A stretch of DNA of 64,000 nt from Taklimakanibacter albus (GTDB lineage: Bacteria > Pseudomonadota > Alphaproteobacteria > Rhizobiales > Aestuariivirgaceae). Positions 1 to 64,000 of this stretch are shown here, in pieces (within the stretch, counting starts at the first letter, position 1; every line of letters starts with the position of its first letter). The stretch lies in the NCBI RefSeq assembly GCF_016595235.1, contig NZ_JAENHL010000008.1, positions 1,820,624 to 1,884,623 on the forward strand. Reading direction: 5' to 3'. Below the pieces are notes generated by a model. It searched no databases. It was given only the letters and a program-made list of their open reading frames with translations, and was not told where the DNA came from. The translations under genes and the position numbers were made by a program.

Positions 1-143
1 GTGCCGGTGCGTTGCGCGCGCTGGCGCCCGACCGGATGACCTATGACGACACATTCCAGATCGTGTTCAGCCGCGAGCGCGCCAATCGCGCCGCGCGGCT
101 TCTGGCGGAAGCCATCCTGCGCCATTGCAAAGGGGCCGCGTGA
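1..143 (+). CDS. 3' end of an unrecognised gene (partial)
   Basis: An open frame enters from the left edge (codons in phase from base 3) and ends with TGA at 141-143, giving about 46 C-terminal residues that include the segment RMTYDDTFQIVFSRE and a helical, Arg/Ala-rich tail ending in KGAA. It converges on the acyltransferase gene, whose stop lies four bases further on. The start and most of the protein lie outside the window. I do not recognise the family, and too little is visible to infer a function. Confidence 0.4.
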   Translation, partial: AGALRALAPDRMTYDDTFQIVFSRERANRAARLLAEAILRHCKGAA

Positions 144-146
144 CGA

Positions 147-917
147 TCAGGCGCGGACGCCCGACAAGGACTCGATGAGGCCCTTGCGCACCATATCCTC
201 CGCCTGCTTCGCCAGAAGCTTGCGGTTGCCGGCCTCGGCGATGGTGAGAGGCTTGTGGCAGATGACGTCGACCTCGATGGGGCCGAGCGCCAGCGCCTGC
301 CAGAGATGCGGGCCCATCTCCATGTCGCCATACCAGGCGAAATAGGGCCGGCGGCGGCGCAGCATGGGGGCGCCCCAATGGCCGCGATAAGCGAGCGTCA
401 CCGGCTGCACCACCACATCGGGCCGTTCGGCGGCGGCGAAATAGGCGCTCTTGAACGGCAGCACGCGATAGCCGTCGCTCGATGTGCCTTCGGCGAAAAG
501 GACGAGCGTCTCCTTGGCGGCGAGCCTTTCCTGCATCTCGTCGCGCGAGGCGCCGGTCGTGTGACGGCGGTCGCGATCGATGAAGACGGTGCGCTGCAGG
601 CGCGCCAGCGTGCCAAAGCCCGGCCAGTTATTGACTTCCTTCTTGGCGATGAAGGAGAGCGGCGTCACCGCGCTCAAGACCGTGATGTCGATCCACGAGA
701 CGTGATTGGCGGCAATGAGGCAGGCTTTGTCGCGCACCGGTTCGCCGATGATGTTGATCTTGACGCCGAGCCAGCGGGTGACGGCGCGATGATAGACATG
801 CGGGAAGCGCCGGGCTCCTCGCGCCGACAGCGCAATCAGCGCGCGCTGAACCGGCAAGCCCGGAAGCGTCATGGCGACAAAGCCCGCAAGCTTCACCGCG
901 GCGCGGAGGGTCGTCAT
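147..917 (-). CDS. Lysophospholipid-type acyltransferase (PlsC/OlsA family)
   Basis: This 256-residue protein has the acyltransferase motif I as NHVSWID (catalytic H72 and D77, spacing HX4D) and the substrate motif FAEGTSSDG at about 141-149, with a hydrophobic N-terminus suited to membrane association. PlsC proteins transfer an acyl chain to lysophosphatidic acid; OlsA homologues acylate lyso-ornithine lipid. Its start overlaps the stop of the upstream tsaB-rimI gene by four bases, so it is probably co-transcribed and translationally coupled. From memory, rhizobial olsA lies near rimI, and an OlsB-like gene lies at 15.1 kb here, so OlsA is a reasonable alternative to general PlsC. Sequence alone does not separate the two. 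Confidence 0.85.
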   Translation of the reverse strand: MTTLRAAVKLAGFVAMTLPGLPVQRALIALSARGARRFPHVYHRAVTRWLGVKINIIGEPVRDKACLIAANHVSWIDITVLSAVTPLSFIAKKEVNNWPGFGTLARLQRTVFIDRDRRHTTGASRDEMQERLAAKETLVLFAEGTSSDGYRVLPFKSAYFAAAERPDVVVQPVTLAYRGHWGAPMLRRRRPYFAWYGDMEMGPHLWQALALGPIEVDVICHKPLTIAEAGNRKLLAKQAEDMVRKGLIESLSGVRA

Positions 918-2017
918 GCGTCAAGCGCCTTCATCATCACGATCGCATCCTCGCGCTTGCCACCGGGCTTCTCATAATAAGCCTTGCGCCGTCCCGTCAC
1001 AGCGAATTTCTGCTCGGCATAGAGCGCGCGCGCCGCGTCATTGCCCGCCGCCACCTCGATGAAGAGCTGCGCCAGACCCGCCTGGCGTAACTCAGCGGCC
1101 AGATGAGACATGAGTTTTTTGGCGATCCCGCGACGGCGGGCGAATGGCCTTGTGCCGATGGAGAGGATTTCCGCCTCACCGGCCGCCTGGCGCGCCAGAA
1201 GAAACGCCACGGGCTCGCCGCCGTCAATGGCGACAAAGCTGAGCGCGCCCGGCATTGCCATCAGCTTGGCGAATTCGGTGGCGCTCCAGGCATTGTCGAA
1301 ACATTCGGCATGCATCGCCGCGAGGACCGGGGCCTCATTGACCGATGCGGGACGCAAGGTCACGGCAGCCGTGTCGGCGGCCACCTGATGTTGCGGCTTG
1401 GCGTCGGGCGGACGCAGATAAAGCGGCTCGGGGGCAAGCTCGGACAGAGGGCGTGTTGCACAGAGCCTCGCGAAATTCTTCGCGTCCGGCATCTCACCTT
1501 GGCTCAGCCGGATCAGCCGCCCTTCCGGCGCTGCCGCGATCAGCGCCTCGGCGCCGGTGCCGAGTACGAAGCTCCGGCCTTCCGGCAGCCGGCGCGCCGC
1601 TTCGGCGACCGGCAGCACCATCGGGGCCTCGCCGGTTGCGCGCAGAAAATAGATCTCGTCGCGGCGCGCATCGGCGGCGATCACCAACGGCGTCTTGTCG
1701 GAGCCTGCATTGGCGGCGATGGCGGTGAGCGTGTCGAGGCTCGCGATCCTCACATCGAGCGCCAGAGCGAGGCCCCGCGCCATGGCGATGCCGGTGCGCA
1801 CACCGGTGAAAGTGCCGGGTCCGAGCGTCACGCCGATGCGAGTGAGATCGCGGAAGGCGATCCCCGCCTCGTCCATGACTTGCTTGATCATCGGCGCCAA
1901 AGCATCGGCATGGCCGCGCTCCATCATCACGAAGCGCGACGCCAGCACACGGCCCGCGGCCATGTCATAGGCCGCGGCCGAGCAGGCGGCCAGGGATGTA
2001 TCGAAGACCAACAGCAT
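914..2017 (-). CDS. TsaB-RimI fusion: tRNA t6A synthesis protein joined to ribosomal-protein-type acetyltransferase
   Basis: One uninterrupted 367-residue frame carries two proteins that are separate in most bacteria. Residues 1 to about 210 are TsaB-like (start MLLVFDTS, then GVTLGPGTFTGVRTG around 62-76), the non-catalytic partner of TsaD in making N6-threonylcarbamoyladenosine on tRNA. Residues about 216-367 form a GNAT domain with the acetyl-CoA loop RRRGIAKKLM near 295 and the terminal NDAARALY element typical of RimI, which acetylates the N-terminus of ribosomal protein S18. There is no internal stop, and each half is near normal length. It sits between nfu and the acyltransferase gene on the same strand. 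Confidence 0.9.
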   Translation of the reverse strand: MLLVFDTSLAACSAAAYDMAAGRVLASRFVMMERGHADALAPMIKQVMDEAGIAFRDLTRIGVTLGPGTFTGVRTGIAMARGLALALDVRIASLDTLTAIAANAGSDKTPLVIAADARRDEIYFLRATGEAPMVLPVAEAARRLPEGRSFVLGTGAEALIAAAPEGRLIRLSQGEMPDAKNFARLCATRPLSELAPEPLYLRPPDAKPQHQVAADTAAVTLRPASVNEAPVLAAMHAECFDNAWSATEFAKLMAMPGALSFVAIDGGEPVAFLLARQAAGEAEILSIGTRPFARRRGIAKKLMSHLAAELRQAGLAQLFIEVAAGNDAARALYAEQKFAVTGRRKAYYEKPGGKREDAIVMMKALDA

Positions 2018-2083
2018 GCGGGCGACTTATCGCATGATCCGCAACAGAAGAAAGCGGGTTTCGCGAAACGCCCGTGCGCCGGA

Positions 2084-2641
2084 TCAGACCGGGCGGACCT
2101 CGGTCACTTCCGGAATGAAGTGGCGCAGCAGGTTTTCGATGCCGTGTTTCAGCGTGGCGGTCGAACTCGGGCAACCCGAGCACGATCCCTTCATGTTCAG
2201 GAACACGACGCCGTCATGATAGCCCTGGAAGGTGATGTCGCCGCCATCCTGGGCCACTGCCGGACGCACGCGCGTGTCGAGCAGCTCCTTGATGGTGGTG
2301 ACGATCTCCTTGTCGGCTTCATCGAAATCTTCATCCGACGGCAAGTCACCGGCGGCCGGCTTGGCGAGCATCGGCGCGTCGGCCAGGTAATGCTCCATGA
2401 TGAGGCCGAGGATCGCCGGCTTCAGATGCTGCCACTCGCCGTCCTTCTTGGTGACGGTGACGAAATCCTGGCCGAGGAACACGCCGGATACGCCCTGGAC
2501 CGAGAACAGGCGTTCGGCCAAAGGCGATTCCACTGCTTCGCCGGCCGAGCGGTAATCCCGCGTGCCGCCCGGAAGCACAGGCTTGCCGGGAATGAATTTC
2601 AAAGTGGCCGGATTGGGGGTGGCTTCGGTCTGGATGAACAT
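2084..2641 (-). CDS. Nfu/NifU-type iron-sulfur cluster carrier
   Basis: The 185-residue protein begins MFIQTEATPNPATLKF, the standard start of alphaproteobacterial Nfu proteins, and has an N-terminal Nfu domain followed by a C-terminal NifU-like domain with the cluster-binding pair CSGC near residue 150. It holds and delivers Fe-S clusters to apoproteins in the cytoplasm. An in-frame TTG lies two codons upstream, but the ATG at 2641 with AAGGA about eight bases before it is the better start. It lies between trpS and tsaB-rimI on the same strand, with gaps of 66-90 bases, consistent with one leftward transcription unit. Confidence 0.92.
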   Translation of the reverse strand: MFIQTEATPNPATLKFIPGKPVLPGGTRDYRSAGEAVESPLAERLFSVQGVSGVFLGQDFVTVTKKDGEWQHLKPAILGLIMEHYLADAPMLAKPAAGDLPSDEDFDEADKEIVTTIKELLDTRVRPAVAQDGGDITFQGYHDGVVFLNMKGSCSGCPSSTATLKHGIENLLRHFIPEVTEVRPV

Positions 2642-2730
2642 GGGCAAATCCTTTCGAGGGCTTGAAAGCCGCTCACCGGGCTAATTTAGAATGATTTTAA
2701 GCTGTGTCAAATCCCTTGGGGGTAAACCCC

Positions 2731-3768
2731 TCAGGCCGACACGAAGCCGACAATCTCCTTCACCTGCCGAAAGATCGGGGACGCGATCGCCCGCGCCCGC
2801 GCCGCGCCATCGGCCAGGACCCCATCAATATAGGTGGGATCTTCCTCAAGCCTACGTTTTTCGGCAGCGATCGGGCTCAATTTCGCGACCGCCAGGTCGA
2901 TCAGCGCCGGCTTGAAGGCCGAGAATTGCGATCCGCCGAATTCCTTCAGCACATCGGCCGCCGTCTTGCCGGCCAGCGCCGCATAGATGCCGACCAGATT
3001 GTCGGCCTCGGGCCGGCCCTTCAGTCCTTCGACCTCGCTCGGCAAGGCGTCGGGATCGGTCTTGGCTTTCCGGAACTTCTTGGCGATGGTGTCGGCATCG
3101 TCGACGAGATTGATGCGGGCCAGATCGGAAGGATCCGACTTCGACATCTTCTTGGTGCCGTCGCGCAGGCTCATCACGCGGGTCGCGGGGCCGGTGATGA
3201 AAGGCTCGGGCAGCGGGAAGAAGCCGTCCTTGTAGCCGGCCGCTTCGATCTCGCCGGCGTAATCGACATTGAATTTCTGCGCGATATCGCGGGCGAGCTC
3301 GAGATGCTGCTTCTGATCGTCGCCCACCGGCACATGGGTGGCGCGATAGAGCAGGATGTCGGCGGCCATCAGCACCGGGTAGTCATAGAGGCCGATCGAG
3401 GCCGCTTCCTTGTCCTTGCCGGCCTTCTCCTTGAACTGGGTCATGCGGTTGAGCCAGCCCAAGCGGGCCACGCAATTCAAGATCCAGGCGAGCTCGGCAT
3501 GATGGGCGACCTGGCTCTGGTTGAAGATGATCGAGCGCTTGGGATCGAGGCCGCAAGCGAGATAGGACGCGGTCACGTCGCGGATATGCCGGCGCAGATC
3601 CTTGGGCTCCTGCCACAGAGTGATGGCATGCAGGTCGACCACGCAATAGATGCATTCATGCGTGTCCTGCATCTTGATCCAGTTGACCATGGCGCCAAGA
3701 TAATTACCGAGATGCAGATTATGGGTCGGCTGCATGCCGGAAAAGACGCGAAGTGTCGGAGCGGTCAT
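2731..3768 (-). CDS. trpS: Tryptophanyl-tRNA synthetase
   Basis: A class I aminoacyl-tRNA synthetase of 345 residues that charges tRNA-Trp. The HIGH-type signature is seen as [11 protein letters not shown] near residues 16-26 and the KMSKS loop as [11 protein letters not shown] in the middle of the protein. The frame is open further upstream, but the extension is Arg/Ser-rich antisense of the LysR gene, whereas [17 protein letters not shown] matches the expected N-terminus, so the ATG at 3768 is chosen. Length is normal for bacterial TrpRS. It is downstream of the LysR gene on the same strand, with a 28-base gap. Confidence 0.96.
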
Positions 3769-3796
3769 TCGTGGATTCCCTTGAAAGCGGGGCTGC

Positions 3797-4720
3797 TTAT
3801 GCCCGCAAAATCCGGTCAAGTGAAGGGCCGTCGAGCGGGCTCCCCGACAGGCCTTCCAGCGCTGCAATGACCGCCTTGAGCGCCCGGTCCGGCACCTTGT
3901 CGCGGCGCAGGACCAGGCCGAGGCGGCGTTCGAGCCGGGGAACGAGGCTTCTGACCGCGAGCCCTTCATGGTCATCAGCCACCGCCATGGCGGGAACGAT
4001 GCTGGGGCCAAGCCCGGCTCCTACCATTTTCTTGATCGCCTCGATATTGCCGAGCTCCATGCCGGGTTTCGCCAATTCGCCGCCCTGGCGGAACCATTGA
4101 TCGATGAGCCCCCGCGAATTGCCGGCCGTCTCGTAGAGCAGAAGCGCCTTCCGGCCGGCGAAGAATTGCGGCGTTACGTCTTCGGACGGCGCGTCGGCGG
4201 CCGCGAAGATCGCCACCAACTCGTCGGTGACGAGCGGCGTCACCGCGAAGCTGCGGCCCTGCGCCGGCAAGGTGACGACGGCGGCATCGAGTATATTGTC
4301 GCCCAGCGCCGCGAGGATCTCGGCCGAATTGCCGGTGCGGACGGTGATTTCGATCTCAGGATAGCGCTCCTTCAGGCGGCGCAGGACCGGCGGCAGCAGG
4401 TGGATGCAGGCGGTGGCGCCGGTGCCGAGACGCACCTGGCCCGACACGCTGCCGGCCTGGTCCGCCAGCACACGCAACGCCTCATCGAGGGTCGCCTCGA
4501 TCTCGCGCACGAAGCCCAGAAGCGTCGTCCCCGCCCTGGTGAGCGTGGCCTTCTTGCCGACCCGCTCGATGAGCCTCAGCCCGACCGTCTGCTCGAGCTC
4601 GCGGATACGCAGGCTGACTGCCGGCTGGGTGAGGCCGAGCTTGCGGGCGGCGGCAAGGAAGCTCCCCGATCCAGCCACCTCGGCCAGGGTCTGCAGCTGG
4701 CTGAGACTCGGCCTCTGCAT
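3797..4720 (-). CDS. LysR-family transcriptional regulator
   Basis: A 307-residue LysR-type regulator. Residues 1-60 form the winged helix-turn-helix ([25 protein letters not shown]), followed by a linker helix and a periplasmic-binding-protein-like effector domain from about 90 to 290. It is divergent from the acetyltransferase gene starting at 4796; the 75-base spacer is AT-rich (repeated TATAAAT), and LysR proteins usually act from such a spacer, so control of the acetyltransferase is inferred. The effector is unknown. Gene order suggests that it and the acetyltransferase were inserted between trpS and murJ. Confidence 0.88.
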
Positions 4721-4795
4721 TCAAATATTTCCTTATGCTTCGTATAAATAGTATAAATTTTACTTTCGATGTAAGCGAGCGCAATCGTCCGGCCC

Positions 4796-5467
4796 ATGGA
4801 CGTCGCGCGGGAGATCAGGGAATTTCGTGCCGAAGCCTGGCGCTATCTCACGGGTTCGGCCCGCTCGCGCTGGCGGCAAAAGGCCCTGCTCCGCGAGATC
4901 GAGCCTCACCATCTGATCGATATCGGTATAGACCCTTTCACCATGAAGCCGCTCACCTCCCCGCCCGCCTTGCGCCCCGCGACCGAAGCCGACTTGGAGT
5001 CCATCCAGCGCATCTATGCCGATCACGTCGCCCATGGCCTTGCCTCCTTCGAGGAGACGCCGCCCGGCATCGAGGAGATGCGCAGCCGATTCCGCACGCT
5101 CAAGAACCAGTCCTTCCCCTATATCGTCGCCGAAAGAGAAGGCCGGGTCCTGGGCTACAGCTATGCCGGGCCTTATCGCACCCGCTCAGCCTATCGCTTC
5201 ACCATCGAGAACTCGGTCTATGTCGATCGCCAATGCGCCGGCCAGGGCATCGGCCGCGCCCTTCTGACGGAGCTCATCGTCCTTTGCGAGAAAGGATCGT
5301 GGCGCCAGATGATCGCCATTATCGGCAATAGCGGCAACAACGCCTCGATCGCGCTCCATGAAAGCCTCGGCTTCCGCCTCGTCGGCGTCCTGCGCGAGGT
5401 CGGCTTCAAGCACGATCAGTGGGTCGACACGGTGCTGATGCAACGGGCGCTGGGGCTCAACCGTTAG
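4796..5467 (+). CDS. GNAT acetyltransferase (phosphinothricin-acetyltransferase-like) with a DUF1127-like N-terminal tail
   Basis: Residues about 55-223 form a GNAT domain of the Pat/Bar type: LRPATEADLESIQRIYADHV at the start, the acetyl-CoA loop CAGQGIGRALL, and the terminal GNSGNNASIALHESLGF. These enzymes N-acetylate small amines such as phosphinothricin or methionine sulfoximine. The first 49 residues are extra; the stretch ALLREIEPHHLIDIGID looks like the short DUF1127 (YjiS-like) module. An internal ATG at 4943 would give a normal-length 174-residue enzyme, and neither start has a convincing Shine-Dalgarno, so the fusion is uncertain. The gene is divergent from a LysR regulator, and its end overlaps convergent murJ by 11 bases. 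Confidence 0.8.
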   Translation: MDVAREIREFRAEAWRYLTGSARSRWRQKALLREIEPHHLIDIGIDPFTMKPLTSPPALRPATEADLESIQRIYADHVAHGLASFEETPPGIEEMRSRFRTLKNQSFPYIVAEREGRVLGYSYAGPYRTRSAYRFTIENSVYVDRQCAGQGIGRALLTELIVLCEKGSWRQMIAIIGNSGNNASIALHESLGFRLVGVLREVGFKHDQWVDTVLMQRALGLNR

Positions 5468-7037
5468 AATTGGGCGCCGGACCACGGCGCGTCATCTTGC
5501 GGAGCTCGTCGAACTTCATCGCGCCGAAAACATGGGCGCAGATGAAATAAACGACGACGCCCAAACCGACGAGACCCATGAGCACGAGAGCCCGCAGCCA
5601 GAGCGGATGGCCATCGGTGAAGATAGGTGCGGTGAAATAGAACGCGCCCAGAAGGACGGCACCCATTGCGAGGCTCGCGGCGATGATGCGCGGCAGACGG
5701 CGGCGCAGGCGCTCATCGGCGGTGAAATGGCCATGGCGCGCCAGCGTGACGCCCAGCAAGGTCGCATTGACCCAGGCGGCGAGCGCCGTCGACACCGCGA
5801 TGCCGACATGGCCGATGTAACGCGACAGAACGAAGCTCGACACCACATTGATCACCACCGAGGTGATGGCGAACATCATCGGCCGCTTGGTGTCTTCACG
5901 CGCGAAGAAGCCCGGCGAGAACACCTTGTTGATGACGAAGGCCGGCAACCCCATGGCGAAAGCGGCGAGCGCGTAAGCCGTGGCAACCGAGTCGCTCCTG
6001 GTGAAGACGCCATGCTCGAAGCAGACATTGACGATGGCGAAGGGAATGGCGATCAGCGCGATGGTCGCCGGCAGCGTCAGGAACAATGCGAATTCGAGTG
6101 AGCGGTTCTGGCTCAGAACCGCGCCGGCCTCGTCGCCGGCGCGCAATTTGCGCGACATTTCCGGCAGAAGCACGACGCCGATGGCGACGCCGACGACCCC
6201 CAGCGGCAATTGATAGACGCGGTCGGCGTAATAGAGATAGGTAACGGCGCGGTCGATGGTCGTCGCGATCATCGTGGCGATCAGGATATTCACCTGCGTG
6301 ATGCCGCCGGCGATGACACCCGGTATGCCGAGCCGGATCAGCCGTTTCGCATCGGGCGTGAGCTTCGGCCATTTGAGGCGCATGCGCATATTGGCGCGGC
6401 TGCAGGCGACACAGAGCAGGATGAATTGCGCGACGCCGGCGGCGCATACGCCCCAGACCAGCGCGTATCCCGTCATGGCACTGTCGCCCCAGCCCATGTA
6501 GTGCACGAACAATAAGGTCGCGATCATCACCAGATTGAGCAGGATCGGCGCGCAGGCCGCCGCCACGAAACGGCGCAGGCTGTTGAGCACGCCCGACTGC
6601 AGCGCGGTCAGCGACATGAAGAGCAGATAAGGAAAGGCGATGCGGGTGAGATCCACCGACAGGTCGAACTTGTCCTGATCGCCGGTGAAGCCGGGGGCGA
6701 TCACATACATCAGCAGCGGCATGGCGATCTGGGCCACCGCCGTGAAGAACAAAAGCCAGACGAACATCACCGCGAAGATGTCCTCGGCGAAGCCGCGCGC
6801 CTCGGCCTCACCGCCGCCTTCGAGCTTCTTGGCGAACATCGGCACGAAAGCCGAATTGAAAGCGCCCTCGGCGAAAAGCGAGCGGAACAGATTGGGGAAG
6901 CGGAAGGCGACGACGAAAGCCTGCGCCACCGGCCCGGTGCCGAGCACGGAAGCGGTCAGCATATCGCGGATGAAACCCGCCGCGCGGCTCACCAGAGTGA
7001 GCCCGCCTACGGTCGCTGCCGATTTGAAGAGGGACAT
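5457..7037 (-). CDS. murJ: Lipid II flippase MurJ (MviN)
   Basis: A 526-residue polytopic membrane protein with about 14 hydrophobic segments and the MurJ/MviN pattern: N-terminal VSRAAGFIRDM, then FAEGAFNSAFVPMF near 50-65. It moves the peptidoglycan precursor lipid II across the inner membrane, so it acts in cell-wall synthesis. It lies 37 bases downstream of glnD on the same strand, the usual mutS-glnD-murJ order in this group. The stop codon overlaps the end of the convergent acetyltransferase gene. Confidence 0.96.
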   Translation of the reverse strand: MSLFKSAATVGGLTLVSRAAGFIRDMLTASVLGTGPVAQAFVVAFRFPNLFRSLFAEGAFNSAFVPMFAKKLEGGGEAEARGFAEDIFAVMFVWLLFFTAVAQIAMPLLMYVIAPGFTGDQDKFDLSVDLTRIAFPYLLFMSLTALQSGVLNSLRRFVAAACAPILLNLVMIATLLFVHYMGWGDSAMTGYALVWGVCAAGVAQFILLCVACSRANMRMRLKWPKLTPDAKRLIRLGIPGVIAGGITQVNILIATMIATTIDRAVTYLYYADRVYQLPLGVVGVAIGVVLLPEMSRKLRAGDEAGAVLSQNRSLEFALFLTLPATIALIAIPFAIVNVCFEHGVFTRSDSVATAYALAAFAMGLPAFVINKVFSPGFFAREDTKRPMMFAITSVVINVVSSFVLSRYIGHVGIAVSTALAAWVNATLLGVTLARHGHFTADERLRRRLPRIIAASLAMGAVLLGAFYFTAPIFTDGHPLWLRALVLMGLVGLGVVVYFICAHVFGAMKFDELRKMTRRGPAPNSNG

Positions 7038-7074
7038 GAAATGGTTCTATTTGGCTAAGCGGATTCCCACAAGG

Positions 7075-9819
7075 TCACCCCTTCTGGTCGGCAAGTACGG
7101 CCAAAAGCTGGCGTTCGATCTGGGCATGGCGGGTGGCGCTCACGATCTTGGCGCCGGTGAGATCGGTCACATAGAAGACGTCGATGACGCGCTCGCCATA
7201 GGTGGTGATATGGGCCGAGCCGATATTGAGATTGAGGCGGTAGAGAGCTTCCGTCAGGTCGTAGAGGAAACCGACACGGTCGAGGCCGTTGACCTCGATG
7301 ACGGTGAAGCGGTTCGACGAGTCGTTGTCGATGATGACCCGGGGCGCCACCTTGAAGGCCTGGAGCCGCGTTTCCGGATGCTGGACCTTGGCGATGAGGT
7401 CCTTGATCCGGACCTCGCCTTTCAGGACCTGGCGCACCAGAGTGGCGACGCGCTCGGCGCGCCGGCCCTCATCCTCGCTATTGGCGAATTGCCGCTGGAT
7501 CAGGATCGTGTCGAGCGCCAGGCTGTCGGCGGTGGTGAAGATCTGGGCGCCGGCGATATTGGCATTGGCGGCGGCGCAGGCGCCGGTGATCAGCGCCAGG
7601 AAACGCGGATGATCAGGCGCATGAATGGTGAGCTCGGTGATGGCGGTGAATTCATCGGTCCGGACTTCGGTGGCGACCGGCTCGCCCTCGGCCTTGGCGC
7701 GCGCCATCAGCCGCTCATGCGCCACTTGCTTGTCGGTGTCGACATTGAGCCAGTAATTGTCGTAGTGGCGCGCCGCATAAGCCGTCTTCTGCTCAGGCGT
7801 CCAGTCCGGATAGTGGGCGAAGAATTTCGCCTGCGCCTCGGCGACACGCTCTTTCCGCGAGATGCTGGTATGGCCACCCGACAGAACCGGCTCGGTCTCG
7901 AAATAAAGCGTGCGCAGAAGCTGGCCTTTCCAGCCGTTCCAGGCCGATGGCCCGACGGCGCGGATATCGGCGACGGTGAGGATGAGCAGAAGCTTCAGGC
8001 GCTCCGGCGATTGCACCACATTGGCGAAATCGAGAATGGTCTTGAAGTCGTTGAGATCGCGCATCTGCGCCGTCTCGCTCATCAGCAAATGATAGCGGAT
8101 GAGCCAGGCGACGGTCTCGGTTTCGGGCGCCGTGAGCCCCAGACGCGGGCACAAGGTCTTGGCCACGCGCTCGCCGGCGATCGAATGGCTTTCCTTGCGG
8201 CCCTTGGCGATGTCATGCAGCAGCACCGCGACATAAAGCACCCGCCTGCTCGACACGGTGGGGAAAATCTCGGTCGACAGCGGATGGTCGTTGGAGAAGC
8301 GGCCGCGCTCGATCGCCGCCAGGATGCCGACCGAACGGATCAGATGCTCGTCGACCGTATAGTGATGATACATGTTGAACTGCATCATCGCGACGATCTT
8401 GCCGAATTCGGGAATGAAGCGGCCGAGCACGCCCGCCTCGTTCATGCGCCGCAAAGCCGTCTCGGGATCGCGAGACTCCGTCAGGAGCTTGAGAAACAGC
8501 GCATTGGCTTCCGGGTCGGCGCAGACCTCCTTGTTGATGCGCGCCAGATTGCGCCTGACCGCTTTCAAGGCGTCGGGATGGATCTCGAGATCCTTCTCGG
8601 CGGCGAGCGCGAAAAGCCGGATCATATTGACCGGCGCCGAGATCAGCACCTCTTCGTCGACGACGGTCAGGCGGTTGGCCTCGATGCGGAAATCGGGTGC
8701 CCCGGCAATGGCGCCCGAACGCCTCGCGCTGAAGCGGCCAAGCACGCGGCCGAAGACCGGCGTCGCTTTCATCTGGCGCGCTTCGAGCGAGGCCGAAAAG
8801 ATGCGGGTCAGGTCGCCGACATCCTTGGCGACGAGAAAATAGTGCTTCATGAAGCGCTCGACATGCTTCAACCCGCCATGTGCCTTGTAGCCCAAACGCT
8901 CGGCGAGATCGGGCTGGCGGTCGAAGCTCAGGCGGTCCTCGGCGCGCTTGGCCACGAAATGCAGATGGCAGCGCACGGCCCAGAGGAAGTCCTCGCTCTT
9001 CTCGAACAGCGCCAGCTCCTCGCGGGTGAAGACGCCCTTCTCGGCGAGCTCCTTGGTCGAATTGGCGCCCGACAGGAATTTCGCGATCCAGAACAGAGTA
9101 TGGAGATCGCGCAGCCCGCCTTTGCCGTTCTTCACATCGGGCTCGACCAGATAGCGGCTCTCGCCCGCCTTGAAATGACGCTCGTCACGCTCGGTGAGCT
9201 TGCTGGCGACGAAGGCCTTGGCGCCTTTCGCCGCGATCTCCTTGCGGAAGCGCTGGTTCAGCGTGTCGAACAGCGACTCCTCACCGCAAATGTAGCGCGC
9301 CTCGAGAATGGAGGTGAGTATGGTCGAATCCGACTGCGCCAGCCTGATGCAGTCATCGACGCTGCGGGTGGCGTGGCCGACCTTGAGGCGCGTGTCCCAC
9401 AACGCATAAAGAATGAACTCGATGACGCTCTCGCTCCAGCCGGTCTGCTTATAGGGCAGCAGAAAAAGCAGATCGATGTCGGAGCCGGGCGCCAGCGTGC
9501 CGCGGCCATAGCCGCCGACCGCGACGATGGCGAGCTTCTCCGCCCCCGACGGGGTCGAGGCGCGATAGAGCTTGCGCACCGCGAAATCATGAAGCGCATG
9601 GATGATTTCGTCCTGCGCTTGCGCCAGATGCATGGCGCAGAGCGTGCCGCGGCCGTCTTCCATCAGCTGGCGCTCGGCCTCGGCGCGCGCTGTGGCCAAT
9701 GTCTCCTTCAGGATGGCGACGATACGCGGCCTGAGATCCTTGCCGGGCTGAAGCTCCGCAAGCCTCGCCCGCAGAGCCGGACCATCGATGAGAGGGACTG
9801 ACTTTTTGATTGAGGTCAT
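7075..9819 (-). CDS. glnD: Bifunctional PII uridylyltransferase/uridylyl-removing enzyme GlnD
   Basis: A 914-residue nitrogen sensor that adds UMP to PII proteins when glutamine is low and removes it when glutamine is high. Domains in order: nucleotidyltransferase with [17 protein letters not shown] at about 102-117 (catalytic Asp pair in SDID), a helical region, an HD hydrolase domain with LLHDIAKGR near 530, and two ACT glutamine-sensing domains in the last 200 residues. Full length with all key motifs. The start overlaps the mutS stop by four bases (ATGA), so the two are coupled. Confidence 0.97.
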
Positions 9820-12518
9820 GACCCCGGCCGTTTGGCCGCGAGCAGAGCACGCAGCTCATAAAGCAGATCGAGCGCCTGGCGCGGCGCCAACTCGTCGGGC
9901 GAGATGTCGGCAAGCCGCTTCTCGACATCGCTCGGCCCGGCGGGCGCCGCCGCCGTTCCCTTCGGGCGCGCGGCGGAGAACAGCGGCAGATCGGCGAAGA
10001 GCGAGTCGGCATGGGCGCCGGGCTCGTCTTTTTTTTCGAGGAGCGTCAACACTTCCGATGCGCGCGCGATGACCGCCGGAGGAAGCCCGGCGAGCTTCGC
10101 CACTTGAATGCCATAGGAACGGTCGGCGACGCCGGGCGTCACCTCATGCAGGAAGACGACGTCGCCCTGCCATTCGCGCACCTTGACGGTGGCATTGGCG
10201 ACGCCGCCGAGCCGGCCCGCCAGAGCGGTGAGCTCGTGATAATGCGTGGCGAACAAGGCGCGCGCCCGATTGATCTCATGCAGATGCTCGACCGCCGCCC
10301 AGGCGATGGAAAGGCCGTCGAAGGTCGCGGTACCGCGCCCGATCTCGTCGAGGATGACGAAGGAGCGTTCGGTCGCCTGGTTGAGGATCGCTGCCGTCTC
10401 GACCATCTCGACCATGAAGGTCGAGCGGCCGCGCGCCAGGTCATCCGCCGCACCAACGCGGCTGAACAGACGATCGACGATGCCGAGATGCGCCGCTTTG
10501 GCCGGCACGAAGGAGCCCATCTGCGCCATGATCACGATCAGCGCATTCTGGCGCAGGAAGGTCGACTTACCGGCCATGTTCGGACCGGTGAGCAGCCAGA
10601 TGCGTTTGTCGTCGCCGGCGAGGCGGCAATCATTGGCGACGAAAGCCGCGGCGTCCTTCTGGGCCAGCATCGCCTCGACCACCGGGTGACGGCCCTGCTC
10701 GATCTCGACGCGCAAGGAACGGTCGACGACGGGCCGAACATAATTACGCCTGGCGCTCAATTCGGCGAGACCTGCCGCGACATCGACGCGTGCCACGGCC
10801 TCGGCGATGGCGGCGAGCCGGCGCGCCTCATCCTTGGTCGCCTCGTTGAGCCGCTCGAAAATCTCGAGCTCCAGCGCCAGAGCGCGATTGGCGGCGGACG
10901 CTATGCGCTCCTCGAGCGAGGACAATTCCTGGGTAACGAAACGCACCGCGCTGGCGATCGTCTGGCGGTGGAAGAATTTCGCATTGTGAGGTGCGGCTTG
11001 CAGCTGGGCTGCATTCTGCGCGGTGACCTCGATGAAGTAGCCCAGCACATTGTTATGCCGGATCTTCAGCGACTTGACGCCGGTCTCCGCGGCATAGTCG
11101 GCCTGCAATTGCGCGATGACCTTCTTGGTGTCGTCGCGCAGCTGGCGGTGATCGTCGAGCTCCTTGGAGAAGCCCTGGCGGACAAAGCCGCCGTCACGCG
11201 CATTGAGCGGCAGCTCGTCGCCCAAAACGGCGGCGAGATCGGCAAGGAGTAAAGCCGGCGGATCGGCGAGGACGGCCTGCGCCTCAGCGAGCTCGGCCGA
11301 GAGCGAGGCGAGGCCTTGCGGGTGGCCCAAAGCCTCGTTCAGTTCCGCCCCGGCCATGAGGCCGTCACAGATCGCCGCCAGATCGCGCGGACCGCCACGG
11401 CCAAGGAAGAGACGCGACATAGCGCGCTCGATATCGGGAAACTGGCGCAAGCTCTTGCGCAGTTGCTCGCGCAGGTCACGCGCCTCGACGAAATAACCGA
11501 CCGAATCGAGCCGCCGCGCGATCATGTCGGGATCGGTCAGCGGCGACGCCAGCCGGCGCGCCAGAAGCCGCGCCCCCGCCGCGGTGACGGTACGGTCCAA
11601 TATCGCCAGCAGGCTCGTGCCCGTCTCGCCGCTCTGGCTCTTCGTCAGCTCCAGATTGCTGCGGGTGGCTTGATCAATGATCATCTGGCCCGCGGGCTCC
11701 TCGCGCCTTGGCGGGCGCAGAGCCGGCGCGCGGCCGACCTGGGTGAGGAGCACATAATCGAGAAGCGTGCCGAGAGCCGAGACTTCCGCGCGCGTAAAGG
11801 CGCCGAAGCCGTCAAGGGCCGAAACGCCGAAATGCGTCTTGAGGCGCCGCTCGGCTTCGGTGCTGTCGAAACGGCTGGCCGGCAGCGGAGTAAGGGCGGC
11901 GCCCGTCGCCTCGAGCTGAGCGTCGAGGCCGGCTTCGCCGACCGTGTCGGGATGAATGATCTCGCCCGGCTCGAGACCGGCGAGATCGGCGGCGAGGCGA
12001 TCGGCCGAAACCGGCAAAACGACGAATTCGCCCGATGAAATATCGGCATAAGCGAGCGCCAGGCTCTCATCGGCCTTGATGCGCGCCAAGGCGGCGATGA
12101 AGTTATTCTTGGCGCTTTTGAGGAGCGAATCCTCGGTCAAGGTGCCGGGGGTGATCAGGCGGATGACGTCGCGGCGGACGACCGATTTCGAGCCGCGCTT
12201 CTTGGCTTCGGCCGGGTCTTCCATCTGTTCGCAGATGGCAACGCGGTGGCCGGCGCGGATCAGGCGCTCCAGATACTGGTCGGCCGAATGCACCGGCACG
12301 CCGCACATCGGGATTTCCTCGCCCTGATGGCGGCCGCGCTTGGTCAGCGCAATCCCTAGGGTCTGCGAAGCGGCTTCCGCGTCGGTAAAGAACAATTCGT
12401 AGAAATCACCCATGCGATAGAAAAGCAGGCAGCCGGGATTGGCGGCCTTGATCTCGAGATACTGGGCCATCATCGGGGTGGCAGCGACAGCATCCCTGGG
12501 CGCGTTCATGTCGTTCAT
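9816..12518 (-). CDS. mutS: DNA mismatch repair ATPase MutS
   Basis: A 900-residue MutS. The N-terminal mismatch-recognition domain has the Phe-X-Glu motif in GDFYELF (residues about 37-43), followed by connector, lever and clamp regions; the C-terminal ABC-type ATPase has Walker [14 protein letters not shown] near 645, then [12 protein letters not shown] and the helix-turn-helix dimer region. It detects base mismatches and recruits MutL. First gene of the leftward mutS-glnD-murJ set; its promoter must lie in the 232-base spacer shared with the divergent malic enzyme gene. Confidence 0.97.
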
Positions 12519-12601
12519 CGCGTCTTGATACGACAGATCGCGGCGGAATCAATGACCTTGAGATCGGGCAAAGCTGCCTTTACTGTCTGCCCGGATGCTG
12601 G

Positions 12602-12660
12602 GGAGACGCTTTCCGGCACCAGTGCGGGATCAGGAAAAGCGGATACCGGCTTTCCGTCCG
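12602..12660. repeat. Imperfect palindrome resembling a common rhizobial intergenic repeat
   Basis: The mutS-maeB spacer contains GGAAAAGC GGATACC GGCTTTCC (12633-12655), an imperfect inverted repeat preceded by GACGCTTTCCGG. This pattern resembles a short element often dispersed between genes in Rhizobiales genomes, but only one copy lies in the window, so membership of a family is inferred from memory. Confidence 0.35.
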
Positions 12661-12750
12661 ATCACGCGCTGAAGATTAAGAACAGTCTAGCTGAGCCTTT
12701 GATCCCCAGGGTTATTCCGACCGCTATGGGTAGGGCTCCATGGGGAAATT

Positions 12751-15027
12751 ATGAGTACTGATAAACGGGCGGCCCGGCCGAGCTTTACCGAACAGGAGGC
12801 GCTGCTCTTCCACCAGCGCGGCAAACCGGGAAAACTGGAAATCAATCCGACCAAGCCGATGGCGACGCAGCGTGATCTGTCGCTGGCTTACAGCCCCGGC
12901 GTCGCTGTACCCGTCCGTAAGATCGCCGAAGACCCCGACACCGCCTATGACTACACGGCGAAAGGCAATTTCGTCGCCGTCATCACCAACGGCACCGCCA
13001 TTCTGGGCCTGGGTGATCTGGGCGCCTTGGCCGCGAAGCCGGTCATGGAAGGCAAGGCGGTGCTGTTCAAGCGCTTCGCCGATGTCGATTCGATCGATCT
13101 CGAGGTCGACACCAAGGATGTCGACGAATTCATCGGCGCGGTGCGTTATCTCGGCCCCACTTTCGGCGGCATCAATCTCGAGGACATCAAGGCGCCGGAG
13201 TGCTTCATCATCGAGCAGCGGCTGCGCGAACTCATGGACATCCCGGTATTCCATGACGACCAGCATGGCACGGCCATCATCTCGGCCGCGGCCCTCATCA
13301 ATGCGCTCGCCATCACCAAGCGCGACATCAAGAAATTCAAGCTCGTCTGCAATGGCGCCGGCGCCGCCGCCATCGCCTGCATCGAGCTCATCAAATCCAT
13401 GGGCGTGCCGCCGCAGAACGTCATTCTCGCGGACTCGAAGGGCGTGGTCTACAAGGGCCGCACCGAAGGCATGAACCAGTGGAAATCGGCGCATGCGATC
13501 GAGACCAAGGCGCGCACCCTCGCCGAGGCGATGGAAGGGGCGGATGTGTTCTTCGGCCTCTCCGCCGCCGGCGCGCTGACGCCCGCGATGGTCAAGAGCA
13601 TGGCGAAGAACCCGATCATCTTCGCCATGGCCAATCCCGATCCCGAAATCACCCCGGAAGAAGTTTCCAAGGTGAGGGATGACGCCATCATGGCGACAGG
13701 GCGTTCCGACTATCCCAACCAGGTCAACAATGTCTTGGGCTTCCCCTATATCTTCCGCGGCGCCCTCGATGTGCGCGCCCGCACCATCAACGATCAGATG
13801 AAGATCGCCGCCGCCGAGGCGCTGGCGGCATTGGCGCGTGAAGAAGTGCCGGACGAAGTCGCCGCCGCCTATCACGGTTCGCGGATGCAATTCGGCCCCG
13901 GCTATCTCATCCCGGTGCCTTTCGACCCGCGTCTCATTTCGCGCATTCCGGTGGCGGTTGCCCGGGCCGCGATGGAATCGGGTGTGGCCCGTAAAGCCAT
14001 CGCCGATCTCGATGCCTATGCGGGCGAGCTCTCCGCCCGCCTCAACCCGATCGCCGGCACGCTGCAGAACATCTACGAAAGCGTCAAGTCCAACCCGAAG
14101 CGCGTCGTCTTCGCCGAAGGCGAGGAAGACCGGATGATCCGCGCCGCCAACAGCTTCGCCAATAACGGCCTCGGCAAGGCGATCCTCGTCGGACGCGAGG
14201 CGCAGATCGAGGAGGCGTTGAAGATCAGCGCCGTCGAGCTGGCCGACAATGTCGAGATCACCAATGCCAAGCTCTCGGCGCGCAATGTCGATTATGCCAA
14301 CTACCTCTATGAAAGGCTGCAGCGCAACGGCTTCCTGTTCCGCGACTGCCAGCGCCTCGTCAACAACGACCGCAACGTCTTCGCCGCCTGCATGCTGGCG
14401 CTCAACGACGCCGATGCGGTGGTGACCGGCCTCACGCGCAACTTCTCCGTCGCCCTCGACAATGTGAGGCGCGCCATCGACAACCGGCCGGGCCACAAGC
14501 CGATCGGCGTCTCCATGGCGCTGGTGCGCGGGCGCACCGTGTTCATCGCCGACACCTCGATCCACGAGCTGCCGTCGGCCGAGGAACTCGCCGATATCGC
14601 GCAGGAGGCCGCGGGCGTGGCGCGCCGCTTCGGCTACGAGCCCAAGGTGGCGTTCCTGTCCTATTCGACCTTCGGTTATCCGAAGGGCGAGCGCTCCGAA
14701 TATGTACGCAAGGCGGTGACCATCCTCGACAAGCGCAATGTCGATTTCGAATATGACGGTGAGATGGGCGCCGACGTCGCGCTGTCACGCGAGGCGATGG
14801 CGCTTTATCCGTTCTGCCGCCTCACCGGACCCGCCAATGTGCTGGTCATGCCGGCGGCGCATTCGGCTTCGATCTCGACCAAGATGCTGCAACAGCTGGG
14901 CGGCGTCACGGTGGTGGGACCGCTTCTCACCGGCCTCGACAAGCCGGTGCAGATCGCCTCGATGTCTGCGACGGCGACCGACATCGTCAATCTGGCGGCG
15001 ATCGCAGCTTACGACATCAATCGTTGA
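12751..15027 (+). CDS. maeB: NADP-type malic enzyme with phosphotransacetylase-like C-terminal domain
   Basis: A 758-residue fused malic enzyme, the usual architecture of proteobacterial MaeB. Residues 1 to about 430 are the malic enzyme ([15 protein letters not shown] near 50, then [12 protein letters not shown] and the nucleotide fold [12 protein letters not shown]), which decarboxylates malate to pyruvate. Residues about 440-758 are a phosphate-acetyltransferase-like domain, usually considered regulatory. GGGGAAATT precedes the ATG. It is divergent from mutS and convergent with the OlsB-like gene, with a repeat hairpin between the two ends. Confidence 0.95.
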
Positions 15028-15074
15028 TCACAATGCTCCCGGGCGGCGGTCTCACCGTCGTCCGGTCTCTTTTT

Positions 15075-15124
15075 CCGCATCGGCTTAGCCCGAAAACCGC
15101 TTCGCACTTTTCGGGCCGATGCGG
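15075..15124. repeat. Intergenic palindrome, GCATCGGC family, copy 1
   Basis: Nested inverted repeat: outer arms CCGCATCGGC (15075-15084) and GCCGATGCGG (15115-15124), inner arms CCCGAAAA (15089-15096) and TTTTCGGG (15108-15115). It fills the gap between convergent maeB and the OlsB-like gene and touches the latter's stop codon at 15125. Related copies are at 29467-29509 and 48621-48665. It could end transcription from both sides, although no U-tract follows. Confidence 0.8.
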
Positions 15125-16015
15125 TCACGATTGCGTGAGGGGATTCTCGCCGGGCTGTCCGAAATAGGAGAAGTAGCGCGGATTGATCGCCGAGATCGGC
15201 AGGATGATCAGCACGTCGATCGTATTGAACTGGTGATCGACCACCGCGCCATCGCCGATATAGCAGCCGAGCCGCAGATAGCCCTTGATGAGCGGCGGCA
15301 AGATGCGCAAGGCGCGTTTGGCGTCGACCTTGGCGGGCGGCAGGACATTCATCTCCACCTTGCGGCCGGGCAGCGCGCTCACTTGCCATTCGGGCGGCGG
15401 CGCACTGTTCTGCGCCATGAAGCTCAGCGCCATCGCGTGATGCGCGGGATCGGTGCCTTCGAGACTGGCGCAGCCCAGCATCACGTCGAGATCATAGAGG
15501 CGGACATAATTCCAGATGCCCTGCCAGAGCAGCTCGACCACCGGCTTGGTGCGATAGGGCTTCAATACACAGGACCGGCCGAGCTCGAGGAATTTGAGCC
15601 CGCTATGGCGCTTGATCAGCGGCGCGATATCGAATTCGTCTTGGGTATAGAAGCCGCCCGAATGCTCGGCGACCGACTGGCGCAGAAGCCGGTAGGTACC
15701 GACGAGCTCGCCATCCTCGACCCTGATCTCATCGGGTCCCACCGCCGCGCCCTTGCGCACGACGAGCAGATGATCGCAGATCGCGTCGTAACGATCGGCG
15801 TCGCGCCGGCTCGCCAACGCTTTCGCATCGGGCTTGGCCTCGAGTTCTTCGTAGAAGACGCGGTAGCGCAGATGCTGAGCGGCATCGATGTCGGCCGCAC
15901 CGTCGGCCAGCCTGACGGTCAAGTCAGCCTTGGTGCCGAGCACGAAGCCCGGATCAATCCCATCGCGCCCGGGCGCCCCGCCGCGGGGGCGTGGTGCTAG
16001 AGAATGTACGGCCAT
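15125..16015 (-). CDS. OlsB-like L-ornithine N-alpha-acyltransferase (hemolysin-related GNAT)
   Basis: A 296-residue protein of the acyl-ACP-dependent acyltransferase family that includes OlsB, which attaches a 3-hydroxy fatty acid to ornithine in the first step of ornithine lipid synthesis. Visible features are LRYRVFYEELEA near the N-terminus, RDADRYDAICDHLLV, the central VGTYRLL, and LELGRSCVLKPYRT. The start MAVHSLAPRP at 16015 is preferred over a GC-rich upstream extension of 17 codons. A PlsC/OlsA-type gene lies at 147-917, so both steps of ornithine lipid synthesis may be encoded in this window. Downstream of the hybrid kinase on the same strand, with its own 108-base spacer. Confidence 0.82.
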   Translation of the reverse strand: MAVHSLAPRPRGGAPGRDGIDPGFVLGTKADLTVRLADGAADIDAAQHLRYRVFYEELEAKPDAKALASRRDADRYDAICDHLLVVRKGAAVGPDEIRVEDGELVGTYRLLRQSVAEHSGGFYTQDEFDIAPLIKRHSGLKFLELGRSCVLKPYRTKPVVELLWQGIWNYVRLYDLDVMLGCASLEGTDPAHHAMALSFMAQNSAPPPEWQVSALPGRKVEMNVLPPAKVDAKRALRILPPLIKGYLRLGCYIGDGAVVDHQFNTIDVLIILPISAINPRYFSYFGQPGENPLTQS

Positions 16016-16123
16016 CAAGCCCTGCCTCCGCAAACCGGCCTGCTGCCGGCCGCCGCACAGTGCCACAGACCGAAGAACAAAGAAAGTTCACAGACCGGTG
16101 ACGGCACTCCACCTTCCCATTCG

Positions 16124-17986
16124 TCAAGCCGCCGGACGCCGGGCGGTCAGCGCGGTAATCGCCTCGTCGAGATCCTGGCGATCGAAGGGCTTCGCCATAT
16201 GACCGTTCATACCGGCGGCCAGGCAGGCGGCCTGATCGGCGGAACTGGCATTGGCGGTCAAAGCGAGAATGGGAACATCCGGCATGAATTGGCCGGCCCT
16301 GAGCCGACGCGCGGTTTCGAGACCGTCGAGCTCCGGCATCTGGACATCCATGATGATGAGATCGGGACGGCCGCCGTTCTCGATATAATCGAGCACCGCC
16401 TTGCCGTTGGTCACGTGATGGACGGCGTGATCGGATTTCTCCAGCAAGGTGCGGGTCAGGAGCGCATTGACCGGATTGTCCTCGGCGAGCAGCACATTGA
16501 GATGCGCCGTCTTCTTCTTGACCGACGCCACGCGGCGCAGATCGCTGACGGCGCTGGCGATGGTGTGATCGTCGCTCTGCAGCAGCTGACGCAGCAAGGT
16601 GGTGCGTCGCAACGGCTTCAGCAGATAGCCGGCGAAGGGACTGCCGAGAAAATCGCGCAATGCCCGGCGCTCCTCGGCTTGAAGCAGCGTGAAGATGGGT
16701 TTTCCAGGCGGGCGCTTGCCGTCATGCGCGGCGCGCCAGACCGCGAGTGTCGCGGCGAAACTCGAATCGCAAATGAGGCCATTGGCGGAATGCGGCTTGC
16801 GCAGGGCCTGGCGCAACGCCGTATCGCCGGCGACGGGGCGCGTCTCGGCGCCGAGCCCTTTGAGCGTCGCCTCGAGGCTCGCCAAGGTCGGTCCCGCCGG
16901 CACGGCGAGCTCATAGATACGGCCCTTCAAAGGCTCGTTGGGCTTCTCGTTGCGCACGCTGACGCAAGGCAGGCTGACGCGGAAGCGCGATCCCTTGCCG
17001 CGCTCGCTATCCACCGTGACGCCGCCGCCCATGCTCTGGGCGAGATTGCGCGAGATCGACAGACCAAGGCCGGTGCCGCCATAACGGCGCTGCGTATCCT
17101 CGCCCGCTTGCGCGAATTCCTCGAAGATGCGCGCCTGCTCCTCGGCCGTCATGCCGATGCCGGTATCGGCGATCTCGGCGATGAAGGTGATCTTCTCGGG
17201 ATCGCCGTCACAGGATGTCGATGAAAGCGTGATCGCCACGCCGCCATGATCGGTGAATTTGATCGCGTTGCCGGCGAGATTGAGGAAAATCTGACGCAGG
17301 CGCAATTCGTCGACGAGGATGCGCGGCGGCAGCGAGACGGCGCCCGAGCAGGTGATCTCGATACCCTTGGCATGCGCGCGGGGCGCCAGAAGTTCGGTGA
17401 CACTTTCGGCCAGGATCAACGGATCGATCCAATCGGGGGCGAGCGCGACGCGGCCCGATTCGATCTTCGAGATGTCGAGGATCTCGTCGATGATCGAGAG
17501 CAGCGAACGCGCCGAGGCATCGACCGCGCCGGCATAATTGCGCTGCTCGGGATTGAGATCGGTGTCGAGCAGAAGTCCGTTCATGCCGATGATGCCGTTC
17601 ATCGGGGTGCGGATCTCATGGCTGGTCGCGGCGAGGAAGCGGCTCTTGGCCTGGCTCGCGGCCTCGGCCTCCTCGCGCGCCTGCTGCAAGGTGGTAAGCA
17701 CCGTCTCGATGCTTTCGCGGCGCATGTCGGAAGCGCGCCGGCCGAAATAGACGGCGAGCGCCACGACGCAGGTGAGGAAGACGCCGATCGGCGCCCAGGC
17801 CCGGTTCAGACCGTCGCCGCCGAAGATGAAATGCACGCACAGAGCGAGGCCCGCCGCGAGCAGCAGCGTGCCGCCCGCGAATTGCAGCGGGCTGAAGCGA
17901 ATACCGGGTCTGGCCAACACACCGAGCGCTTGGGTGAGCGCTGCGGTGCGGTCGGCCAGACCATCCTGTTTGCGGGAAGACTCCAT
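16124..17986 (-). CDS. Membrane-bound hybrid sensor histidine kinase
   Basis: A 620-residue kinase: two hydrophobic segments near residues 30-50 and 60-78, a coiled linker ([19 protein letters not shown]), a HisKA domain with phospho-acceptor His in SHEIRTP near 121, an ATPase with DTGIGM and [10 protein letters not shown], a central region resembling a degenerate receiver (ICDSS, then [12 protein letters not shown]), and an intact C-terminal receiver with LLAEDNPVN and the acceptor Asp in [12 protein letters not shown]. There is almost no periplasmic sensing domain, so input may come from the membrane or cytoplasm. No response regulator or phosphotransfer gene is adjacent. An in-frame start 17 codons upstream is possible. 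Confidence 0.9.
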
Positions 17987-18090
17987 AAGGGCCTGCCACT
18001 TCGTTTTTTTGACGCCTGTTGTCCGGCAAACTCGCACAGCCGGATTAGCAAAAGCCTACCGCGTAAGATGAGCGTCAATAAAGAGTAAAC

Positions 18091-18558
18091 TCAGCCCAAT
18101 CTCGGCGTCCGTCGCCAGACCGGCGAGGACTGGATGATCGAGGTGTTGGTCTGCGCATAGGGCAATAATCGGTCGATGACACGCTCGAGATCCTCGATGC
18201 GGGCGACGAAGACCTTAGCGATGAAACAATCATCCCCGGTGACGCGGTCACATTCGACGATTTCGGGAATGTCGGCGAGAAGGGCCGCGACCCGCGGCAA
18301 TTCCCCCATCGCCGGGCGCACCCTTATATAGGCGCCGAGGGCGAGGCCGAGCGCCACATGATCGAGCTTCACCGTATAGCCTGAAATGACACCCAGATCC
18401 TCGAGGCGGCGCGCCCGGTCGGCGGCACTTTGCGCCGACATGCCGATGAGGCGGCCGAGATCGGCCATGGAAATGCGGGCATTGCCGGCGAGCGCGGTCA
18501 GAATCTGATGGTCGGCGGCGTCGAGAGCAACGCCTGAGATTCTACGATTATTTTTCAC
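18091..18558 (-). CDS. Lrp/AsnC-family transcriptional regulator
   Basis: A 155-residue feast/famine regulator: N-terminal helix-turn-helix (LTALAGNARISMADLGRLIGMS, residues about 19-40) and a C-terminal RAM effector domain starting near 75 with YIRVRP. It begins with GTG at 18558, supported by CGGAGGT six bases upstream. It is divergent from the EamA exporter gene and separated from it by only 84 bases, so regulation of that exporter by an amino acid is the natural inference. The ligand is not predictable. Confidence 0.9.
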   Translation of the reverse strand: MKNNRRISGVALDAADHQILTALAGNARISMADLGRLIGMSAQSAADRARRLEDLGVISGYTVKLDHVALGLALGAYIRVRPAMGELPRVAALLADIPEIVECDRVTGDDCFIAKVFVARIEDLERVIDRLLPYAQTNTSIIQSSPVWRRTPRLG

Positions 18559-18642
18559 ATTGACCTCCGAATGCCTGGATATTGTCCGTTTATACTACTA
18601 TTCTTAAGTCGCTTCGGGCGAAATTTCCTTCATTCTGAAGGT

Positions 18643-19503
18643 ATGAACGGGTTCGCAGAGCGGCTGCCGCCACATGTCTATTTCCTGATCAGCGCCGTCT
18701 TCCATTATCTGGGGCCGTCCTTCGCCGTGCTGCTGTTCGCCCATCTGTCGCCTGAGGGCGTCGCCTGGCTCCGGATCGCCGCCGCCGCCGCTTTGTTCGC
18801 CCTCTGGCGCAGCCCGCTGCGGACACTCGGCGAAGCGACGTCCCGGTCCCGCCGCCTCATCCTGCTGCTCGGCCTCATTCTGGCCGCCATGAATATCTGC
18901 TTCTATCTGGCGATCGCCCGTTTGCCGCTCGCCACGGTCGCCGGGATCGAATTCGCCGCCACCATCGCGGTGGCGCTTTTCGGGCTGCGGAACTTGCGCA
19001 ACCTGACCGCTCTTGCCTTCGCGGTCGCGGGTGTCTTCCTGCTCATCGGCTTCACCGCCGCGGGCGATCCCTTGGGCCTCATCTTCGCCTTCGCCAATGC
19101 GGTCCTCTTCGCCCTCTACATCATTGTCGGCCACGCGCTCGCCGAAGAAGGCGGCGCCTCCGGCGTAATGCGGCTCGCCGCCGCCATGACGGTCGCCTTC
19201 ATCCTGGCGTCACCCTTCGGCATCGGCGATGTCGCCACCGTGCTGGCGCATCCGCTTCTGATCCTGGCCGGCATCGGTGTCGGCCTCTCTTCCTCCGTCA
19301 TTCCCTATATCTGCGACCAGCTGGCGATGGCGCGGCTGCCGCGGGCGAGCTTCGCGCTCATGCTGAGCCTGCTCCCCGCCATCGCCGCAGTGACCGGCGC
19401 CGTCGTGCTCCGGCAGATACCCGGGCCCGCCGATCTCCTGGGCATTCTCCTGGTCGTTCTGGGAGTCGGCCTGCATCAGCCGGCTGAACGCTTGCCCCAA
19501 TAG
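18643..19503 (+). CDS. EamA/RhtA-like metabolite exporter
   Basis: A membrane protein of 286 residues with about ten hydrophobic segments in two tandem EamA repeats, resembling RhtA-type amino-acid (threonine/homoserine) exporters. The ATG at 18643 puts the first membrane segment (VYFLISAVFHYLG) at residue 12, which fits the family better than the ATG at 18571. It is divergent from an Lrp/AsnC regulator, a common arrangement for amino-acid exporters. Its last 28 bases overlap the convergent gene at 19476. Confidence 0.85.
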   Translation: MNGFAERLPPHVYFLISAVFHYLGPSFAVLLFAHLSPEGVAWLRIAAAAALFALWRSPLRTLGEATSRSRRLILLLGLILAAMNICFYLAIARLPLATVAGIEFAATIAVALFGLRNLRNLTALAFAVAGVFLLIGFTAAGDPLGLIFAFANAVLFALYIIVGHALAEEGGASGVMRLAAAMTVAFILASPFGIGDVATVLAHPLLILAGIGVGLSSSVIPYICDQLAMARLPRASFALMLSLLPAIAAVTGAVVLRQIPGPADLLGILLVVLGVGLHQPAERLPQ

Positions 19504-19883
19504 TCAAAAGCGAGCTTCTGCCGGCGCCGCACGAAAGTCTGCGCCTCCTTGCCGGTCCACGGCCCCTCGTAACCCAGGCGATGGAGCTTATCGATCCACC
19601 AACCCTGACCGGGCAGCCGGTCGGATTCTCGAACCACCAGGGCCGCGAGCTCCGGTTCGCGGGCGGTGTGGCCGGCCTCGTCGATCGCGGTGAGCGTTCG
19701 GCACAACGCCCGCATCTTGGGCCGCGTGAAGCGATGACCGAGCTCCATCAGCAATTCCGCATAGCTCACGTCGCGCCGCTCCCGCGCCGCCTTGATCAGC
19801 AGTGCCCTCACCGCCGCGACATCGCTGATCGGCGTGCCGGGAAGCTCGTCGAATGAATCGTGGCTGTCGCGCATCCTGCTCAT
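19476..19883 (-). CDS. Conserved-looking hypothetical protein
   Basis: A 135-residue, mostly helical, basic protein with no signal peptide or membrane segment. Features: an N-terminal AAVRALLIKAARERRDVSYAELL, a Trp/Gly-rich centre (LPGQGWWIDKLHRLGY) and a C-terminal RRRQKLAFDYWG. The first half looks like a small helical DNA- or protein-binding fold, but I cannot assign a family. The codon pattern looks coding, and the 28-base overlap with the convergent exporter is typical of compact genomes. ATG at 19874 is an alternative start. Confidence 0.6.
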   Translation of the reverse strand: MSRMRDSHDSFDELPGTPISDVAAVRALLIKAARERRDVSYAELLMELGHRFTRPKMRALCRTLTAIDEAGHTAREPELAALVVRESDRLPGQGWWIDKLHRLGYEGPWTGKEAQTFVRRRQKLAFDYWGKRSAG

Positions 19884-19943
19884 GGAGCGAGATTAGCACT
19901 GCCGGACGAGACTTGCATGCGCTCGCTCAGATCGTTAGCGCGC

Positions 19944-20648
19944 TTAGCGCAGCCGGACATCACCATCATGAATGAAGCAGGTCTTGTCGAAGAGCCTCAG
20001 ATCCAGCGGATTGGGCAATCGCACATCGTCGAGATCGGGAAGCGGCTTTTTCGCCGGATCAAACGAGCGATCGATCTGCGAGAGAAAGGCGATGATCAGG
20101 CCGCGGGCTTGCGCGAAGGATCTGAGCGCCTGGACCTGGATCATCAGCGCCGGCTTCTCGCGCTTCTGGTCGAGCAGCTGGAGGTAGTCCACGACGACGA
20201 ACGTGCCGCGCTGCGCCGATGCCAGCTTCGACATGATGTAATCGGCGCTGATGGCATCGGAACTGTCGAAATCGAAGAGCGGACGGAAATCCGTCCAGTC
20301 GACGCCGATGGTCCGGAAGCTTTTCTCGATATCCCCTTGCGCCGCCTCCAGGCTGAAAAAGGCGCCACGCCCGCCGGCGTTCATAGCTTCGACGGTCAGC
20401 TCAAGGCTGAGCAAGGTCTTGCCGTGACCTGGACGCGCGCCGATCAGCACCAGATCGCCGGGCTTCAGCTGGGTGAAGAGATCACGCGGCGACAGGGTCG
20501 CGGTGCTTTTCGCGGCGAGCAGGCTCCAGCGGGCGAAGCCTTCGCCGGCGGCGATGCGGTCGAGCGCATCATGAAGGGGAATGCCCTTCTCGCGCGACAG
20601 ACGCTTGGCGCTGCGTTTCAAATGATAGACGGGAGCGGACAGTTTCAT
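19944..20648 (-). CDS. Short DnaB-like RecA-fold ATPase
   Basis: A 234-residue protein whose residues about 65-234 match the RecA-type core of replicative helicase DnaB: Walker A GARPGHGKT, then FFSLEA, VVVDYLQLLDQ (Walker B) and FLSQIDRSFD. Residues 1-55 (MKLSAPVYHLKRSAKRLSREK...GFARWSLLAAK) form a separate small helical module instead of the normal DnaB N-terminal domain. The protein is about half the length of DnaB, so it is not the replicative helicase. The start at 20648 is fixed by AGGAGG about seven bases upstream. Substrate and role are unknown. Confidence 0.8.
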   Translation of the reverse strand: MKLSAPVYHLKRSAKRLSREKGIPLHDALDRIAAGEGFARWSLLAAKSTATLSPRDLFTQLKPGDLVLIGARPGHGKTLLSLELTVEAMNAGGRGAFFSLEAAQGDIEKSFRTIGVDWTDFRPLFDFDSSDAISADYIMSKLASAQRGTFVVVDYLQLLDQKREKPALMIQVQALRSFAQARGLIIAFLSQIDRSFDPAKKPLPDLDDVRLPNPLDLRLFDKTCFIHDGDVRLR

Positions 20649-20875
20649 CTCAAACCTCCTATGCGAGCCTCTTTCGCAATCCCTCCGCATGCTGGGTGCC
20701 CGAACAGTCGGTCCGAAATCAAATTAGCCCCGCATGAAATGTGCTTTCCCGTTGGAGGGGGGAGGCATGGGCCGTGCCAGAATCAGATGATAGCGGATTT
20801 TCCGTTGCTGGAGAATTGCCCCGTTCCCGACGCTTGGTGTGCACTTCACGCAGCGTGATAAGCGGGAAGTTCTGC

Positions 20876-21418
20876 CTACACGGAGAAGACAGAGAATATT
20901 CGATAAGGGCCTGGCTCGCAGTCCTTGAAGGCTCCCCTCTTCAGATGAGCAATCGCCTCCTCCAGCGATGGGAGGAGGCAATGCTGATTGACGCTGAGCT
21001 TCAGGGCCATGCTGTTGCATGAAAGTGGAGAGCATTCCGGCCCCGCACCCGCATAGAATGTGACGGCATCAAATCCCTCGAGTGTCTTGATCCCCGGTAC
21101 AGTGACATTGGCGGCAGCGGTGTGATGAGGTGCCTGCAATGGTCCTTCACGGCCTTCATCATCGAATTGCCGCTCATAAATCTCATAATAGAAGAAGCGC
21201 GTATCCTTGAGGTCGACCGATTTCTTTGCCGCAATCTCCCGAATGACGTCGATGGAATCGAAGAGCCAGAACCCGTTGTGTTTCCACTCGGTGTGACAGT
21301 CGTCGACAAACCAGCTCGATACGCAGGCGCTGACGGAATAGACGTCTTTCACGCGAGCAGCGCCAAGCCAATCAGGGCGATCGGCCACAAACTTTGCCAT
21401 ATAGCCGGCGGGGATCAT
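20876..21418 (-). CDS. Hypothetical protein downstream of comM
   Basis: A 180-residue soluble protein rich in aromatic residues (SSWFVDDCHTEWKHNGFWLFDS, RFFYYEIYERQFDDEG) with no signal peptide, membrane segment or motif I recognise. It starts 22 bases after the comM stop on the same strand and might be cotranscribed. Codon usage is less GC-biased than its neighbours. The FDSIDVIREIA and FYYEIYERQFD segments suggest a mixed alpha/beta fold. No function can be assigned. Confidence 0.55.
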   Translation of the reverse strand: MIPAGYMAKFVADRPDWLGAARVKDVYSVSACVSSWFVDDCHTEWKHNGFWLFDSIDVIREIAAKKSVDLKDTRFFYYEIYERQFDDEGREGPLQAPHHTAAANVTVPGIKTLEGFDAVTFYAGAGPECSPLSCNSMALKLSVNQHCLLPSLEEAIAHLKRGAFKDCEPGPYRIFSVFSV

Positions 21419-21440
21419 GATGCACGCCTGTTCCAGCGGA

Positions 21441-22973
21441 TCACGCCGCCTGGCGGAAGGCGGCGAGCTTCTGGCGGTAGCTCAGCGCCTCGACGATGTG
21501 GATGCGGCCGACCCGGTCCTGACCGTCGAGATCGGCGAGCGTACGGGCGACGCGCAGCACGCGGTGATAGCCGCGCGCCGACAGCATCATCTGATCGGAA
21601 GCCTCCTGCAGGATGCGCAGGCCCGGATCGTCGGGCGTGGCGATCTGATCGAGAACCTGGCCATCGGCCTGGGCATTCGTCGTCAGATGGCGCACCCCCA
21701 ATCTCGCGAAGCGTGCACGCTGGCGGTCGCGCGCCTGCGCCACCCGCGCCGCCACTTCGGCGCTCCCTTCCGAAGGCGCGGACCTGGCCAGATCGGCGGC
21801 GCGCACGGCGCCGAGCTCGATCTGAATATCGAGGCGATCGATCAGCGGGCCCGACAAACGCGCCTGATAGTCACCGGCACAGCGCTGGCCCTTGGCGCAG
21901 ACATGACCGGGCTCGCCGGCCATGCCGCATTTGCACGGGTTCATCGCCGCGACGAGCTGGAAACGCGCGGGATAAGTCACGTGATAATTAGCCCGCGCCA
22001 CTTGCGTCTCACCCGTCTCCAGCGGCTGGCGCAGTGCTTCAAGCACGCGCGGCTGGAATTCCGGCAATTCATCGAGGAACAGCACGCCATGATGGCTCAA
22101 GGAAATCTCACCCGGCTTGGCGCGCAAGCCGCCGCCGACCAGCGCCGGCATGCTGGCCGAATGATGTGGCGACCGGAAAGGCCGCTTGCGCGTCACCTTG
22201 CCTTCCGCCAATTCACCGGCGAGGGAAGCGATCATGCTCGCTTCCAGCATCTCGCGTGCATCCATCGGCGGCAGGATCGACGGCAGGCGCTGCGCCAGCA
22301 TGGATTTGCCGGCGCCCGGCGGCCCGACCATCAGCAAATGGTGGGATCCAGCCGCCGCCACTTCGAGGGCGCGTTTGCCGGCCTCCTGGCCTTTGATGTC
22401 TTTCAGATCGGGCAAGCGGCCATGATCCTCGGCGATGCCGGGCGCCGGCCTGGACAGGACCTGCGTGCCCTTCACATGATTGAGGATCTGGATGATCGTC
22501 TGTGGGCTGATGATATCGACCTCGTCACCCGCCCAGGCGGCTTCCGGGCCGCAGGCTCGGGGGCAGATGAGGCCGAGACCCCGGGCATTGGCGGCGATCG
22601 CGGCGGGCAGCGCACCGGTGACGGCGCCCAGGGCCCCATCGAGGCCCATCTCGCCGATCACCATATAGCGGTTGAGGAAATCCTGGGGCAGCACGCCCAG
22701 AGCCGACAGCACCGCCAAAGCGATGGGCAGGTCGTAATGGCTGCCCTCCTTGGGGAGATCGGCGGGCGAGAGATTGACCGCCAGCCGCTTGCCCGGCAGC
22801 GCCAGGCCGACAGCGAACAACGCCGCCCGCACCCTTTCGCGGCTTTCCACCACTGCCTTGTCGGCGAGCCCAACGATATTGAACTGCACCTGGCCCGACA
22901 GAAACTGGGCCTGGACATCGACCGGCACCGCCTCGATGCCCTGAAAGGCGACCGTTGTTGCATGCGCCGTCAT
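21441..22973 (-). CDS. comM: ComM/YifB-type magnesium-chelatase-like AAA+ ATPase
   Basis: A full-length 510-residue ComM: N-terminal Lon-protease-like fold (VQFNIVGLADKAVVESRERV), central AAA+ with Walker A GPPGAGKSMLAQRLP and Walker B LFLDELPEF, a Cys cluster (MNPCKCGMAGEPGHVCAKGQ) and a C-terminal helical domain. ComM homologues are hexameric helicases that aid branch migration when transformed DNA is integrated. GAGGGG precedes the ATG. It is divergent from the toxin-antitoxin operon, sharing a 134-base spacer. Confidence 0.94.
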   Translation of the reverse strand: MTAHATTVAFQGIEAVPVDVQAQFLSGQVQFNIVGLADKAVVESRERVRAALFAVGLALPGKRLAVNLSPADLPKEGSHYDLPIALAVLSALGVLPQDFLNRYMVIGEMGLDGALGAVTGALPAAIAANARGLGLICPRACGPEAAWAGDEVDIISPQTIIQILNHVKGTQVLSRPAPGIAEDHGRLPDLKDIKGQEAGKRALEVAAAGSHHLLMVGPPGAGKSMLAQRLPSILPPMDAREMLEASMIASLAGELAEGKVTRKRPFRSPHHSASMPALVGGGLRAKPGEISLSHHGVLFLDELPEFQPRVLEALRQPLETGETQVARANYHVTYPARFQLVAAMNPCKCGMAGEPGHVCAKGQRCAGDYQARLSGPLIDRLDIQIELGAVRAADLARSAPSEGSAEVAARVAQARDRQRARFARLGVRHLTTNAQADGQVLDQIATPDDPGLRILQEASDQMMLSARGYHRVLRVARTLADLDGQDRVGRIHIVEALSYRQKLAAFRQAA

Positions 22974-23071
22974 GAAGGCCCCTCTATTGCACTTTCACAA
23001 CGTAAACCGGCCTGCTACAAAGTTCAAGAACATTAAGAGAACATACTTGTCGCCTCGATCAGACTTGCGTT

Positions 23072-23103
23072 ATTACCTCATAAGGTATACCTTAAAAGGT
23101 AAT
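23072..23103. promoter_or_regulatory. Palindromic operator of the toxin-antitoxin operon
   Basis: A 32-base dyad directly before the toxin gene: core TAAGGTATACCTTA (23081-23094) is a perfect 14-bp palindrome, and the outer arms ATTACCT (23072-23078) and AGGTAAT (23097-23103) also pair. Only two central-flank positions fail to match. It covers the likely -10 region and the AAAGGT ribosome-binding site, so binding by the HTH antitoxin would block both; this is inferred from its position. Confidence 0.7.
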
Positions 23104-23107
23104 AGAA

Positions 23108-23476
23108 TTGAGCCGGCCCACGAAAATCCTGCAGGCGGCCTTTTATGCTTCAAGCACCGGAAAGCGGCCGGTGCGCGAATGGCTCATGGAGCTGGCGCCA
23201 GAGGACCGGAAGAGCATTGGCGAGGACATAGCGACATTGGAATTCTGCTGGCCGGTCGGGATGCCCAAATGCTCCCCGATGAAGAATGTGAAAGGTCTCT
23301 ATGAAATTCGATCCAACATCTCATCGGGACGGATCGCCCGCATATTTTTCGTCTTGACCGGCAATCAAACGGTGCTTCTGCATGGCTTCGCGAAGAAAAC
23401 GCAGAAGACGCCGGACAGAGAACTCAAATTGGCATCAGCTCGCCTGAAGGAAGTGCGGCACTATGAAAAAGATTAG
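23108..23476 (+). CDS. RelE/HigB-type toxin (Gp49-like)
   Basis: A 122-residue basic protein of the phage-derived Gp49/HigB toxin family: short beta-rich domain with KRPVREWLMEL, MKNVKGLYEIRSN, RIFFVLTGNQTVLLHGFAKKTQKTP and a helical tail. Relatives are ribosome-dependent mRNA endonucleases. The start is TTG at 23108 with AAAGGT ahead of it; no in-frame ATG precedes the domain. It overlaps the antitoxin gene by 14 bases in the toxin-first order characteristic of HigBA. Confidence 0.88.
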   Translation: MSRPTKILQAAFYASSTGKRPVREWLMELAPEDRKSIGEDIATLEFCWPVGMPKCSPMKNVKGLYEIRSNISSGRIARIFFVLTGNQTVLLHGFAKKTQKTPDRELKLASARLKEVRHYEKD

Positions 23477-23753
23477 GAACCCGCATACTGGTGAAAGCTT
23501 CGAGAGCTTCCTGCAGGATGAAGGCATTTACGAAGAGGTCACCGCGACCGCCATCAAGCGGACCATCGCGCTCCAGATCGCTCATGAGATGACCGCGCAG
23601 AAGATATCCAAATCCGAAATGGCGCGACGCATGAAAACGAGCGCCACTCAGCTTGGAAGGCTGCTCGATCCCGACAATGACCGCGTGCAGCTGGACACTC
23701 TGGTCAAGGCCGCGACAGCGGTCGGGAAAAGCCTGTGGGTGAAGCTGGCATAG
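23463..23753 (+). CDS. HigA-like XRE-family antitoxin
   Basis: A 96-residue protein with a Cro/CI-type helix-turn-helix at about 38-85 (TAQKISKSEMARRMKTSATQLGRLLDP). HigA antitoxins neutralise the toxin and repress the operon. It follows and overlaps the toxin gene, with GGAAG upstream of the ATG. The palindrome at 23072-23103 is its probable binding site. Both residues and order fit a complete, intact toxin-antitoxin module. Confidence 0.88.
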   Translation: MKKIRNPHTGESFESFLQDEGIYEEVTATAIKRTIALQIAHEMTAQKISKSEMARRMKTSATQLGRLLDPDNDRVQLDTLVKAATAVGKSLWVKLA

Positions 23754-23800
23754 CGGCATCTCCTGCTTATCTTTAGGAATGAAATGCCTATACTGCGCGC

Positions 23801-24556
23801 ATGCCCGCATCGTCCATTTTCATTCCCTCGCCTGAACCGAACGTGAGATTGAAGCTCTTTGTGGCGCGCCCGCCGACCGATGATCCCGTCCCCACCATCA
23901 TCTTCAATCACGGCTCGACCGGCAGGGGCGTCAACAAGGCCGTGTATTCGCGGCGATGGTGTCCGTCCCACATGCAGGATTATTTCACGCAGCGCGGCTG
24001 GATGGTCGTGTTCCCGCAACGCCGCGGCCGTGGCGGGTCGGAAGGTGTCTATGGCGAAGGCCTGGCCGCCGATGGCAGCGGCTATTCTTGCCAGCCCGAT
24101 ATCGCGCTGGCGGGTTTCGAGAGAGCCGTCGCCGATATCGATGCCGTCATGGCCCATCTCAAGACCCGCAAAGATGTCGATTTCGGGCGCATCGCCATCG
24201 GCGGCGCCTCGCGTGGCGGCATCTTGTCGATCGCCTATGCGGGCATGCGACCGGAAAGCTTAGTCGGCGCCGTCAATTTCAATGGCGGCTGGCTCGGAAG
24301 AGCCTGCCCCTCGCATGAGACCGTCAATCCGCTGATCTTCAAACGGGGCGCCGCCAACAAAGCGCCAACGATCTGGCTGCATGGCAGCTACGATCAATAT
24401 TACCGCATCGCCCACTGCCGCCGGAATTTCGATGGGTTTGTGGCGGCGGGCGGGAAGGGCACCTTCAACGCCGCGCCGATGGGTCACAGCCTTCTCTTCA
24501 AGCCACTCCTGTGGCGCAAGCATCTCGACGCCTTCATGCAGCGTCTGGAGGCATGA
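23801..24556 (+). CDS. Alpha/beta hydrolase (dienelactone-hydrolase-like)
   Basis: A 251-residue alpha/beta hydrolase with oxyanion region NHGSTGRG near 36-43, nucleophile elbow GGASRGG (Ser near 135), a likely catalytic Asp in HGSYDQYY and catalytic His in MGHSLL near 227. No signal peptide is seen, so it is cytoplasmic. The broad family hydrolyses esters, lactones or peptides, and the substrate is not predictable. It starts 48 bases after the antitoxin gene. Just past its stop lies a 57-bp fragment of the kinase gene found 0.9 kb downstream. Confidence 0.82.
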   Translation: MPASSIFIPSPEPNVRLKLFVARPPTDDPVPTIIFNHGSTGRGVNKAVYSRRWCPSHMQDYFTQRGWMVVFPQRRGRGGSEGVYGEGLAADGSGYSCQPDIALAGFERAVADIDAVMAHLKTRKDVDFGRIAIGGASRGGILSIAYAGMRPESLVGAVNFNGGWLGRACPSHETVNPLIFKRGAANKAPTIWLHGSYDQYYRIAHCRRNFDGFVAAGGKGTFNAAPMGHSLLFKPLLWRKHLDAFMQRLEA

Positions 24557-24566
24557 CTTTCATCCT

Positions 24567-24623
24567 GATCCGCCGCGCCATGGCGTCTGGGCTCTCGACA
24601 TCCGTGACGATCATGTCGCTGAA
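24567..24623. repeat. Left copy of a 57-bp direct repeat (fragment of a kinase gene)
   Basis: These 57 bases match 25444-25500 at 52 positions in the same orientation. The right copy lies inside the 3' part of the P-loop kinase gene. Read on the minus strand, the left copy encodes FSDMIVTDVESPDAMA, against FSDVIVTDVESPDVMA in the kinase. The similarity stops abruptly on both sides. The copies bracket the AT-richer membrane protein gene, suggesting an insertion or duplication event. Confidence 0.85.
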
Positions 24624-24692
24624 GACCTAATCGCCCTTTAAAAGCATGATTCCGTAACGTAATCTCCCTGCGGCCTGTCGGAGAAAATCGTC

Positions 24693-25403
24693 ATGGATCA
24701 GATTTCGCTGATATCCAGCCTAAAAGACCACCTTGATATTCTGTCGGGACTTGTCGGCTCAACCGTCGGTTTGGCATTGTTATCTGGCTGGGCCGGTCTT
24801 CAACGAACTGAAACAATCTCTCTTCTCGGAATGACCGTCACTCGGCGCGAGGCATTCTTTCTTCTCGCTGCCATATTTATTGGCGTCAACTTTGCTGCAC
24901 TCATTCTATTCCTGCGCGTCGCAGACCTTTTACAACTTACCGCTGGTGAAAACTCTGTTGCAGCCATCACCGCTCTCGGCTCCCACCCATGGCCCTTCAA
25001 CCCTTACGCATATTTTGGAGATTCAGCATTCTCCACAATATATAGCAGCGTTGGTTACGGATGCTTGATCATCATATGGTGGATCGGGCTTTCAACACTG
25101 ACCCTATTCCAAGACCCGACTGACATTATCTCAAAATCCGTTTACGGACTATTTTTTGCGGTCGGCCTGCTATCCATGCTCGCCATTCAGTATGTGTTTT
25201 TTGTGGTACTCAAGATTCTACCGACGCTCCCATCGGCACTCCAAAGCGGCATTGAGAGCACAATACTCCCCAGAACAATAGCGACATTCGCGGGCATCGG
25301 CATTGGATTCCTGGTGGCCCAGGCCGTGAATACTTTCGCTGGAAAGCGACGGCAGCTTACAAATGAACAACAGATCAACGCGGCGGTCGGCCCAACTAAA
25401 TGA
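24693..25403 (+). CDS. Hypothetical integral membrane protein
   Basis: A 236-residue protein with about five hydrophobic segments (near 18-35, 54-75, 120-137, 152-172 and 195-212) and a short hydrophilic, Gln/Asn-containing C-terminus. I recognise no family. The gene is visibly AT-richer than its neighbours and uses different third positions, and it is flanked by a 57-bp direct repeat, all pointing to recent acquisition. GGAG lies about ten bases before the ATG. It converges on the kinase gene with a 13-base gap. Confidence 0.7.
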   Translation: MDQISLISSLKDHLDILSGLVGSTVGLALLSGWAGLQRTETISLLGMTVTRREAFFLLAAIFIGVNFAALILFLRVADLLQLTAGENSVAAITALGSHPWPFNPYAYFGDSAFSTIYSSVGYGCLIIIWWIGLSTLTLFQDPTDIISKSVYGLFFAVGLLSMLAIQYVFFVVLKILPTLPSALQSGIESTILPRTIATFAGIGIGFLVAQAVNTFAGKRRQLTNEQQINAAVGPTK

Positions 25404-25416
25404 TCAAACACAACAA

Positions 25417-25899
25417 CTACGACCGCAGACCTATCAATCCAGCGATCCGCAGCGCCATGACATCCGGGCTCTCGACATCCGTGACGATCACGTCGCTGAA
25501 ATCCCGCGCGGCATAACCTTCCTCATACATCTCGCGGATGCGGGCGCGCTCTTCGGCGTCCAGCTTGCGGTCGCCGCGATCCTTGAGAACCAGCTCCATC
25601 GGCGGCGCCAGCGTCACGACGAAAAGCCGGGCGTCGCGTTTGGCGCACGCCTCCCGCAGAAGGACGAAGTCCTCAGGCCGCAGCGGATAAGCGATGACCA
25701 GGAAGGAGCGCTGCTTCTCTGCGATGAGCCCGGCCAGCCACGCCGTCGCCCGCTCGATCATTTCCTCGAACGGCACGCCTTCCGGAATGCCGTGATCATC
25801 GCCTTCGATGAATTCGGCGTCGGGCAACATTCCGGCCAGAACGCGGCCGATCGTGCTCTTGCCCGCATTGATCGGGCCGTTGAGGCAGATGACGATCAT
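25417..25899 (-). CDS. Small P-loop kinase (zeta-toxin/shikimate-kinase-like fold)
   Basis: A 160-residue nucleotide-binding protein with Walker A GPINAGKST at residues 8-16 and a lid-like Arg/Glu-rich segment (KLDAEERARIREMYEEG). The size and motifs fit small-molecule kinases and zeta-toxin-like folds. No antitoxin partner is adjacent, so a toxin role is unsupported. It starts just upstream of gshB's stop (14-base gap after gshB in reading order is on the left). A 57-bp piece of its 3' region is repeated at 24567-24623. Confidence 0.75.
   Translation of the reverse strand: MIVICLNGPINAGKSTIGRVLAGMLPDAEFIEGDDHGIPEGVPFEEMIERATAWLAGLIAEKQRSFLVIAYPLRPEDFVLLREACAKRDARLFVVTLAPPMELVLKDRGDRKLDAEERARIREMYEEGYAARDFSDVIVTDVESPDVMALRIAGLIGLRS
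25444..25500. repeat. Right copy of the 57-bp direct repeat, inside the kinase gene
   Basis: It matches 24567-24623 at 52 of 57 bases. It is part of the intact kinase coding sequence (FSDVIVTDVESPDVMALR), so this is the parental copy and the other is the fragment. The five differences are substitutions with no indels. Confidence 0.85.
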
Positions 25900-25913
25900 T
25901 GTCCGGATCGGGT

Positions 25914-26858
25914 TCAGGGCTTCCGCTTGCGCTCGATCGCGTCCCAGATCAGCGCGGCGATATCGGCGCCGCCGAAACGCTTCACTTCGCGGATGCCGGT
26001 CGGCGAGGTGACATTGATCTCGGTCAGCCAGTCGCCGATCACGTCGATGCCGACGAAGATGAGGCCCTTGGCCTTGAGGTCCGGCCCCAGCCTTTCGCAG
26101 ATCTCGCGCTCGCGTTTCGTCAGCTCCGTCGGCTCAGGCCTGCCGCCGACATGCATGTTGGAGCGGTTTTCGTTCGCCGCCGGCACGCGGTTGATGGCGC
26201 CGGCGAATTCGCCGTCGACCAGGATGATGCGTTTGTCGCCCTTGCGCACCTCGGGCAGATAACGTTGCGCAATGAAAGGCTCACGGAAGCTCTGGGTGAA
26301 GAGCTCGACCAGCGCGCCGAAATTCTGATCCTCGCCGCCGAGGCGGAAAATACCGGCGCCGCCATTGCCGTAAAGGGGCTTGAGGATGATCTCGCCATGC
26401 TCGACGCGGAAGGCCTGGAGCTCCTTCGGATCGCGGGTGATGAGGGTCGGCGGCATCAGGTCGCCATACTGCATCACATAAAGCTTCTCCGGCGCGTTAC
26501 GCACTTCGCGTGGGTCGTTCACCACCAGCGTCTTGGGGTGGATCTGCTCCAGCATGTGGGTGATGGTGATGTAGTTCATGTCGAAGGGCGGGTCCTGGCG
26601 CATATGCACCACGTCGAAGCGGCCCAGATCGACGCGCTCTTCCTTGCCCAGCGTGAAATGATTGCCCTTCTCGTCGCGCACCGTCACCGGATGGCCGGTG
26701 GCGAAGAGCGTGTTGCCCTTCAGCGCCAGGCCCTTGGGCTGATAATAGAAGAGATCGTGGCCGCGTGATTGCGCCTCGAGCATGATGGCGAAGGTCGAGT
26801 CGCCCGTTATGTTGATGCTCTCGATCGGATCCATCTGCACGGCAACACGAAGCTTCAT
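25914..26858 (-). CDS. gshB: Glutathione synthetase
   Basis: A 314-residue ATP-grasp enzyme that joins glycine to gamma-glutamylcysteine. Motifs: [16 protein letters not shown] at the N-terminus, [25 protein letters not shown] (ATP-binding loop) and the C-terminal [11 protein letters not shown]. The ATG at 26858 gives the canonical start [12 protein letters not shown]; the longer open frame upstream is antisense-like. It directly follows yraN with one base between, in the conserved rsmI-yraN-gshB order. Confidence 0.97.
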
Positions 26859-26859
26859 A

Positions 26860-27240
26860 TCAGTCTTCCACGATGAAGGCGTTGGGGATGTGTCGCGGCC
26901 ACTGGTAGGGGGAGACCGCGACGATGTCAAAGCGGCAAATTCCGAGCGCCGCCTTGGGGTCGCGCGCCATCCAGACACGCGAAGCGGCGGCGATGCGGCG
27001 CGACTGGTAGTTGGTCACCGCCTCGACGGCGCGGTCGGCGTCGGCCCTGATCTTCACCTCGATGAAGGCGGTCACCTCGCCTTTGCGCATGATGAGATCG
27101 ACCTCGCCCGGCCCCGCTTTGAAACGGCGCGCCAGGAGCCGATAGCCCTTGAGGCGCAGGCTCGCTTCGGCGACCGCCTCGGCCCAGCGGCCGCGGCGCT
27201 CATTGCGCCGTCGGGTCTTTGAGGGCGAGGAGGCGGGCAT
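26860..27240 (-). CDS. YraN/UPF0102 family nuclease-fold protein
   Basis: A 126-residue protein of UPF0102, a restriction-endonuclease-like fold. Motifs: [24 protein letters not shown], then [10 protein letters not shown]...AFIEVKIRA, where Glu, Asp and the E-V-K triad are the family's putative catalytic residues. Its biochemical role is not settled in the family. The start at 27240 lies inside the end of rsmI (41-base overlap) and is supported by AAGGAG five bases upstream. Length matches the family. Confidence 0.93.
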
Positions 27241-28123
27241 AGAGCTCCTTCTTGGGCAGGCCGAAACGATGCGCGACCTCGGCAGCGGCCTTGCTGGCTG
27301 GCATCGAGCGGGCGGCCTCGCGCAAGGCCTCATCGATCTCGTCCTGCGCCGGCGGCGCCTCGTCGCCCGGCGGCGACACCACGAGCGTGATCTCGCCCTT
27401 GATCGTCTGGCGCCCGGCGAGCTCGGCCTGGACCATCGCGGCGTCGCCCCGGATCGCCTCCTCGAAAAGCTTGGTGAGCTCGCGGGTGACGGCCACGTCA
27501 CGCGGGCCCAGGACTTCGGCGATATCGGCCAGAGCGGCGGTGATGCGGCGCGCGCTTTCGAAGAAGATGAGAGTGGCCGGTACTTTCTTGAGGCTCTCCA
27601 GCACACGCCGGCGCTCGCCCTGCTTCTCGGGGAGGAAACCGCAGAACATGAAGCGGTCGGATGGGAGTCCCGACAGAGTGAGGGCCGCCAGAGGCGCCGA
27701 AGCCCCCGGAATGACATGCAGCGGCAGCCCCGCCTCGATGACCGCGCGGCCGAGCTTGTAGCCCGGATCCGACACCAGGGGTGTCCCCGCATCGCTCACC
27801 AGAACCAGGCTCTTCCCCGCCTTCAAGTCCTCCAGAATGCGGGGCCGCAGTTTCGCCGCATTGTGATCATGATAGGGAAGCAGCTTGGCTGTAATACCGT
27901 AGCGATGGAGCAACTTTCCGGTGACCCGCGTGTCCTCGCATAGAATCTCGTCGGCCGCCGCCAGGGCGTTAACCGCCCTTAACGATATATCGGCAAGATG
28001 ACCTATCGGCGTGGCGGTGACGTAAAGGCCGGGCGCCAGGCTTTCCGCCTCGAAAACGACCCCCTTTATGGTATAGCGACGGCCGGACGGGGATTTCGTG
28101 TGAACAGGTGGAGTTGGGGACAT
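27200..28123 (-). CDS. rsmI: 16S rRNA 2'-O-ribose C1402 methyltransferase RsmI
   Basis: A 307-residue tetrapyrrole-methylase-fold enzyme that methylates C1402 of 16S rRNA using S-adenosylmethionine. Visible: GLYVTATPIGHLADIS, then LCEDTRVTGKLL, VSDAGTPLVSDPGYKL and VTRELTKLFEE. A C-terminal helix-turn-helix-like tail ([19 protein letters not shown]) is usual. It is divergent from the LpoA-like lipoprotein gene with about 20 bases between the starts, so their promoters must overlap. Its end overlaps yraN. Confidence 0.96.
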   Translation of the reverse strand: MSPTPPVHTKSPSGRRYTIKGVVFEAESLAPGLYVTATPIGHLADISLRAVNALAAADEILCEDTRVTGKLLHRYGITAKLLPYHDHNAAKLRPRILEDLKAGKSLVLVSDAGTPLVSDPGYKLGRAVIEAGLPLHVIPGASAPLAALTLSGLPSDRFMFCGFLPEKQGERRRVLESLKKVPATLIFFESARRITAALADIAEVLGPRDVAVTRELTKLFEEAIRGDAAMVQAELAGRQTIKGEITLVVSPPGDEAPPAQDEIDEALREAARSMPASKAAAEVAHRFGLPKKELYARLLALKDPTAQ

Positions 28124-28143
28124 TGAACGGACTGAGTGGATCT

Positions 28144-29334
28144 ATGGTGGCAGGGACAATAGCGCCTCGCGCAACTCTTTGGCAGTGGCGCATTTTCCTT
28201 ATCGGCCTCGTTGCCCTGGTCCTCTCCGCCTGCACCTCCTCCAAAATGGGCGATATGTTCAGTGACGCGGGCGTCAAAGGCCAGCAGCTGACCAAACAGG
28301 CCGCCAGCGGGCGCAAAGTGGCGCTGCTTCTGCCGCTGTCCGGTCCCGGCGAGACCAAACGCATCGCCCAGGCCATGAAGCAGGCGGCCGAGCTCGCTCT
28401 GACCGATACCGGCGGCTCCGGCATCACCCTCATCACCAAGGATTCGGGCGGCAATGCCGGCACGGCGCAGGCCGCGGCCCAGGCTGCCCTCAATGAAGGC
28501 GCCGAGCTCATTCTGGGGCCCCTTCTCGCCCCCGAAGTGCAGGCGGTGAAGACCGTCGCCCAAGGCCGCGCCAATGTCATCGCCTTCTCCTCGCAAAGCG
28601 GCGTCGCCGGCCAGGGCACCTATCTCATGAGCTTCCTCCCCGAGGAGGAAGTGGCGAATGTGGTGCGCTACGCGGCGTCCCAGGGCAAACGCAATCTGGC
28701 GCTGCTCTATCCGCAGACCCAATATGGCAACAACGTCCAGGCCGCCCTCAACCGGTCGGCGGGGCCGAGCGGTGTCAAGATCGCCGCATCACAGCCCTTC
28801 GCCCGCGGCCAGTCGAGCGCGGCGGCGGCGCAGCGCATCGCCCAGGACCTCAATGATCCGAGCCGCGGCATCGATTCGATCCTCATTCCAGAAGGCGGCG
28901 AGGCGCTGCGCTCCTTGAGCGCCGCGCTTGAGCAGAACGGTGTCACCCCGGAAAAGGCGAAGATCCTCGGCACCGGCCTGTGGGACGACACGGTCACCCG
29001 CGCGACGCCGATCGCGCAAGGCGGCTGGTATGCCGGTGTGTCGCCCGACATGGTGCAACGTTTCGACAGCAAATATTCGAGCGTCTATGGCGCGAAGCCG
29101 CCGCGCATCGCGAGCCTCGCTTACGATGCGGTGAGCCTCGCCGCGGGCCTTGCCCGCAAGGGCGACTTCTCCTCAGGCGCCATCACCGATGCGGGCGGCT
29201 ATCAGGGCCAGAACGGCCTGTTCCGCTTCCGCTCCAACGGCCTCATCGAACGCGGCCTGTCGATCCTCGAAATGACGCCGTCCGGCCCGCAAGTGGTGGC
29301 GCAGGCGCCGAGCCGCTTCGGCGCGGGATTCTAG
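28144..29334 (+). CDS. Lipoprotein with type I periplasmic-binding fold (LpoA/penicillin-binding-protein-activator-like)
   Basis: A 396-residue lipoprotein: N-terminal membrane segment ending in lipobox LSAC (Cys at about residue 30), then a two-lobed Leu/Ile/Val-binding-type domain (VALLLPLSGPGETKRIA, LILGPLLAPEVQAV). In this genomic position relative to rsmI-yraN-gshB, such proteins correspond to LpoA-like activators of class A penicillin-binding proteins in the outer membrane, but the TPR N-domain of enterobacterial LpoA is missing. The ATG at 28144 with GAGTGGA upstream is preferred to GTG at 28108. A composite repeat starts at its stop codon. Confidence 0.85.
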   Translation: MVAGTIAPRATLWQWRIFLIGLVALVLSACTSSKMGDMFSDAGVKGQQLTKQAASGRKVALLLPLSGPGETKRIAQAMKQAAELALTDTGGSGITLITKDSGGNAGTAQAAAQAALNEGAELILGPLLAPEVQAVKTVAQGRANVIAFSSQSGVAGQGTYLMSFLPEEEVANVVRYAASQGKRNLALLYPQTQYGNNVQAALNRSAGPSGVKIAASQPFARGQSSAAAAQRIAQDLNDPSRGIDSILIPEGGEALRSLSAALEQNGVTPEKAKILGTGLWDDTVTRATPIAQGGWYAGVSPDMVQRFDSKYSSVYGAKPPRIASLAYDAVSLAAGLARKGDFSSGAITDAGGYQGQNGLFRFRSNGLIERGLSILEMTPSGPQVVAQAPSRFGAGF

Positions 29335-29381
29335 AGCGCTTCCCGCCAAAGTTGCTCGACTTTGGCGATAAGGAAGCGCTC
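29334..29381. repeat. Composite repeat, module A (AGCGCTTCC/CGCCAAAG palindrome)
   Basis: Outer arms GAGCGCTTCC (29334-29343) and GGAAGCGCTC (29372-29381), inner arms CGCCAAAG (29344-29351) and CTTTGGCG (29360-29367). It begins on the last base of the lipoprotein gene's stop codon. A nearly identical copy in reverse orientation is at 44701-44748. First of three hairpin modules in this gap. Confidence 0.85.
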
Positions 29382-29398
29382 CAGAATTATATGTTTAC

Positions 29399-29456
29399 GA
29401 GCCCTTTTACCCGTTTTGATCGAATCGGAACGATTCGATCAAAACGGGAAGGGCTC
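29399..29456. repeat. Composite repeat, module B (18-bp perfect stem)
   Basis: Inner arms CCCGTTTTGATCGAATCG (29410-29427) and its exact complement (29431-29448) around a three-base loop, then outer arms GAGCCCTT (29399-29406) and AAGGGCTC (29449-29456). Transcribed either way, this would fold into a very stable hairpin. Only one copy lies in this window. Confidence 0.85.
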
Positions 29457-29466
29457 TAATGGTAGC

Positions 29467-29509
29467 GCATCGGCTTTTCCGAAAAGTCTGCAACTTTTCG
29501 GGCCGATGC
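29467..29509. repeat. Composite repeat, module C (GCATCGGC family, copy 2)
   Basis: Outer arms GCATCGGC (29467-29474) and GCCGATGC (29502-29509), inner arms CCGAAAAG (29479-29486) and CTTTTCGG (29494-29501). It is the same family as 15075-15124 and 48621-48665, and ends three bases before the hemW stop codon. Confidence 0.85.
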
Positions 29510-29512
29510 GGC

Positions 29513-30658
29513 TTAGATAGCCAGCTGCGAGATCACCGCATTGAGCACGCGGCGGCCGGCCTGGGTCGCGACGAGACGGTCGCCATGCCGGCTGACCAGG
29601 CCCATTTCGGTAAGCTCCGGCAGATGTGACGGCTCGCGGCCGCTCAAGGCGCGGTAGCGGGCGATGTCGATGCCGTCGGCGATACGCAGGCCCATCAAGA
29701 GATACTCGGCCGCCTGATCCGGCGTCGCGACCACCGTCTCCTCGATCACGCCATTCTCCTTCGCCTGGACAAGGCCGCGCCAGGTCTCGGGATGGCGCTC
29801 GGTCGCCAGCGCCAGGCGTTTGCCCGCTTCGGTGATGCGGCTATGAGCGCCCGGCCCCGCGCCGGCATAATCCCCATACCGCCAGTAGATGAGGTTGTGC
29901 CGCGATTCATGGCCGGGCCGCGCATGGTTCGAGACTTCGTAAGCATTGAGGCCGGCTTCGGCGGTGAGCTCCTGCGTCAGATCATAGAGATCAGCGGCAA
30001 GCTCCTCATCCGGCACGATCAATTTGCCGGCGCGATGGAGATCGGCGTAACGCGTCCCCTCCTCGATGGTGAGCTGATAGAGCGACATATGACCCTGCTG
30101 CTCGGAAAGCGCACGGGTGAGTTCGTCGCGCCAGGCGGCAAGCGTCTGGCCGGGTCTGGCATAAATGAGATCGAAGGAAACGCGCGGAAAAATATTCGCG
30201 GCAAGGCGGAAGGCGGCCAGCGCTTCCTCCACCGAATGCTGGCGGCCCAAGGCCTTGAGATGGGTCTCATCGAGCGCCTGCACGCCGACCGAGACGCGGT
30301 TGACGCCCGCGGCGCGATAGCCTGCGAAATTTTCCGCCTCGACGCTGGTCGGATTGGCCTCGAGCGTGATCTCGGCATCGGATGAAACTGGCCACAGGCG
30401 CGCGATCGCGTCGAGCACGTGGCCCACGGCCTCAGGTGGCATCAACGACGGCGTGCCGCCGCCGAAAAAGATGCTTTCGACCTCGCGGCTTCCCGTCCGC
30501 GCGGCGAACCAGGCGAGCTCGCGCGCCAAAGCATCGGCGAAGGACAGCGTGTCGACCGGCTCATGGCGCACATGCGAATTGAAATCGCAATAAGGGCATT
30601 TGGCCTTGCAGAAAGGCCAATGCACATAGATGCCGAAGCCTGGTTCAGAAGAGTGCAT
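29513..30658 (-). CDS. hemW: HemW, heme chaperone of the radical-SAM CPO-III-like family
   Basis: A 381-residue radical SAM protein with the cluster motif [11 protein letters not shown] near residues 17-27 (CX3CX2C), the SAM/glycine motif [11 protein letters not shown] and a C-terminal HemN domain. HemW delivers heme to membrane cytochromes; older annotation calls it an oxygen-independent coproporphyrinogen oxidase. The start [17 protein letters not shown] at 30658 fits the family and overlaps the end of rdgB by 14 bases, giving the usual rph-rdgB-hemW operon. Confidence 0.94.
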
Positions 30659-31655
30659 CGACGAGCTTCCGGAAGGCCACGGCGCGATGCGAGATCTCGT
30701 GCTTGGCGTCGGGATCCATTTCACCAAAGGTTTCGGTGCGGCCATCGGGCAGGAACATCGGGTCATAACCGAAGCCGCGCTTGCCGCGCGGCGGCCAGAC
30801 CAGCGTGCCATGGACACGGCCCTCGAAATTCTCGACATGGCCGTCTGGCCAGGCGACCGACAGCACGCTCACGAAATAAGCACGCCGCATTTCGGGCGCG
30901 GTCGCGCCGAGCGCCTGCAATTTCTCTTCGACATTACGCATGGCGAGCGCGAAGTCCTTGGACGGACCGGCCCAGCGCGCCGAGTAGATGCCGGGATCGC
31001 CGTCGAGCGCCTCGACGCAGAGGCCCGAATCATCGGCGAGCGCGATCAGCGCCGCACCTTGCGCGGCCGCTTCCGATTTGAGCAGGGCATTCGCTTCGAA
31101 GGTCGTGCCCGTCTCTTCCGGTTCGGGGAGCCCTAAGCTTCCGGCGGAGATCGCCTCGACGCCATAGGGCCCGAGAAGCTCATTGATCTCCTTGATCTTG
31201 CCCGGATTATGCGAGGCGACGACGAGCTTCTGATTGCGCAAAGATCGTCGCGGCAAGCCCCAGATGCGCGGCTCGGCGAATTCGACCGAATTGCCGGCGG
31301 GATCGCGGCAATAGATCGAATGCCCACCACCCGGCCATTCGAAATCGGCTTCGAGCGCGATGCCATGTTTGCTCAGATGCTTGCGCCAGCCTTGGAGCTC
31401 CTCCGCCGTGGCGGAGAAGCAGACATGGCCGGCACCCGTGGCGCCATGCGGCGGCGCGGAGGTGAAGGATTTCGGCTTCACCGCCGACGTCGCCGGATTG
31501 AAGATCAGCAGCATGCTTTCGCCGCAATGGAAGAAGACGAACTGATCCTCGAGCTCACGGCGCACGGAGAGCCCGATCACGTCTTCATAGAAGCGGCGCA
31601 TCGCGGCGATGTCCTCGCCATACAGGATGGTCTCGAGGATCGCCTTGGCTCTCAT
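30645..31655 (-). CDS. rdgB: VOC-domain protein fused to RdgB/HAM1 non-canonical purine NTP pyrophosphatase
   Basis: A single 336-residue frame. Residues 1 to about 132 are a vicinal-oxygen-chelate (glyoxalase/bleomycin-resistance) domain: [20 protein letters not shown], then [16 protein letters not shown]. Residues about 139-336 are a complete Rdg[55 protein letters not shown] and [10 protein letters not shown], which hydrolyses dITP and XTP to keep them out of DNA. There is no stop between them. An internal TTG at 31241 ([12 protein letters not shown]) could start a normal-length RdgB, so a physical fusion is likely but not proven. Overlaps rph by four bases. Confidence 0.88.
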
Positions 31656-32365
31656 GCGATGGCCTTCTTCTGCAGCTCCACCAATTCGCCGATGCCCTTT
31701 TGCGCGAGGCTCAGCAATTCGAGGAAACGCTCCTGCGAGAAAGGCTCACCTTCCGCCGTGCCCTGGATTTCGACAATGCCGCCTTTGCCGGTCATCACGA
31801 AATTCGCATCCGTCTCGGCGCTCGAATCTTCGTCATAATCGAGATCGGCCACGACCTCGCCATTGTGGATACCACAGGAAATGGCGGCGACATGATCGCG
31901 CAAGGGATTCTTGGCGAACATCTCACGGGCTTCCATCCATTTGAGCGCGTCATAGAGCGCGATCCAGCTGCCGGTGATGGCGGCGGTGCGGGTGCCGCCA
32001 TCGGCCTGGATGACATCGCAATCGAGCGTGATCTGCTTTTCGCCGAGCCCCACGAGATCGACCACGGCCCGGAGCGAGCGCCCGATCAGGCGCTGGATCT
32101 CCTGGGTGCGGCCCGACTGCTTGCCCTGCGCCGCCTCGCGCCGCATGCGATCGCCGGTGGCGCGCGGCAACATGCCATACTCGGCGGTAACCCAGCCTTT
32201 GCCGGCGCCTTTCAGCCATGGCGGAACTTTTTCCTCGACGGTGGCGAGGCACATCACATGGGTGTCGCCGAAGCGGACGAGGCAGGAGCCTTCCGCATGT
32301 TTGGAAAAGCCACGCTCGAAACTCACCTTGCGCAATTCATGGGGCTTTCGCCCGGACGGCCGCAT
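31652..32365 (-). CDS. rph: Ribonuclease PH
   Basis: A 237-residue phosphorolytic 3'-5' exoribonuclease that trims tRNA 3' ends. Motifs: [20 protein letters not shown] at the start, [40 protein letters not shown] and [14 protein letters not shown]. Normal length, with no missing segment. Head of the rph-rdgB-hemW leftward operon; the opposite neighbour, hrcA, is normally adjacent but is here separated by the zinc gene pair. Confidence 0.97.
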
Positions 32366-32431
32366 AGAAACTCCTCACTCGATTGAATGGGGGTATCTAG
32401 CGGCTCCGCTGCCCGATGAACAGAGATGGAT

Positions 32432-33643
32432 TCAGGCCATTTCGCGCCGCCATTCGGGGAAGGGATCAGCGAGCTTCCGATAGTCGTCAGCCTCGAAATT
32501 CAAGGGCTGCTCCGGCCCGACCAGGCACTCATCGAGCGCCTCCCGCATCGCCTTTTCATCGAGATCGGCGCCGATAAAAACCAGCTCCTGGCGGCGGTCG
32601 CCCCAACCCGCCGCCCATTTCGCGCCCAGTTCGCGCTGCCAGTCGGGATGGTCGGGCCAGCGCTCGACGGGCACCGCCGCCCACCAGAGACCCAAACCCT
32701 CGGTACGGCAGATCGCGCCGGCAAGGCTCATATCGCCGACCCAATCGGGCCGTGTCGCCAGCCAGAAGAAGCCCTTGGCGCGGATCAGGCCCTTCCATGT
32801 CCGTTCGAGAAACGCATTGAAGCGCCCCGGATGAAACGGCCGCCGCGCCCGGTAGACGAAACTCGATATGCCATATTCCTCGGTCTCGGGACTATGGCTC
32901 GCGAAGCCGTACAGTTCCTTGAACCACAGAGGATGCTCCTCGGCCTTGGCATGATCGAAGCGCCCGGTGGCGAGAATTTCGGCCGGCGCGACGCGGCCAT
33001 GGCTGGTCTCGATCACATGCGCATCGCCATTGAGCGCGCGCACGATCTTGCGCACCCGTGCGCGGTCTTCGGGTGAGACATCGGCGATCTTGTTGATCAC
33101 CACGACATCGGCGAATTCGATCTGATCGACGATGAGATCGACCAGCAGGCGTCCATCGCCCTCGCCCGCCGTTTCACCGCGCTCGCCAAGGCGATCGGAA
33201 CTGCCATAGTCGCTGAGCAAGTTCACCGCGTCGACGACGGTCACCATCGTGTCGAGGCGCGCGACATCCGACAGCGACAGGCCGTTCTCGTCGCGAAAGG
33301 CAAAAGTCGCGGCGACCGGCAGCGGCTCGGCAATGCCGGTGCCCTCGATCAGCAGATAATCGAACTGCCCGCCGGCGGCGAGGCGGCGCACTTCCTGCAG
33401 AAGATCGTCGCGCAAGGTGCAGCAGATGCAGCCATTGGTCATCTCGACCAATGTCTCCTCGGTGCGCGCCAGGCTGTTGCCGGCGCGCACCAATTCCGCA
33501 TCGATATTCACTTCGCTCATATCGTTCACGATCACCGCCACTTTGAGGCCCTGGCGGTTATTGAGGATGTGATTGAGCAGCGTCGTCTTGCCGGCGCCCA
33601 AAAAGCCCGACAGCACGGTGACGGGAATACGTGTGTCTTTCAT
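32432..33643 (-). CDS. COG0523 (CobW/ZigA/YciC-like) metallochaperone GTPase
   Basis: A 403-residue G3E GTPase: Walker [15 protein letters not shown] at about 11-24, the metal-binding CXCC motif in NGCICCTLR, Walker B-like [12 protein letters not shown], specificity motif VINKIAD and a C-terminal CobW_C domain. Members under Zur control supply zinc to client enzymes during starvation. The start at 33643 has TGAGGCGGC ahead of it and follows the AztD-like stop by eight bases, so the two form one operon behind the Zur-like palindrome at 34873-34892. Cobalt or nitrile-hydratase partners are absent nearby, favouring zinc. Confidence 0.88.
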
Positions 33644-33651
33644 GCCGCGCC

Positions 33652-34848
33652 TCAATGGATCTCGCCCGAACCGCCGAGCGCCACCAGCCCATAGGGCATG
33701 CCGTCGATGTCGATGCTACGGCTCTCGGCCAGGGTTTCGGGATTTACGACGCGCAAAGTGCTGGCCAAGGGATCGCTCACCACGATCTCCTCGCCCGCCA
33801 CCGCGAGACGCGGACGCGGATCGCGCCAATGGCCATCCATGCTGTAGGCCTGCGTGAGCTTGGCGCTTTTGACGATCTCGCCTTTGATCGCGTCGATGCG
33901 ATGCAAAAAGCCGTCTTCGGTGAAAACATAGATGCGGTCGGAATGTTCGGGATCGATGGTGAAATCGACGCGGCGGGCGGGGAGCTTCACCAGCCGGAAC
34001 GGCTCTGGCGCCGAGAGATCGACAAGCACAATCGCCTCCGGCCCGTAATTGCCGATGAAATAGCGCAGCGACTTGGCACCACGGAGCGTCGTCGCCTTGC
34101 CCTCGGGCAGTGACGACGAATAGGGAAGGAAAGTGATGCGCGGCTCCACCTTCTGCGAATCGACGACGAGCAGGCCGGTGGCGCAGGCGATCGCCAGCAG
34201 AGGCCCCGAGGATGCCTCGCCATGAAGATCGGGGCAGGCATAATCGGCGACCGGCTTGCCCTGCTCATCGATGAGCCGCATGCCGATGGGCAATTCATCC
34301 GCATCCTTGGGATTGGGGATGGAGACGAGCGCCTTGTCGCCCAGTGGCACCGCCACGCCGTGATGCGGCGCCGCCGTCACCAGCCGGTGCGGCGCGAGCT
34401 TGCCTTTGGCGAATTGCGCTTCGGCGAGGATGGCGACGCTGCCATCGCCGTCATGGAAGATCGCGATCTTGCCGTCATGCTCGACGAGATGGACCGGCCT
34501 GGCACCTTTCGACACGGCATTGAGCAGATAGGGCGTCGTCAGCTTGAGATCGCCGTGATCGCCATGATCGTCGAGCGCAACGCCGCTGGCGATCGCCGAA
34601 ACGCGGTCGGCGTCGGATTGCACGGCAAAGACAGTACGGCCGCTTCTGCTGGCCTCGAGGGCGGCCGGCGCCTGCACGCCCACGGTCGCCAGCACAGAAC
34701 CGGTCTTTACGTCAACGGCACGTACCGTGGGAGCGCTGTGGTCGGCGACGAAAACCCGCCAATGCTCCTGTTCGGCCGCCGAAGCGACCCCGGCGGCGAA
34801 AATGGCAAGGCCGGCGCCGGCCAAAACCAAGAGACGCAAGGATTTCAT
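33652..34848 (-). CDS. AztD-like periplasmic zinc chaperone (beta-propeller)
   Basis: A 398-residue secreted protein with a Sec signal peptide of about 24 residues ending ASAA, followed by repeated beta-strand units typical of a propeller. It resembles AztD, which binds zinc in the periplasm and passes it to the AztC binding protein. A His/Asp loop DDHGDHGD and single histidines in PAPHHGVAV-type and DLHGEA segments could bind metal. ATG at 34848 has GAGGGG seven bases before it; ATG at 34854 is possible. The upstream palindrome suggests repression by Zur. No aztABC transporter genes lie in the window. Confidence 0.75.
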
Positions 34849-34872
34849 ATTCATTCCCCTCATTTCAATAAA

Positions 34873-34892
34873 TGTTATGTTATAACATAACA
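34873..34892. promoter_or_regulatory. Zur-like operator
   Basis: A perfect 20-bp palindrome, TGTTATGTTATAACATAACA, lies 25 bases upstream of the AztD-like start and 70 bases upstream of hrcA. The GTTATA/TATAAC core resembles alphaproteobacterial Zur sites known from zinc-uptake promoters. Its place before a two-gene zinc operon supports Zur; other Fur-family proteins are an alternative. The zur gene is not in the window. Confidence 0.75.
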
Positions 34893-34961
34893 GTAAAAGA
34901 AGAGGACGCAAGCCCTTTGCTTTCATTGACCCCGGGGGGTCTCGTTTTTACAGTCATCCCC

Positions 34962-36053
34962 ATGAGCATCCATTCGCAGAGACCTCTGGTCGATGAACGC
35001 CTGCAGGGCCTGGCCCAGCTCGACCAGCGCTCACGCGACATTTTCCGGCGCCTGGTCGAGACCTATCTCGACACCGGCGAGCCCGTCGGCTCGCGCACCA
35101 TCTCGCGCATCCTGCCGTCGAGCCTGTCGCCGGCCTCGGTGCGCAATGTGATGATGGATCTCGAGGAGACCGGCCTCATCTATTCGCCCCATACCAGCGC
35201 CGGGCGCATGCCGACCAATGCGGGCCTGCGCTTCTTCGTCGATGCGCTGCTCGAAGTGGGCTCGATCTCGCCCGAGGAGCGCGCCCGCATCGATGCGCAG
35301 ATGACCGGCGCCAACCGCTCGCGCCGCATCGAGGAGGTGCTGGGCGAGGCGACGACGCTCCTCTCGGGCCTGTCGCATTGCGCCGGCCTGGTGATGGCGC
35401 CGAAGCTCAATGCCCGGCTCAAGCACATCGAATTCGTCAGCCTGTCGCCCGGCCGCGGCCTCGTGATCCTGGTCGCCGAGGACGGCACGGTGGAGAACCG
35501 CGCCATCGATCTGCCGCCCGGCCTGCCGCCCTCCTCGCTCATCAAGGCGTCGAACTATCTCTCGGCCCGCATGCAGGGCAAGACGATCGGTGAATTGCAG
35601 CGCCACATGCATGACGAGATCGCGACGCTCAAGACCGAGCTCGATGAACTCACCGCCAAGGTCGTCGCCGACGGCGTCGCCACCTGGTCGGGCAATGCCG
35701 AGGAGGACGACCGCACGCTGATCGTCAAGGGCCAGGGCAATCTCATCGAGAATCTCACCGCCTTCGACGATCTCGAGCGCATCCGCCGCCTGTTCGACGA
35801 TCTCGAGAACAAGAAGGGGCTGATCCAGCTTCTGGGCTCGGCCGAGATCGGCGAAGGCGTGCGCATCTTCATCGGCGCCGAAAACAAGCTCTTCTCGATG
35901 TCGGGTTCCTCGCTCATCGTCGCGCCCTATCGCAACAGCGAGGAGAAGATCGTCGGCGCGCTCGGCATCATCGGGCCGACGCGGATGAATTATGCCCGCA
36001 TCATCCCGATGGTCGATTACACCGCGCGTATCATCGGACGCCTGATCACGTGA
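34962..36053 (+). CDS. hrcA: Heat-inducible transcription repressor HrcA
   Basis: A 363-residue HrcA, the repressor of chaperone operons that binds CIRCE elements. N-terminal winged helix ([21 protein letters not shown]), then [21 protein letters not shown] and a C-terminal GAF-like domain ending in [18 protein letters not shown]. The ATG at 34962 gives [14 protein letters not shown]; the 30-codon extension upstream runs through the Zur-like palindrome and is not credible. No CIRCE inverted repeat is visible in the window. The small GFA gene overlaps its stop by four bases. Confidence 0.96.
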
Positions 36054-36457
36054 CGCTGGAGCGCGAGGCCTCCTGCGCCTGCGGGAAGTTGCGCATCGCC
36101 TGCCGCGGCGAGCCCATCCGCATTTCGATCTGCCATTGCCTCGCCTGCCAGAAGCGCACCGGCAGCGTCTTCGGCATGCAGGCGCGTTTTCTGAAAGGAA
36201 ATGTGCGGCACATCGCCGGCGACAGCACGCGTTTCACCCGCGAGGGCGACAGCGGCGGCACGGTGAGTTTCCATTTCTGTCCGCATTGCGGCTCGACCGT
36301 CTATTGGGAACTGAGCGGCGTGCCGGAGGCCTATGCGGTCGCGGTCGGCGCCTTTGCCGATCCCACCTTCCCGGCGCCACGTGTCTCGGTCTACGAGTCG
36401 CGCCGGCATGACTGGGTCGATCTCGCAGACCTCCCCGATATCGAGCGCCTGGGTTAA
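36050..36457 (+). CDS. GFA-domain zinc protein (glutathione-dependent formaldehyde-activating fold)
   Basis: A 135-residue protein with paired zinc-binding cysteines: [15 protein letters not shown] and CPHCGST, the pattern of the GFA/CENP-V fold. Some family members bind glutathione-formaldehyde adducts, most are uncharacterised. GTG start at 36050 overlaps the hrcA stop (GTGA), so translation is probably coupled to hrcA. It converges on the glutathione S-transferase gene with a four-base overlap; both having glutathione-linked folds may be coincidence. Confidence 0.85.
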
Positions 36458-37131
36458 GTCACCAGCTCTTTCATGAAATCCGGCAGCGGCCGGCCCTGGC
36501 TCAAAAGGAACCTCGCCATGGCGCCGGCGACCTGGCGCACCGCCGGGCGGCTCGACATGCGGGCGCGCCAGGCGATGAGCTTCGGTGTGGCGTCGGTCAT
36601 GGGCGCGCTCATCCGGGCGGCGAAAAGCTGCGCCATGTAGAAGGCGATGTCGGCATAGGAAAAGGCCCCGGCGAGGAACTCGCTTATCCCCAATTGCCGC
36701 TCCATCTCCTCATAATACCGCGCCGATGCTCCTTGCGCCGCCACCGCCGCTGGGTCGTCCAGCCGGTCCTGCAGGCCCATCAGCCGGACGATCGGCGGGA
36801 AGAAGACTTCGTCCGATCTGAGCTCGAGGAGGCGGGCTTTGGCGCGGGAACCGGGCACTTTCGGCCACAAAGCCGGCTCCGGCTTCAGATCCTCGAAATA
36901 CTCGAAAATCTGGGTCGAATCGAAGATTTCCACGTCCCCCTGGACGAGCACCGGAACCTGGGCCTTGGGATTGATGCGCTGCACCTCGGGATGTTTCGGC
37001 TGATAGAGCTTCGCCATGTCGAAAGGCACCATGACCAGATCGACGGCGAGGCCCTTTTCCAAAGCGGCGATCTCGGTCTTGGCGCCGAACATGCTCAACG
37101 GGCCGGAATAGAGACGGATAGGCTCTGACAT
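36454..37131 (-). CDS. Glutathione S-transferase family protein
   Basis: A 225-residue protein with an N-terminal thioredoxin-like GST domain (residues 1-80: RLYSGPLSMFGAKTEIAALEKGL, NPKAQVPVLVQGD, with the cis-Pro loop and DSTQIFEYFED) and an all-helical C-terminal domain (YADIAFYMAQLFAARM). It would conjugate or reduce substrates with glutathione; the substrate is unknown. Divergent from grpE over a 149-base spacer and inserted between hrcA and grpE, which are often neighbours. Confidence 0.88.
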   Translation of the reverse strand: MSEPIRLYSGPLSMFGAKTEIAALEKGLAVDLVMVPFDMAKLYQPKHPEVQRINPKAQVPVLVQGDVEIFDSTQIFEYFEDLKPEPALWPKVPGSRAKARLLELRSDEVFFPPIVRLMGLQDRLDDPAAVAAQGASARYYEEMERQLGISEFLAGAFSYADIAFYMAQLFAARMSAPMTDATPKLIAWRARMSSRPAVRQVAGAMARFLLSQGRPLPDFMKELVT

Positions 37132-37280
37132 AGGTTTCTCCCCAAACTGGACATCTGCCCTACCCTAGGGCGGCTTAGGGTCGGCTTGTGTCAGTTGACC
37201 CGAAAGACTTGATTTTTCCGGCCCGAACCCTGATATCCGAGCCCGAAACCCAATCCATCGATCGATAATCCAGGATCGTT

Positions 37281-37859
37281 ATGACTGCTAAAACGAGCAA
37301 AGACACCATGGCTGAAGAGATCCCGGCAACGGACATTCCGGAAGCCGAGCCCGTGACCCTCGATATGGAGGCCGATCCGCGCGAGGCCGAAATCACGGGT
37401 CTCAAAGAAGAAGCCGGCAAGCTCAAGGACCAGCTGCTGCGCACCTTCGCCGAGATGGACAATCTGCGCAAACGCATGGAGCGCGAGAAGGCGGAAGCCA
37501 CGCTTTATGCAGCCAGCAATTTCGCCCGCGACATCTTGAGCGTCAGCGACAATATGGACCGCGCGCTTGCCACCGCCGAAGCCGATCATCTCAAAGAGGC
37601 GACCGAGCCGGTCAAGAATCTCGTCGCCGGCGTCGAGATGACCAATCGCGAGCTGCTCAAGGTGTTCGAGCGCCATGGCATTACCCGCGTCTTTCCGATG
37701 GGCGAGAAGTTCGATCCGCATTATCATCAGGCGGTGTTCGAAGTGCCGACCAATGACGCCGCCCCCGGCACCGTCGTGCAAGTGATGCAGGCCGGCTTCA
37801 AGATCGGCGACCGCGTGCTGCGCCCGGCCATGGTCGGCGTCGCCAGAGCGGCAGGGTAA
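37281..37859 (+). CDS. grpE: Nucleotide exchange factor GrpE
   Basis: A 192-residue GrpE, which releases ADP from DnaK. An acidic N-terminal tail is followed by a long coiled coil (AEITGLKEEAGKLKDQLLRTFAEMDNLRKR, residues about 36-65) and a C-terminal beta domain with FDPHYHQAVFEVP and GFKIGDRVLRPAMVGVA. ATG at 37281 is used; an in-frame ATG at 37308 is possible. CTTGAT at 37208 and CCTGATAT at 37228 loosely resemble a heat-shock sigma-32 promoter. dnaK and dnaJ are not in the window. Confidence 0.95.
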   Translation: MTAKTSKDTMAEEIPATDIPEAEPVTLDMEADPREAEITGLKEEAGKLKDQLLRTFAEMDNLRKRMEREKAEATLYAASNFARDILSVSDNMDRALATAEADHLKEATEPVKNLVAGVEMTNRELLKVFERHGITRVFPMGEKFDPHYHQAVFEVPTNDAAPGTVVQVMQAGFKIGDRVLRPAMVGVARAAG

Positions 37860-37944
37860 GTCTGAGCATCATTTGAGAATGAACTGAGCTTCCTCGACCG
37901 GAAGGCGCTGGTCGTTGCACTTCCGCTATGTCAGGATATCTGAC

Positions 37945-38724
37945 ATGGAAGACAGTGATTTCATTATCTATCTAGACGAGAGTGGCGACCATAGCCTCAC
38001 ATCGATAGACCAAACATACCCGATATTTGTCCTCACCCTCTGCGCCTTCAGAAAGAGCGACTATGTGGACAAGATCGTCCCGTCCATGCAGCGCCTGAAA
38101 TTCAAATGGTTTGGGCACGACTTGGTCGTGTTTCACGAGAACGACATCGTGCGGAAAAGGAAGCCGTTCGGCTTCCTCCAGTTCGATGACAAGCGCGACG
38201 AATTCATGACAGACCTTGATAGTCTGCTTGATCAGGCTCCCATGACGCTCTTCACCGCCGTCATCCGGAAAGAGGAATTGAAGCGGCGCTACAAATTCCC
38301 CGAACATCCCTACAATCTGGCGCTGTTGTTCTGTCTTGAGAAAGCTCACGAATTTCTGAAAGAGCATGGAGAGCACGCGAAACGCGTACATTTGATTTGC
38401 GAGGCCCGAAGCCCGAGGGAAAAAGGAGGTTTTGGAAAGGAAGATATGGAGCTTGAGCTGCACTTCCGGAGAATTGTCCAGGGGCGGCACCCGTTGCAGA
38501 GTCCAAATGGCGCAATGCCCTGCTTCGAGATAAATTTTGCCTCAAAGCAGGCCAACTCGACAGGACTTCAACTCGCTGATTTGTTGGCGCGACCAATAGG
38601 CCTGAGCATACTTAGACCGCAGCAAAAGAATCGAGCCTTCGATCGGATCGCACCCAAAATCTGGAATGGACCTAAGAGCAATCCGTGGGCCGGGCCGCTA
38701 TACGGCCTGAAGGTGTTTCCTTAA
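37945..38724 (+). CDS. DUF3800 domain protein (predicted nuclease-like)
   Basis: A 259-residue protein with the DUF3800 hallmarks: YLDESGDHSL near the N-terminus, a conserved histidine/acidic centre (KWFGHDLVVFHENDI), and GLQLADLLARPIG near the end. The acidic residues suggest an RNase-H-like metal site, and family members turn up in mobile and defence-associated loci, though the activity is unproven. Composition is AT-richer than neighbours, and the gene sits alone between grpE and moeB, so it is probably acquired. ATG at 37945 is chosen over TTG at 37915. Confidence 0.8.
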   Translation: MEDSDFIIYLDESGDHSLTSIDQTYPIFVLTLCAFRKSDYVDKIVPSMQRLKFKWFGHDLVVFHENDIVRKRKPFGFLQFDDKRDEFMTDLDSLLDQAPMTLFTAVIRKEELKRRYKFPEHPYNLALLFCLEKAHEFLKEHGEHAKRVHLICEARSPREKGGFGKEDMELELHFRRIVQGRHPLQSPNGAMPCFEINFASKQANSTGLQLADLLARPIGLSILRPQQKNRAFDRIAPKIWNGPKSNPWAGPLYGLKVFP

Positions 38725-38889
38725 AAGCGAAGGGCCCCAGTTTCCTGAGGCCACAGCGCCGACCGGGACGAACCCCAATCCATTTACCGGTAATATAGGC
38801 GATATGTCGGCTTAGAACAACTCGCTCTACACACGAACGCATCTTCGCCGGCGAAATCATCTATCTTTTCAATAAGTTGCGCTACTTGC

Positions 38890-39693
38890 TCAGGCGTGCG
38901 ACGACAGATCCTTGATCGTCGCATTCCGCCCATTGAGCGGATTGTCGGGGTTCCACGGCAGCGTCGTCACATAAGAGCGCACCGACAAAGCGTCATACAT
39001 AAAGAGCCGGCCGGCCAGGCTGTCGCCCATCCCAACAATCTCCTTCATCACTTCCATCGCCTGGATCGAGCCGATGATGCCGGTGAGCGCGCCGACGATA
39101 CCTGCCTCCTCGCAAGCGGGCACCAGACCCGGCGGCGGCGCTTCCGGATGCAGGCAGCGATAGGTCGGATAAGGCACACCTTGAGCGTCCTTCAGATGCG
39201 GCTTGAAGGTCGAGAGCTGGCCATCGAACTGACCGACCGCGGCGGCGACCAGCGTCTTCTTCGCCAGATAGCAGGCATCGCTCACCAGGAAGCGGGTCGG
39301 GAAATTGTCGGAGCCGTCGGCGACGATGTCATATCGCCCGATGATGTCGAGCGCGTTCGCGGCGGTGAGGCGCGTCTTGTGGCCGATCACATTCACATGC
39401 GGATTGAGATCGTTGAGCGTCTGCGCGGCGCTGTCGGTCTTGGGCCTGCCGATGCGCGACGACGCATGGATGATCTGACGCTGCAGATTGGAGAGCGACA
39501 CGTCATCGTCATCGACGACACCCAGCGTGCCGATGCCGGCGGCGGCGAGATAAAGCAGCACCGGGGCGCCCAGGCCGCCCGCGCCGACGACGAGCACCTT
39601 GGCGCCTTTCAGCTTCGCCTGGCCGGGCCCGCCCACTTCCTGCAGCACAATGTGCCGGGCGTAGCGTTCGAGCTCTTCAGGCGAGAGTTTCAT
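38890..39693 (-). CDS. MoeB/ThiF-family adenylyltransferase (E1-like)
   Basis: A 267-residue E1-like enzyme with nucleotide motif VVGAGGLGAPVLLYLA, SNLQRQIIH, and DGSDNFPTRFLVSDAC. MoeB adenylates the MoaD C-terminus in molybdopterin synthesis, and ThiF does the same for ThiS. The likely catalytic Cys is in YRCLHPEAP or VPACEEAG. The zinc-binding CXXC pairs of E. coli MoeB are not seen, and there is no rhodanese domain, so HesA/MoeB/ThiF family is the safest name. Its ATG overlaps the dut stop (TAATG). Confidence 0.85.
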   Translation of the reverse strand: MKLSPEELERYARHIVLQEVGGPGQAKLKGAKVLVVGAGGLGAPVLLYLAAAGIGTLGVVDDDDVSLSNLQRQIIHASSRIGRPKTDSAAQTLNDLNPHVNVIGHKTRLTAANALDIIGRYDIVADGSDNFPTRFLVSDACYLAKKTLVAAAVGQFDGQLSTFKPHLKDAQGVPYPTYRCLHPEAPPPGLVPACEEAGIVGALTGIIGSIQAMEVMKEIVGMGDSLAGRLFMYDALSVRSYVTTLPWNPDNPLNGRNATIKDLSSHA

Positions 39694-40133
39694 TATCCAC
39701 GTCCCGTCGATCCAAAACCACCCGAGCCGCGTGCCGTGTCCGAAAGGCTCGCCGCCTCGGCGAGCGTCACCCGCGTGACCGGCGACACGATCATCTGGGC
39801 GATGCGGTCGCCGCGTTTGATGGCGAAGGCGTCCGCGCCGTGATTGATCAGGATGACTTTCACCTCGCCCCGATAATCGGCATCGATGGTGCCCGGCGCA
39901 TTGAGCACGGTGACGCCATGTTTGGCGGCAAGGCCGGAGCGTGGCCGGACTTGCGCCTCGAAACCATGCGGCAACGCGATGGCGAAACCGGTCGCCACCA
40001 AAGCGCGCCCGGCCGGCGGCAGAATAGCATCCTCGGCGGCGCGCAGGTCCATGCCGGCGGCATGCTCGCTTTCATAAGCGGGCAAGGGCAGGCCTTCGCC
40101 ATTCGGGAGTCTCAGGATTTTCACGTCGGTCAT
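39693..40133 (-). CDS. dut: dUTPase (deoxyuridine 5'-triphosphate nucleotidohydrolase)
   Basis: A 146-residue trimeric dUTPase with all five motifs: [45 protein letters not shown] and the Gly-rich C-terminal [11 protein letters not shown]. It hydrolyses dUTP to dUMP, preventing uracil in DNA and feeding dTMP synthesis. The start overlaps coaBC by four bases and the end overlaps moeB, so coaBC-dut-moeB are coupled. Confidence 0.97.
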
Positions 40134-41374
40134 GTCAAAGCTCCGATACGGCGGGCGAAATCTTCCATCAGGCGGCGGGCCACCTCGCTCTTGTCGAGCT
40201 CGGGCCAGCTTTCGACGCCATCGGCGGAGACCAGATGCACCCTGTTGCGATTGCCGCCCATGACGCCGCTGTCGGCGCTCACGTCATTGGCGACGATGAG
40301 GTCGCAGCCCTTCTTGGCGAGCTTGGCCTTGGCATTGTCGATGACATTCTGCGTCTCGGCGGCGAAACCGACGACCAGCTTCGGTCGCTTCGATTTGGCG
40401 GTCGCCACCGTCTTCAGGATATCGGGATTTTCGGCGAGCTTGAGCTCGGGCAGGCCGTTCGTGCCCTTCTTGATCTTCTGATCGGCCGCCGTGGCGACGC
40501 GCCAGTCGGCGACGGCGGCGGCGAAGATCGCGATATCGACGGGCAGCTCCGCCTCGACGAGCTTCAGCATCTCGGCCGCCGTCTCGATCGGCATCATCTG
40601 GGCGCCGGGCGGGATGGGCAGATTCACCGGCCCTGATACGAGGATCGTCTCGGCACCGAGCGCCACAGCGGCTTGCGCCAGCGCATAACCCTGCTTGCCG
40701 GAAGAACGGTTGGCGATATAACGCACCGGATCGATCGGTTCATGGGTGGGACCGGCGGTGATCAGAACCTTGCGGCCCGTCAAAGGACGGTTCGAGGCCC
40801 CGCTCGCCAGCGGCAGCACGCCGCCGGCGAAATGCCCCTGGATGGCGGCCAGAATCTCGACCGGCTCGGCCATGCGGCCAGGTCCATATTCGCCGCAGGC
40901 CATCTCGCCGTCATTGGGGCCGACCACACGCACATCATCGGCCTTGAGTGTCGCCAGATTGCGCGCCGTCGCCGGGTGCTGCCACATGCGCACATTCATC
41001 GCCGGCGCGATGAGGATCTTCTTGTCGGTCGCCAGCAGAGTCGTCGAGGCGAGATCATTGGCGAGGCCTTGCGCCATCTTGGCCATGAGATCGGCGCTCG
41101 CCGGCGCCACCACCAGAAGATCGGCCGAGCGCGACAATTCGATATGCCCCATCTCGACCTCGTCGGTGAGGCTGAAGAGATCGGTATAGACCTTTTCGCC
41201 GGTGAGGCTCGCCACCGAAAGCCCTGTCACGAACTGCTCCGCCGCCTTGGTCATGATCGCCGTGACCTTGGCCTGGCGCTGCTTCAGGAGCCTGATGAGC
41301 TCGAGGCTCTTATAGGCGGCGATGCCACCGCCGATGATGAGGAGAACGCTTCTGCCGGAGAGATTGGTCATCAT
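40130..41374 (-). CDS. coaBC: Bifunctional phosphopantothenoylcysteine decarboxylase/synthetase CoaBC
   Basis: A 414-residue two-domain enzyme of coenzyme A synthesis. Residues 1 to about 185 are the flavin-dependent CoaC ([35 protein letters not shown] with the active-site His/Asn, and [12 protein letters not shown]). Residues about 200-414 are CoaB ([32 protein letters not shown], and the KLKK-type nucleotide motif as DQKIKKG). Second Met is an alternative start. Between ubiB and dut, 37 bases after ubiB. Confidence 0.97.
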
Positions 41375-41411
41375 GTGATCATGCCATTATCTAAGAGGCC
41401 GGAGGTGCAGT

Positions 41412-42974
41412 TCAAAAGATCAGGTTCACAGCGATGGCGATCAAGGCTGCCGCCCCTGCGACGAGCGCATAGCGGCCCGCGCGCGAATGGCGGGCCTGGG
41501 CGGCGGCGAGCGCTTCGGTCGTCGCCTTGTCGAGCCTGATGCCGCCGGCATTCGCCATGTCGGCCAGCATCGTTGTGGCGGCCTGGGCCCGGCCCAGCAT
41601 TTCTGGCAAGGCGGTAAAGAGACGGCCGAGCGAGGCGGCACCTTCCGCCGCCCCTTCGATCTGGCCCAAGGGTCCGAGCTTCTTCTCGATCCATTCGCGC
41701 ACCACCGGTTCCGCCGCGACCCACATGTTGAAATGGGGGTTCAGCATACGCGCAACGCCCTCGACCACCACCATGGTTTTCTGCAGCAGCAGCAATTGCG
41801 GCTGTGTCGCCATGTCGAACTGGCCGGTCACCTCGAAGAGCTGGGTCAGCAACCGCGCCATCGAGATTTCATGCGCCGGGCGGTCCATGATCGGCTCGCC
41901 GATGGCGCGCAGGGCCTGCGCGAAGACCGCCGGGTCCTGATGCTGCGGCACGTAACCCGCATCGAAATGCACTTGCGCCACGCGCGCATAATCGCGGCGG
42001 ATGAAGCCATAGAGGATCTCGGCGAGGAACAGGCGCTCCTTCGGTGTGAGCCTGCCCATGATGCCGAAATCGACGGCGATCAGATTGCCGCTCGGATCGG
42101 CGAAGAGATTGCCCTGATGCATGTCGGCATGGAAGAAGCCATCGCGAATGGCATGGCGGAGAAAACTCTGGATCACCGTGTCGGCGAGACGGTCGAGATC
42201 GAGGCCCGTGGCCTTGAGCGCCGCCAGATCCGACAGCGGCGTGCCGTCGATCCAGTCGGTGGTCAGCACCTGCCTGGCGGTGAAGGCCCATTCGACCTGC
42301 GGCACACGGAAGCCCGGATCATCGGCGACATTGCCGGCCATCTCCTTCATGGCCGCGGCTTCCATGCGCAGATCCATCTCGAGCTTGACCGATTGCGCCA
42401 GGGTCTCCGTCGCATCGACCGGGCGCAGGCGGCGCGCCACGGCGCTCATCCGTTCGATCATCCGCGCGGCGAAAAAGAAGTCGGAAAGATCGCGGGCGAA
42501 ACGCTGCTCGATTCCGGGTCGCAAAATCTTCACCGCGACATCGCGGCCTTCGCGCGTCCGCGCACGATGCACCTGTGCGATCGAGGCGGCGGCAACAGGC
42601 GGGCCGAATTCGGCGAAGAGCTCATCGGTGTCGCGGCCGAGATTGGCTTGGACCACCTGGCGCGCCGTCGCCATATCGAAAGGCGGCAAGCGATCCTGCA
42701 AGGACCGCAATTCGGCGGCACGCGCCGGTCCCACCATGTCGGGCCTGGTCGCCAGAAACTGGCCGAGCTTCACATAGCTCGGCCCCAATTCGGCAAGCGC
42801 CGCGCTCAGTTTGCCATTGCCATGCGATTTGCCCGCGACGAGCTTCGCCAGGCGCAAGCCGATACGCGCCGGCAACGGCAGTGCCGCCGCATCCTCGGGC
42901 GGCGGAAACGCGTCATGGCGGGCGAGCACCCAGCCGGCACGGGCGAGACGGAAGACGTGGCCGAAAAATGCCAT
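41412..42974 (-). CDS. ubiB: UbiB, atypical kinase/ATPase of ubiquinone biosynthesis
   Basis: A 520-residue ABC1/ADCK-type protein: KxGQ motif in YVKLGQFLATRPD, the Ala-rich loop replacing the P-loop (PVAAASIAQVHRA), VAVKILRPG, catalytic ADMHQGNLF and VDFGIMG, and C-terminal membrane segments. It supports coenzyme Q synthesis. The ATG at 42974 shares bases with the ubiE stop (TGATG), which favours it over the ATG six codons upstream at 42992. Part of the ubiE-ubiB-coaBC-dut set. Confidence 0.94.
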   Translation of the reverse strand: MAFFGHVFRLARAGWVLARHDAFPPPEDAAALPLPARIGLRLAKLVAGKSHGNGKLSAALAELGPSYVKLGQFLATRPDMVGPARAAELRSLQDRLPPFDMATARQVVQANLGRDTDELFAEFGPPVAAASIAQVHRARTREGRDVAVKILRPGIEQRFARDLSDFFFAARMIERMSAVARRLRPVDATETLAQSVKLEMDLRMEAAAMKEMAGNVADDPGFRVPQVEWAFTARQVLTTDWIDGTPLSDLAALKATGLDLDRLADTVIQSFLRHAIRDGFFHADMHQGNLFADPSGNLIAVDFGIMGRLTPKERLFLAEILYGFIRRDYARVAQVHFDAGYVPQHQDPAVFAQALRAIGEPIMDRPAHEISMARLLTQLFEVTGQFDMATQPQLLLLQKTMVVVEGVARMLNPHFNMWVAAEPVVREWIEKKLGPLGQIEGAAEGAASLGRLFTALPEMLGRAQAATTMLADMANAGGIRLDKATTEALAAAQARHSRAGRYALVAGAAALIAIAVNLIF

Positions 42975-43738
42975 CAGATGCGCCAACCCCAATGGATGGC
43001 GACGATGCCGCCCGACAGCGAGCGATGGCCGGCGCGGCTGAAGCCCGCCTCACGGATCATCGTCTCGAACTTCTCCTGATCGGGGAAGGTGCGGATGCTT
43101 TCGACGAGATAACGATAGGGCTGGCCGTCGCCCGTCACCACCTTGCCGATGGCCGGAATGGCGGTGAAGGAATAGGCGTCATAGATCGACGCGAGGCCCG
43201 GCACGTCGACATGCGAGAATTCCAGGCACTGGAATTTGCCGCCGGGCTTCAGCACCCGATAGGCCTCCTTCAGCGCGCGGTCGATATGGGTGACATTGCG
43301 GATGCCGAAGGCGATCGTATAGGCATCGAAGCTCTTGTCGGGAAAAGCCAGCGCCTCGGCATTGCCGACGCTGAAGCGGCACTGGCTCTGGAGCCCCTCG
43401 GCCTCGGCGCGCTTCGCCCCTTCCGCCACCATTTCGGGCGAGATGTCGGCAATGGTGATGCGGGTGCCGGCGCCGCCGGCGCGAGCGATCCGGAAGGCGA
43501 TGTCGCCGGTGCCGCCCGCCACATCGATCACCTCGAAGCCCTGGCCGCTTCTGGGCGGCGACAGCAGCGTCACGAAATCGTCCTTCCACAGGCGATGGAA
43601 ACCCGCCGACATGAGGTCGTTCATCTGGTCGTAACGGAAGGCGACCTTCGAGAAGACCTCGTTCACGAGGCCTTGTTTTTCACCTTCCGCGACCTCGCGA
43701 AAGCCGAAAGGCGCGGTTTCTTTCTGGGGCTCTGTCAT
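42974..43738 (-). CDS. ubiE: Ubiquinone/menaquinone C-methyltransferase UbiE
   Basis: A 254-residue SAM-dependent class I methyltransferase with the SAM loop [39 protein letters not shown] (the signature of UbiE) and [12 protein letters not shown]. It methylates the benzoquinol ring in ubiquinone synthesis. The ATG at 43738 is the family-consistent start ([13 protein letters not shown]); a longer frame upstream is antisense of the regulator gene. First gene of the leftward operon with ubiB. Confidence 0.96.
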
Positions 43739-43794
43739 GGCGGCGGACCATAGAACAGGCCGGCCCCAAATGCCATGGCGGGCGACAATTTCGC

Positions 43795-44685
43795 TTACCG
43801 CGCCATGGCTTGGCGCGCGCCCTCGATTTCGGCCAGAAGCCAGTGGCGGAAGGCCGACATGGCGGCGGTTTCGGCCCTGGTCTTGAGCCTCGTCAGCCAG
43901 TAGCCACCCGTCGCGATCGTGATCGGGAAAGGCTGGACGATCCGCCCCGCCTGGAGTTCCTGGCCGAACATGGCGACGGGCACCAGCGCCACCCCGACGC
44001 CCCGCGCCGCCGCCTCGACCAGGGTCAGGGACGAATCGAACATCCAGCCGCGCAGATTGGGGGCTGTGACCCCCGCCGCCTTGAACCACATGGGCCATTC
44101 ATCGATGCGGTAGGAGCGCAGCAGCTCGACCCCGGCCAGATCCGCCGGCCGGCGCAACCTTTCCCGCAAGTCCGGGGCGCAGACCGGCGACAAAGGCGCG
44201 TCCATGAGATGGATGGCCTCCGTCCCGTGCCAGGCGCCGTCGCCGAAGCGGATGAAGAAATCGAGACCGTCGATGAGAATGTCGGAGCGATTGTTGTTGG
44301 TCTTGAGGCGCAGGTCGATATGGGGATGCGCCGCCTTGAACGAGGCGAGGCGCGGCAGCAGCCAGCCGATGGCGAAAGTGCCGACCATGCCGACGGTGAG
44401 GATTTCATGGAAATTCCCCTCCTCGAACTGGCTCAGCGTGGCGCTCATGCGCTGGAACGCGTCGGTCAGAACCGGAAGCAGCGCATGGCCCTCATCAGTG
44501 AGGGTGAGCCCGCGCGGCAGGCGCTTGAACAAAATGACGTTAAGGGCATCCTCCAGCGCCTTGACCTGATGGCTGATCGCCGTCTGGGTGACGCGCAATT
44601 CGAGCCCGGCGCGGGTGAAGCTCGTATGGCGCGCCGAGGCTTCGAAGGCGCGCAGCGCATTGAGCGGCAGTTGCGAAATATCCAT
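43795..44685 (-). CDS. AmpR-like LysR-family regulator
   Basis: A 296-residue LysR regulator. Residues 1-62 hold the helix-turn-helix ([20 protein letters not shown]...[14 protein letters not shown]). The effector domain shows a run of motifs I recall from enterobacterial Amp[65 protein letters not shown] and RIVQPF. AmpR responds to muropeptides and induces the divergent beta-lactamase gene ampC, and here a class C enzyme gene does lie divergently at 44893. The start at 44685 gives [16 protein letters not shown]. Confidence 0.85.
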
Positions 44686-44700
44686 GGATTCTCTTTTGTT

Positions 44701-44748
44701 GAGCGCTTCCTTATCGCCAAAGTCGGGCAACTTTGGCGGGAAGCGCTT
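44701..44748. repeat. Solo module A repeat, inverted copy
   Basis: AGCGCTTCC (44702-44710) pairs with GGAAGCGCT (44739-44747), and CGCCAAAG (44715-44722) with CTTTGGCG (44731-44738). Compared with the reverse complement of 29334-29381, it is nearly identical. It lies 15 bases upstream of the AmpR-like start, inside the divergent promoter region, so it would be part of the regulator's 5' leader. Confidence 0.85.
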
Positions 44749-44892
44749 TAGCCCATATTTTTCTCATGTCTGAGTCCAGAATTGATCATTTGTCTAGGGC
44801 AAGCGGCCTCGTCATAGTCCGGCCCGAAGCACGCATGATCCTGCGGCGGCGCGCGGCGCTTCCCTCAGACCTCAATGGACATGGAAGACAGA

Positions 44893-46062
44893 ATGACGAT
44901 GTATTTGTCACGCCGGCAGGCGCTTGCCGGATTGCTTGCCATCCCGACTCTCGCCGCCTTTGCGCGGCCAGGCCATGCCGCCCAAGCGAGCGGCGATCTC
45001 GAGCGCATCGTCGCTCAGGCGATCCGGCCGGTCATGAAGAAACACGATGTGCCGGGCATGGCGGTTGGCCTCACGCTCAAGGGTGCGCGTCACTTCTTCA
45101 ATTTCGGCATCGCCTCGAAAGAAAGCGGCGCGAAAGTCTCCGAGGACACGTTGTTCGAGATCGGCTCGATCAGCAAAACCTTCACTGCAACACTTGGCGG
45201 TTATGCGCTCGCCAAAGGCGCCTTCTCGCTCTCGGATCCCGCGAGCAAATATTTCCCGGCCCTTTCAGGCTCGAGTTTCGAGCGCATCCGCGTGCTCGAT
45301 CTCGGCACCTACACCGCGGGCGGCCTGCCCTTGCAGTTTCCCGACGAGGTCACCGACCAGGACAAGATGATCGCCTATTTCAAGAACTGGCAGCCGGCTT
45401 TTCCCGCCGGTTCCTATCGGCGCTATTCCAATCCGAGCATCGGACTTTTCGGCTATCTCGCCGCCAGAAGCCTGAACGAGCCCTTCGATAAAGTGATGGA
45501 AGGCAGGATCTTTCCAGCGCTTGGCCTGAAGCGCAGCTATATCCGTGTCCCTGAGGACCAGATGGGCCGCTATGCCTATGGCACTTCGAAAAGCGGCAAG
45601 CCGGTCAGGGTGACGCCGGGCGTCCTCGACGCGCAAGCCTATGGTGTGAAGACGACCTCCGCGGACATGCTCGCTTTCCTCGAAGCCAATATCGACAGTG
45701 CCGGGCTCGATGAAACTTTCCGGCGCGCCGTCACCGCGACACATAAGGGCTACTACCGGGTCGGCCCGATGACGCAAGGGCTCGGCTGGGAAAGCTATCC
45801 TTGGCCGATCAGCCGCGCGCGCCTTCTCGACGGCAATTCCCGCGACATGGCCTTCAAGGCCAATCCGGCGGAAAAGCTCGACCCGCCCTTGGCGCCTGGA
45901 CCCGACAGGCTCTTCAACAAGACCGGCTCCACCAATGGCTTCGGCGCCTATGCCGTCTTCATTCCCGCCAAGGCCACAGGCATCGTGATGCTGGCGAACC
46001 GGAACTATCCCAATCCGGTGCGGGTAGAGGCGGCGCATCGGATCCTGACGGCCCTGGCCTGA
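44893..46062 (+). CDS. Class C (AmpC-type) serine beta-lactamase
   Basis: A 389-residue exported serine hydrolase with class C motifs: S92-I-S-K95, Y178-S-N180 and K343-T-G345, plus the GSTNGFGAYAVFIP context of true AmpC. The signal peptide starts SRRQALAGLLAIPTLAAF and has a twin arginine, so Tat export is likely; cleavage near GHAA. The ATG at 44893 has GGAAG about seven bases before it; 44875 and 44899 are alternatives. It would hydrolyse penicillins and cephalosporins in the periplasm. A penicillin-binding/esterase relative is the alternative, but the divergent AmpR-like gene favours a beta-lactamase. Confidence 0.88.
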   Translation: MTMYLSRRQALAGLLAIPTLAAFARPGHAAQASGDLERIVAQAIRPVMKKHDVPGMAVGLTLKGARHFFNFGIASKESGAKVSEDTLFEIGSISKTFTATLGGYALAKGAFSLSDPASKYFPALSGSSFERIRVLDLGTYTAGGLPLQFPDEVTDQDKMIAYFKNWQPAFPAGSYRRYSNPSIGLFGYLAARSLNEPFDKVMEGRIFPALGLKRSYIRVPEDQMGRYAYGTSKSGKPVRVTPGVLDAQAYGVKTTSADMLAFLEANIDSAGLDETFRRAVTATHKGYYRVGPMTQGLGWESYPWPISRARLLDGNSRDMAFKANPAEKLDPPLAPGPDRLFNKTGSTNGFGAYAVFIPAKATGIVMLANRNYPNPVRVEAAHRILTALA

Positions 46063-46137
46063 TCCCCTACTGACACTCACCGTCGCGAACGGCTATTAGG
46101 AAAGGATCGTTTTCGTTCGAACGGATCTGACCCCGCC

Positions 46138-47031
46138 ATGCCGGAACTTCCAGAAGTCGAAACCGTGATGCGCGGCCTCGAAACGGTGCTGACCGGGCAG
46201 CGCATCACGCAAGTGACGCTCGCCCGCAGCAATTTGCGTTTCCCCTTCCCGCCCGGCTTCGCCAAACGCATTGAGGGACGGCTGGTGCTGCGCCTGCAGC
46301 GGCGGGCGAAATACATCCTGGCTTTTCTCGATGGCGGCGAGGTGCTGATCCTGCATCTCGGCATGTCGGGCCGCTTCACCATCATCGACGTCCGCGGCCG
46401 CATGACGGGGCTCGGCGAGTTCTATGACGAGGCGGCGACGCCCGACAGCGGCAAGGGCCCGCATGACCATGTCGTCTTTACCCGCGCCGACGGCCTGCGC
46501 ATCGTCTATACCGATCCGCGCCGTTTCGGCCTCATGGATCTCGTCGCCGAGGAAGGTCTCGGCACCCATAAGCTTCTCGCCCAGATCGGCATCGAGCCGC
46601 TCGGCAATGAATTCGGCGCTGTCTATCTCGCGGAAGGATTTCGCGGCAAAAAAGCGCCGCTCAAGGCGGGGCTGCTCGATCAGACGCTCATCGCCGGCCT
46701 CGGCAATATCTATGTCTGCGAGGCGCTGCACCGCGCCGGCCTGTCACCCAAGCGCAAGGCCGGAAGCCTGGTCAAGAAGAGCGGCTATGATCCGCGCCTC
46801 GAGGATCTCGCGCGCCATATCCGCGCCGTGCTGACCGAGGCGATCGCCGCCGGCGGTTCCACTTTACGCGATTTCGTCCATCCGCAAGGCGACAAGGGCT
46901 CGTTCCAGCAGGTCTTCGCCGTCTATGACCGGGAAGGCGAGAAATGCCGCAAACGCGGCTGCGGCGGCACCGTCAAACGGATCGTGCAATCGGGCCGTTC
47001 CACCTTCTATTGTCCCAAGTGCCAGAAATAG
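46138..47031 (+). CDS. mutM: Formamidopyrimidine-DNA glycosylase (Fpg/MutM)
   Basis: A 297-residue bifunctional glycosylase/AP lyase that removes 8-oxoguanine. It starts [15 protein letters not shown], so the mature N-terminal Pro nucleophile and Glu are present; LHLGMSGRF, then [18 protein letters not shown] and the zinc finger (CRKRGC and CPKC) close the protein. The first Cys pair is spaced CX4C, as I recall for alphaproteobacterial members. Followed by the enoyl-CoA hydratase in the common mutM-echA order. Confidence 0.97.
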
Positions 47032-47076
47032 CCTATCTCTCCCATACGAAATTCGTATTCTTCCGAGAGACTTGCC

Positions 47077-47850
47077 ATGACCTATGAAACCATCCTTGTC
47101 GAAACCCATGATGCGGTGGGCCTCATCCGGCTCAACCGGCCGCAGGCGCTCAATGCGCTGAATGCGACGCTCGTCGCCGAGCTCGGCCAGGCGCTCGCGC
47201 AATTCGACAAGGATGAGAAGATCGGCGCCATCGTCATCACCGGCAGCGAGAAGGCTTTCGCCGCCGGCGCCGACATCAAGGAGATGGCGTCCAAATCCTA
47301 TATGGAAGCCTATCTCGGCGACTTCCTCTCCGCCTGGGACAAGGTCGCGGACCAGCGCAAGCCGGTCATCGCCGCGGTGGCGGGCTTCGCGCTCGGCGGC
47401 GGCTGCGAGCTCGCTTTGATGTGCGACTTCATCATCGCCGCCGACACGGCGAAATTCGGGCAACCCGAAATCCAACTGGGAGTCATGCCGGGTGCCGGCG
47501 GCACCCAGCGCCTCACCCGTTATATCGGCAAGTCGAAGGCGATGGACATGGTGCTGACCGCGCGCATGATGGACGCTGCGGAAGCAGAACGTTGCGGCCT
47601 CGTCTCACGCGTCGTGCCGGCCGACAAGCTGGTCGAGGAAGCGCTCGCCGCGGCGAAGAAGATCGCCTCCTTCTCGCAGCCCATCGCCATGATGGCCAAG
47701 GAATCGGTCAACCGCGCGTTCGAGACGACACTCGCCGAAGGCATCCGCTTCGAGCGCCGCCTGTTCCACGCGATGTTCGCCAGCGAGGATCAGAAGGAAG
47801 GCATGACCGCCTTCGTCGAGAAGCGCAAACCGGCTTTCAAGAACCGCTAA
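47077..47850 (+). CDS. Enoyl-CoA hydratase/isomerase
   Basis: A 257-residue crotonase that hydrates trans-2-enoyl-CoA in beta-oxidation. Visible: [12 protein letters not shown], oxyanion loop [24 protein letters not shown] and the catalytic Glu pair region [20 protein letters not shown], ending [13 protein letters not shown]. Downstream of mutM and two genes before rpsT-dnaA, the usual Rhizobiales arrangement. It ends in a 14-base overlap with the convergent TauE permease. Confidence 0.94.
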
Positions 47851-48589
47851 AGCCCTGCACGATCAGGATCGCGCCGCCGACAATCACCACGGCGTCGAGG
47901 ATCGCGGTATGCGCCTTGAGCGAGAGACGATGTGTCAGGCGTTTGGCGATGAAGGCGCCGGGCAGCGCCGCAACACCGATCACCGCGGCCATGATCCAGG
48001 AGGACAGCGACAGCATGCCGGCCGACTGGAAGACCAGTGTCTTGACGGCGCCGATGACGATCGAGATGCCGGCGTCGGTGGCGATCACCGCCGGCCCCTG
48101 GAGACCCGCCGCCAGCAGGATCGACAGCAGCACGACGCCCGAGCCGGTGGTGCCGCCGACGAGCAAGCCATAAGCGGCCCCCGCCGCGGCGACACCCTTA
48201 TTCGGCAGATGCCCGCGCAAGCGGGTGAGGATGCGGCGCACCGGCACTAGAAGGATCAGCACGAAACCGATCAGCATGGCGACGTGGCCGCCCGACAGAA
48301 GCGTGTAGAGATAAGCGCCGATGAAACAGAAGGGCACCGCGCAGAGTGTGATGAGAAGTGCCCGCGGTGCGTCGAAAGAGGTGCGGAAGGCGACGAGCCG
48401 GCTCGAATTGGTCATCAAGGCGGCGACTGCGATCACCGGCACCACCGCCTGCGGCCCGATGATCGGCACCAATACCGGCGGCAGCAGCAGGCCAGTGCCG
48501 TAGCCGGTGACCCCGCCGATGATGGCGGCGATGAAAGCGGCCAGCGCCACCAGGGCGTAGTGCAGCAGGCTCACATCGCCGTCGAGCAT
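47837..48589 (-). CDS. TauE/SafE-family membrane permease
   Basis: A 250-residue membrane protein with about eight hydrophobic segments in two half-repeats, each with the TauE/SafE-type GxxxGxGxG/GGTTG motif ([14 protein letters not shown] and [16 protein letters not shown]). The family exports sulfite, sulfoacetate and related anions. ATG at 48589 has GGGGAGG seven bases upstream; longer frames are unlikely. It is the only transporter between echA and rpsT and may have been inserted along with the Hsp70-like gene. Confidence 0.88.
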
Positions 48590-48620
48590 CAGGCCTCCCC
48601 TTGCCGAGTCTCCTCTTTGC

Positions 48621-48665
48621 GCATCGGCTTGTCCGAAAACCGCGTCGTACTTTTCGGGTCGATGC
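48621..48665. repeat. Intergenic palindrome, GCATCGGC family, copy 3
   Basis: Arms GCATCGGC (48621-48628) and GTCGATGC (48658-48665, one mismatch), inner CCGAAAA and TTTTCGG. It lies in the 77-base gap between two leftward genes and ends one base before the stop of the Hsp70-like gene (48667). Same family as 15075 and 29467. Confidence 0.8.
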
Positions 48666-48666
48666 T

Positions 48667-49980
48667 TTAGTTCCGCATCGCCCAATCCTCGGGCCGCTCG
48701 GCGCGCCCGATCAGCGCCAGGCCATAGGCAATAGACTCGAATTGATCGCCGGTCATCAGCCGGTCTTCGCCGAAGCGTTCGCCGAAGACCCTCCAGATCG
48801 CCGGAATGAAAGACGAGCCGCCGGTCAAGAAGACCTTGTCGATCTCATGTGCGCCGAGCCCGGCCTTGGCCAGGGCCTCGTCCACCGTCTCGGCGATGCG
48901 CGCGACGTCATCGGCGATCCAGTCCTCGAAATCGGCGCGCGCGATCGTCTCCTCGATGTCGATCCCGTCCTGCCGGAAGCGGAAATCCGCCTGGTCGGCC
49001 GATGACAGCGCTACCTTGGCGGCGGAGACCGAACGATACAGAGCAAAGCCCAGATCGTTTTCCACGATGTCGATGAGCTTCTGGAGCGCTGCCGGGTCGA
49101 CGGCGGAGCGTTCGAGCTCGATGAGCTCCTTCAGATCGCCATTCGACTTCATCATCGCCAGCTGGTTCCAGCGCGCGAAATTGGCGTAATAGCCATTGGG
49201 GATGGCGAGCCTTTTGCCGAAGGAGACATAGTCCGAGCCCTTGCCGAGGCGGGGCGAGACGACGCGATCGATGATGCGGTAGTCGAAAGCGTCGCCGGCG
49301 ATGCCGATGCCGCTATGGCCGAGCGGCGTCGCCTGGATGCGGCCATCATGGCGCTCGAAGCGCATCACCGAGAAGTCGCTGGTGCCGCCGCCGAAATCGG
49401 CGACCAGGATGGTCGCGTCCTCCTTGATCTGGCGGGCATAGAAGAAGGCCGCCCCCACCGGCTCATAGACATAATGTCCGTGCTCGACGCCGAGCCGGCC
49501 GAAGGAGGTGCGGTAGCGCTTCATCGCCAGGGCCTCGTCGGGGCTGGCGCCGGCGAAGCGCACCGGACGGCCGATGACGATCTTGCCGGCATCGAACGAC
49601 AGCGGACGGTCGGCATGGCGCAGGAGGCTGCGCAGAAAAGCGCTGAGCAGATCCTCGAAGCGGAAATTCTGCCGGAAGATGCGGGTCTGCGCGAAGGAAG
49701 GGCTCGCCGCGAAGGTCTTGAAGGACTGGATGAAGCGATGCGCCGCCGACCCGACGAGGAACTGCTCGACCGCCCAGGGCCCGCCTTCCATGCGCAATTG
49801 GGTGCCGGCACCCTGATGGTCCTCCCAGAAGCACAAAGCCGAATTGTACGTGCGATGGACGACGCCATTCTGGGTGAAGTGCAAGGCTTCGGCGGCACCT
49901 TCGGGTCCCGCAAGCGCGATGACCGTATTGGTCGTGCCGAAATCGATGCCGATCGATATGTCGTCGGGGGCGCTGGTCAT
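48667..49980 (-). CDS. Hsp70-like ATPase (YegD-type, no substrate-binding domain)
   Basis: A 437-residue actin/Hsp70-fold ATPase: phosphate-1 GIDFGTTNTVIALAG at 11-25, phosphate-2 LVADFGGGTSDFSV, and adenosine motif VFLTGGSSFIPAIW. The length stops after the nucleotide-binding domain, so the peptide-binding half of DnaK is missing, as in YegD. Function of this subfamily is poorly known. Leftward, with TauE downstream and divergent from the secreted hypothetical gene. Confidence 0.88.
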   Translation of the reverse strand: MTSAPDDISIGIDFGTTNTVIALAGPEGAAEALHFTQNGVVHRTYNSALCFWEDHQGAGTQLRMEGGPWAVEQFLVGSAAHRFIQSFKTFAASPSFAQTRIFRQNFRFEDLLSAFLRSLLRHADRPLSFDAGKIVIGRPVRFAGASPDEALAMKRYRTSFGRLGVEHGHYVYEPVGAAFFYARQIKEDATILVADFGGGTSDFSVMRFERHDGRIQATPLGHSGIGIAGDAFDYRIIDRVVSPRLGKGSDYVSFGKRLAIPNGYYANFARWNQLAMMKSNGDLKELIELERSAVDPAALQKLIDIVENDLGFALYRSVSAAKVALSSADQADFRFRQDGIDIEETIARADFEDWIADDVARIAETVDEALAKAGLGAHEIDKVFLTGGSSFIPAIWRVFGERFGEDRLMTGDQFESIAYGLALIGRAERPEDWAMRN

Positions 49981-50094
49981 GATTGTCTCTGGAGATTGGG
50001 GCGGCTTCCATAGCTATGACAATCGGCGAGCGCAACGCTTTAGATGCATGGGCGGCGAAAATGCGCTAAATTACGCCGGAGCAGAGGTTGAGAC

Positions 50095-50778
50095 ATGCCC
50101 CGCTTCCGCATCTGGATCGCCGCCATCGTGCTGGCCTCCGCCGGCCTCGCCGCTCCCGCTGTCGCCAATACGCAAATGCTTCCCGTCGAGGGCCCTTGGG
50201 CGCCGGATGATTATGTTACCGCGATTTTCGCGGTCCAGAACGGCAAGATCACCTTGCCGCGGCGCGGCAATCCGAAGACGGAAGCCTTCTTCGACCGCCT
50301 GATCGACCGCGGCAATATCGACCAGCTGATGGCGGGAGCGGAAAGCGCCTCCCGGAAGCACCAGCAGATTCTGCTGATCCTGTCGGCGACCGGTGAATTC
50401 CGCAGCCGCTATGGCTATGCGGTGGCGCTCGGCGACGACGTCCAGAACGAGCTCGTCGACATCCAGATCTTCCGGCTTGCCTTGATCGACCGGCTGGCGC
50501 TCATCGACGAGGCGCAAGCCTGCTGCGGCAGCGCCATCGCCACGACGCTCCACGGCACGCTCGATACGCTGGCCGAAGCCCATACTTTCCCTAGTGATAA
50601 GCTCATAATGCTGGCACAGGCGCTGGCGGTCTCCTATCCGGTGATCCGGCCCAGGCTGGCGCAGCTGGACCAGGACGCCCTTATCGCCCGTCTCGAGGGC
50701 CTGATGGCCCGGGAAGCCGATCCCGGCCTCCATTCCGCCCTGGCGGCGGTCCTAAAAGCCGCAAGACACGGCAATTGA
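50095..50778 (+). CDS. Secreted hypothetical protein
   Basis: A 227-residue protein with a Sec signal peptide (RIWIAAIVLASAGLAAPAVAN, cleavage near 25) and a helical mature part. Visible segments are WAPDDYVTAIFAVQNGKITLP, LIDRLALIDEAQACCGS (adjacent Cys pair) and a Leu/Ala-rich C-terminus. I do not recognise a domain. The stop leads directly into the rpsT promoter. GAGG lies ten bases before the ATG. Confidence 0.6.
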   Translation: MPRFRIWIAAIVLASAGLAAPAVANTQMLPVEGPWAPDDYVTAIFAVQNGKITLPRRGNPKTEAFFDRLIDRGNIDQLMAGAESASRKHQQILLILSATGEFRSRYGYAVALGDDVQNELVDIQIFRLALIDRLALIDEAQACCGSAIATTLHGTLDTLAEAHTFPSDKLIMLAQALAVSYPVIRPRLAQLDQDALIARLEGLMAREADPGLHSALAAVLKAARHGN

Positions 50779-50803
50779 CGGGCTGACCCCGGGCGATTAT
50801 AAG
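50775..50803 (+). promoter_or_regulatory. Probable sigma-70 promoter of rpsT
   Basis: TTGACG (50775-50780) and TATAAG (50798-50803) are separated by 17 bases and both match the housekeeping consensus well. It overlaps the last bases of the preceding gene and lies about 100 bases upstream of rpsT, leaving a leader of roughly 95 bases. Confidence 0.65.
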
Positions 50804-50906
50804 CCCCCCCATCCGATAAGGGGATAGGCAGCCGCGCGCGCTTCCGGCGCAGCGGCATTATTGCATTGAACCGAATCGACCGGTTTCAACTTCAGGAAGT
50901 CAATTC

Positions 50907-51170
50907 ATGGCGAACACAAGTTCGGCGAAAAAGGCGACACGCGTTTCGGCTCGCCGTGCCGTCATCAACAAGAACCGCACCAGCCGCGTGCGCACCTCGG
51001 TACGTAAAGTCGAAGAGGCAATCGCGTCCGGCAACAAGTCCGTCGCAGAAGCCGCCCTCAAGGCGGCCGAGCCGGAACTCATGCGCGGCGCCCAGAAGGG
51101 CGTGCTGCATAAGAACGCCGCGTCCCGCAAGGTGTCCCGCCTCGCCAAGCGCGTGAAGGCGATCAAGTAA
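50907..51170 (+). CDS. rpsT: 30S ribosomal protein S20
   Basis: An 87-residue basic protein with the S20 pattern [24 protein letters not shown] and alternating basic helices to KRVKAIK. It binds 16S rRNA early in 30S assembly. AGGAAG precedes the ATG by eight bases. Directly upstream of dnaA on the same strand, the conserved alphaproteobacterial order. A strong terminator follows 37 bases after its stop, so dnaA is a separate transcript. Confidence 0.98.
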
Positions 51171-51207
51171 CAGACTGATATTTGGCCGATTTTCCGGCCA
51201 TCCACAG

Positions 51208-51246
51208 ACGGCGCGACGGAAAACCCCGGACGCGCCGTTTTTCTTG
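51208..51246 (+). terminator. Rho-independent terminator of rpsT
   Basis: Arms ACGGCGCG (51208-51215) and CGCGCCGT (51231-51238) form an 8-bp GC-rich stem followed immediately by a run of T residues (TTTTTCTT). It lies 37 bases past the rpsT stop and fits a classical intrinsic terminator. Confidence 0.8.
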
Positions 51247-51334
51247 TTCAGGCTACTGACGGTTTGGCGCAAAAATTGGCATTACTTTTCAATTACTTAG
51301 AAGAGTGAAGCGAAAGAGTTGGACGAAGGCCGAT

Positions 51335-51432
51335 GAATCCATGGGCCGCCGAATATGGGAATCCAATTTTTGTGGCGGTAGTGATTTTTCTGCACCTGTA
51401 CCGCGCGGTCGATTGATTCAGGCATGCGAGTC
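51335..51432. promoter_or_regulatory. Cluster of four GANTC (CcrM-type) sites upstream of dnaA
   Basis: GAATC at 51335 and 51359, GATTC at 51415 and GAGTC at 51428 fall within 98 bases. GANTC is the target of the cell-cycle methyltransferase CcrM in alphaproteobacteria, and in Caulobacter methylation of such sites influences dnaA expression. Clustering by chance is possible but less likely than in random sequence. Confidence 0.5.
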
Positions 51433-51686
51433 AACGACTTGTCGATCAGGCCCATGACGTGAAGGGCAGATCGGGCACCGTCCAAAGAAAATTCCGTACA
51501 CGGAGAAGCGTCCAAGTTCTGTTGTCACGGCGGAGGGCTTGTGAGTATGGTCATTGGGCGCTGCCTGAGGGGTTGCGGCACGAAGTGATGGGTAAGTCAG
51601 TGAAGGTCACCATAGGGGCACTTAGTGACCAAGTTTTCTAAATCAGGGTCGCCTTAGGTTCTTTATCGAACCGGAAAGGAGTTTGG

Positions 51687-51710
51687 CTTGCGGATCAGTC
51701 GATCCGCAAG
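51687..51710 (+). promoter_or_regulatory. Perfect hairpin in the dnaA leader
   Basis: CTTGCGGATC and GATCCGCAAG form a perfect 10-bp stem with a four-base loop (AGTC), 63 bases before the dnaA start. No T-run follows, so it is unlikely to be a terminator. As a leader RNA structure or a dyad for a DNA-binding protein it could regulate dnaA. Confidence 0.6.
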
Positions 51711-51773
51711 AGGGTAGTTGCGTGCCGAAAGCGCGGCCAATCGCTGTGAGTACAAGAAAATAGGGGTTTAGGT

Positions 51774-53219
51774 GTGATGACAGATGCGGCGGTGATCGAA
51801 CTCAAGCAGAGCTGGGGCAGGATAGCCCAAAGGCTCAAGGCGGAATTGGGTGACGATCTTTACACAAGCTGGTTTGCGCGGATGGAGCCGGAGGAATGCG
51901 TCGATGGGCGCCTTGCGGTTTCAGTCCCCACCCGTTTCCTCAGAAACTGGATCGAGACGCATTACGCTCAGAAACTTTTGAAAGCGAGCGAGGCCGAGCT
52001 CGGCCATCTCGATAATGTTCATGTGAAAGTGCGCACGCGCGGCGTGCCGCAGCGCCCGCAGGATGTCGCCGAACGGCGCATCATTCGCGATGAGATGCAG
52101 CCGGAGCCGCAAACACGCATGGCGCAGCCGCAGCCGGCGCAAGCCTTGCTGCACCAGCCGACGGGTGAGCGCGGCTCGCCGCTCGATCCCCATCAGACCT
52201 TTCACAGCTTCATCACCGGCGGCTCCAACCGGCTCGCCCACGCGGCGGCGCAGCGCATCTCGGAATCGCAACCGGGCCTGCCGGTCAGCTTCAATCCGCT
52301 GTTCATCCATTCGGCGGCGGGGCTCGGCAAGACGCATCTGCTCAATGCGATCGCCTGGCGGGTGCGCGAGCGGCATCCTGAGCGCAAGGTGCTGTTCATC
52401 ACCGCCGAACGCTTCATGTATCATTTCATCGGCGCGCTCAGGTCGCGCGACACGATCGGCTTCAAGGACTTCTTCCAGTCGATCGACGTCTTGCTCATCG
52501 ACGACTTCCAGTTCCTGCAGGGCAAGTCGATGACGCAGGAATTCTACCACACTTTCAATTCGCTGGTGGACGCCAAGCGCCAGATCGTCATCGCCGCCGA
52601 CGCGCCGCCGGCCCAGCTCGACGCCATCGACCAGCGCATGCGCTCGCGCCTGATGGGCGGGCTCGTCGTCGACATCGAGCTGCCCGAGCTCGACCTCAGG
52701 CGTGAGATCCTGGCGCGCCGCCTTGCCGAAGTGGCGAAGCGCGACCCGCAGATCCGGGTCGATCCCGATGTCGTCGAATTCATCGCCAACAAGGTGCAGG
52801 GCGGCGGCCGTGAGCTCGAAGGAGCGCTCAACCGCGTCATCGCGCATCAGCAGTTCTCGCATGCGCCGCTTTCGGTCGACTTGGCCGCGATGGTCTTGCG
52901 CGACATGTCGGCCAATCCCGACCAGTGCCGGGTGCGCATCGACGACATCCTCAAAGTGATCGGGCGCCATTACAATGTGGCGCGCGCCGACCTCCTGTCG
53001 CCGCGCCGCGCCCGCTCGGTGGTGGTGCCGCGCCAGATCGGCATGTATCTGGCCAAGAAGCTCACGCCGCGCTCGCTGCCCGAAATCGGCCGCCGCTTCG
53101 GGGGGAGGGACCATAGTACAGTCCTGCACGCCGTGCGTAAGATCGAGGAGCTGATGAAGAGCGACGACCGGCTCGCCCGCGAAGTCGCCTTGCTCGTCCG
53201 CCTCATCGAGCAGCAATAG
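51774..53219 (+). CDS. dnaA: Chromosomal replication initiator DnaA
   Basis: A 481-residue DnaA: N-terminal domain I (LKQSWGRIAQRLKAELGDDLYTSWF), a flexible Gln/Pro-rich domain II (about 105-140), AAA+ domain with Walker A SAAGLGKTHLLNAI near 185 and Walker B VLLIDDFQFLQGK, and the C-terminal DNA-binding signature GGRDHSTVLHAVRKIEEL. It opens the origin and is also a transcription factor. The first codon is GTG at 51774 with ATG directly after; either could be used. The upstream region has cell-cycle-type signals. Confidence 0.97.
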   Translation: MMTDAAVIELKQSWGRIAQRLKAELGDDLYTSWFARMEPEECVDGRLAVSVPTRFLRNWIETHYAQKLLKASEAELGHLDNVHVKVRTRGVPQRPQDVAERRIIRDEMQPEPQTRMAQPQPAQALLHQPTGERGSPLDPHQTFHSFITGGSNRLAHAAAQRISESQPGLPVSFNPLFIHSAAGLGKTHLLNAIAWRVRERHPERKVLFITAERFMYHFIGALRSRDTIGFKDFFQSIDVLLIDDFQFLQGKSMTQEFYHTFNSLVDAKRQIVIAADAPPAQLDAIDQRMRSRLMGGLVVDIELPELDLRREILARRLAEVAKRDPQIRVDPDVVEFIANKVQGGGRELEGALNRVIAHQQFSHAPLSVDLAAMVLRDMSANPDQCRVRIDDILKVIGRHYNVARADLLSPRRARSVVVPRQIGMYLAKKLTPRSLPEIGRRFGGRDHSTVLHAVRKIEELMKSDDRLAREVALLVRLIEQQ

Positions 53220-53233
53220 CAGCGGAGAGAACC

Positions 53234-53524
53234 GTGGCCGGTGCACTGTCGGATCTCATGTCAGTGTCCCAGGTGTACCTGGTCCCGGCTTCAATTTTAT
53301 TCGGCGCTATAGGCGTTGCCACGACTGAACAGCTGAAGACCCTGATTTCGCTACTCGGACTGCTTACGAGTGCGATCTGGTTCTACCGGATATCGGTATG
53401 GCAAGGCGTGGACAACATTGACTGGCTAACCACGCTGACTTTGTCCGGCATTTTCGTACTGAGTTGGACGATCTCCCTGATCGCCCATGCGAGAAACTGG
53501 CGGAGAGAGGTTCGTAAGGCCTGA
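53234..53524 (+). CDS. Small hypothetical membrane protein between dnaA and dnaN
   Basis: A 96-residue protein with three hydrophobic segments (about 11-30, 34-52 and 63-83) and a basic C-terminus (RNWRREVRKA), suggesting an inner-membrane protein with its tail in the cytoplasm. GTG start at 53234 has GGAGAG six bases upstream and lies 14 bases after the dnaA stop, so it is probably cotranscribed with dnaA. No family recognised. dnaA and dnaN are often adjacent, so this gene is an insertion of unknown role. Confidence 0.6.
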   Translation: MAGALSDLMSVSQVYLVPASILFGAIGVATTEQLKTLISLLGLLTSAIWFYRISVWQGVDNIDWLTTLTLSGIFVLSWTISLIAHARNWRREVRKA

Positions 53525-53625
53525 CCTGCCGCCAGATCTCGGCTAAGCCTTGCTTGCAAGCCTTGCGTAGCGCGATCAAAGGCGCCAATGTATCCGGCCC
53601 AATGAGCTAACAGGATTGCGATACT

Positions 53626-54738
53626 ATGCGGGTGACTATCGAAAGATCGGCCTTTCTCAAGGCTCTCAACCATGTGCAGAGTGTGGTGGAGCGGCGTAAT
53701 ACGATACCGATCCTGTCCAATGTGCTTGTCCAGGCCAAGGGCGAGGCGGTGAAGCTCACCGCCACCGACCTCGATATCGAGATCATCGAGACGGTGGCGG
53801 CCGAAGTCGCCCAGGACGGCGCCGTCACGGTCGCCGCCCATATGCTCTACGACATCGTGCGCAAGCTCCCCGACGGGGCCCAGCTCGAGCTCGACCAGGG
53901 GCCCGATACCGGCCGCGTCGCCATCAAGGCGGGGCGCTCGCGCTTCGCCCTTCAGGCGCTGCCGCCCGAAGATTTCCCGGATCTCAATGCGGGTGAGCTC
54001 GCCAACCGCTTCACCCTGAAGGCTTCCGATCTCAAGGGCCTCGTCGAGAAGACCCGTTTCGCCATCTCGACCGAAGAGACCCGCTATTATCTGAACGGCA
54101 TCTATCTGCACGAGGTCGCGGCCAACAAGACACTGCGCGCCGTCGCCACCGACGGCCACCGCCTCGCCCGGGCCCAGGTGCCCTTGCCCGAGGGCGCCAA
54201 GGGCATGCCCGGCATCATCGTGCCGAGGAAAACTGTGCTCGAGCTCGTCAAGCTCATCGAAGGCGATGACGGCGAAGTCGAGGTGGCGCTTTCCGCCTCC
54301 AAGATCCGCTTCTCCTGCAACGGCCTGACGCTGACCTCCAAGCTCATCGACGGCACCTTCCCCGATTACGAACGGGTGATCCCGCGCAACAACGATAAGA
54401 CGCTCGATGTCGACACCAAGCTGTTCTCGAGCGCCGTCGACCGGGTCTCGACCATCTCCTTCGAGAAGGGCCGCGCGGTGAAGCTGAATGTCGGCGATGG
54501 CCGCGTGGTGCTCACCGTCAACAATCCGGATTCGGGCTCGGCGGAAGAAGAGATCGCCGCGACCTATGACGCGGAGCCCATCGATATCGGCTTCAATTCG
54601 CGCTACCTCCTCGACATCGCCTCGCAGATCAAGAGCGATACCGCCAGGTTCCAGCTGGCCGATGCGGGCTCGCCCACCATCGTGCTCGATCCCTCCGACG
54701 ACCAGGCGCTCTACGTCCTGATGCCAATGCGGGTGTGA
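53626..54738 (+). CDS. dnaN: DNA polymerase III beta subunit (sliding clamp)
   Basis: A 370-residue clamp with three repeated domains; start MRVTIERSAFLKALNHVQSVVERRNTIPILSN, then TVATDGHRLA-type region (LRAVATDGHRLARAQV) and C-terminal VLMPMRV. The C-terminal end contributes to the hydrophobic pocket that binds polymerase and partner peptides. Length is normal. The following 371-base gap is filled with GC-rich repeat hairpins. Confidence 0.97.
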   Translation: MRVTIERSAFLKALNHVQSVVERRNTIPILSNVLVQAKGEAVKLTATDLDIEIIETVAAEVAQDGAVTVAAHMLYDIVRKLPDGAQLELDQGPDTGRVAIKAGRSRFALQALPPEDFPDLNAGELANRFTLKASDLKGLVEKTRFAISTEETRYYLNGIYLHEVAANKTLRAVATDGHRLARAQVPLPEGAKGMPGIIVPRKTVLELVKLIEGDDGEVEVALSASKIRFSCNGLTLTSKLIDGTFPDYERVIPRNNDKTLDVDTKLFSSAVDRVSTISFEKGRAVKLNVGDGRVVLTVNNPDSGSAEEEIAATYDAEPIDIGFNSRYLLDIASQIKSDTARFQLADAGSPTIVLDPSDDQALYVLMPMRV

Positions 54739-54740
54739 TT

Positions 54741-54810
54741 TCTCCCCTCTCTCCCGCGCAGCGGGGAGAGGGAGGGGCCCAACGCGCCAGCGTTGGGAGG
54801 GTGAGGGGCA
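54741..54810. repeat. GC-rich hairpin repeat in the dnaN-recF gap, unit A
   Basis: Consists of a CTCTCCC...GGGAGAG stem around CGCGCAGCG, followed by GGGGCCCAACGC and GCGTTGGGAGGGTGAGGGGC. It starts right after the dnaN stop. It is oriented opposite to unit B, and the two share GGGTGAGGGGC / GCCCCTCACCC sequences. Confidence 0.75.
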
Positions 54811-54880
54811 TCCCTGTTGTCTCTTCTCATTCTGCTGCGGCGATCACCAGATTCAAACGACCATTGCACCAAGAGACCGG

Positions 54881-54947
54881 GTGCCCCTCACCCTCCCATT
54901 GCTGCGCAATGGGTCCCTCCCTCTCCCCGCTATCGCGGGGCGAGGGC
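54881..54947. repeat. GC-rich hairpin repeat in the dnaN-recF gap, unit B
   Basis: Begins GTGCCCCTCACCCTCCCATT, contains CATTGCTGCGCAATG and ends CTCCCCGC...GCGGGGCGAGGG. It is the same family as unit A in reverse orientation, so A and B form a large inverted repeat with about 70 bases between. Confidence 0.75.
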
Positions 54948-55052
54948 GTCGGGTGCGCGGCCTCGAAGACCGGATGCGAATCCGGCGGGGAGTTGCTATC
55001 CCAAAGTGTCAGTCTTACCCATCGATCTGGAATGCAAACCTTGCTTCATGAG

Positions 55053-55095
55053 AGGCCCCTCACCCTCGCTCCCCCCGCTCGCTCGGGGCGAAGAC
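55053..55095. repeat. GC-rich hairpin repeat in the dnaN-recF gap, unit C
   Basis: A shorter unit AGGCCCCTCACCCTCGCT...CCGCTCGCTCGGGGCGAAG, same orientation as unit B and ending 15 bases before the recF start. It could fold in the recF leader next to the ribosome-binding site. Confidence 0.65.
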
Positions 55096-55109
55096 ATGAG
55101 AGGCGTTGA

Positions 55110-58675
<3,566 letters not shown>

Positions 58676-58683
58676 CGTTTTAT

Positions 58684-58823
58684 CCTCCCCCTTGTGGGGA
58701 GGGTCGGCCCGATAGGGCCGGGGTGGGGGTCGGGTGGTATCGCAAATTTGCCCCTGCGTCTTTCGGCCAGTCTTATTGATACCACCCGACCCCCACCCCT
58801 GACCCCTCCCCACAAGGGGGAGG
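58684..58823. repeat. Large inverted repeat after gyrB
   Basis: Left arm 58684-58740 and right arm 58779-58823 are inverted copies: 58720-58740 and 58779-58799 pair perfectly over 21 bases, and the 22-23-base outer parts pair apart from one extra G. The left arm also carries a GGCCC-GATA-GGGCC mini-hairpin missing in the right. The 38-base loop shows no motif. It would form a very stable stem after gyrB and may stop transcription. Confidence 0.85.
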
Positions 58824-58862
58824 GGAAGCAGGCACGAATGGGGTTCAAGTGGTCTTCAAGAC

Positions 58863-58891
58863 TTGCCCCGGGGCCCTCGTTTCGCTATATG
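58863..58891 (+). promoter_or_regulatory. Possible promoter of rpsA
   Basis: TTGCCC (58863-58868) and TATATG (58886-58891) are 17 bases apart, about 230 bases upstream of rpsA and downstream of the post-gyrB inverted repeat. The match is moderate; its position would place a structured leader on the rpsA message. Confidence 0.35.
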
Positions 58892-58914
58892 ACCCCCCGT
58901 TCCAGGCCGCCCTT

Positions 58915-58960
58915 TTGAGGGCGCGCTCACGGGGCGCTTCGGTCACCCAGGCGCCCTCAA
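58915..58960 (+). promoter_or_regulatory. Stem-loop in the rpsA upstream region
   Basis: TTGAGGGCGC (58915-58924) and GCGCCCTCAA (58951-58960) form a perfect 10-bp stem enclosing 26 bases, which themselves contain GGG/CCC pairing. It lies 160 bases before the rpsA start in the gap of 444 bases between gyrB and rpsA. Ribosomal protein S1 represses its own message in E. coli through leader structure, so a regulatory role is possible but not shown. Confidence 0.5.
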
Positions 58961-59119
58961 CTGTTTCCGGACCATACTCGCGCCCAAAGCCTGGTTGGCC
59001 CTGTGTGCCGGAAATGACGTGGTTTGCCCGCCTGGCACCTATTTTGGTGACGGCGCCTAGCGGGAGGTCCTGCGGATATAGCCGTGGGCCAGCCTCGATT
59101 ACTCAGGAAACCGAAACAC

Positions 59120-60838
59120 ATGGCAAAATCTGCCGAAAGCCTCAATCCGACCCGTGACGACTTCGAAGCCCTGCTCGCCGAAAGCTTCGGCACCGGCGCC
59201 TCCGCCGAAGGCTCGGTCGTCAAGGGCCACGTCGTCGCCGTCGAAAACGACTTCGCGATCATCGATGTGGGCCTCAAGACCGAAGGCCGCATCGCCCTCA
59301 AGGAATTCTCGCAGCCCGGCAAGGACGTCGTCATCAAGGTCGGCGACGAAGTCGAAGTCTATCTCGAGCGCATCGAAAATGCGCTGGGCGAAGCCGTCCT
59401 GTCGCGCGACAAGGCGCGGCGCGAAGAAGCCTGGACCCGCCTCGAGCAGTCCTCGGCCAACAATGAACGCGTCGATGGTGTGATCTTCGGACGCGTCAAG
59501 GGTGGCTTCACCGTCGATCTCGGCGGCGCCGTGGCGTTCCTGCCCGGCAGCCAGGTCGACATCCGTCCGATCCGCGATGTCGGCGCGCTGATGAATGTCA
59601 CGCAGCCCTTCCAGATCCTCAAGATGGACCGCCGCCGCGGCAATATCGTCGTGTCGCGCCGCGCCATCATGGAAGAGACCCGCGCCGAGCAGCGCTCCGA
59701 GCTGGTCCAGAACCTCACCGAAGGCCAGGTGGTCGACGGCGTGGTCAAGAACATCACCGATTACGGCGCGTTCGTCGATCTGGGCGGCATTGACGGCCTG
59801 CTCCACGTCACCGACATCGCCTGGAAGCGCGTCAACCATCCCTCCGACGTGCTGTCGGTCGGCCAGACGGTGAAGGTGCAGATCATCCGCATCAATCCCG
59901 AGACGCAGCGCATCTCGCTCGGCATGAAGCAGCTCGACAAGGATCCGTGGGATGGCGTCGCCGCCAAATACCCGATCGGCGCCAAGGTCAAGGGCCGCGT
60001 CACCAACATCACCGATTACGGTGCGTTCGTTGAGCTGGAAGACGGCATCGAAGGCCTCGTCCATGTCTCCGAGATGAGCTGGACCAAGAAGAACGTGCAT
60101 CCGGGCAAGATCCTCTCCACCTCGGAAGAGATCCAGGTGCAGGTGCTCGAAGTCGATCCGGCCAAGCGGCGTATTTCGCTCGGCCTCAAGCAGGTCCAGC
60201 AGAATCCGTGGGACAGCTTCTCCGAGAAGCATCCGACCGGCTCGACCGTCGAAGGCGAGATCAAGAACATCACCGAATTCGGCCTCTTCGTCGGTCTCGA
60301 CGGCGATGTCGACGGCATGGTCCATCTCTCCGACCTCGACTGGAAGCGTTCCGGCGAAGAGGCGATCAAGGACTACAAGAAGGGCGATCACGTGCGCGCC
60401 CAGGTTCTCGATGTCGACATCGAGAAGGAGCGCATCTCGCTCGGCATCAAGCAGGTTTCCGGCGATCCGCTCGAAACGCTGGGCGGCGTCAAGAAGGGCG
60501 ACACGGTTACCTGTGAAGTCACCGCCGTCGAGGAGATGGGCCTCCATGTGAAGGTCACCGGCTCCGAGATGACCGCCTACATCAAGCGCGCCGATCTCGC
60601 CCGCGACCGTTCCGAGCAGCGCCCCGAGCGCTTCGCGGTCGGCGAGAAGGTCGACGCCAAGGTCACCTTGATCGACACCAAGAACCGCCGCATCAACGTC
60701 TCCATCAAGGCGCTCGAAATCGCCGACGAGAAGGCGGCGGTGGCGCAGTATGGCTCGTCCGACTCGGGCGCTTCGCTCGGCGACATTCTCGGCGCCGCGC
60801 TCAACAAGGCCAAGAAGGACGCTGAGACCAAGGACTGA
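59120..60838 (+). CDS. rpsA: 30S ribosomal protein S1
   Basis: A 572-residue S1 with six S1/OB-type repeats (for example [31 protein letters not shown] and [33 protein letters not shown]), which binds mRNA on the small subunit. Start [19 protein letters not shown] at 59120 has CAGGAAA ahead of it; an in-frame ATG 12 codons upstream is not needed. In most proteobacteria cmk precedes rpsA; here gyrB does. Two hairpins follow the stop. Confidence 0.97.
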
Positions 60839-60847
60839 CGATATAAT

Positions 60848-60880
60848 GGCCGGGCGGCAACGCCCGGCCTCTTTGTTTGA
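60848..60880 (+). terminator. Rho-independent terminator of rpsA
   Basis: GGCCGGGCG (60848-60856) and CGCCCGGCC (60861-60869) form a perfect 9-bp stem with a GCAA loop, followed by TCTTTGTTT. It starts ten bases after the rpsA stop. Confidence 0.85.
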
Positions 60881-60881
60881 T

Positions 60882-60906
60882 GGCACCGGTTCTCGCAACC
60901 GGTGCC
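60882..60906 (+). terminator. Second hairpin after rpsA
   Basis: GGCACCGGTT (60882-60891) and AACCGGTGCC (60897-60906) form a perfect 10-bp stem with a five-base loop, followed by TTAATTT. It sits in tandem behind the first terminator and may give backup termination before sppA. Confidence 0.6.
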
Positions 60907-60970
60907 TTAATTTCCTCTTCGGGCCTGTCCTAGAGTCGGATTATCCCGATGATCATAAGGACTTCACGTC

Positions 60971-61921
60971 ATGGCCAGCGAAGCTGAACTCATCATCGAC
61001 CGGCGGCGGCTGAAGCGCCGTCTCACTTTCTGGCGCGTGGCGTCCGTCCTCCTCTTCATCGGTGCCGTCCTGGCGCTCGCCGCCGCCACGGGCGGCTTCA
61101 ATCTCGAAAAGCGCAGCGACCATATCGCGCGCGTCTGGGTCACCGGCCTCATCACCGGCGACCAGCCGACCCTCGATCTCCTCGAGGACATCGCCAAGGC
61201 CGACAATGTGAAGGGCCTGATCATCCGCATCGACAGCCCCGGCGGCACGACGGCCGGCTCGGAAGCCATCTATGAGGCGATCCGCAAGATCGCCAAGGAT
61301 AAGCCGGTCGCCGCCGTCATGGACACGGTCGCGGCCTCGGGCGGCTATATCACCGCCATCGCCGCCGACCACATTGTCGCCCGCGGCAACACCATCACCG
61401 GCTCGATCGGCGTGATCTTCCAATGGGCCGAGTTCTCGAAGCTCCTCGAGACGGTCGGCGTCCAAATGCAAGAAATCAAGTCCGGCGACCTCAAGGCCGA
61501 GCCCTCGCCCTTCAAGCCGCTCTCCGAAAAGGCCCGCGAGGTCTCGACCCTCATGGTGCAGGACAGCTTCGCCTGGTTCACCGGCCTCGTCGCCGAGCGC
61601 CGTAAGCTGCCGCTCGACAAGGTCAAGATCCTGTCCGACGGGCGCGTCTATACCGGGCGCCAGGCGGTGGCCGAAAAACTCATCGACGAGTTGGGCGGCG
61701 AGGAGAAGGCGGTCGCCTGGATAAAGAAGGAAAAGAAGCTTTCCGACGGTATCGAGGTCAAGGATTGGGCCCTTCCTTCCGAGGAAAAGGGCCTGTTCGG
61801 CCTGGGCCTCAGGATCACCTCCGGGGCGCTCAAGGCGATGGGCCTGCCGGACCTCGCGAAACAGGCGCAATTACAGAAACTTGACGGTCTCGTTTCCGTT
61901 TGGCACCCTTCATTCCAGTAA
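60971..61921 (+). CDS. sppA: SppA-type signal peptide peptidase (S49 family)
   Basis: A 316-residue single-domain S49 protease with one N-terminal membrane anchor (about 22-42). Motifs: VKGLIIRIDSPGGTTAGSEAIYEAI, the nucleophile Ser in VAASGGYITAIAAD, and general-base Lys in the SGDLKAEPSPFKPLS region. It degrades signal peptides left in the membrane. Shorter than the two-domain E. coli protein, as usual in alphaproteobacteria. AAGGA lies about ten bases upstream. Confidence 0.94.
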   Translation: MASEAELIIDRRRLKRRLTFWRVASVLLFIGAVLALAAATGGFNLEKRSDHIARVWVTGLITGDQPTLDLLEDIAKADNVKGLIIRIDSPGGTTAGSEAIYEAIRKIAKDKPVAAVMDTVAASGGYITAIAADHIVARGNTITGSIGVIFQWAEFSKLLETVGVQMQEIKSGDLKAEPSPFKPLSEKAREVSTLMVQDSFAWFTGLVAERRKLPLDKVKILSDGRVYTGRQAVAEKLIDELGGEEKAVAWIKKEKKLSDGIEVKDWALPSEEKGLFGLGLRITSGALKAMGLPDLAKQAQLQKLDGLVSVWHPSFQ

Positions 61922-61942
61922 GACGAGGGAGCGGGGACCACA

Positions 61943-62230
61943 ATGATCAAATCGGAACTGATCCAGAAGATCGCTGAGAAGAACCCACATCTCTATCACC
62001 GGGATGTGGAACGCATCATCAATACGATTTTCGACCAGATCATCAACGCCATGAAAAGCGGTGATCGCGTCGAATTGCGCGGTTTTGGCGCCTTTTCCGT
62101 CAAATCGCGGCAAGGCCGGCAAGGCCGCAATCCGCGCACCGGCGACCCGGTGACGGTCGAGCCCAAGCACGTGCCCTTCTTCAAGACCGGCAAGGAACTG
62201 CGCGAGCAGCTCAACCGAACCGAAACGTGA
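61943..62230 (+). CDS. ihfB: Integration host factor beta subunit
   Basis: A 95-residue HU/IHF-family DNA-bending protein: [33 protein letters not shown], then [17 protein letters not shown] and GRNPRTGD (the beta arm with the intercalating Pro). IHF bends DNA at specific sites for replication, recombination and transcription. It follows sppA by 21 bases and overlaps lapA by four (GTGA). Confidence 0.97.
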
Positions 62231-62565
62231 CCGCGCGCCGGATCATCAATTGGGCGATCGGGGTGCCGATCGTCGTGATCGTCATCGCCTTCTGCGTGGC
62301 CAACCGGCAATGGATCGAGGTCTCCTTCGATCCGTTCTCCAAGGCCGCGCCCTTCGCCACCATGTTCATCCCGCTCTGGGCGCTGTTCTTCGCCGGCATC
62401 TTCTTCGGCCTCATCGCCGGGTGGATCGCCTGCTGGTTCGCGCAAGGCAAGTGGCGGCGCGCCGCCCGCCAGGCGCGCGCCGACCTGCAAGGCGCCCAGG
62501 ACGAAGCCCAGCGCTTCAAGCGCGAACACCAGGACCTGCTCAACGCTCCGCCTCCCCCATCATGA
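62227..62565 (+). CDS. LapA-domain membrane protein
   Basis: A 112-residue protein with two membrane segments (about 9-27 and 47-70) and a basic, coiled cytoplasmic tail ([21 protein letters not shown]), typical of lipopolysaccharide-assembly-protein-A-domain (DUF1049) proteins, in which YciS/LapA cooperates in regulating LPS synthesis. GTG start overlaps the ihfB stop. Its own stop overlaps the next ATG (ATGA). Confidence 0.9.
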
Positions 62566-63482
62566 AAATCATCTCCGCCGACCAACTGGCCGAAGCCGCC
62601 CCCTATCGCGACGTCGTCGAAGCCCTACGCCAGGGTTTTCGTGACGACATCGCCACCCCGCCCCGCCATCACCACGACACCTCGCCGGTGGCGACACTCC
62701 TCCTGATGCCGGCCTGGTCGAAGGCCTTCACCGGCCTCAAATCGGTGGTCATCAAGACCGACAACCCGTCTTTGGGTCTGCCCACCGTCATCGGCAGCTA
62801 CCTGCTCATCGACAACCGCACCGGCGCGCCCGTCGCCATGATGGACGGCACCGAGCTGACGCGGCGGCGCACCGCGGCCGCCGGCGCGCTCGCCGCCGAC
62901 TATCTCGCCCGCCAGGACGCGGAGACGCTGCTCATGGTCGGCACCGGCGCGCTCGCCCCGCATTTCATTCGCGCCCATGCCTCGGTGCGCCCGCTCAAGA
63001 CGGTGCTGCTCTATAACCGCAACCCCGCCAAGGCCGAGCCGCTTGCGCGTGAGCTCGCCGGCGACGGCTTCCGAATCGAGATCGCCTCCGATCTCGAATC
63101 AGCCATGGGCAGAGCCGACATCATCTCCTGCGCCACCACCTCGACCACGCCCATTCTGCGTGGCGCCTGGCTCAAGCCCGGCACCCATATCGACCTCGCC
63201 GGCGCCTTCAAGCCGACCATGCGCGAGACCGACGGCGACACCGTCGCCAAAGCCCGCGTCTATGTCGACACCCGCGAGGGGGCCGAGACCGAAGCCGGCG
63301 ACCTCCTGCAGGCTGAGGCGGAAGGCAAATTCCGGATGGAAAACGTCCAGGGCGATCTCTTCGGCCTGTGCCGGGGTGAGACCGCCGGCCGGCGCAACCG
63401 CGAGGAGATCACGCTCTTCAAATCCTGCGGCACGGCGCTCGAAGACCTGGCTGCTGCCACGCTCATCTATTCGCGGAGTTGA
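62562..63482 (+). CDS. Ornithine cyclodeaminase/mu-crystallin family protein
   Basis: A 306-residue Rossmann-fold enzyme: [26 protein letters not shown], the substrate loop with MMDGTELTRRRTAA, nucleotide loop MVGTGALAPHFIRAHASVRP, and IISCATTSTTPILRG. The family includes ornithine cyclodeaminase and imine reductases, and substrate cannot be predicted. Its ATG overlaps the lapA stop, so it is translationally coupled to the ihfB-lapA pair, even though its chemistry is unrelated. Confidence 0.88.
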   Translation: MKIISADQLAEAAPYRDVVEALRQGFRDDIATPPRHHHDTSPVATLLLMPAWSKAFTGLKSVVIKTDNPSLGLPTVIGSYLLIDNRTGAPVAMMDGTELTRRRTAAAGALAADYLARQDAETLLMVGTGALAPHFIRAHASVRPLKTVLLYNRNPAKAEPLARELAGDGFRIEIASDLESAMGRADIISCATTSTTPILRGAWLKPGTHIDLAGAFKPTMRETDGDTVAKARVYVDTREGAETEAGDLLQAEAEGKFRMENVQGDLFGLCRGETAGRRNREEITLFKSCGTALEDLAAATLIYSRS

Positions 63483-63520
63483 GCCCCGCCCCGAGCGGGC
63501 GAGGCTCTTGCCGCATTTTG

Positions 63521-64000
63521 TCATTCACCCAGAATGGCGCCAGGCTGGCTCAGCGAGCAGCTGGCCTTGAGCGGCACGAAGTTGCTGGTGAGACCACCTG
63601 ATCCCGGGACAATGGCGGAGTAAGAAGTGTTGATCGGGTTGGTGATCGCGATCGTGCGCGTATAGGTCGCCATGTAGCCGGACGGCGCCTTGACCGCGGT
63701 CGCGAAGATCATCGGACCTGCCGGTCCGTCCTTGCGCATCAGCCGGAAGCCGACCTTGCCGGGCTTGTTGGTCTTGAACCAGGCGGTCAGCACCGCCTTG
63801 TTCGGGCAGACCTTCGTCTTCGGTCCCTTGATGCCAAGCTGCGCGCTCAGCACCTTGAAAGGCTGAGGACTCGGATTGGCCAGATCGCCGTCGCCGCCAA
63901 GGCCGATCTTGCACGGCACTTTCAGCGCCTGCCAGTCGGAGATGACGCCCTTGCCGACGACCTCGACCATGTATTTGGTGTCGACCGCCTTCTTGATGTC
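63521..64000 (-). CDS. Hypothetical protein, N-terminus beyond the window
   Basis: The frame is open from the right edge to TGA/TCA at 63521, with about 159 residues visible and no certain start (an internal ATG lies at 63970). Segments: VPCKIGLGGDGDLANPSP, KTKVCPNKAVLTAWFKTNKPGKVGFRLMRKDG, and TYTRTIAITNPINTSYSAIVPGSGG. The beta-rich, single-pair Cys pattern suggests a secreted protein of the Rhizobiales, but no family is recognised. It converges on the ornithine-cyclodeaminase-family gene with 38 bases between. Confidence 0.55.
   Translation of the reverse strand, partial: DIKKAVDTKYMVEVVGKGVISDWQALKVPCKIGLGGDGDLANPSPQPFKVLSAQLGIKGPKTKVCPNKAVLTAWFKTNKPGKVGFRLMRKDGPAGPMIFATAVKAPSGYMATYTRTIAITNPINTSYSAIVPGSGGLTSNFVPLKASCSLSQPGAILGE

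Follow-up and report, generated by a model that had tools for sequence, protein, structure and literature searches.

How the 3' end of a P-loop kinase-like gene came to lie on both sides of a membrane-protein gene is the question raised by this locus of Taklimakanibacter albus, which we analyzed within a 64,000-nucleotide stretch of the genome (the window). The initial annotation had reported a 57-bp repeat with five substitutions and no indels, and both a repeat search and a self-BLAST of the 64-kb window (E 2.2e-15) recovered it at exactly the same coordinates: the two copies, at 24567–24623 and 25444–25500 on the minus strand, form a direct repeat identical at 52 of 57 positions, with their starts 877 bp apart. 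Between them lies an AT-rich insert of 820 bp (24624–25443, no strand assigned; 49.8% GC versus 63.1% for the window), delimited by the alignment break against the corresponding locus (L005) of a relative from the same genus, G001, from which it is absent. The membrane gene flanked by the copies is indeed of atypical composition, as had been noticed: its ORF (24693–25403) has a GC3 of 0.519 versus 0.675–0.848 in nine other local genes, a range that narrows to 0.732–0.848 for eight genes when the toxin gene (0.675) is left aside. In the whole genome (7.17 Mb), the 981-bp stretch 24540–25520 gives a single match at E ≤ 0.001.

Alignment of the comM–gshB interval of relatives, proposed earlier as a way to find an empty site, uncovered one in G001. 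The flanks of the insert align with G001 at 92.9% identity over 9.8 kb on the left (window positions 14862–24624) and at 95.6% over 3.9 kb on the right (25444–29334), and the aligned flanks overlap by 58 bp in G001, which thus has one copy of the 57 bp, no insert and no membrane gene. This single-copy site without the membrane gene supports the earlier suggestion of an insertion that duplicated its target. The left flank is occupied by an alpha/beta hydrolase gene (23801–24556, plus strand) convergent with the kinase and matching PF02129 and PF12146 above their cut-offs; its ortholog in G001 ends at the same kinase junction, with nothing between the two genes. The repeat pair without the membrane gene, which would have pointed to an unrelated duplication, was seen in neither of the kinase-bearing genomes of the same genus, G001 and G003. 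The intact kinase–hydrolase junction is known from one relative only, G001, and the polarity of the change is read from G001 together with absence elsewhere.

Across a set of 60 genomes, three match the kinase, the own genome included. The two others are among the four further genomes of the genus: G001, with 88% identity along almost the whole protein, and G003, with 67% over residues 54–155 only; G002 and G004 gave no kinase match. The comM–gshB interval varies within the genus. It holds a toxin-antitoxin system, the hydrolase and the kinase in G001, and comM and gshB are 432 bp apart in G002. In G003, the hydrolase sits beside gshB (L015, 9505–10253; two tblastn pieces with a possible frameshift) and a 5'-truncated kinase remnant beside comM (L006, 7248–7562), with about 7 kb of other genes separating them. 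G004, which is 87% complete, gave no match for a gshB ortholog. Outside the genus, 9 of the 28 loci examined hold both comM and gshB, 78–1418 bp apart, and the other 19 end before comM or have no comM nearby; at locus L066, the gap is 928 when taken from a partial comM piece and 90 from its first piece. In the window, a toxin-antitoxin-like pair occupies 23108–23753, with a Gp49/DUF891 protein (PF05973) followed by an HTH protein, in the same interval as in G001.

The target of the insertion is the kinase-like gene itself (25417–25899, minus strand, 160 aa), recognized by its G001 ortholog and by weak matches to Pfam and NCBIfam kinase families, all below the curated cut-offs. Four homologs were found in Burkholderia, at 50–53% identity, and no second match in the own genome at E ≤ 0.001. 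Over 152 codons the gene is 88.8% identical to its G001 ortholog, with a dS of 0.239 and a dN of 0.054, and 11 neighbouring genes have dS values of 0.072–0.318; the body of the kinase is unexceptional as an ortholog of the G001 gene. The two copies of its end have different continuations, as seen in the ORFs and in a codon display. The left copy reads on into RMKVMPPDAA (24537–24566, minus strand; stop at 24534–24536), which overlaps the hydrolase end; these ten residues also end the intact kinase of G001. With a tail of the G001 type and the hydrolase end still attached, the left copy can therefore be identified as the displaced end of the resident kinase. The initial annotation is corrected here, in that the fragment most likely did not arrive from elsewhere.

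The right copy lies inside the live kinase gene, whose last eight codons and stop are now located in the insert (25417–25443, minus strand) and read AGLIGLRS*. In a codon-composition test, these eight codons are in line with the insert and out of line with local codon usage (log-likelihood ratio −4.7): only 0.14% of simulated native tails scored as low, and 53% of simulated insert-like tails scored as high. The chance of a reading frame closing within nine codons in such DNA is about 39%. The new tail also shows some resemblance to kinase ends: the residue adjoining the last conserved Ile is Ala, shared with G003 and three Burkholderia homologs while the fourth Burkholderia homolog has Gly, and the residue at +4 is hydrophobic (Ile), like that of G003 and most Burkholderia homologs. 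More distant kinase homologs have mostly residues other than Ala at that position, and the resemblance may be taken as a weak hint of a real kinase end.

The membrane-protein gene (24693–25403, plus strand, 236 aa) has a GGAG preceding its ATG, and when the insert was resampled 2000 times under a first-order Markov model, the longest ORF reached 236 codons or more only once. Its product contains several transmembrane-like hydrophobic stretches according to hydropathy, and the single-sequence AlphaFold2 model is mostly helical and weak, with a mean pLDDT of 60.6. No family was matched up to E 1 in Pfam, NCBIfam or PADLOC, and the one match in PHROGs is at chance level (E 0.6); no relative was detected among solved structures, phages or plasmids. 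Pattern searches returned 6 stretches in viral contigs and 46 in genome contigs, with none confirmed in either. Within the genus, the gene was absent from searches of G001–G004, the silence of the incomplete G004 (87%) saying little. In draws of genomes from the class, order and family, which overlap one another, the own genome served as positive control (2.5e-149), and weak partial matches at E 4e-4 to 6e-3 appeared in 3 of 384, 2 of 296 and 2 of 68 other genomes, respectively; we regard them as chance. A 22-residue match occurs in locus L057. The membrane gene was also sought beside other kinase 3' ends, as the initial annotation advised: 20 other kinase loci, some of them overlapping and together 111 kb long, gave nothing at E ≤ 1. 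None of the libraries and collections searched yielded a convincing relative of the protein, and the gene is probably a passenger.

The insert itself carries no recombinase or integrase in the ORF list or family profile searches, the membrane ORF being its only sizeable gene. Among 14 inverted pairs with arms of at least 16 nt, none connects both ends of the insert, which thus lacks terminal inverted repeats of at least 16 nt. The insert and its flanks (24500–25600) found no match in plasmids and, in phages, one short piece from a Brevundimonas phage (E 0.008) at 25520–25573, which is kinase and not insert; the repeat core found none in viral contigs. No donor sequence was encountered in phages, plasmids, viral contigs, genome contigs or the class, order and family draws. 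A promoter scan gave two promoter-like sites within the ORF region versus 0.8 expected, and a terminator scan gave none. Target duplications made by transposons and insertion sequences are short and identical, of about 2–14 bp; a transposon, IS or MITE was rejected on the lack of terminal inverted repeats of at least 16 nt, the five mismatches in the 57-bp repeat and the single genomic copy.

The window contains further repeats. A dispersed element at 29331–29461, about 130 bp long and made of two self-complementary halves, lies between genes that we take to be lppC-like and hemW-like, a site at which G001 lacks it; it has at least 64 matches in the own genome, in at least 40 distinct places with 40 of 145 candidates scored, at up to 98% identity, and is MITE- or REPIN-like. 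At 44701–44751, part of this element recurs in inverted orientation, with 96% identity across 51 bp. Another short repeat is dispersed over 15065–15122, 29465–29509 and 48608–48665 (81–86% identical, 47–59 bp), and diverged internal repeats (67–91% identical) at 59731–60456 probably represent a repetitive gene or array.

Whether such repeat-flanked insertions recur was assessed by aligning 424 kb of the own chromosome with 400 kb of G001, which gave about 376 kb in 56 blocks separated by 55 breaks. A flanking repeat of at least 25 bp was present at one of these breaks, the locus described here. One-sided insertions of 100 bp or more (gap of less than 60 bp in the other genome) numbered 28, with 19 in the own genome and nine in G001, and again one alone, the same locus, has a flanking repeat of at least 25 bp; nine short insertions scored as "20 bases, 100%" reflect test windows overlapping themselves, not repeats. 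A recurring class of insertion was rejected on these counts, and a single occurrence among both breaks and insertions is not what a mobile element of regular habit would be expected to leave.

The divergence of the 57-bp copies bears on the age and direction of the event. Of the 57 sites, 5 distinguish the left copy from the right and 8 distinguish either copy from G001; the distances to G003 are 9 for the left copy, 12 for the right copy and 14 for G001. The smaller distance between the copies is in keeping with an event later than the G001 split. By parsimony with G003 as outgroup, the right copy, despite being coding, has three to four private changes and the displaced left copy one to two, the reverse of what in-place duplication and subsequent neutral decay would give; judged from these substitutions, which are too few to decide, the balance would lean mildly towards import of the right copy. 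Along the 57 bp of G001, left-like and right-like states take turns at the differing sites, and a simple left/right hybrid was rejected as no simple crossover point exists.

Taken together, we consider it probable that the structure results from a one-off illegitimate insertion in the window's lineage, after the G001 split and without a dedicated recombinase. An AT-rich foreign segment with one membrane gene would have entered the kinase 3' end by illegitimate joining; the old kinase end would have stayed joined to the hydrolase and become the left copy, and the kinase would have retained its full 57-bp end as the right copy, taking its last eight codons and stop from the insert. As to the submechanism, we tentatively favour, at slightly short of even chances, capture of the foreign fragment at a staggered or re-replicated break, where the 57 bp would have been duplicated by fill-in or template switching and end joining would have completed the event. 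A duplicated target of 57 bp seems long for end joining, and the right copy may have been either duplicated in place or imported with the insert. Ku has three matches above cut-off in the own genome, and a ComEC homolog is found there in one piece; going by these homologies, end joining and DNA uptake would both be possible. In G001, the ComEC homolog matches in two separate pieces (G001:C11:151991-152844; L129, L130), which suggests a broken or split gene.

The alternative with the most in its favour, though unlikely in our estimate, is the recombination with a related kinase locus raised by the initial annotation. The incoming DNA would have consisted of the membrane gene and a diverged kinase 3' end, joined by homology in the kinase on one side and by illegitimate recombination on the other, or else carried on a small circle that recombined by a single crossover within the 57 bp; by either route the resident end would have become the left copy. 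Such an import would account for the divergence of the copies at 5 of 57 sites, for the more numerous private changes of the right copy (3–4 against 1–2) and for the Ala and the hydrophobic residue that the new tail shares with the nearer homologous kinases, and the own genome has the ComEC homolog; the excerpt of PMC2884548 used here describes homology-facilitated import for naturally competent species. Positive proof did not emerge: the dS is ordinary, the genome gives no second match to this kinase at E ≤ 0.001 and the tail codons are insert-like. These codons resemble the AT-rich insert, not the GC-rich kinase, the homology is visible over 57 bp only, and no locus combining kinase and membrane gene was found in genome contigs or the 20 other kinase loci. 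With the kinase dS (0.239) inside the range of its neighbours (0.072–0.318), wholesale replacement by a foreign allele is not supported; import of the last tens of bases only, which would leave no trace in dS, may have occurred.

The direction could also be reversed, if the repeat–gene–repeat arrangement were older and G001 had lost the segment. Deletion between direct repeats of such size and distance is a common event. Repeat-flanked variable segments moreover often have a genome in the empty state (42–66% of such loci in E. coli and S. pyogenes, in the excerpt of PMC2884548). We nevertheless find this loss improbable: the copies differ from each other at fewer sites (5) than each does from G001 (8), G001 is no simple hybrid of them, the other genomes of the genus gave no match to the membrane gene, and an extra event is required. 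Still less probable is a decayed or satellite site-specific element that replaced the target gene's 3' end and left the 57-bp copies as attL and attR. It would explain why the insertion lies in a 3' end, with a new end and stop supplied by the element and the old end displaced to the far side; yet the insert has no integrase-sized ORF besides the membrane gene, the genome no second copy, viral contigs no match to the core and the 27 other insertions nothing comparable, and the repeats mismatch at 9% of positions (91% identical). We give the least credence of all, very little indeed, to a recombinase-free one-gene cassette with orphan cargo and a short copy of a gene 3' end, which host recombination would insert so that the target is re-ended. 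Should the membrane gene be found beside other gene ends, the locus would become a case of recombinase-free gene-end targeting.

Under the preferred reading of a single illegitimate insertion, the locus offers a clean empty-site example in which one orphan gene was gained and the C-terminus of a neighbour altered in one event; the mechanism is ordinary, this kind of genome scar is already known and no new system is indicated. As for insertions by illegitimate recombination in general, the site is empty in G001, transposase and integrase are absent and the segment is not repeated in the genome. Homology-facilitated illegitimate recombination, reportedly described by de Vries and Wackernagel in 2002 and by Prudhomme et al. 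in 2002, likewise links foreign DNA to a resident gene through homology at one of its two sides; in the present case, the homologous piece exists in duplicate instead of having been replaced, and no donor was found. Cis-mobilizable elements and attL–attR remnants of integrative elements occur in gene 3' ends; the present locus shares with them the direct repeats, the gene 3' end restored by the insert and the displaced old end, and differs in its single gene, its lack of a recombinase, its diverged repeats and its single occurrence.

Duplications that arise during transformation via sister chromatids, according to the excerpt of PMC3784515, are mostly of about 100–900 kb, a far larger scale, and provide only a possible analogy for the duplicated target. 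In the excerpt of PMC2884548 (Genome Biol. 2010), direct repeats flank 10–18% of the small variable segments of E. coli, S. aureus and S. pyogenes, 66–94% of the repeats are shorter than 30 bp, and a large share of such segments is proposed to stem from illegitimate recombination. Our locus resembles the microdiversity segments described in that excerpt in being a short extra segment with an empty relative, no mobile-element genes and a flanking direct repeat; unlike them, it has a longer repeat, of 57 bp, which represents the 3' end of a protein-coding gene with a reading frame that now terminates in the insert.
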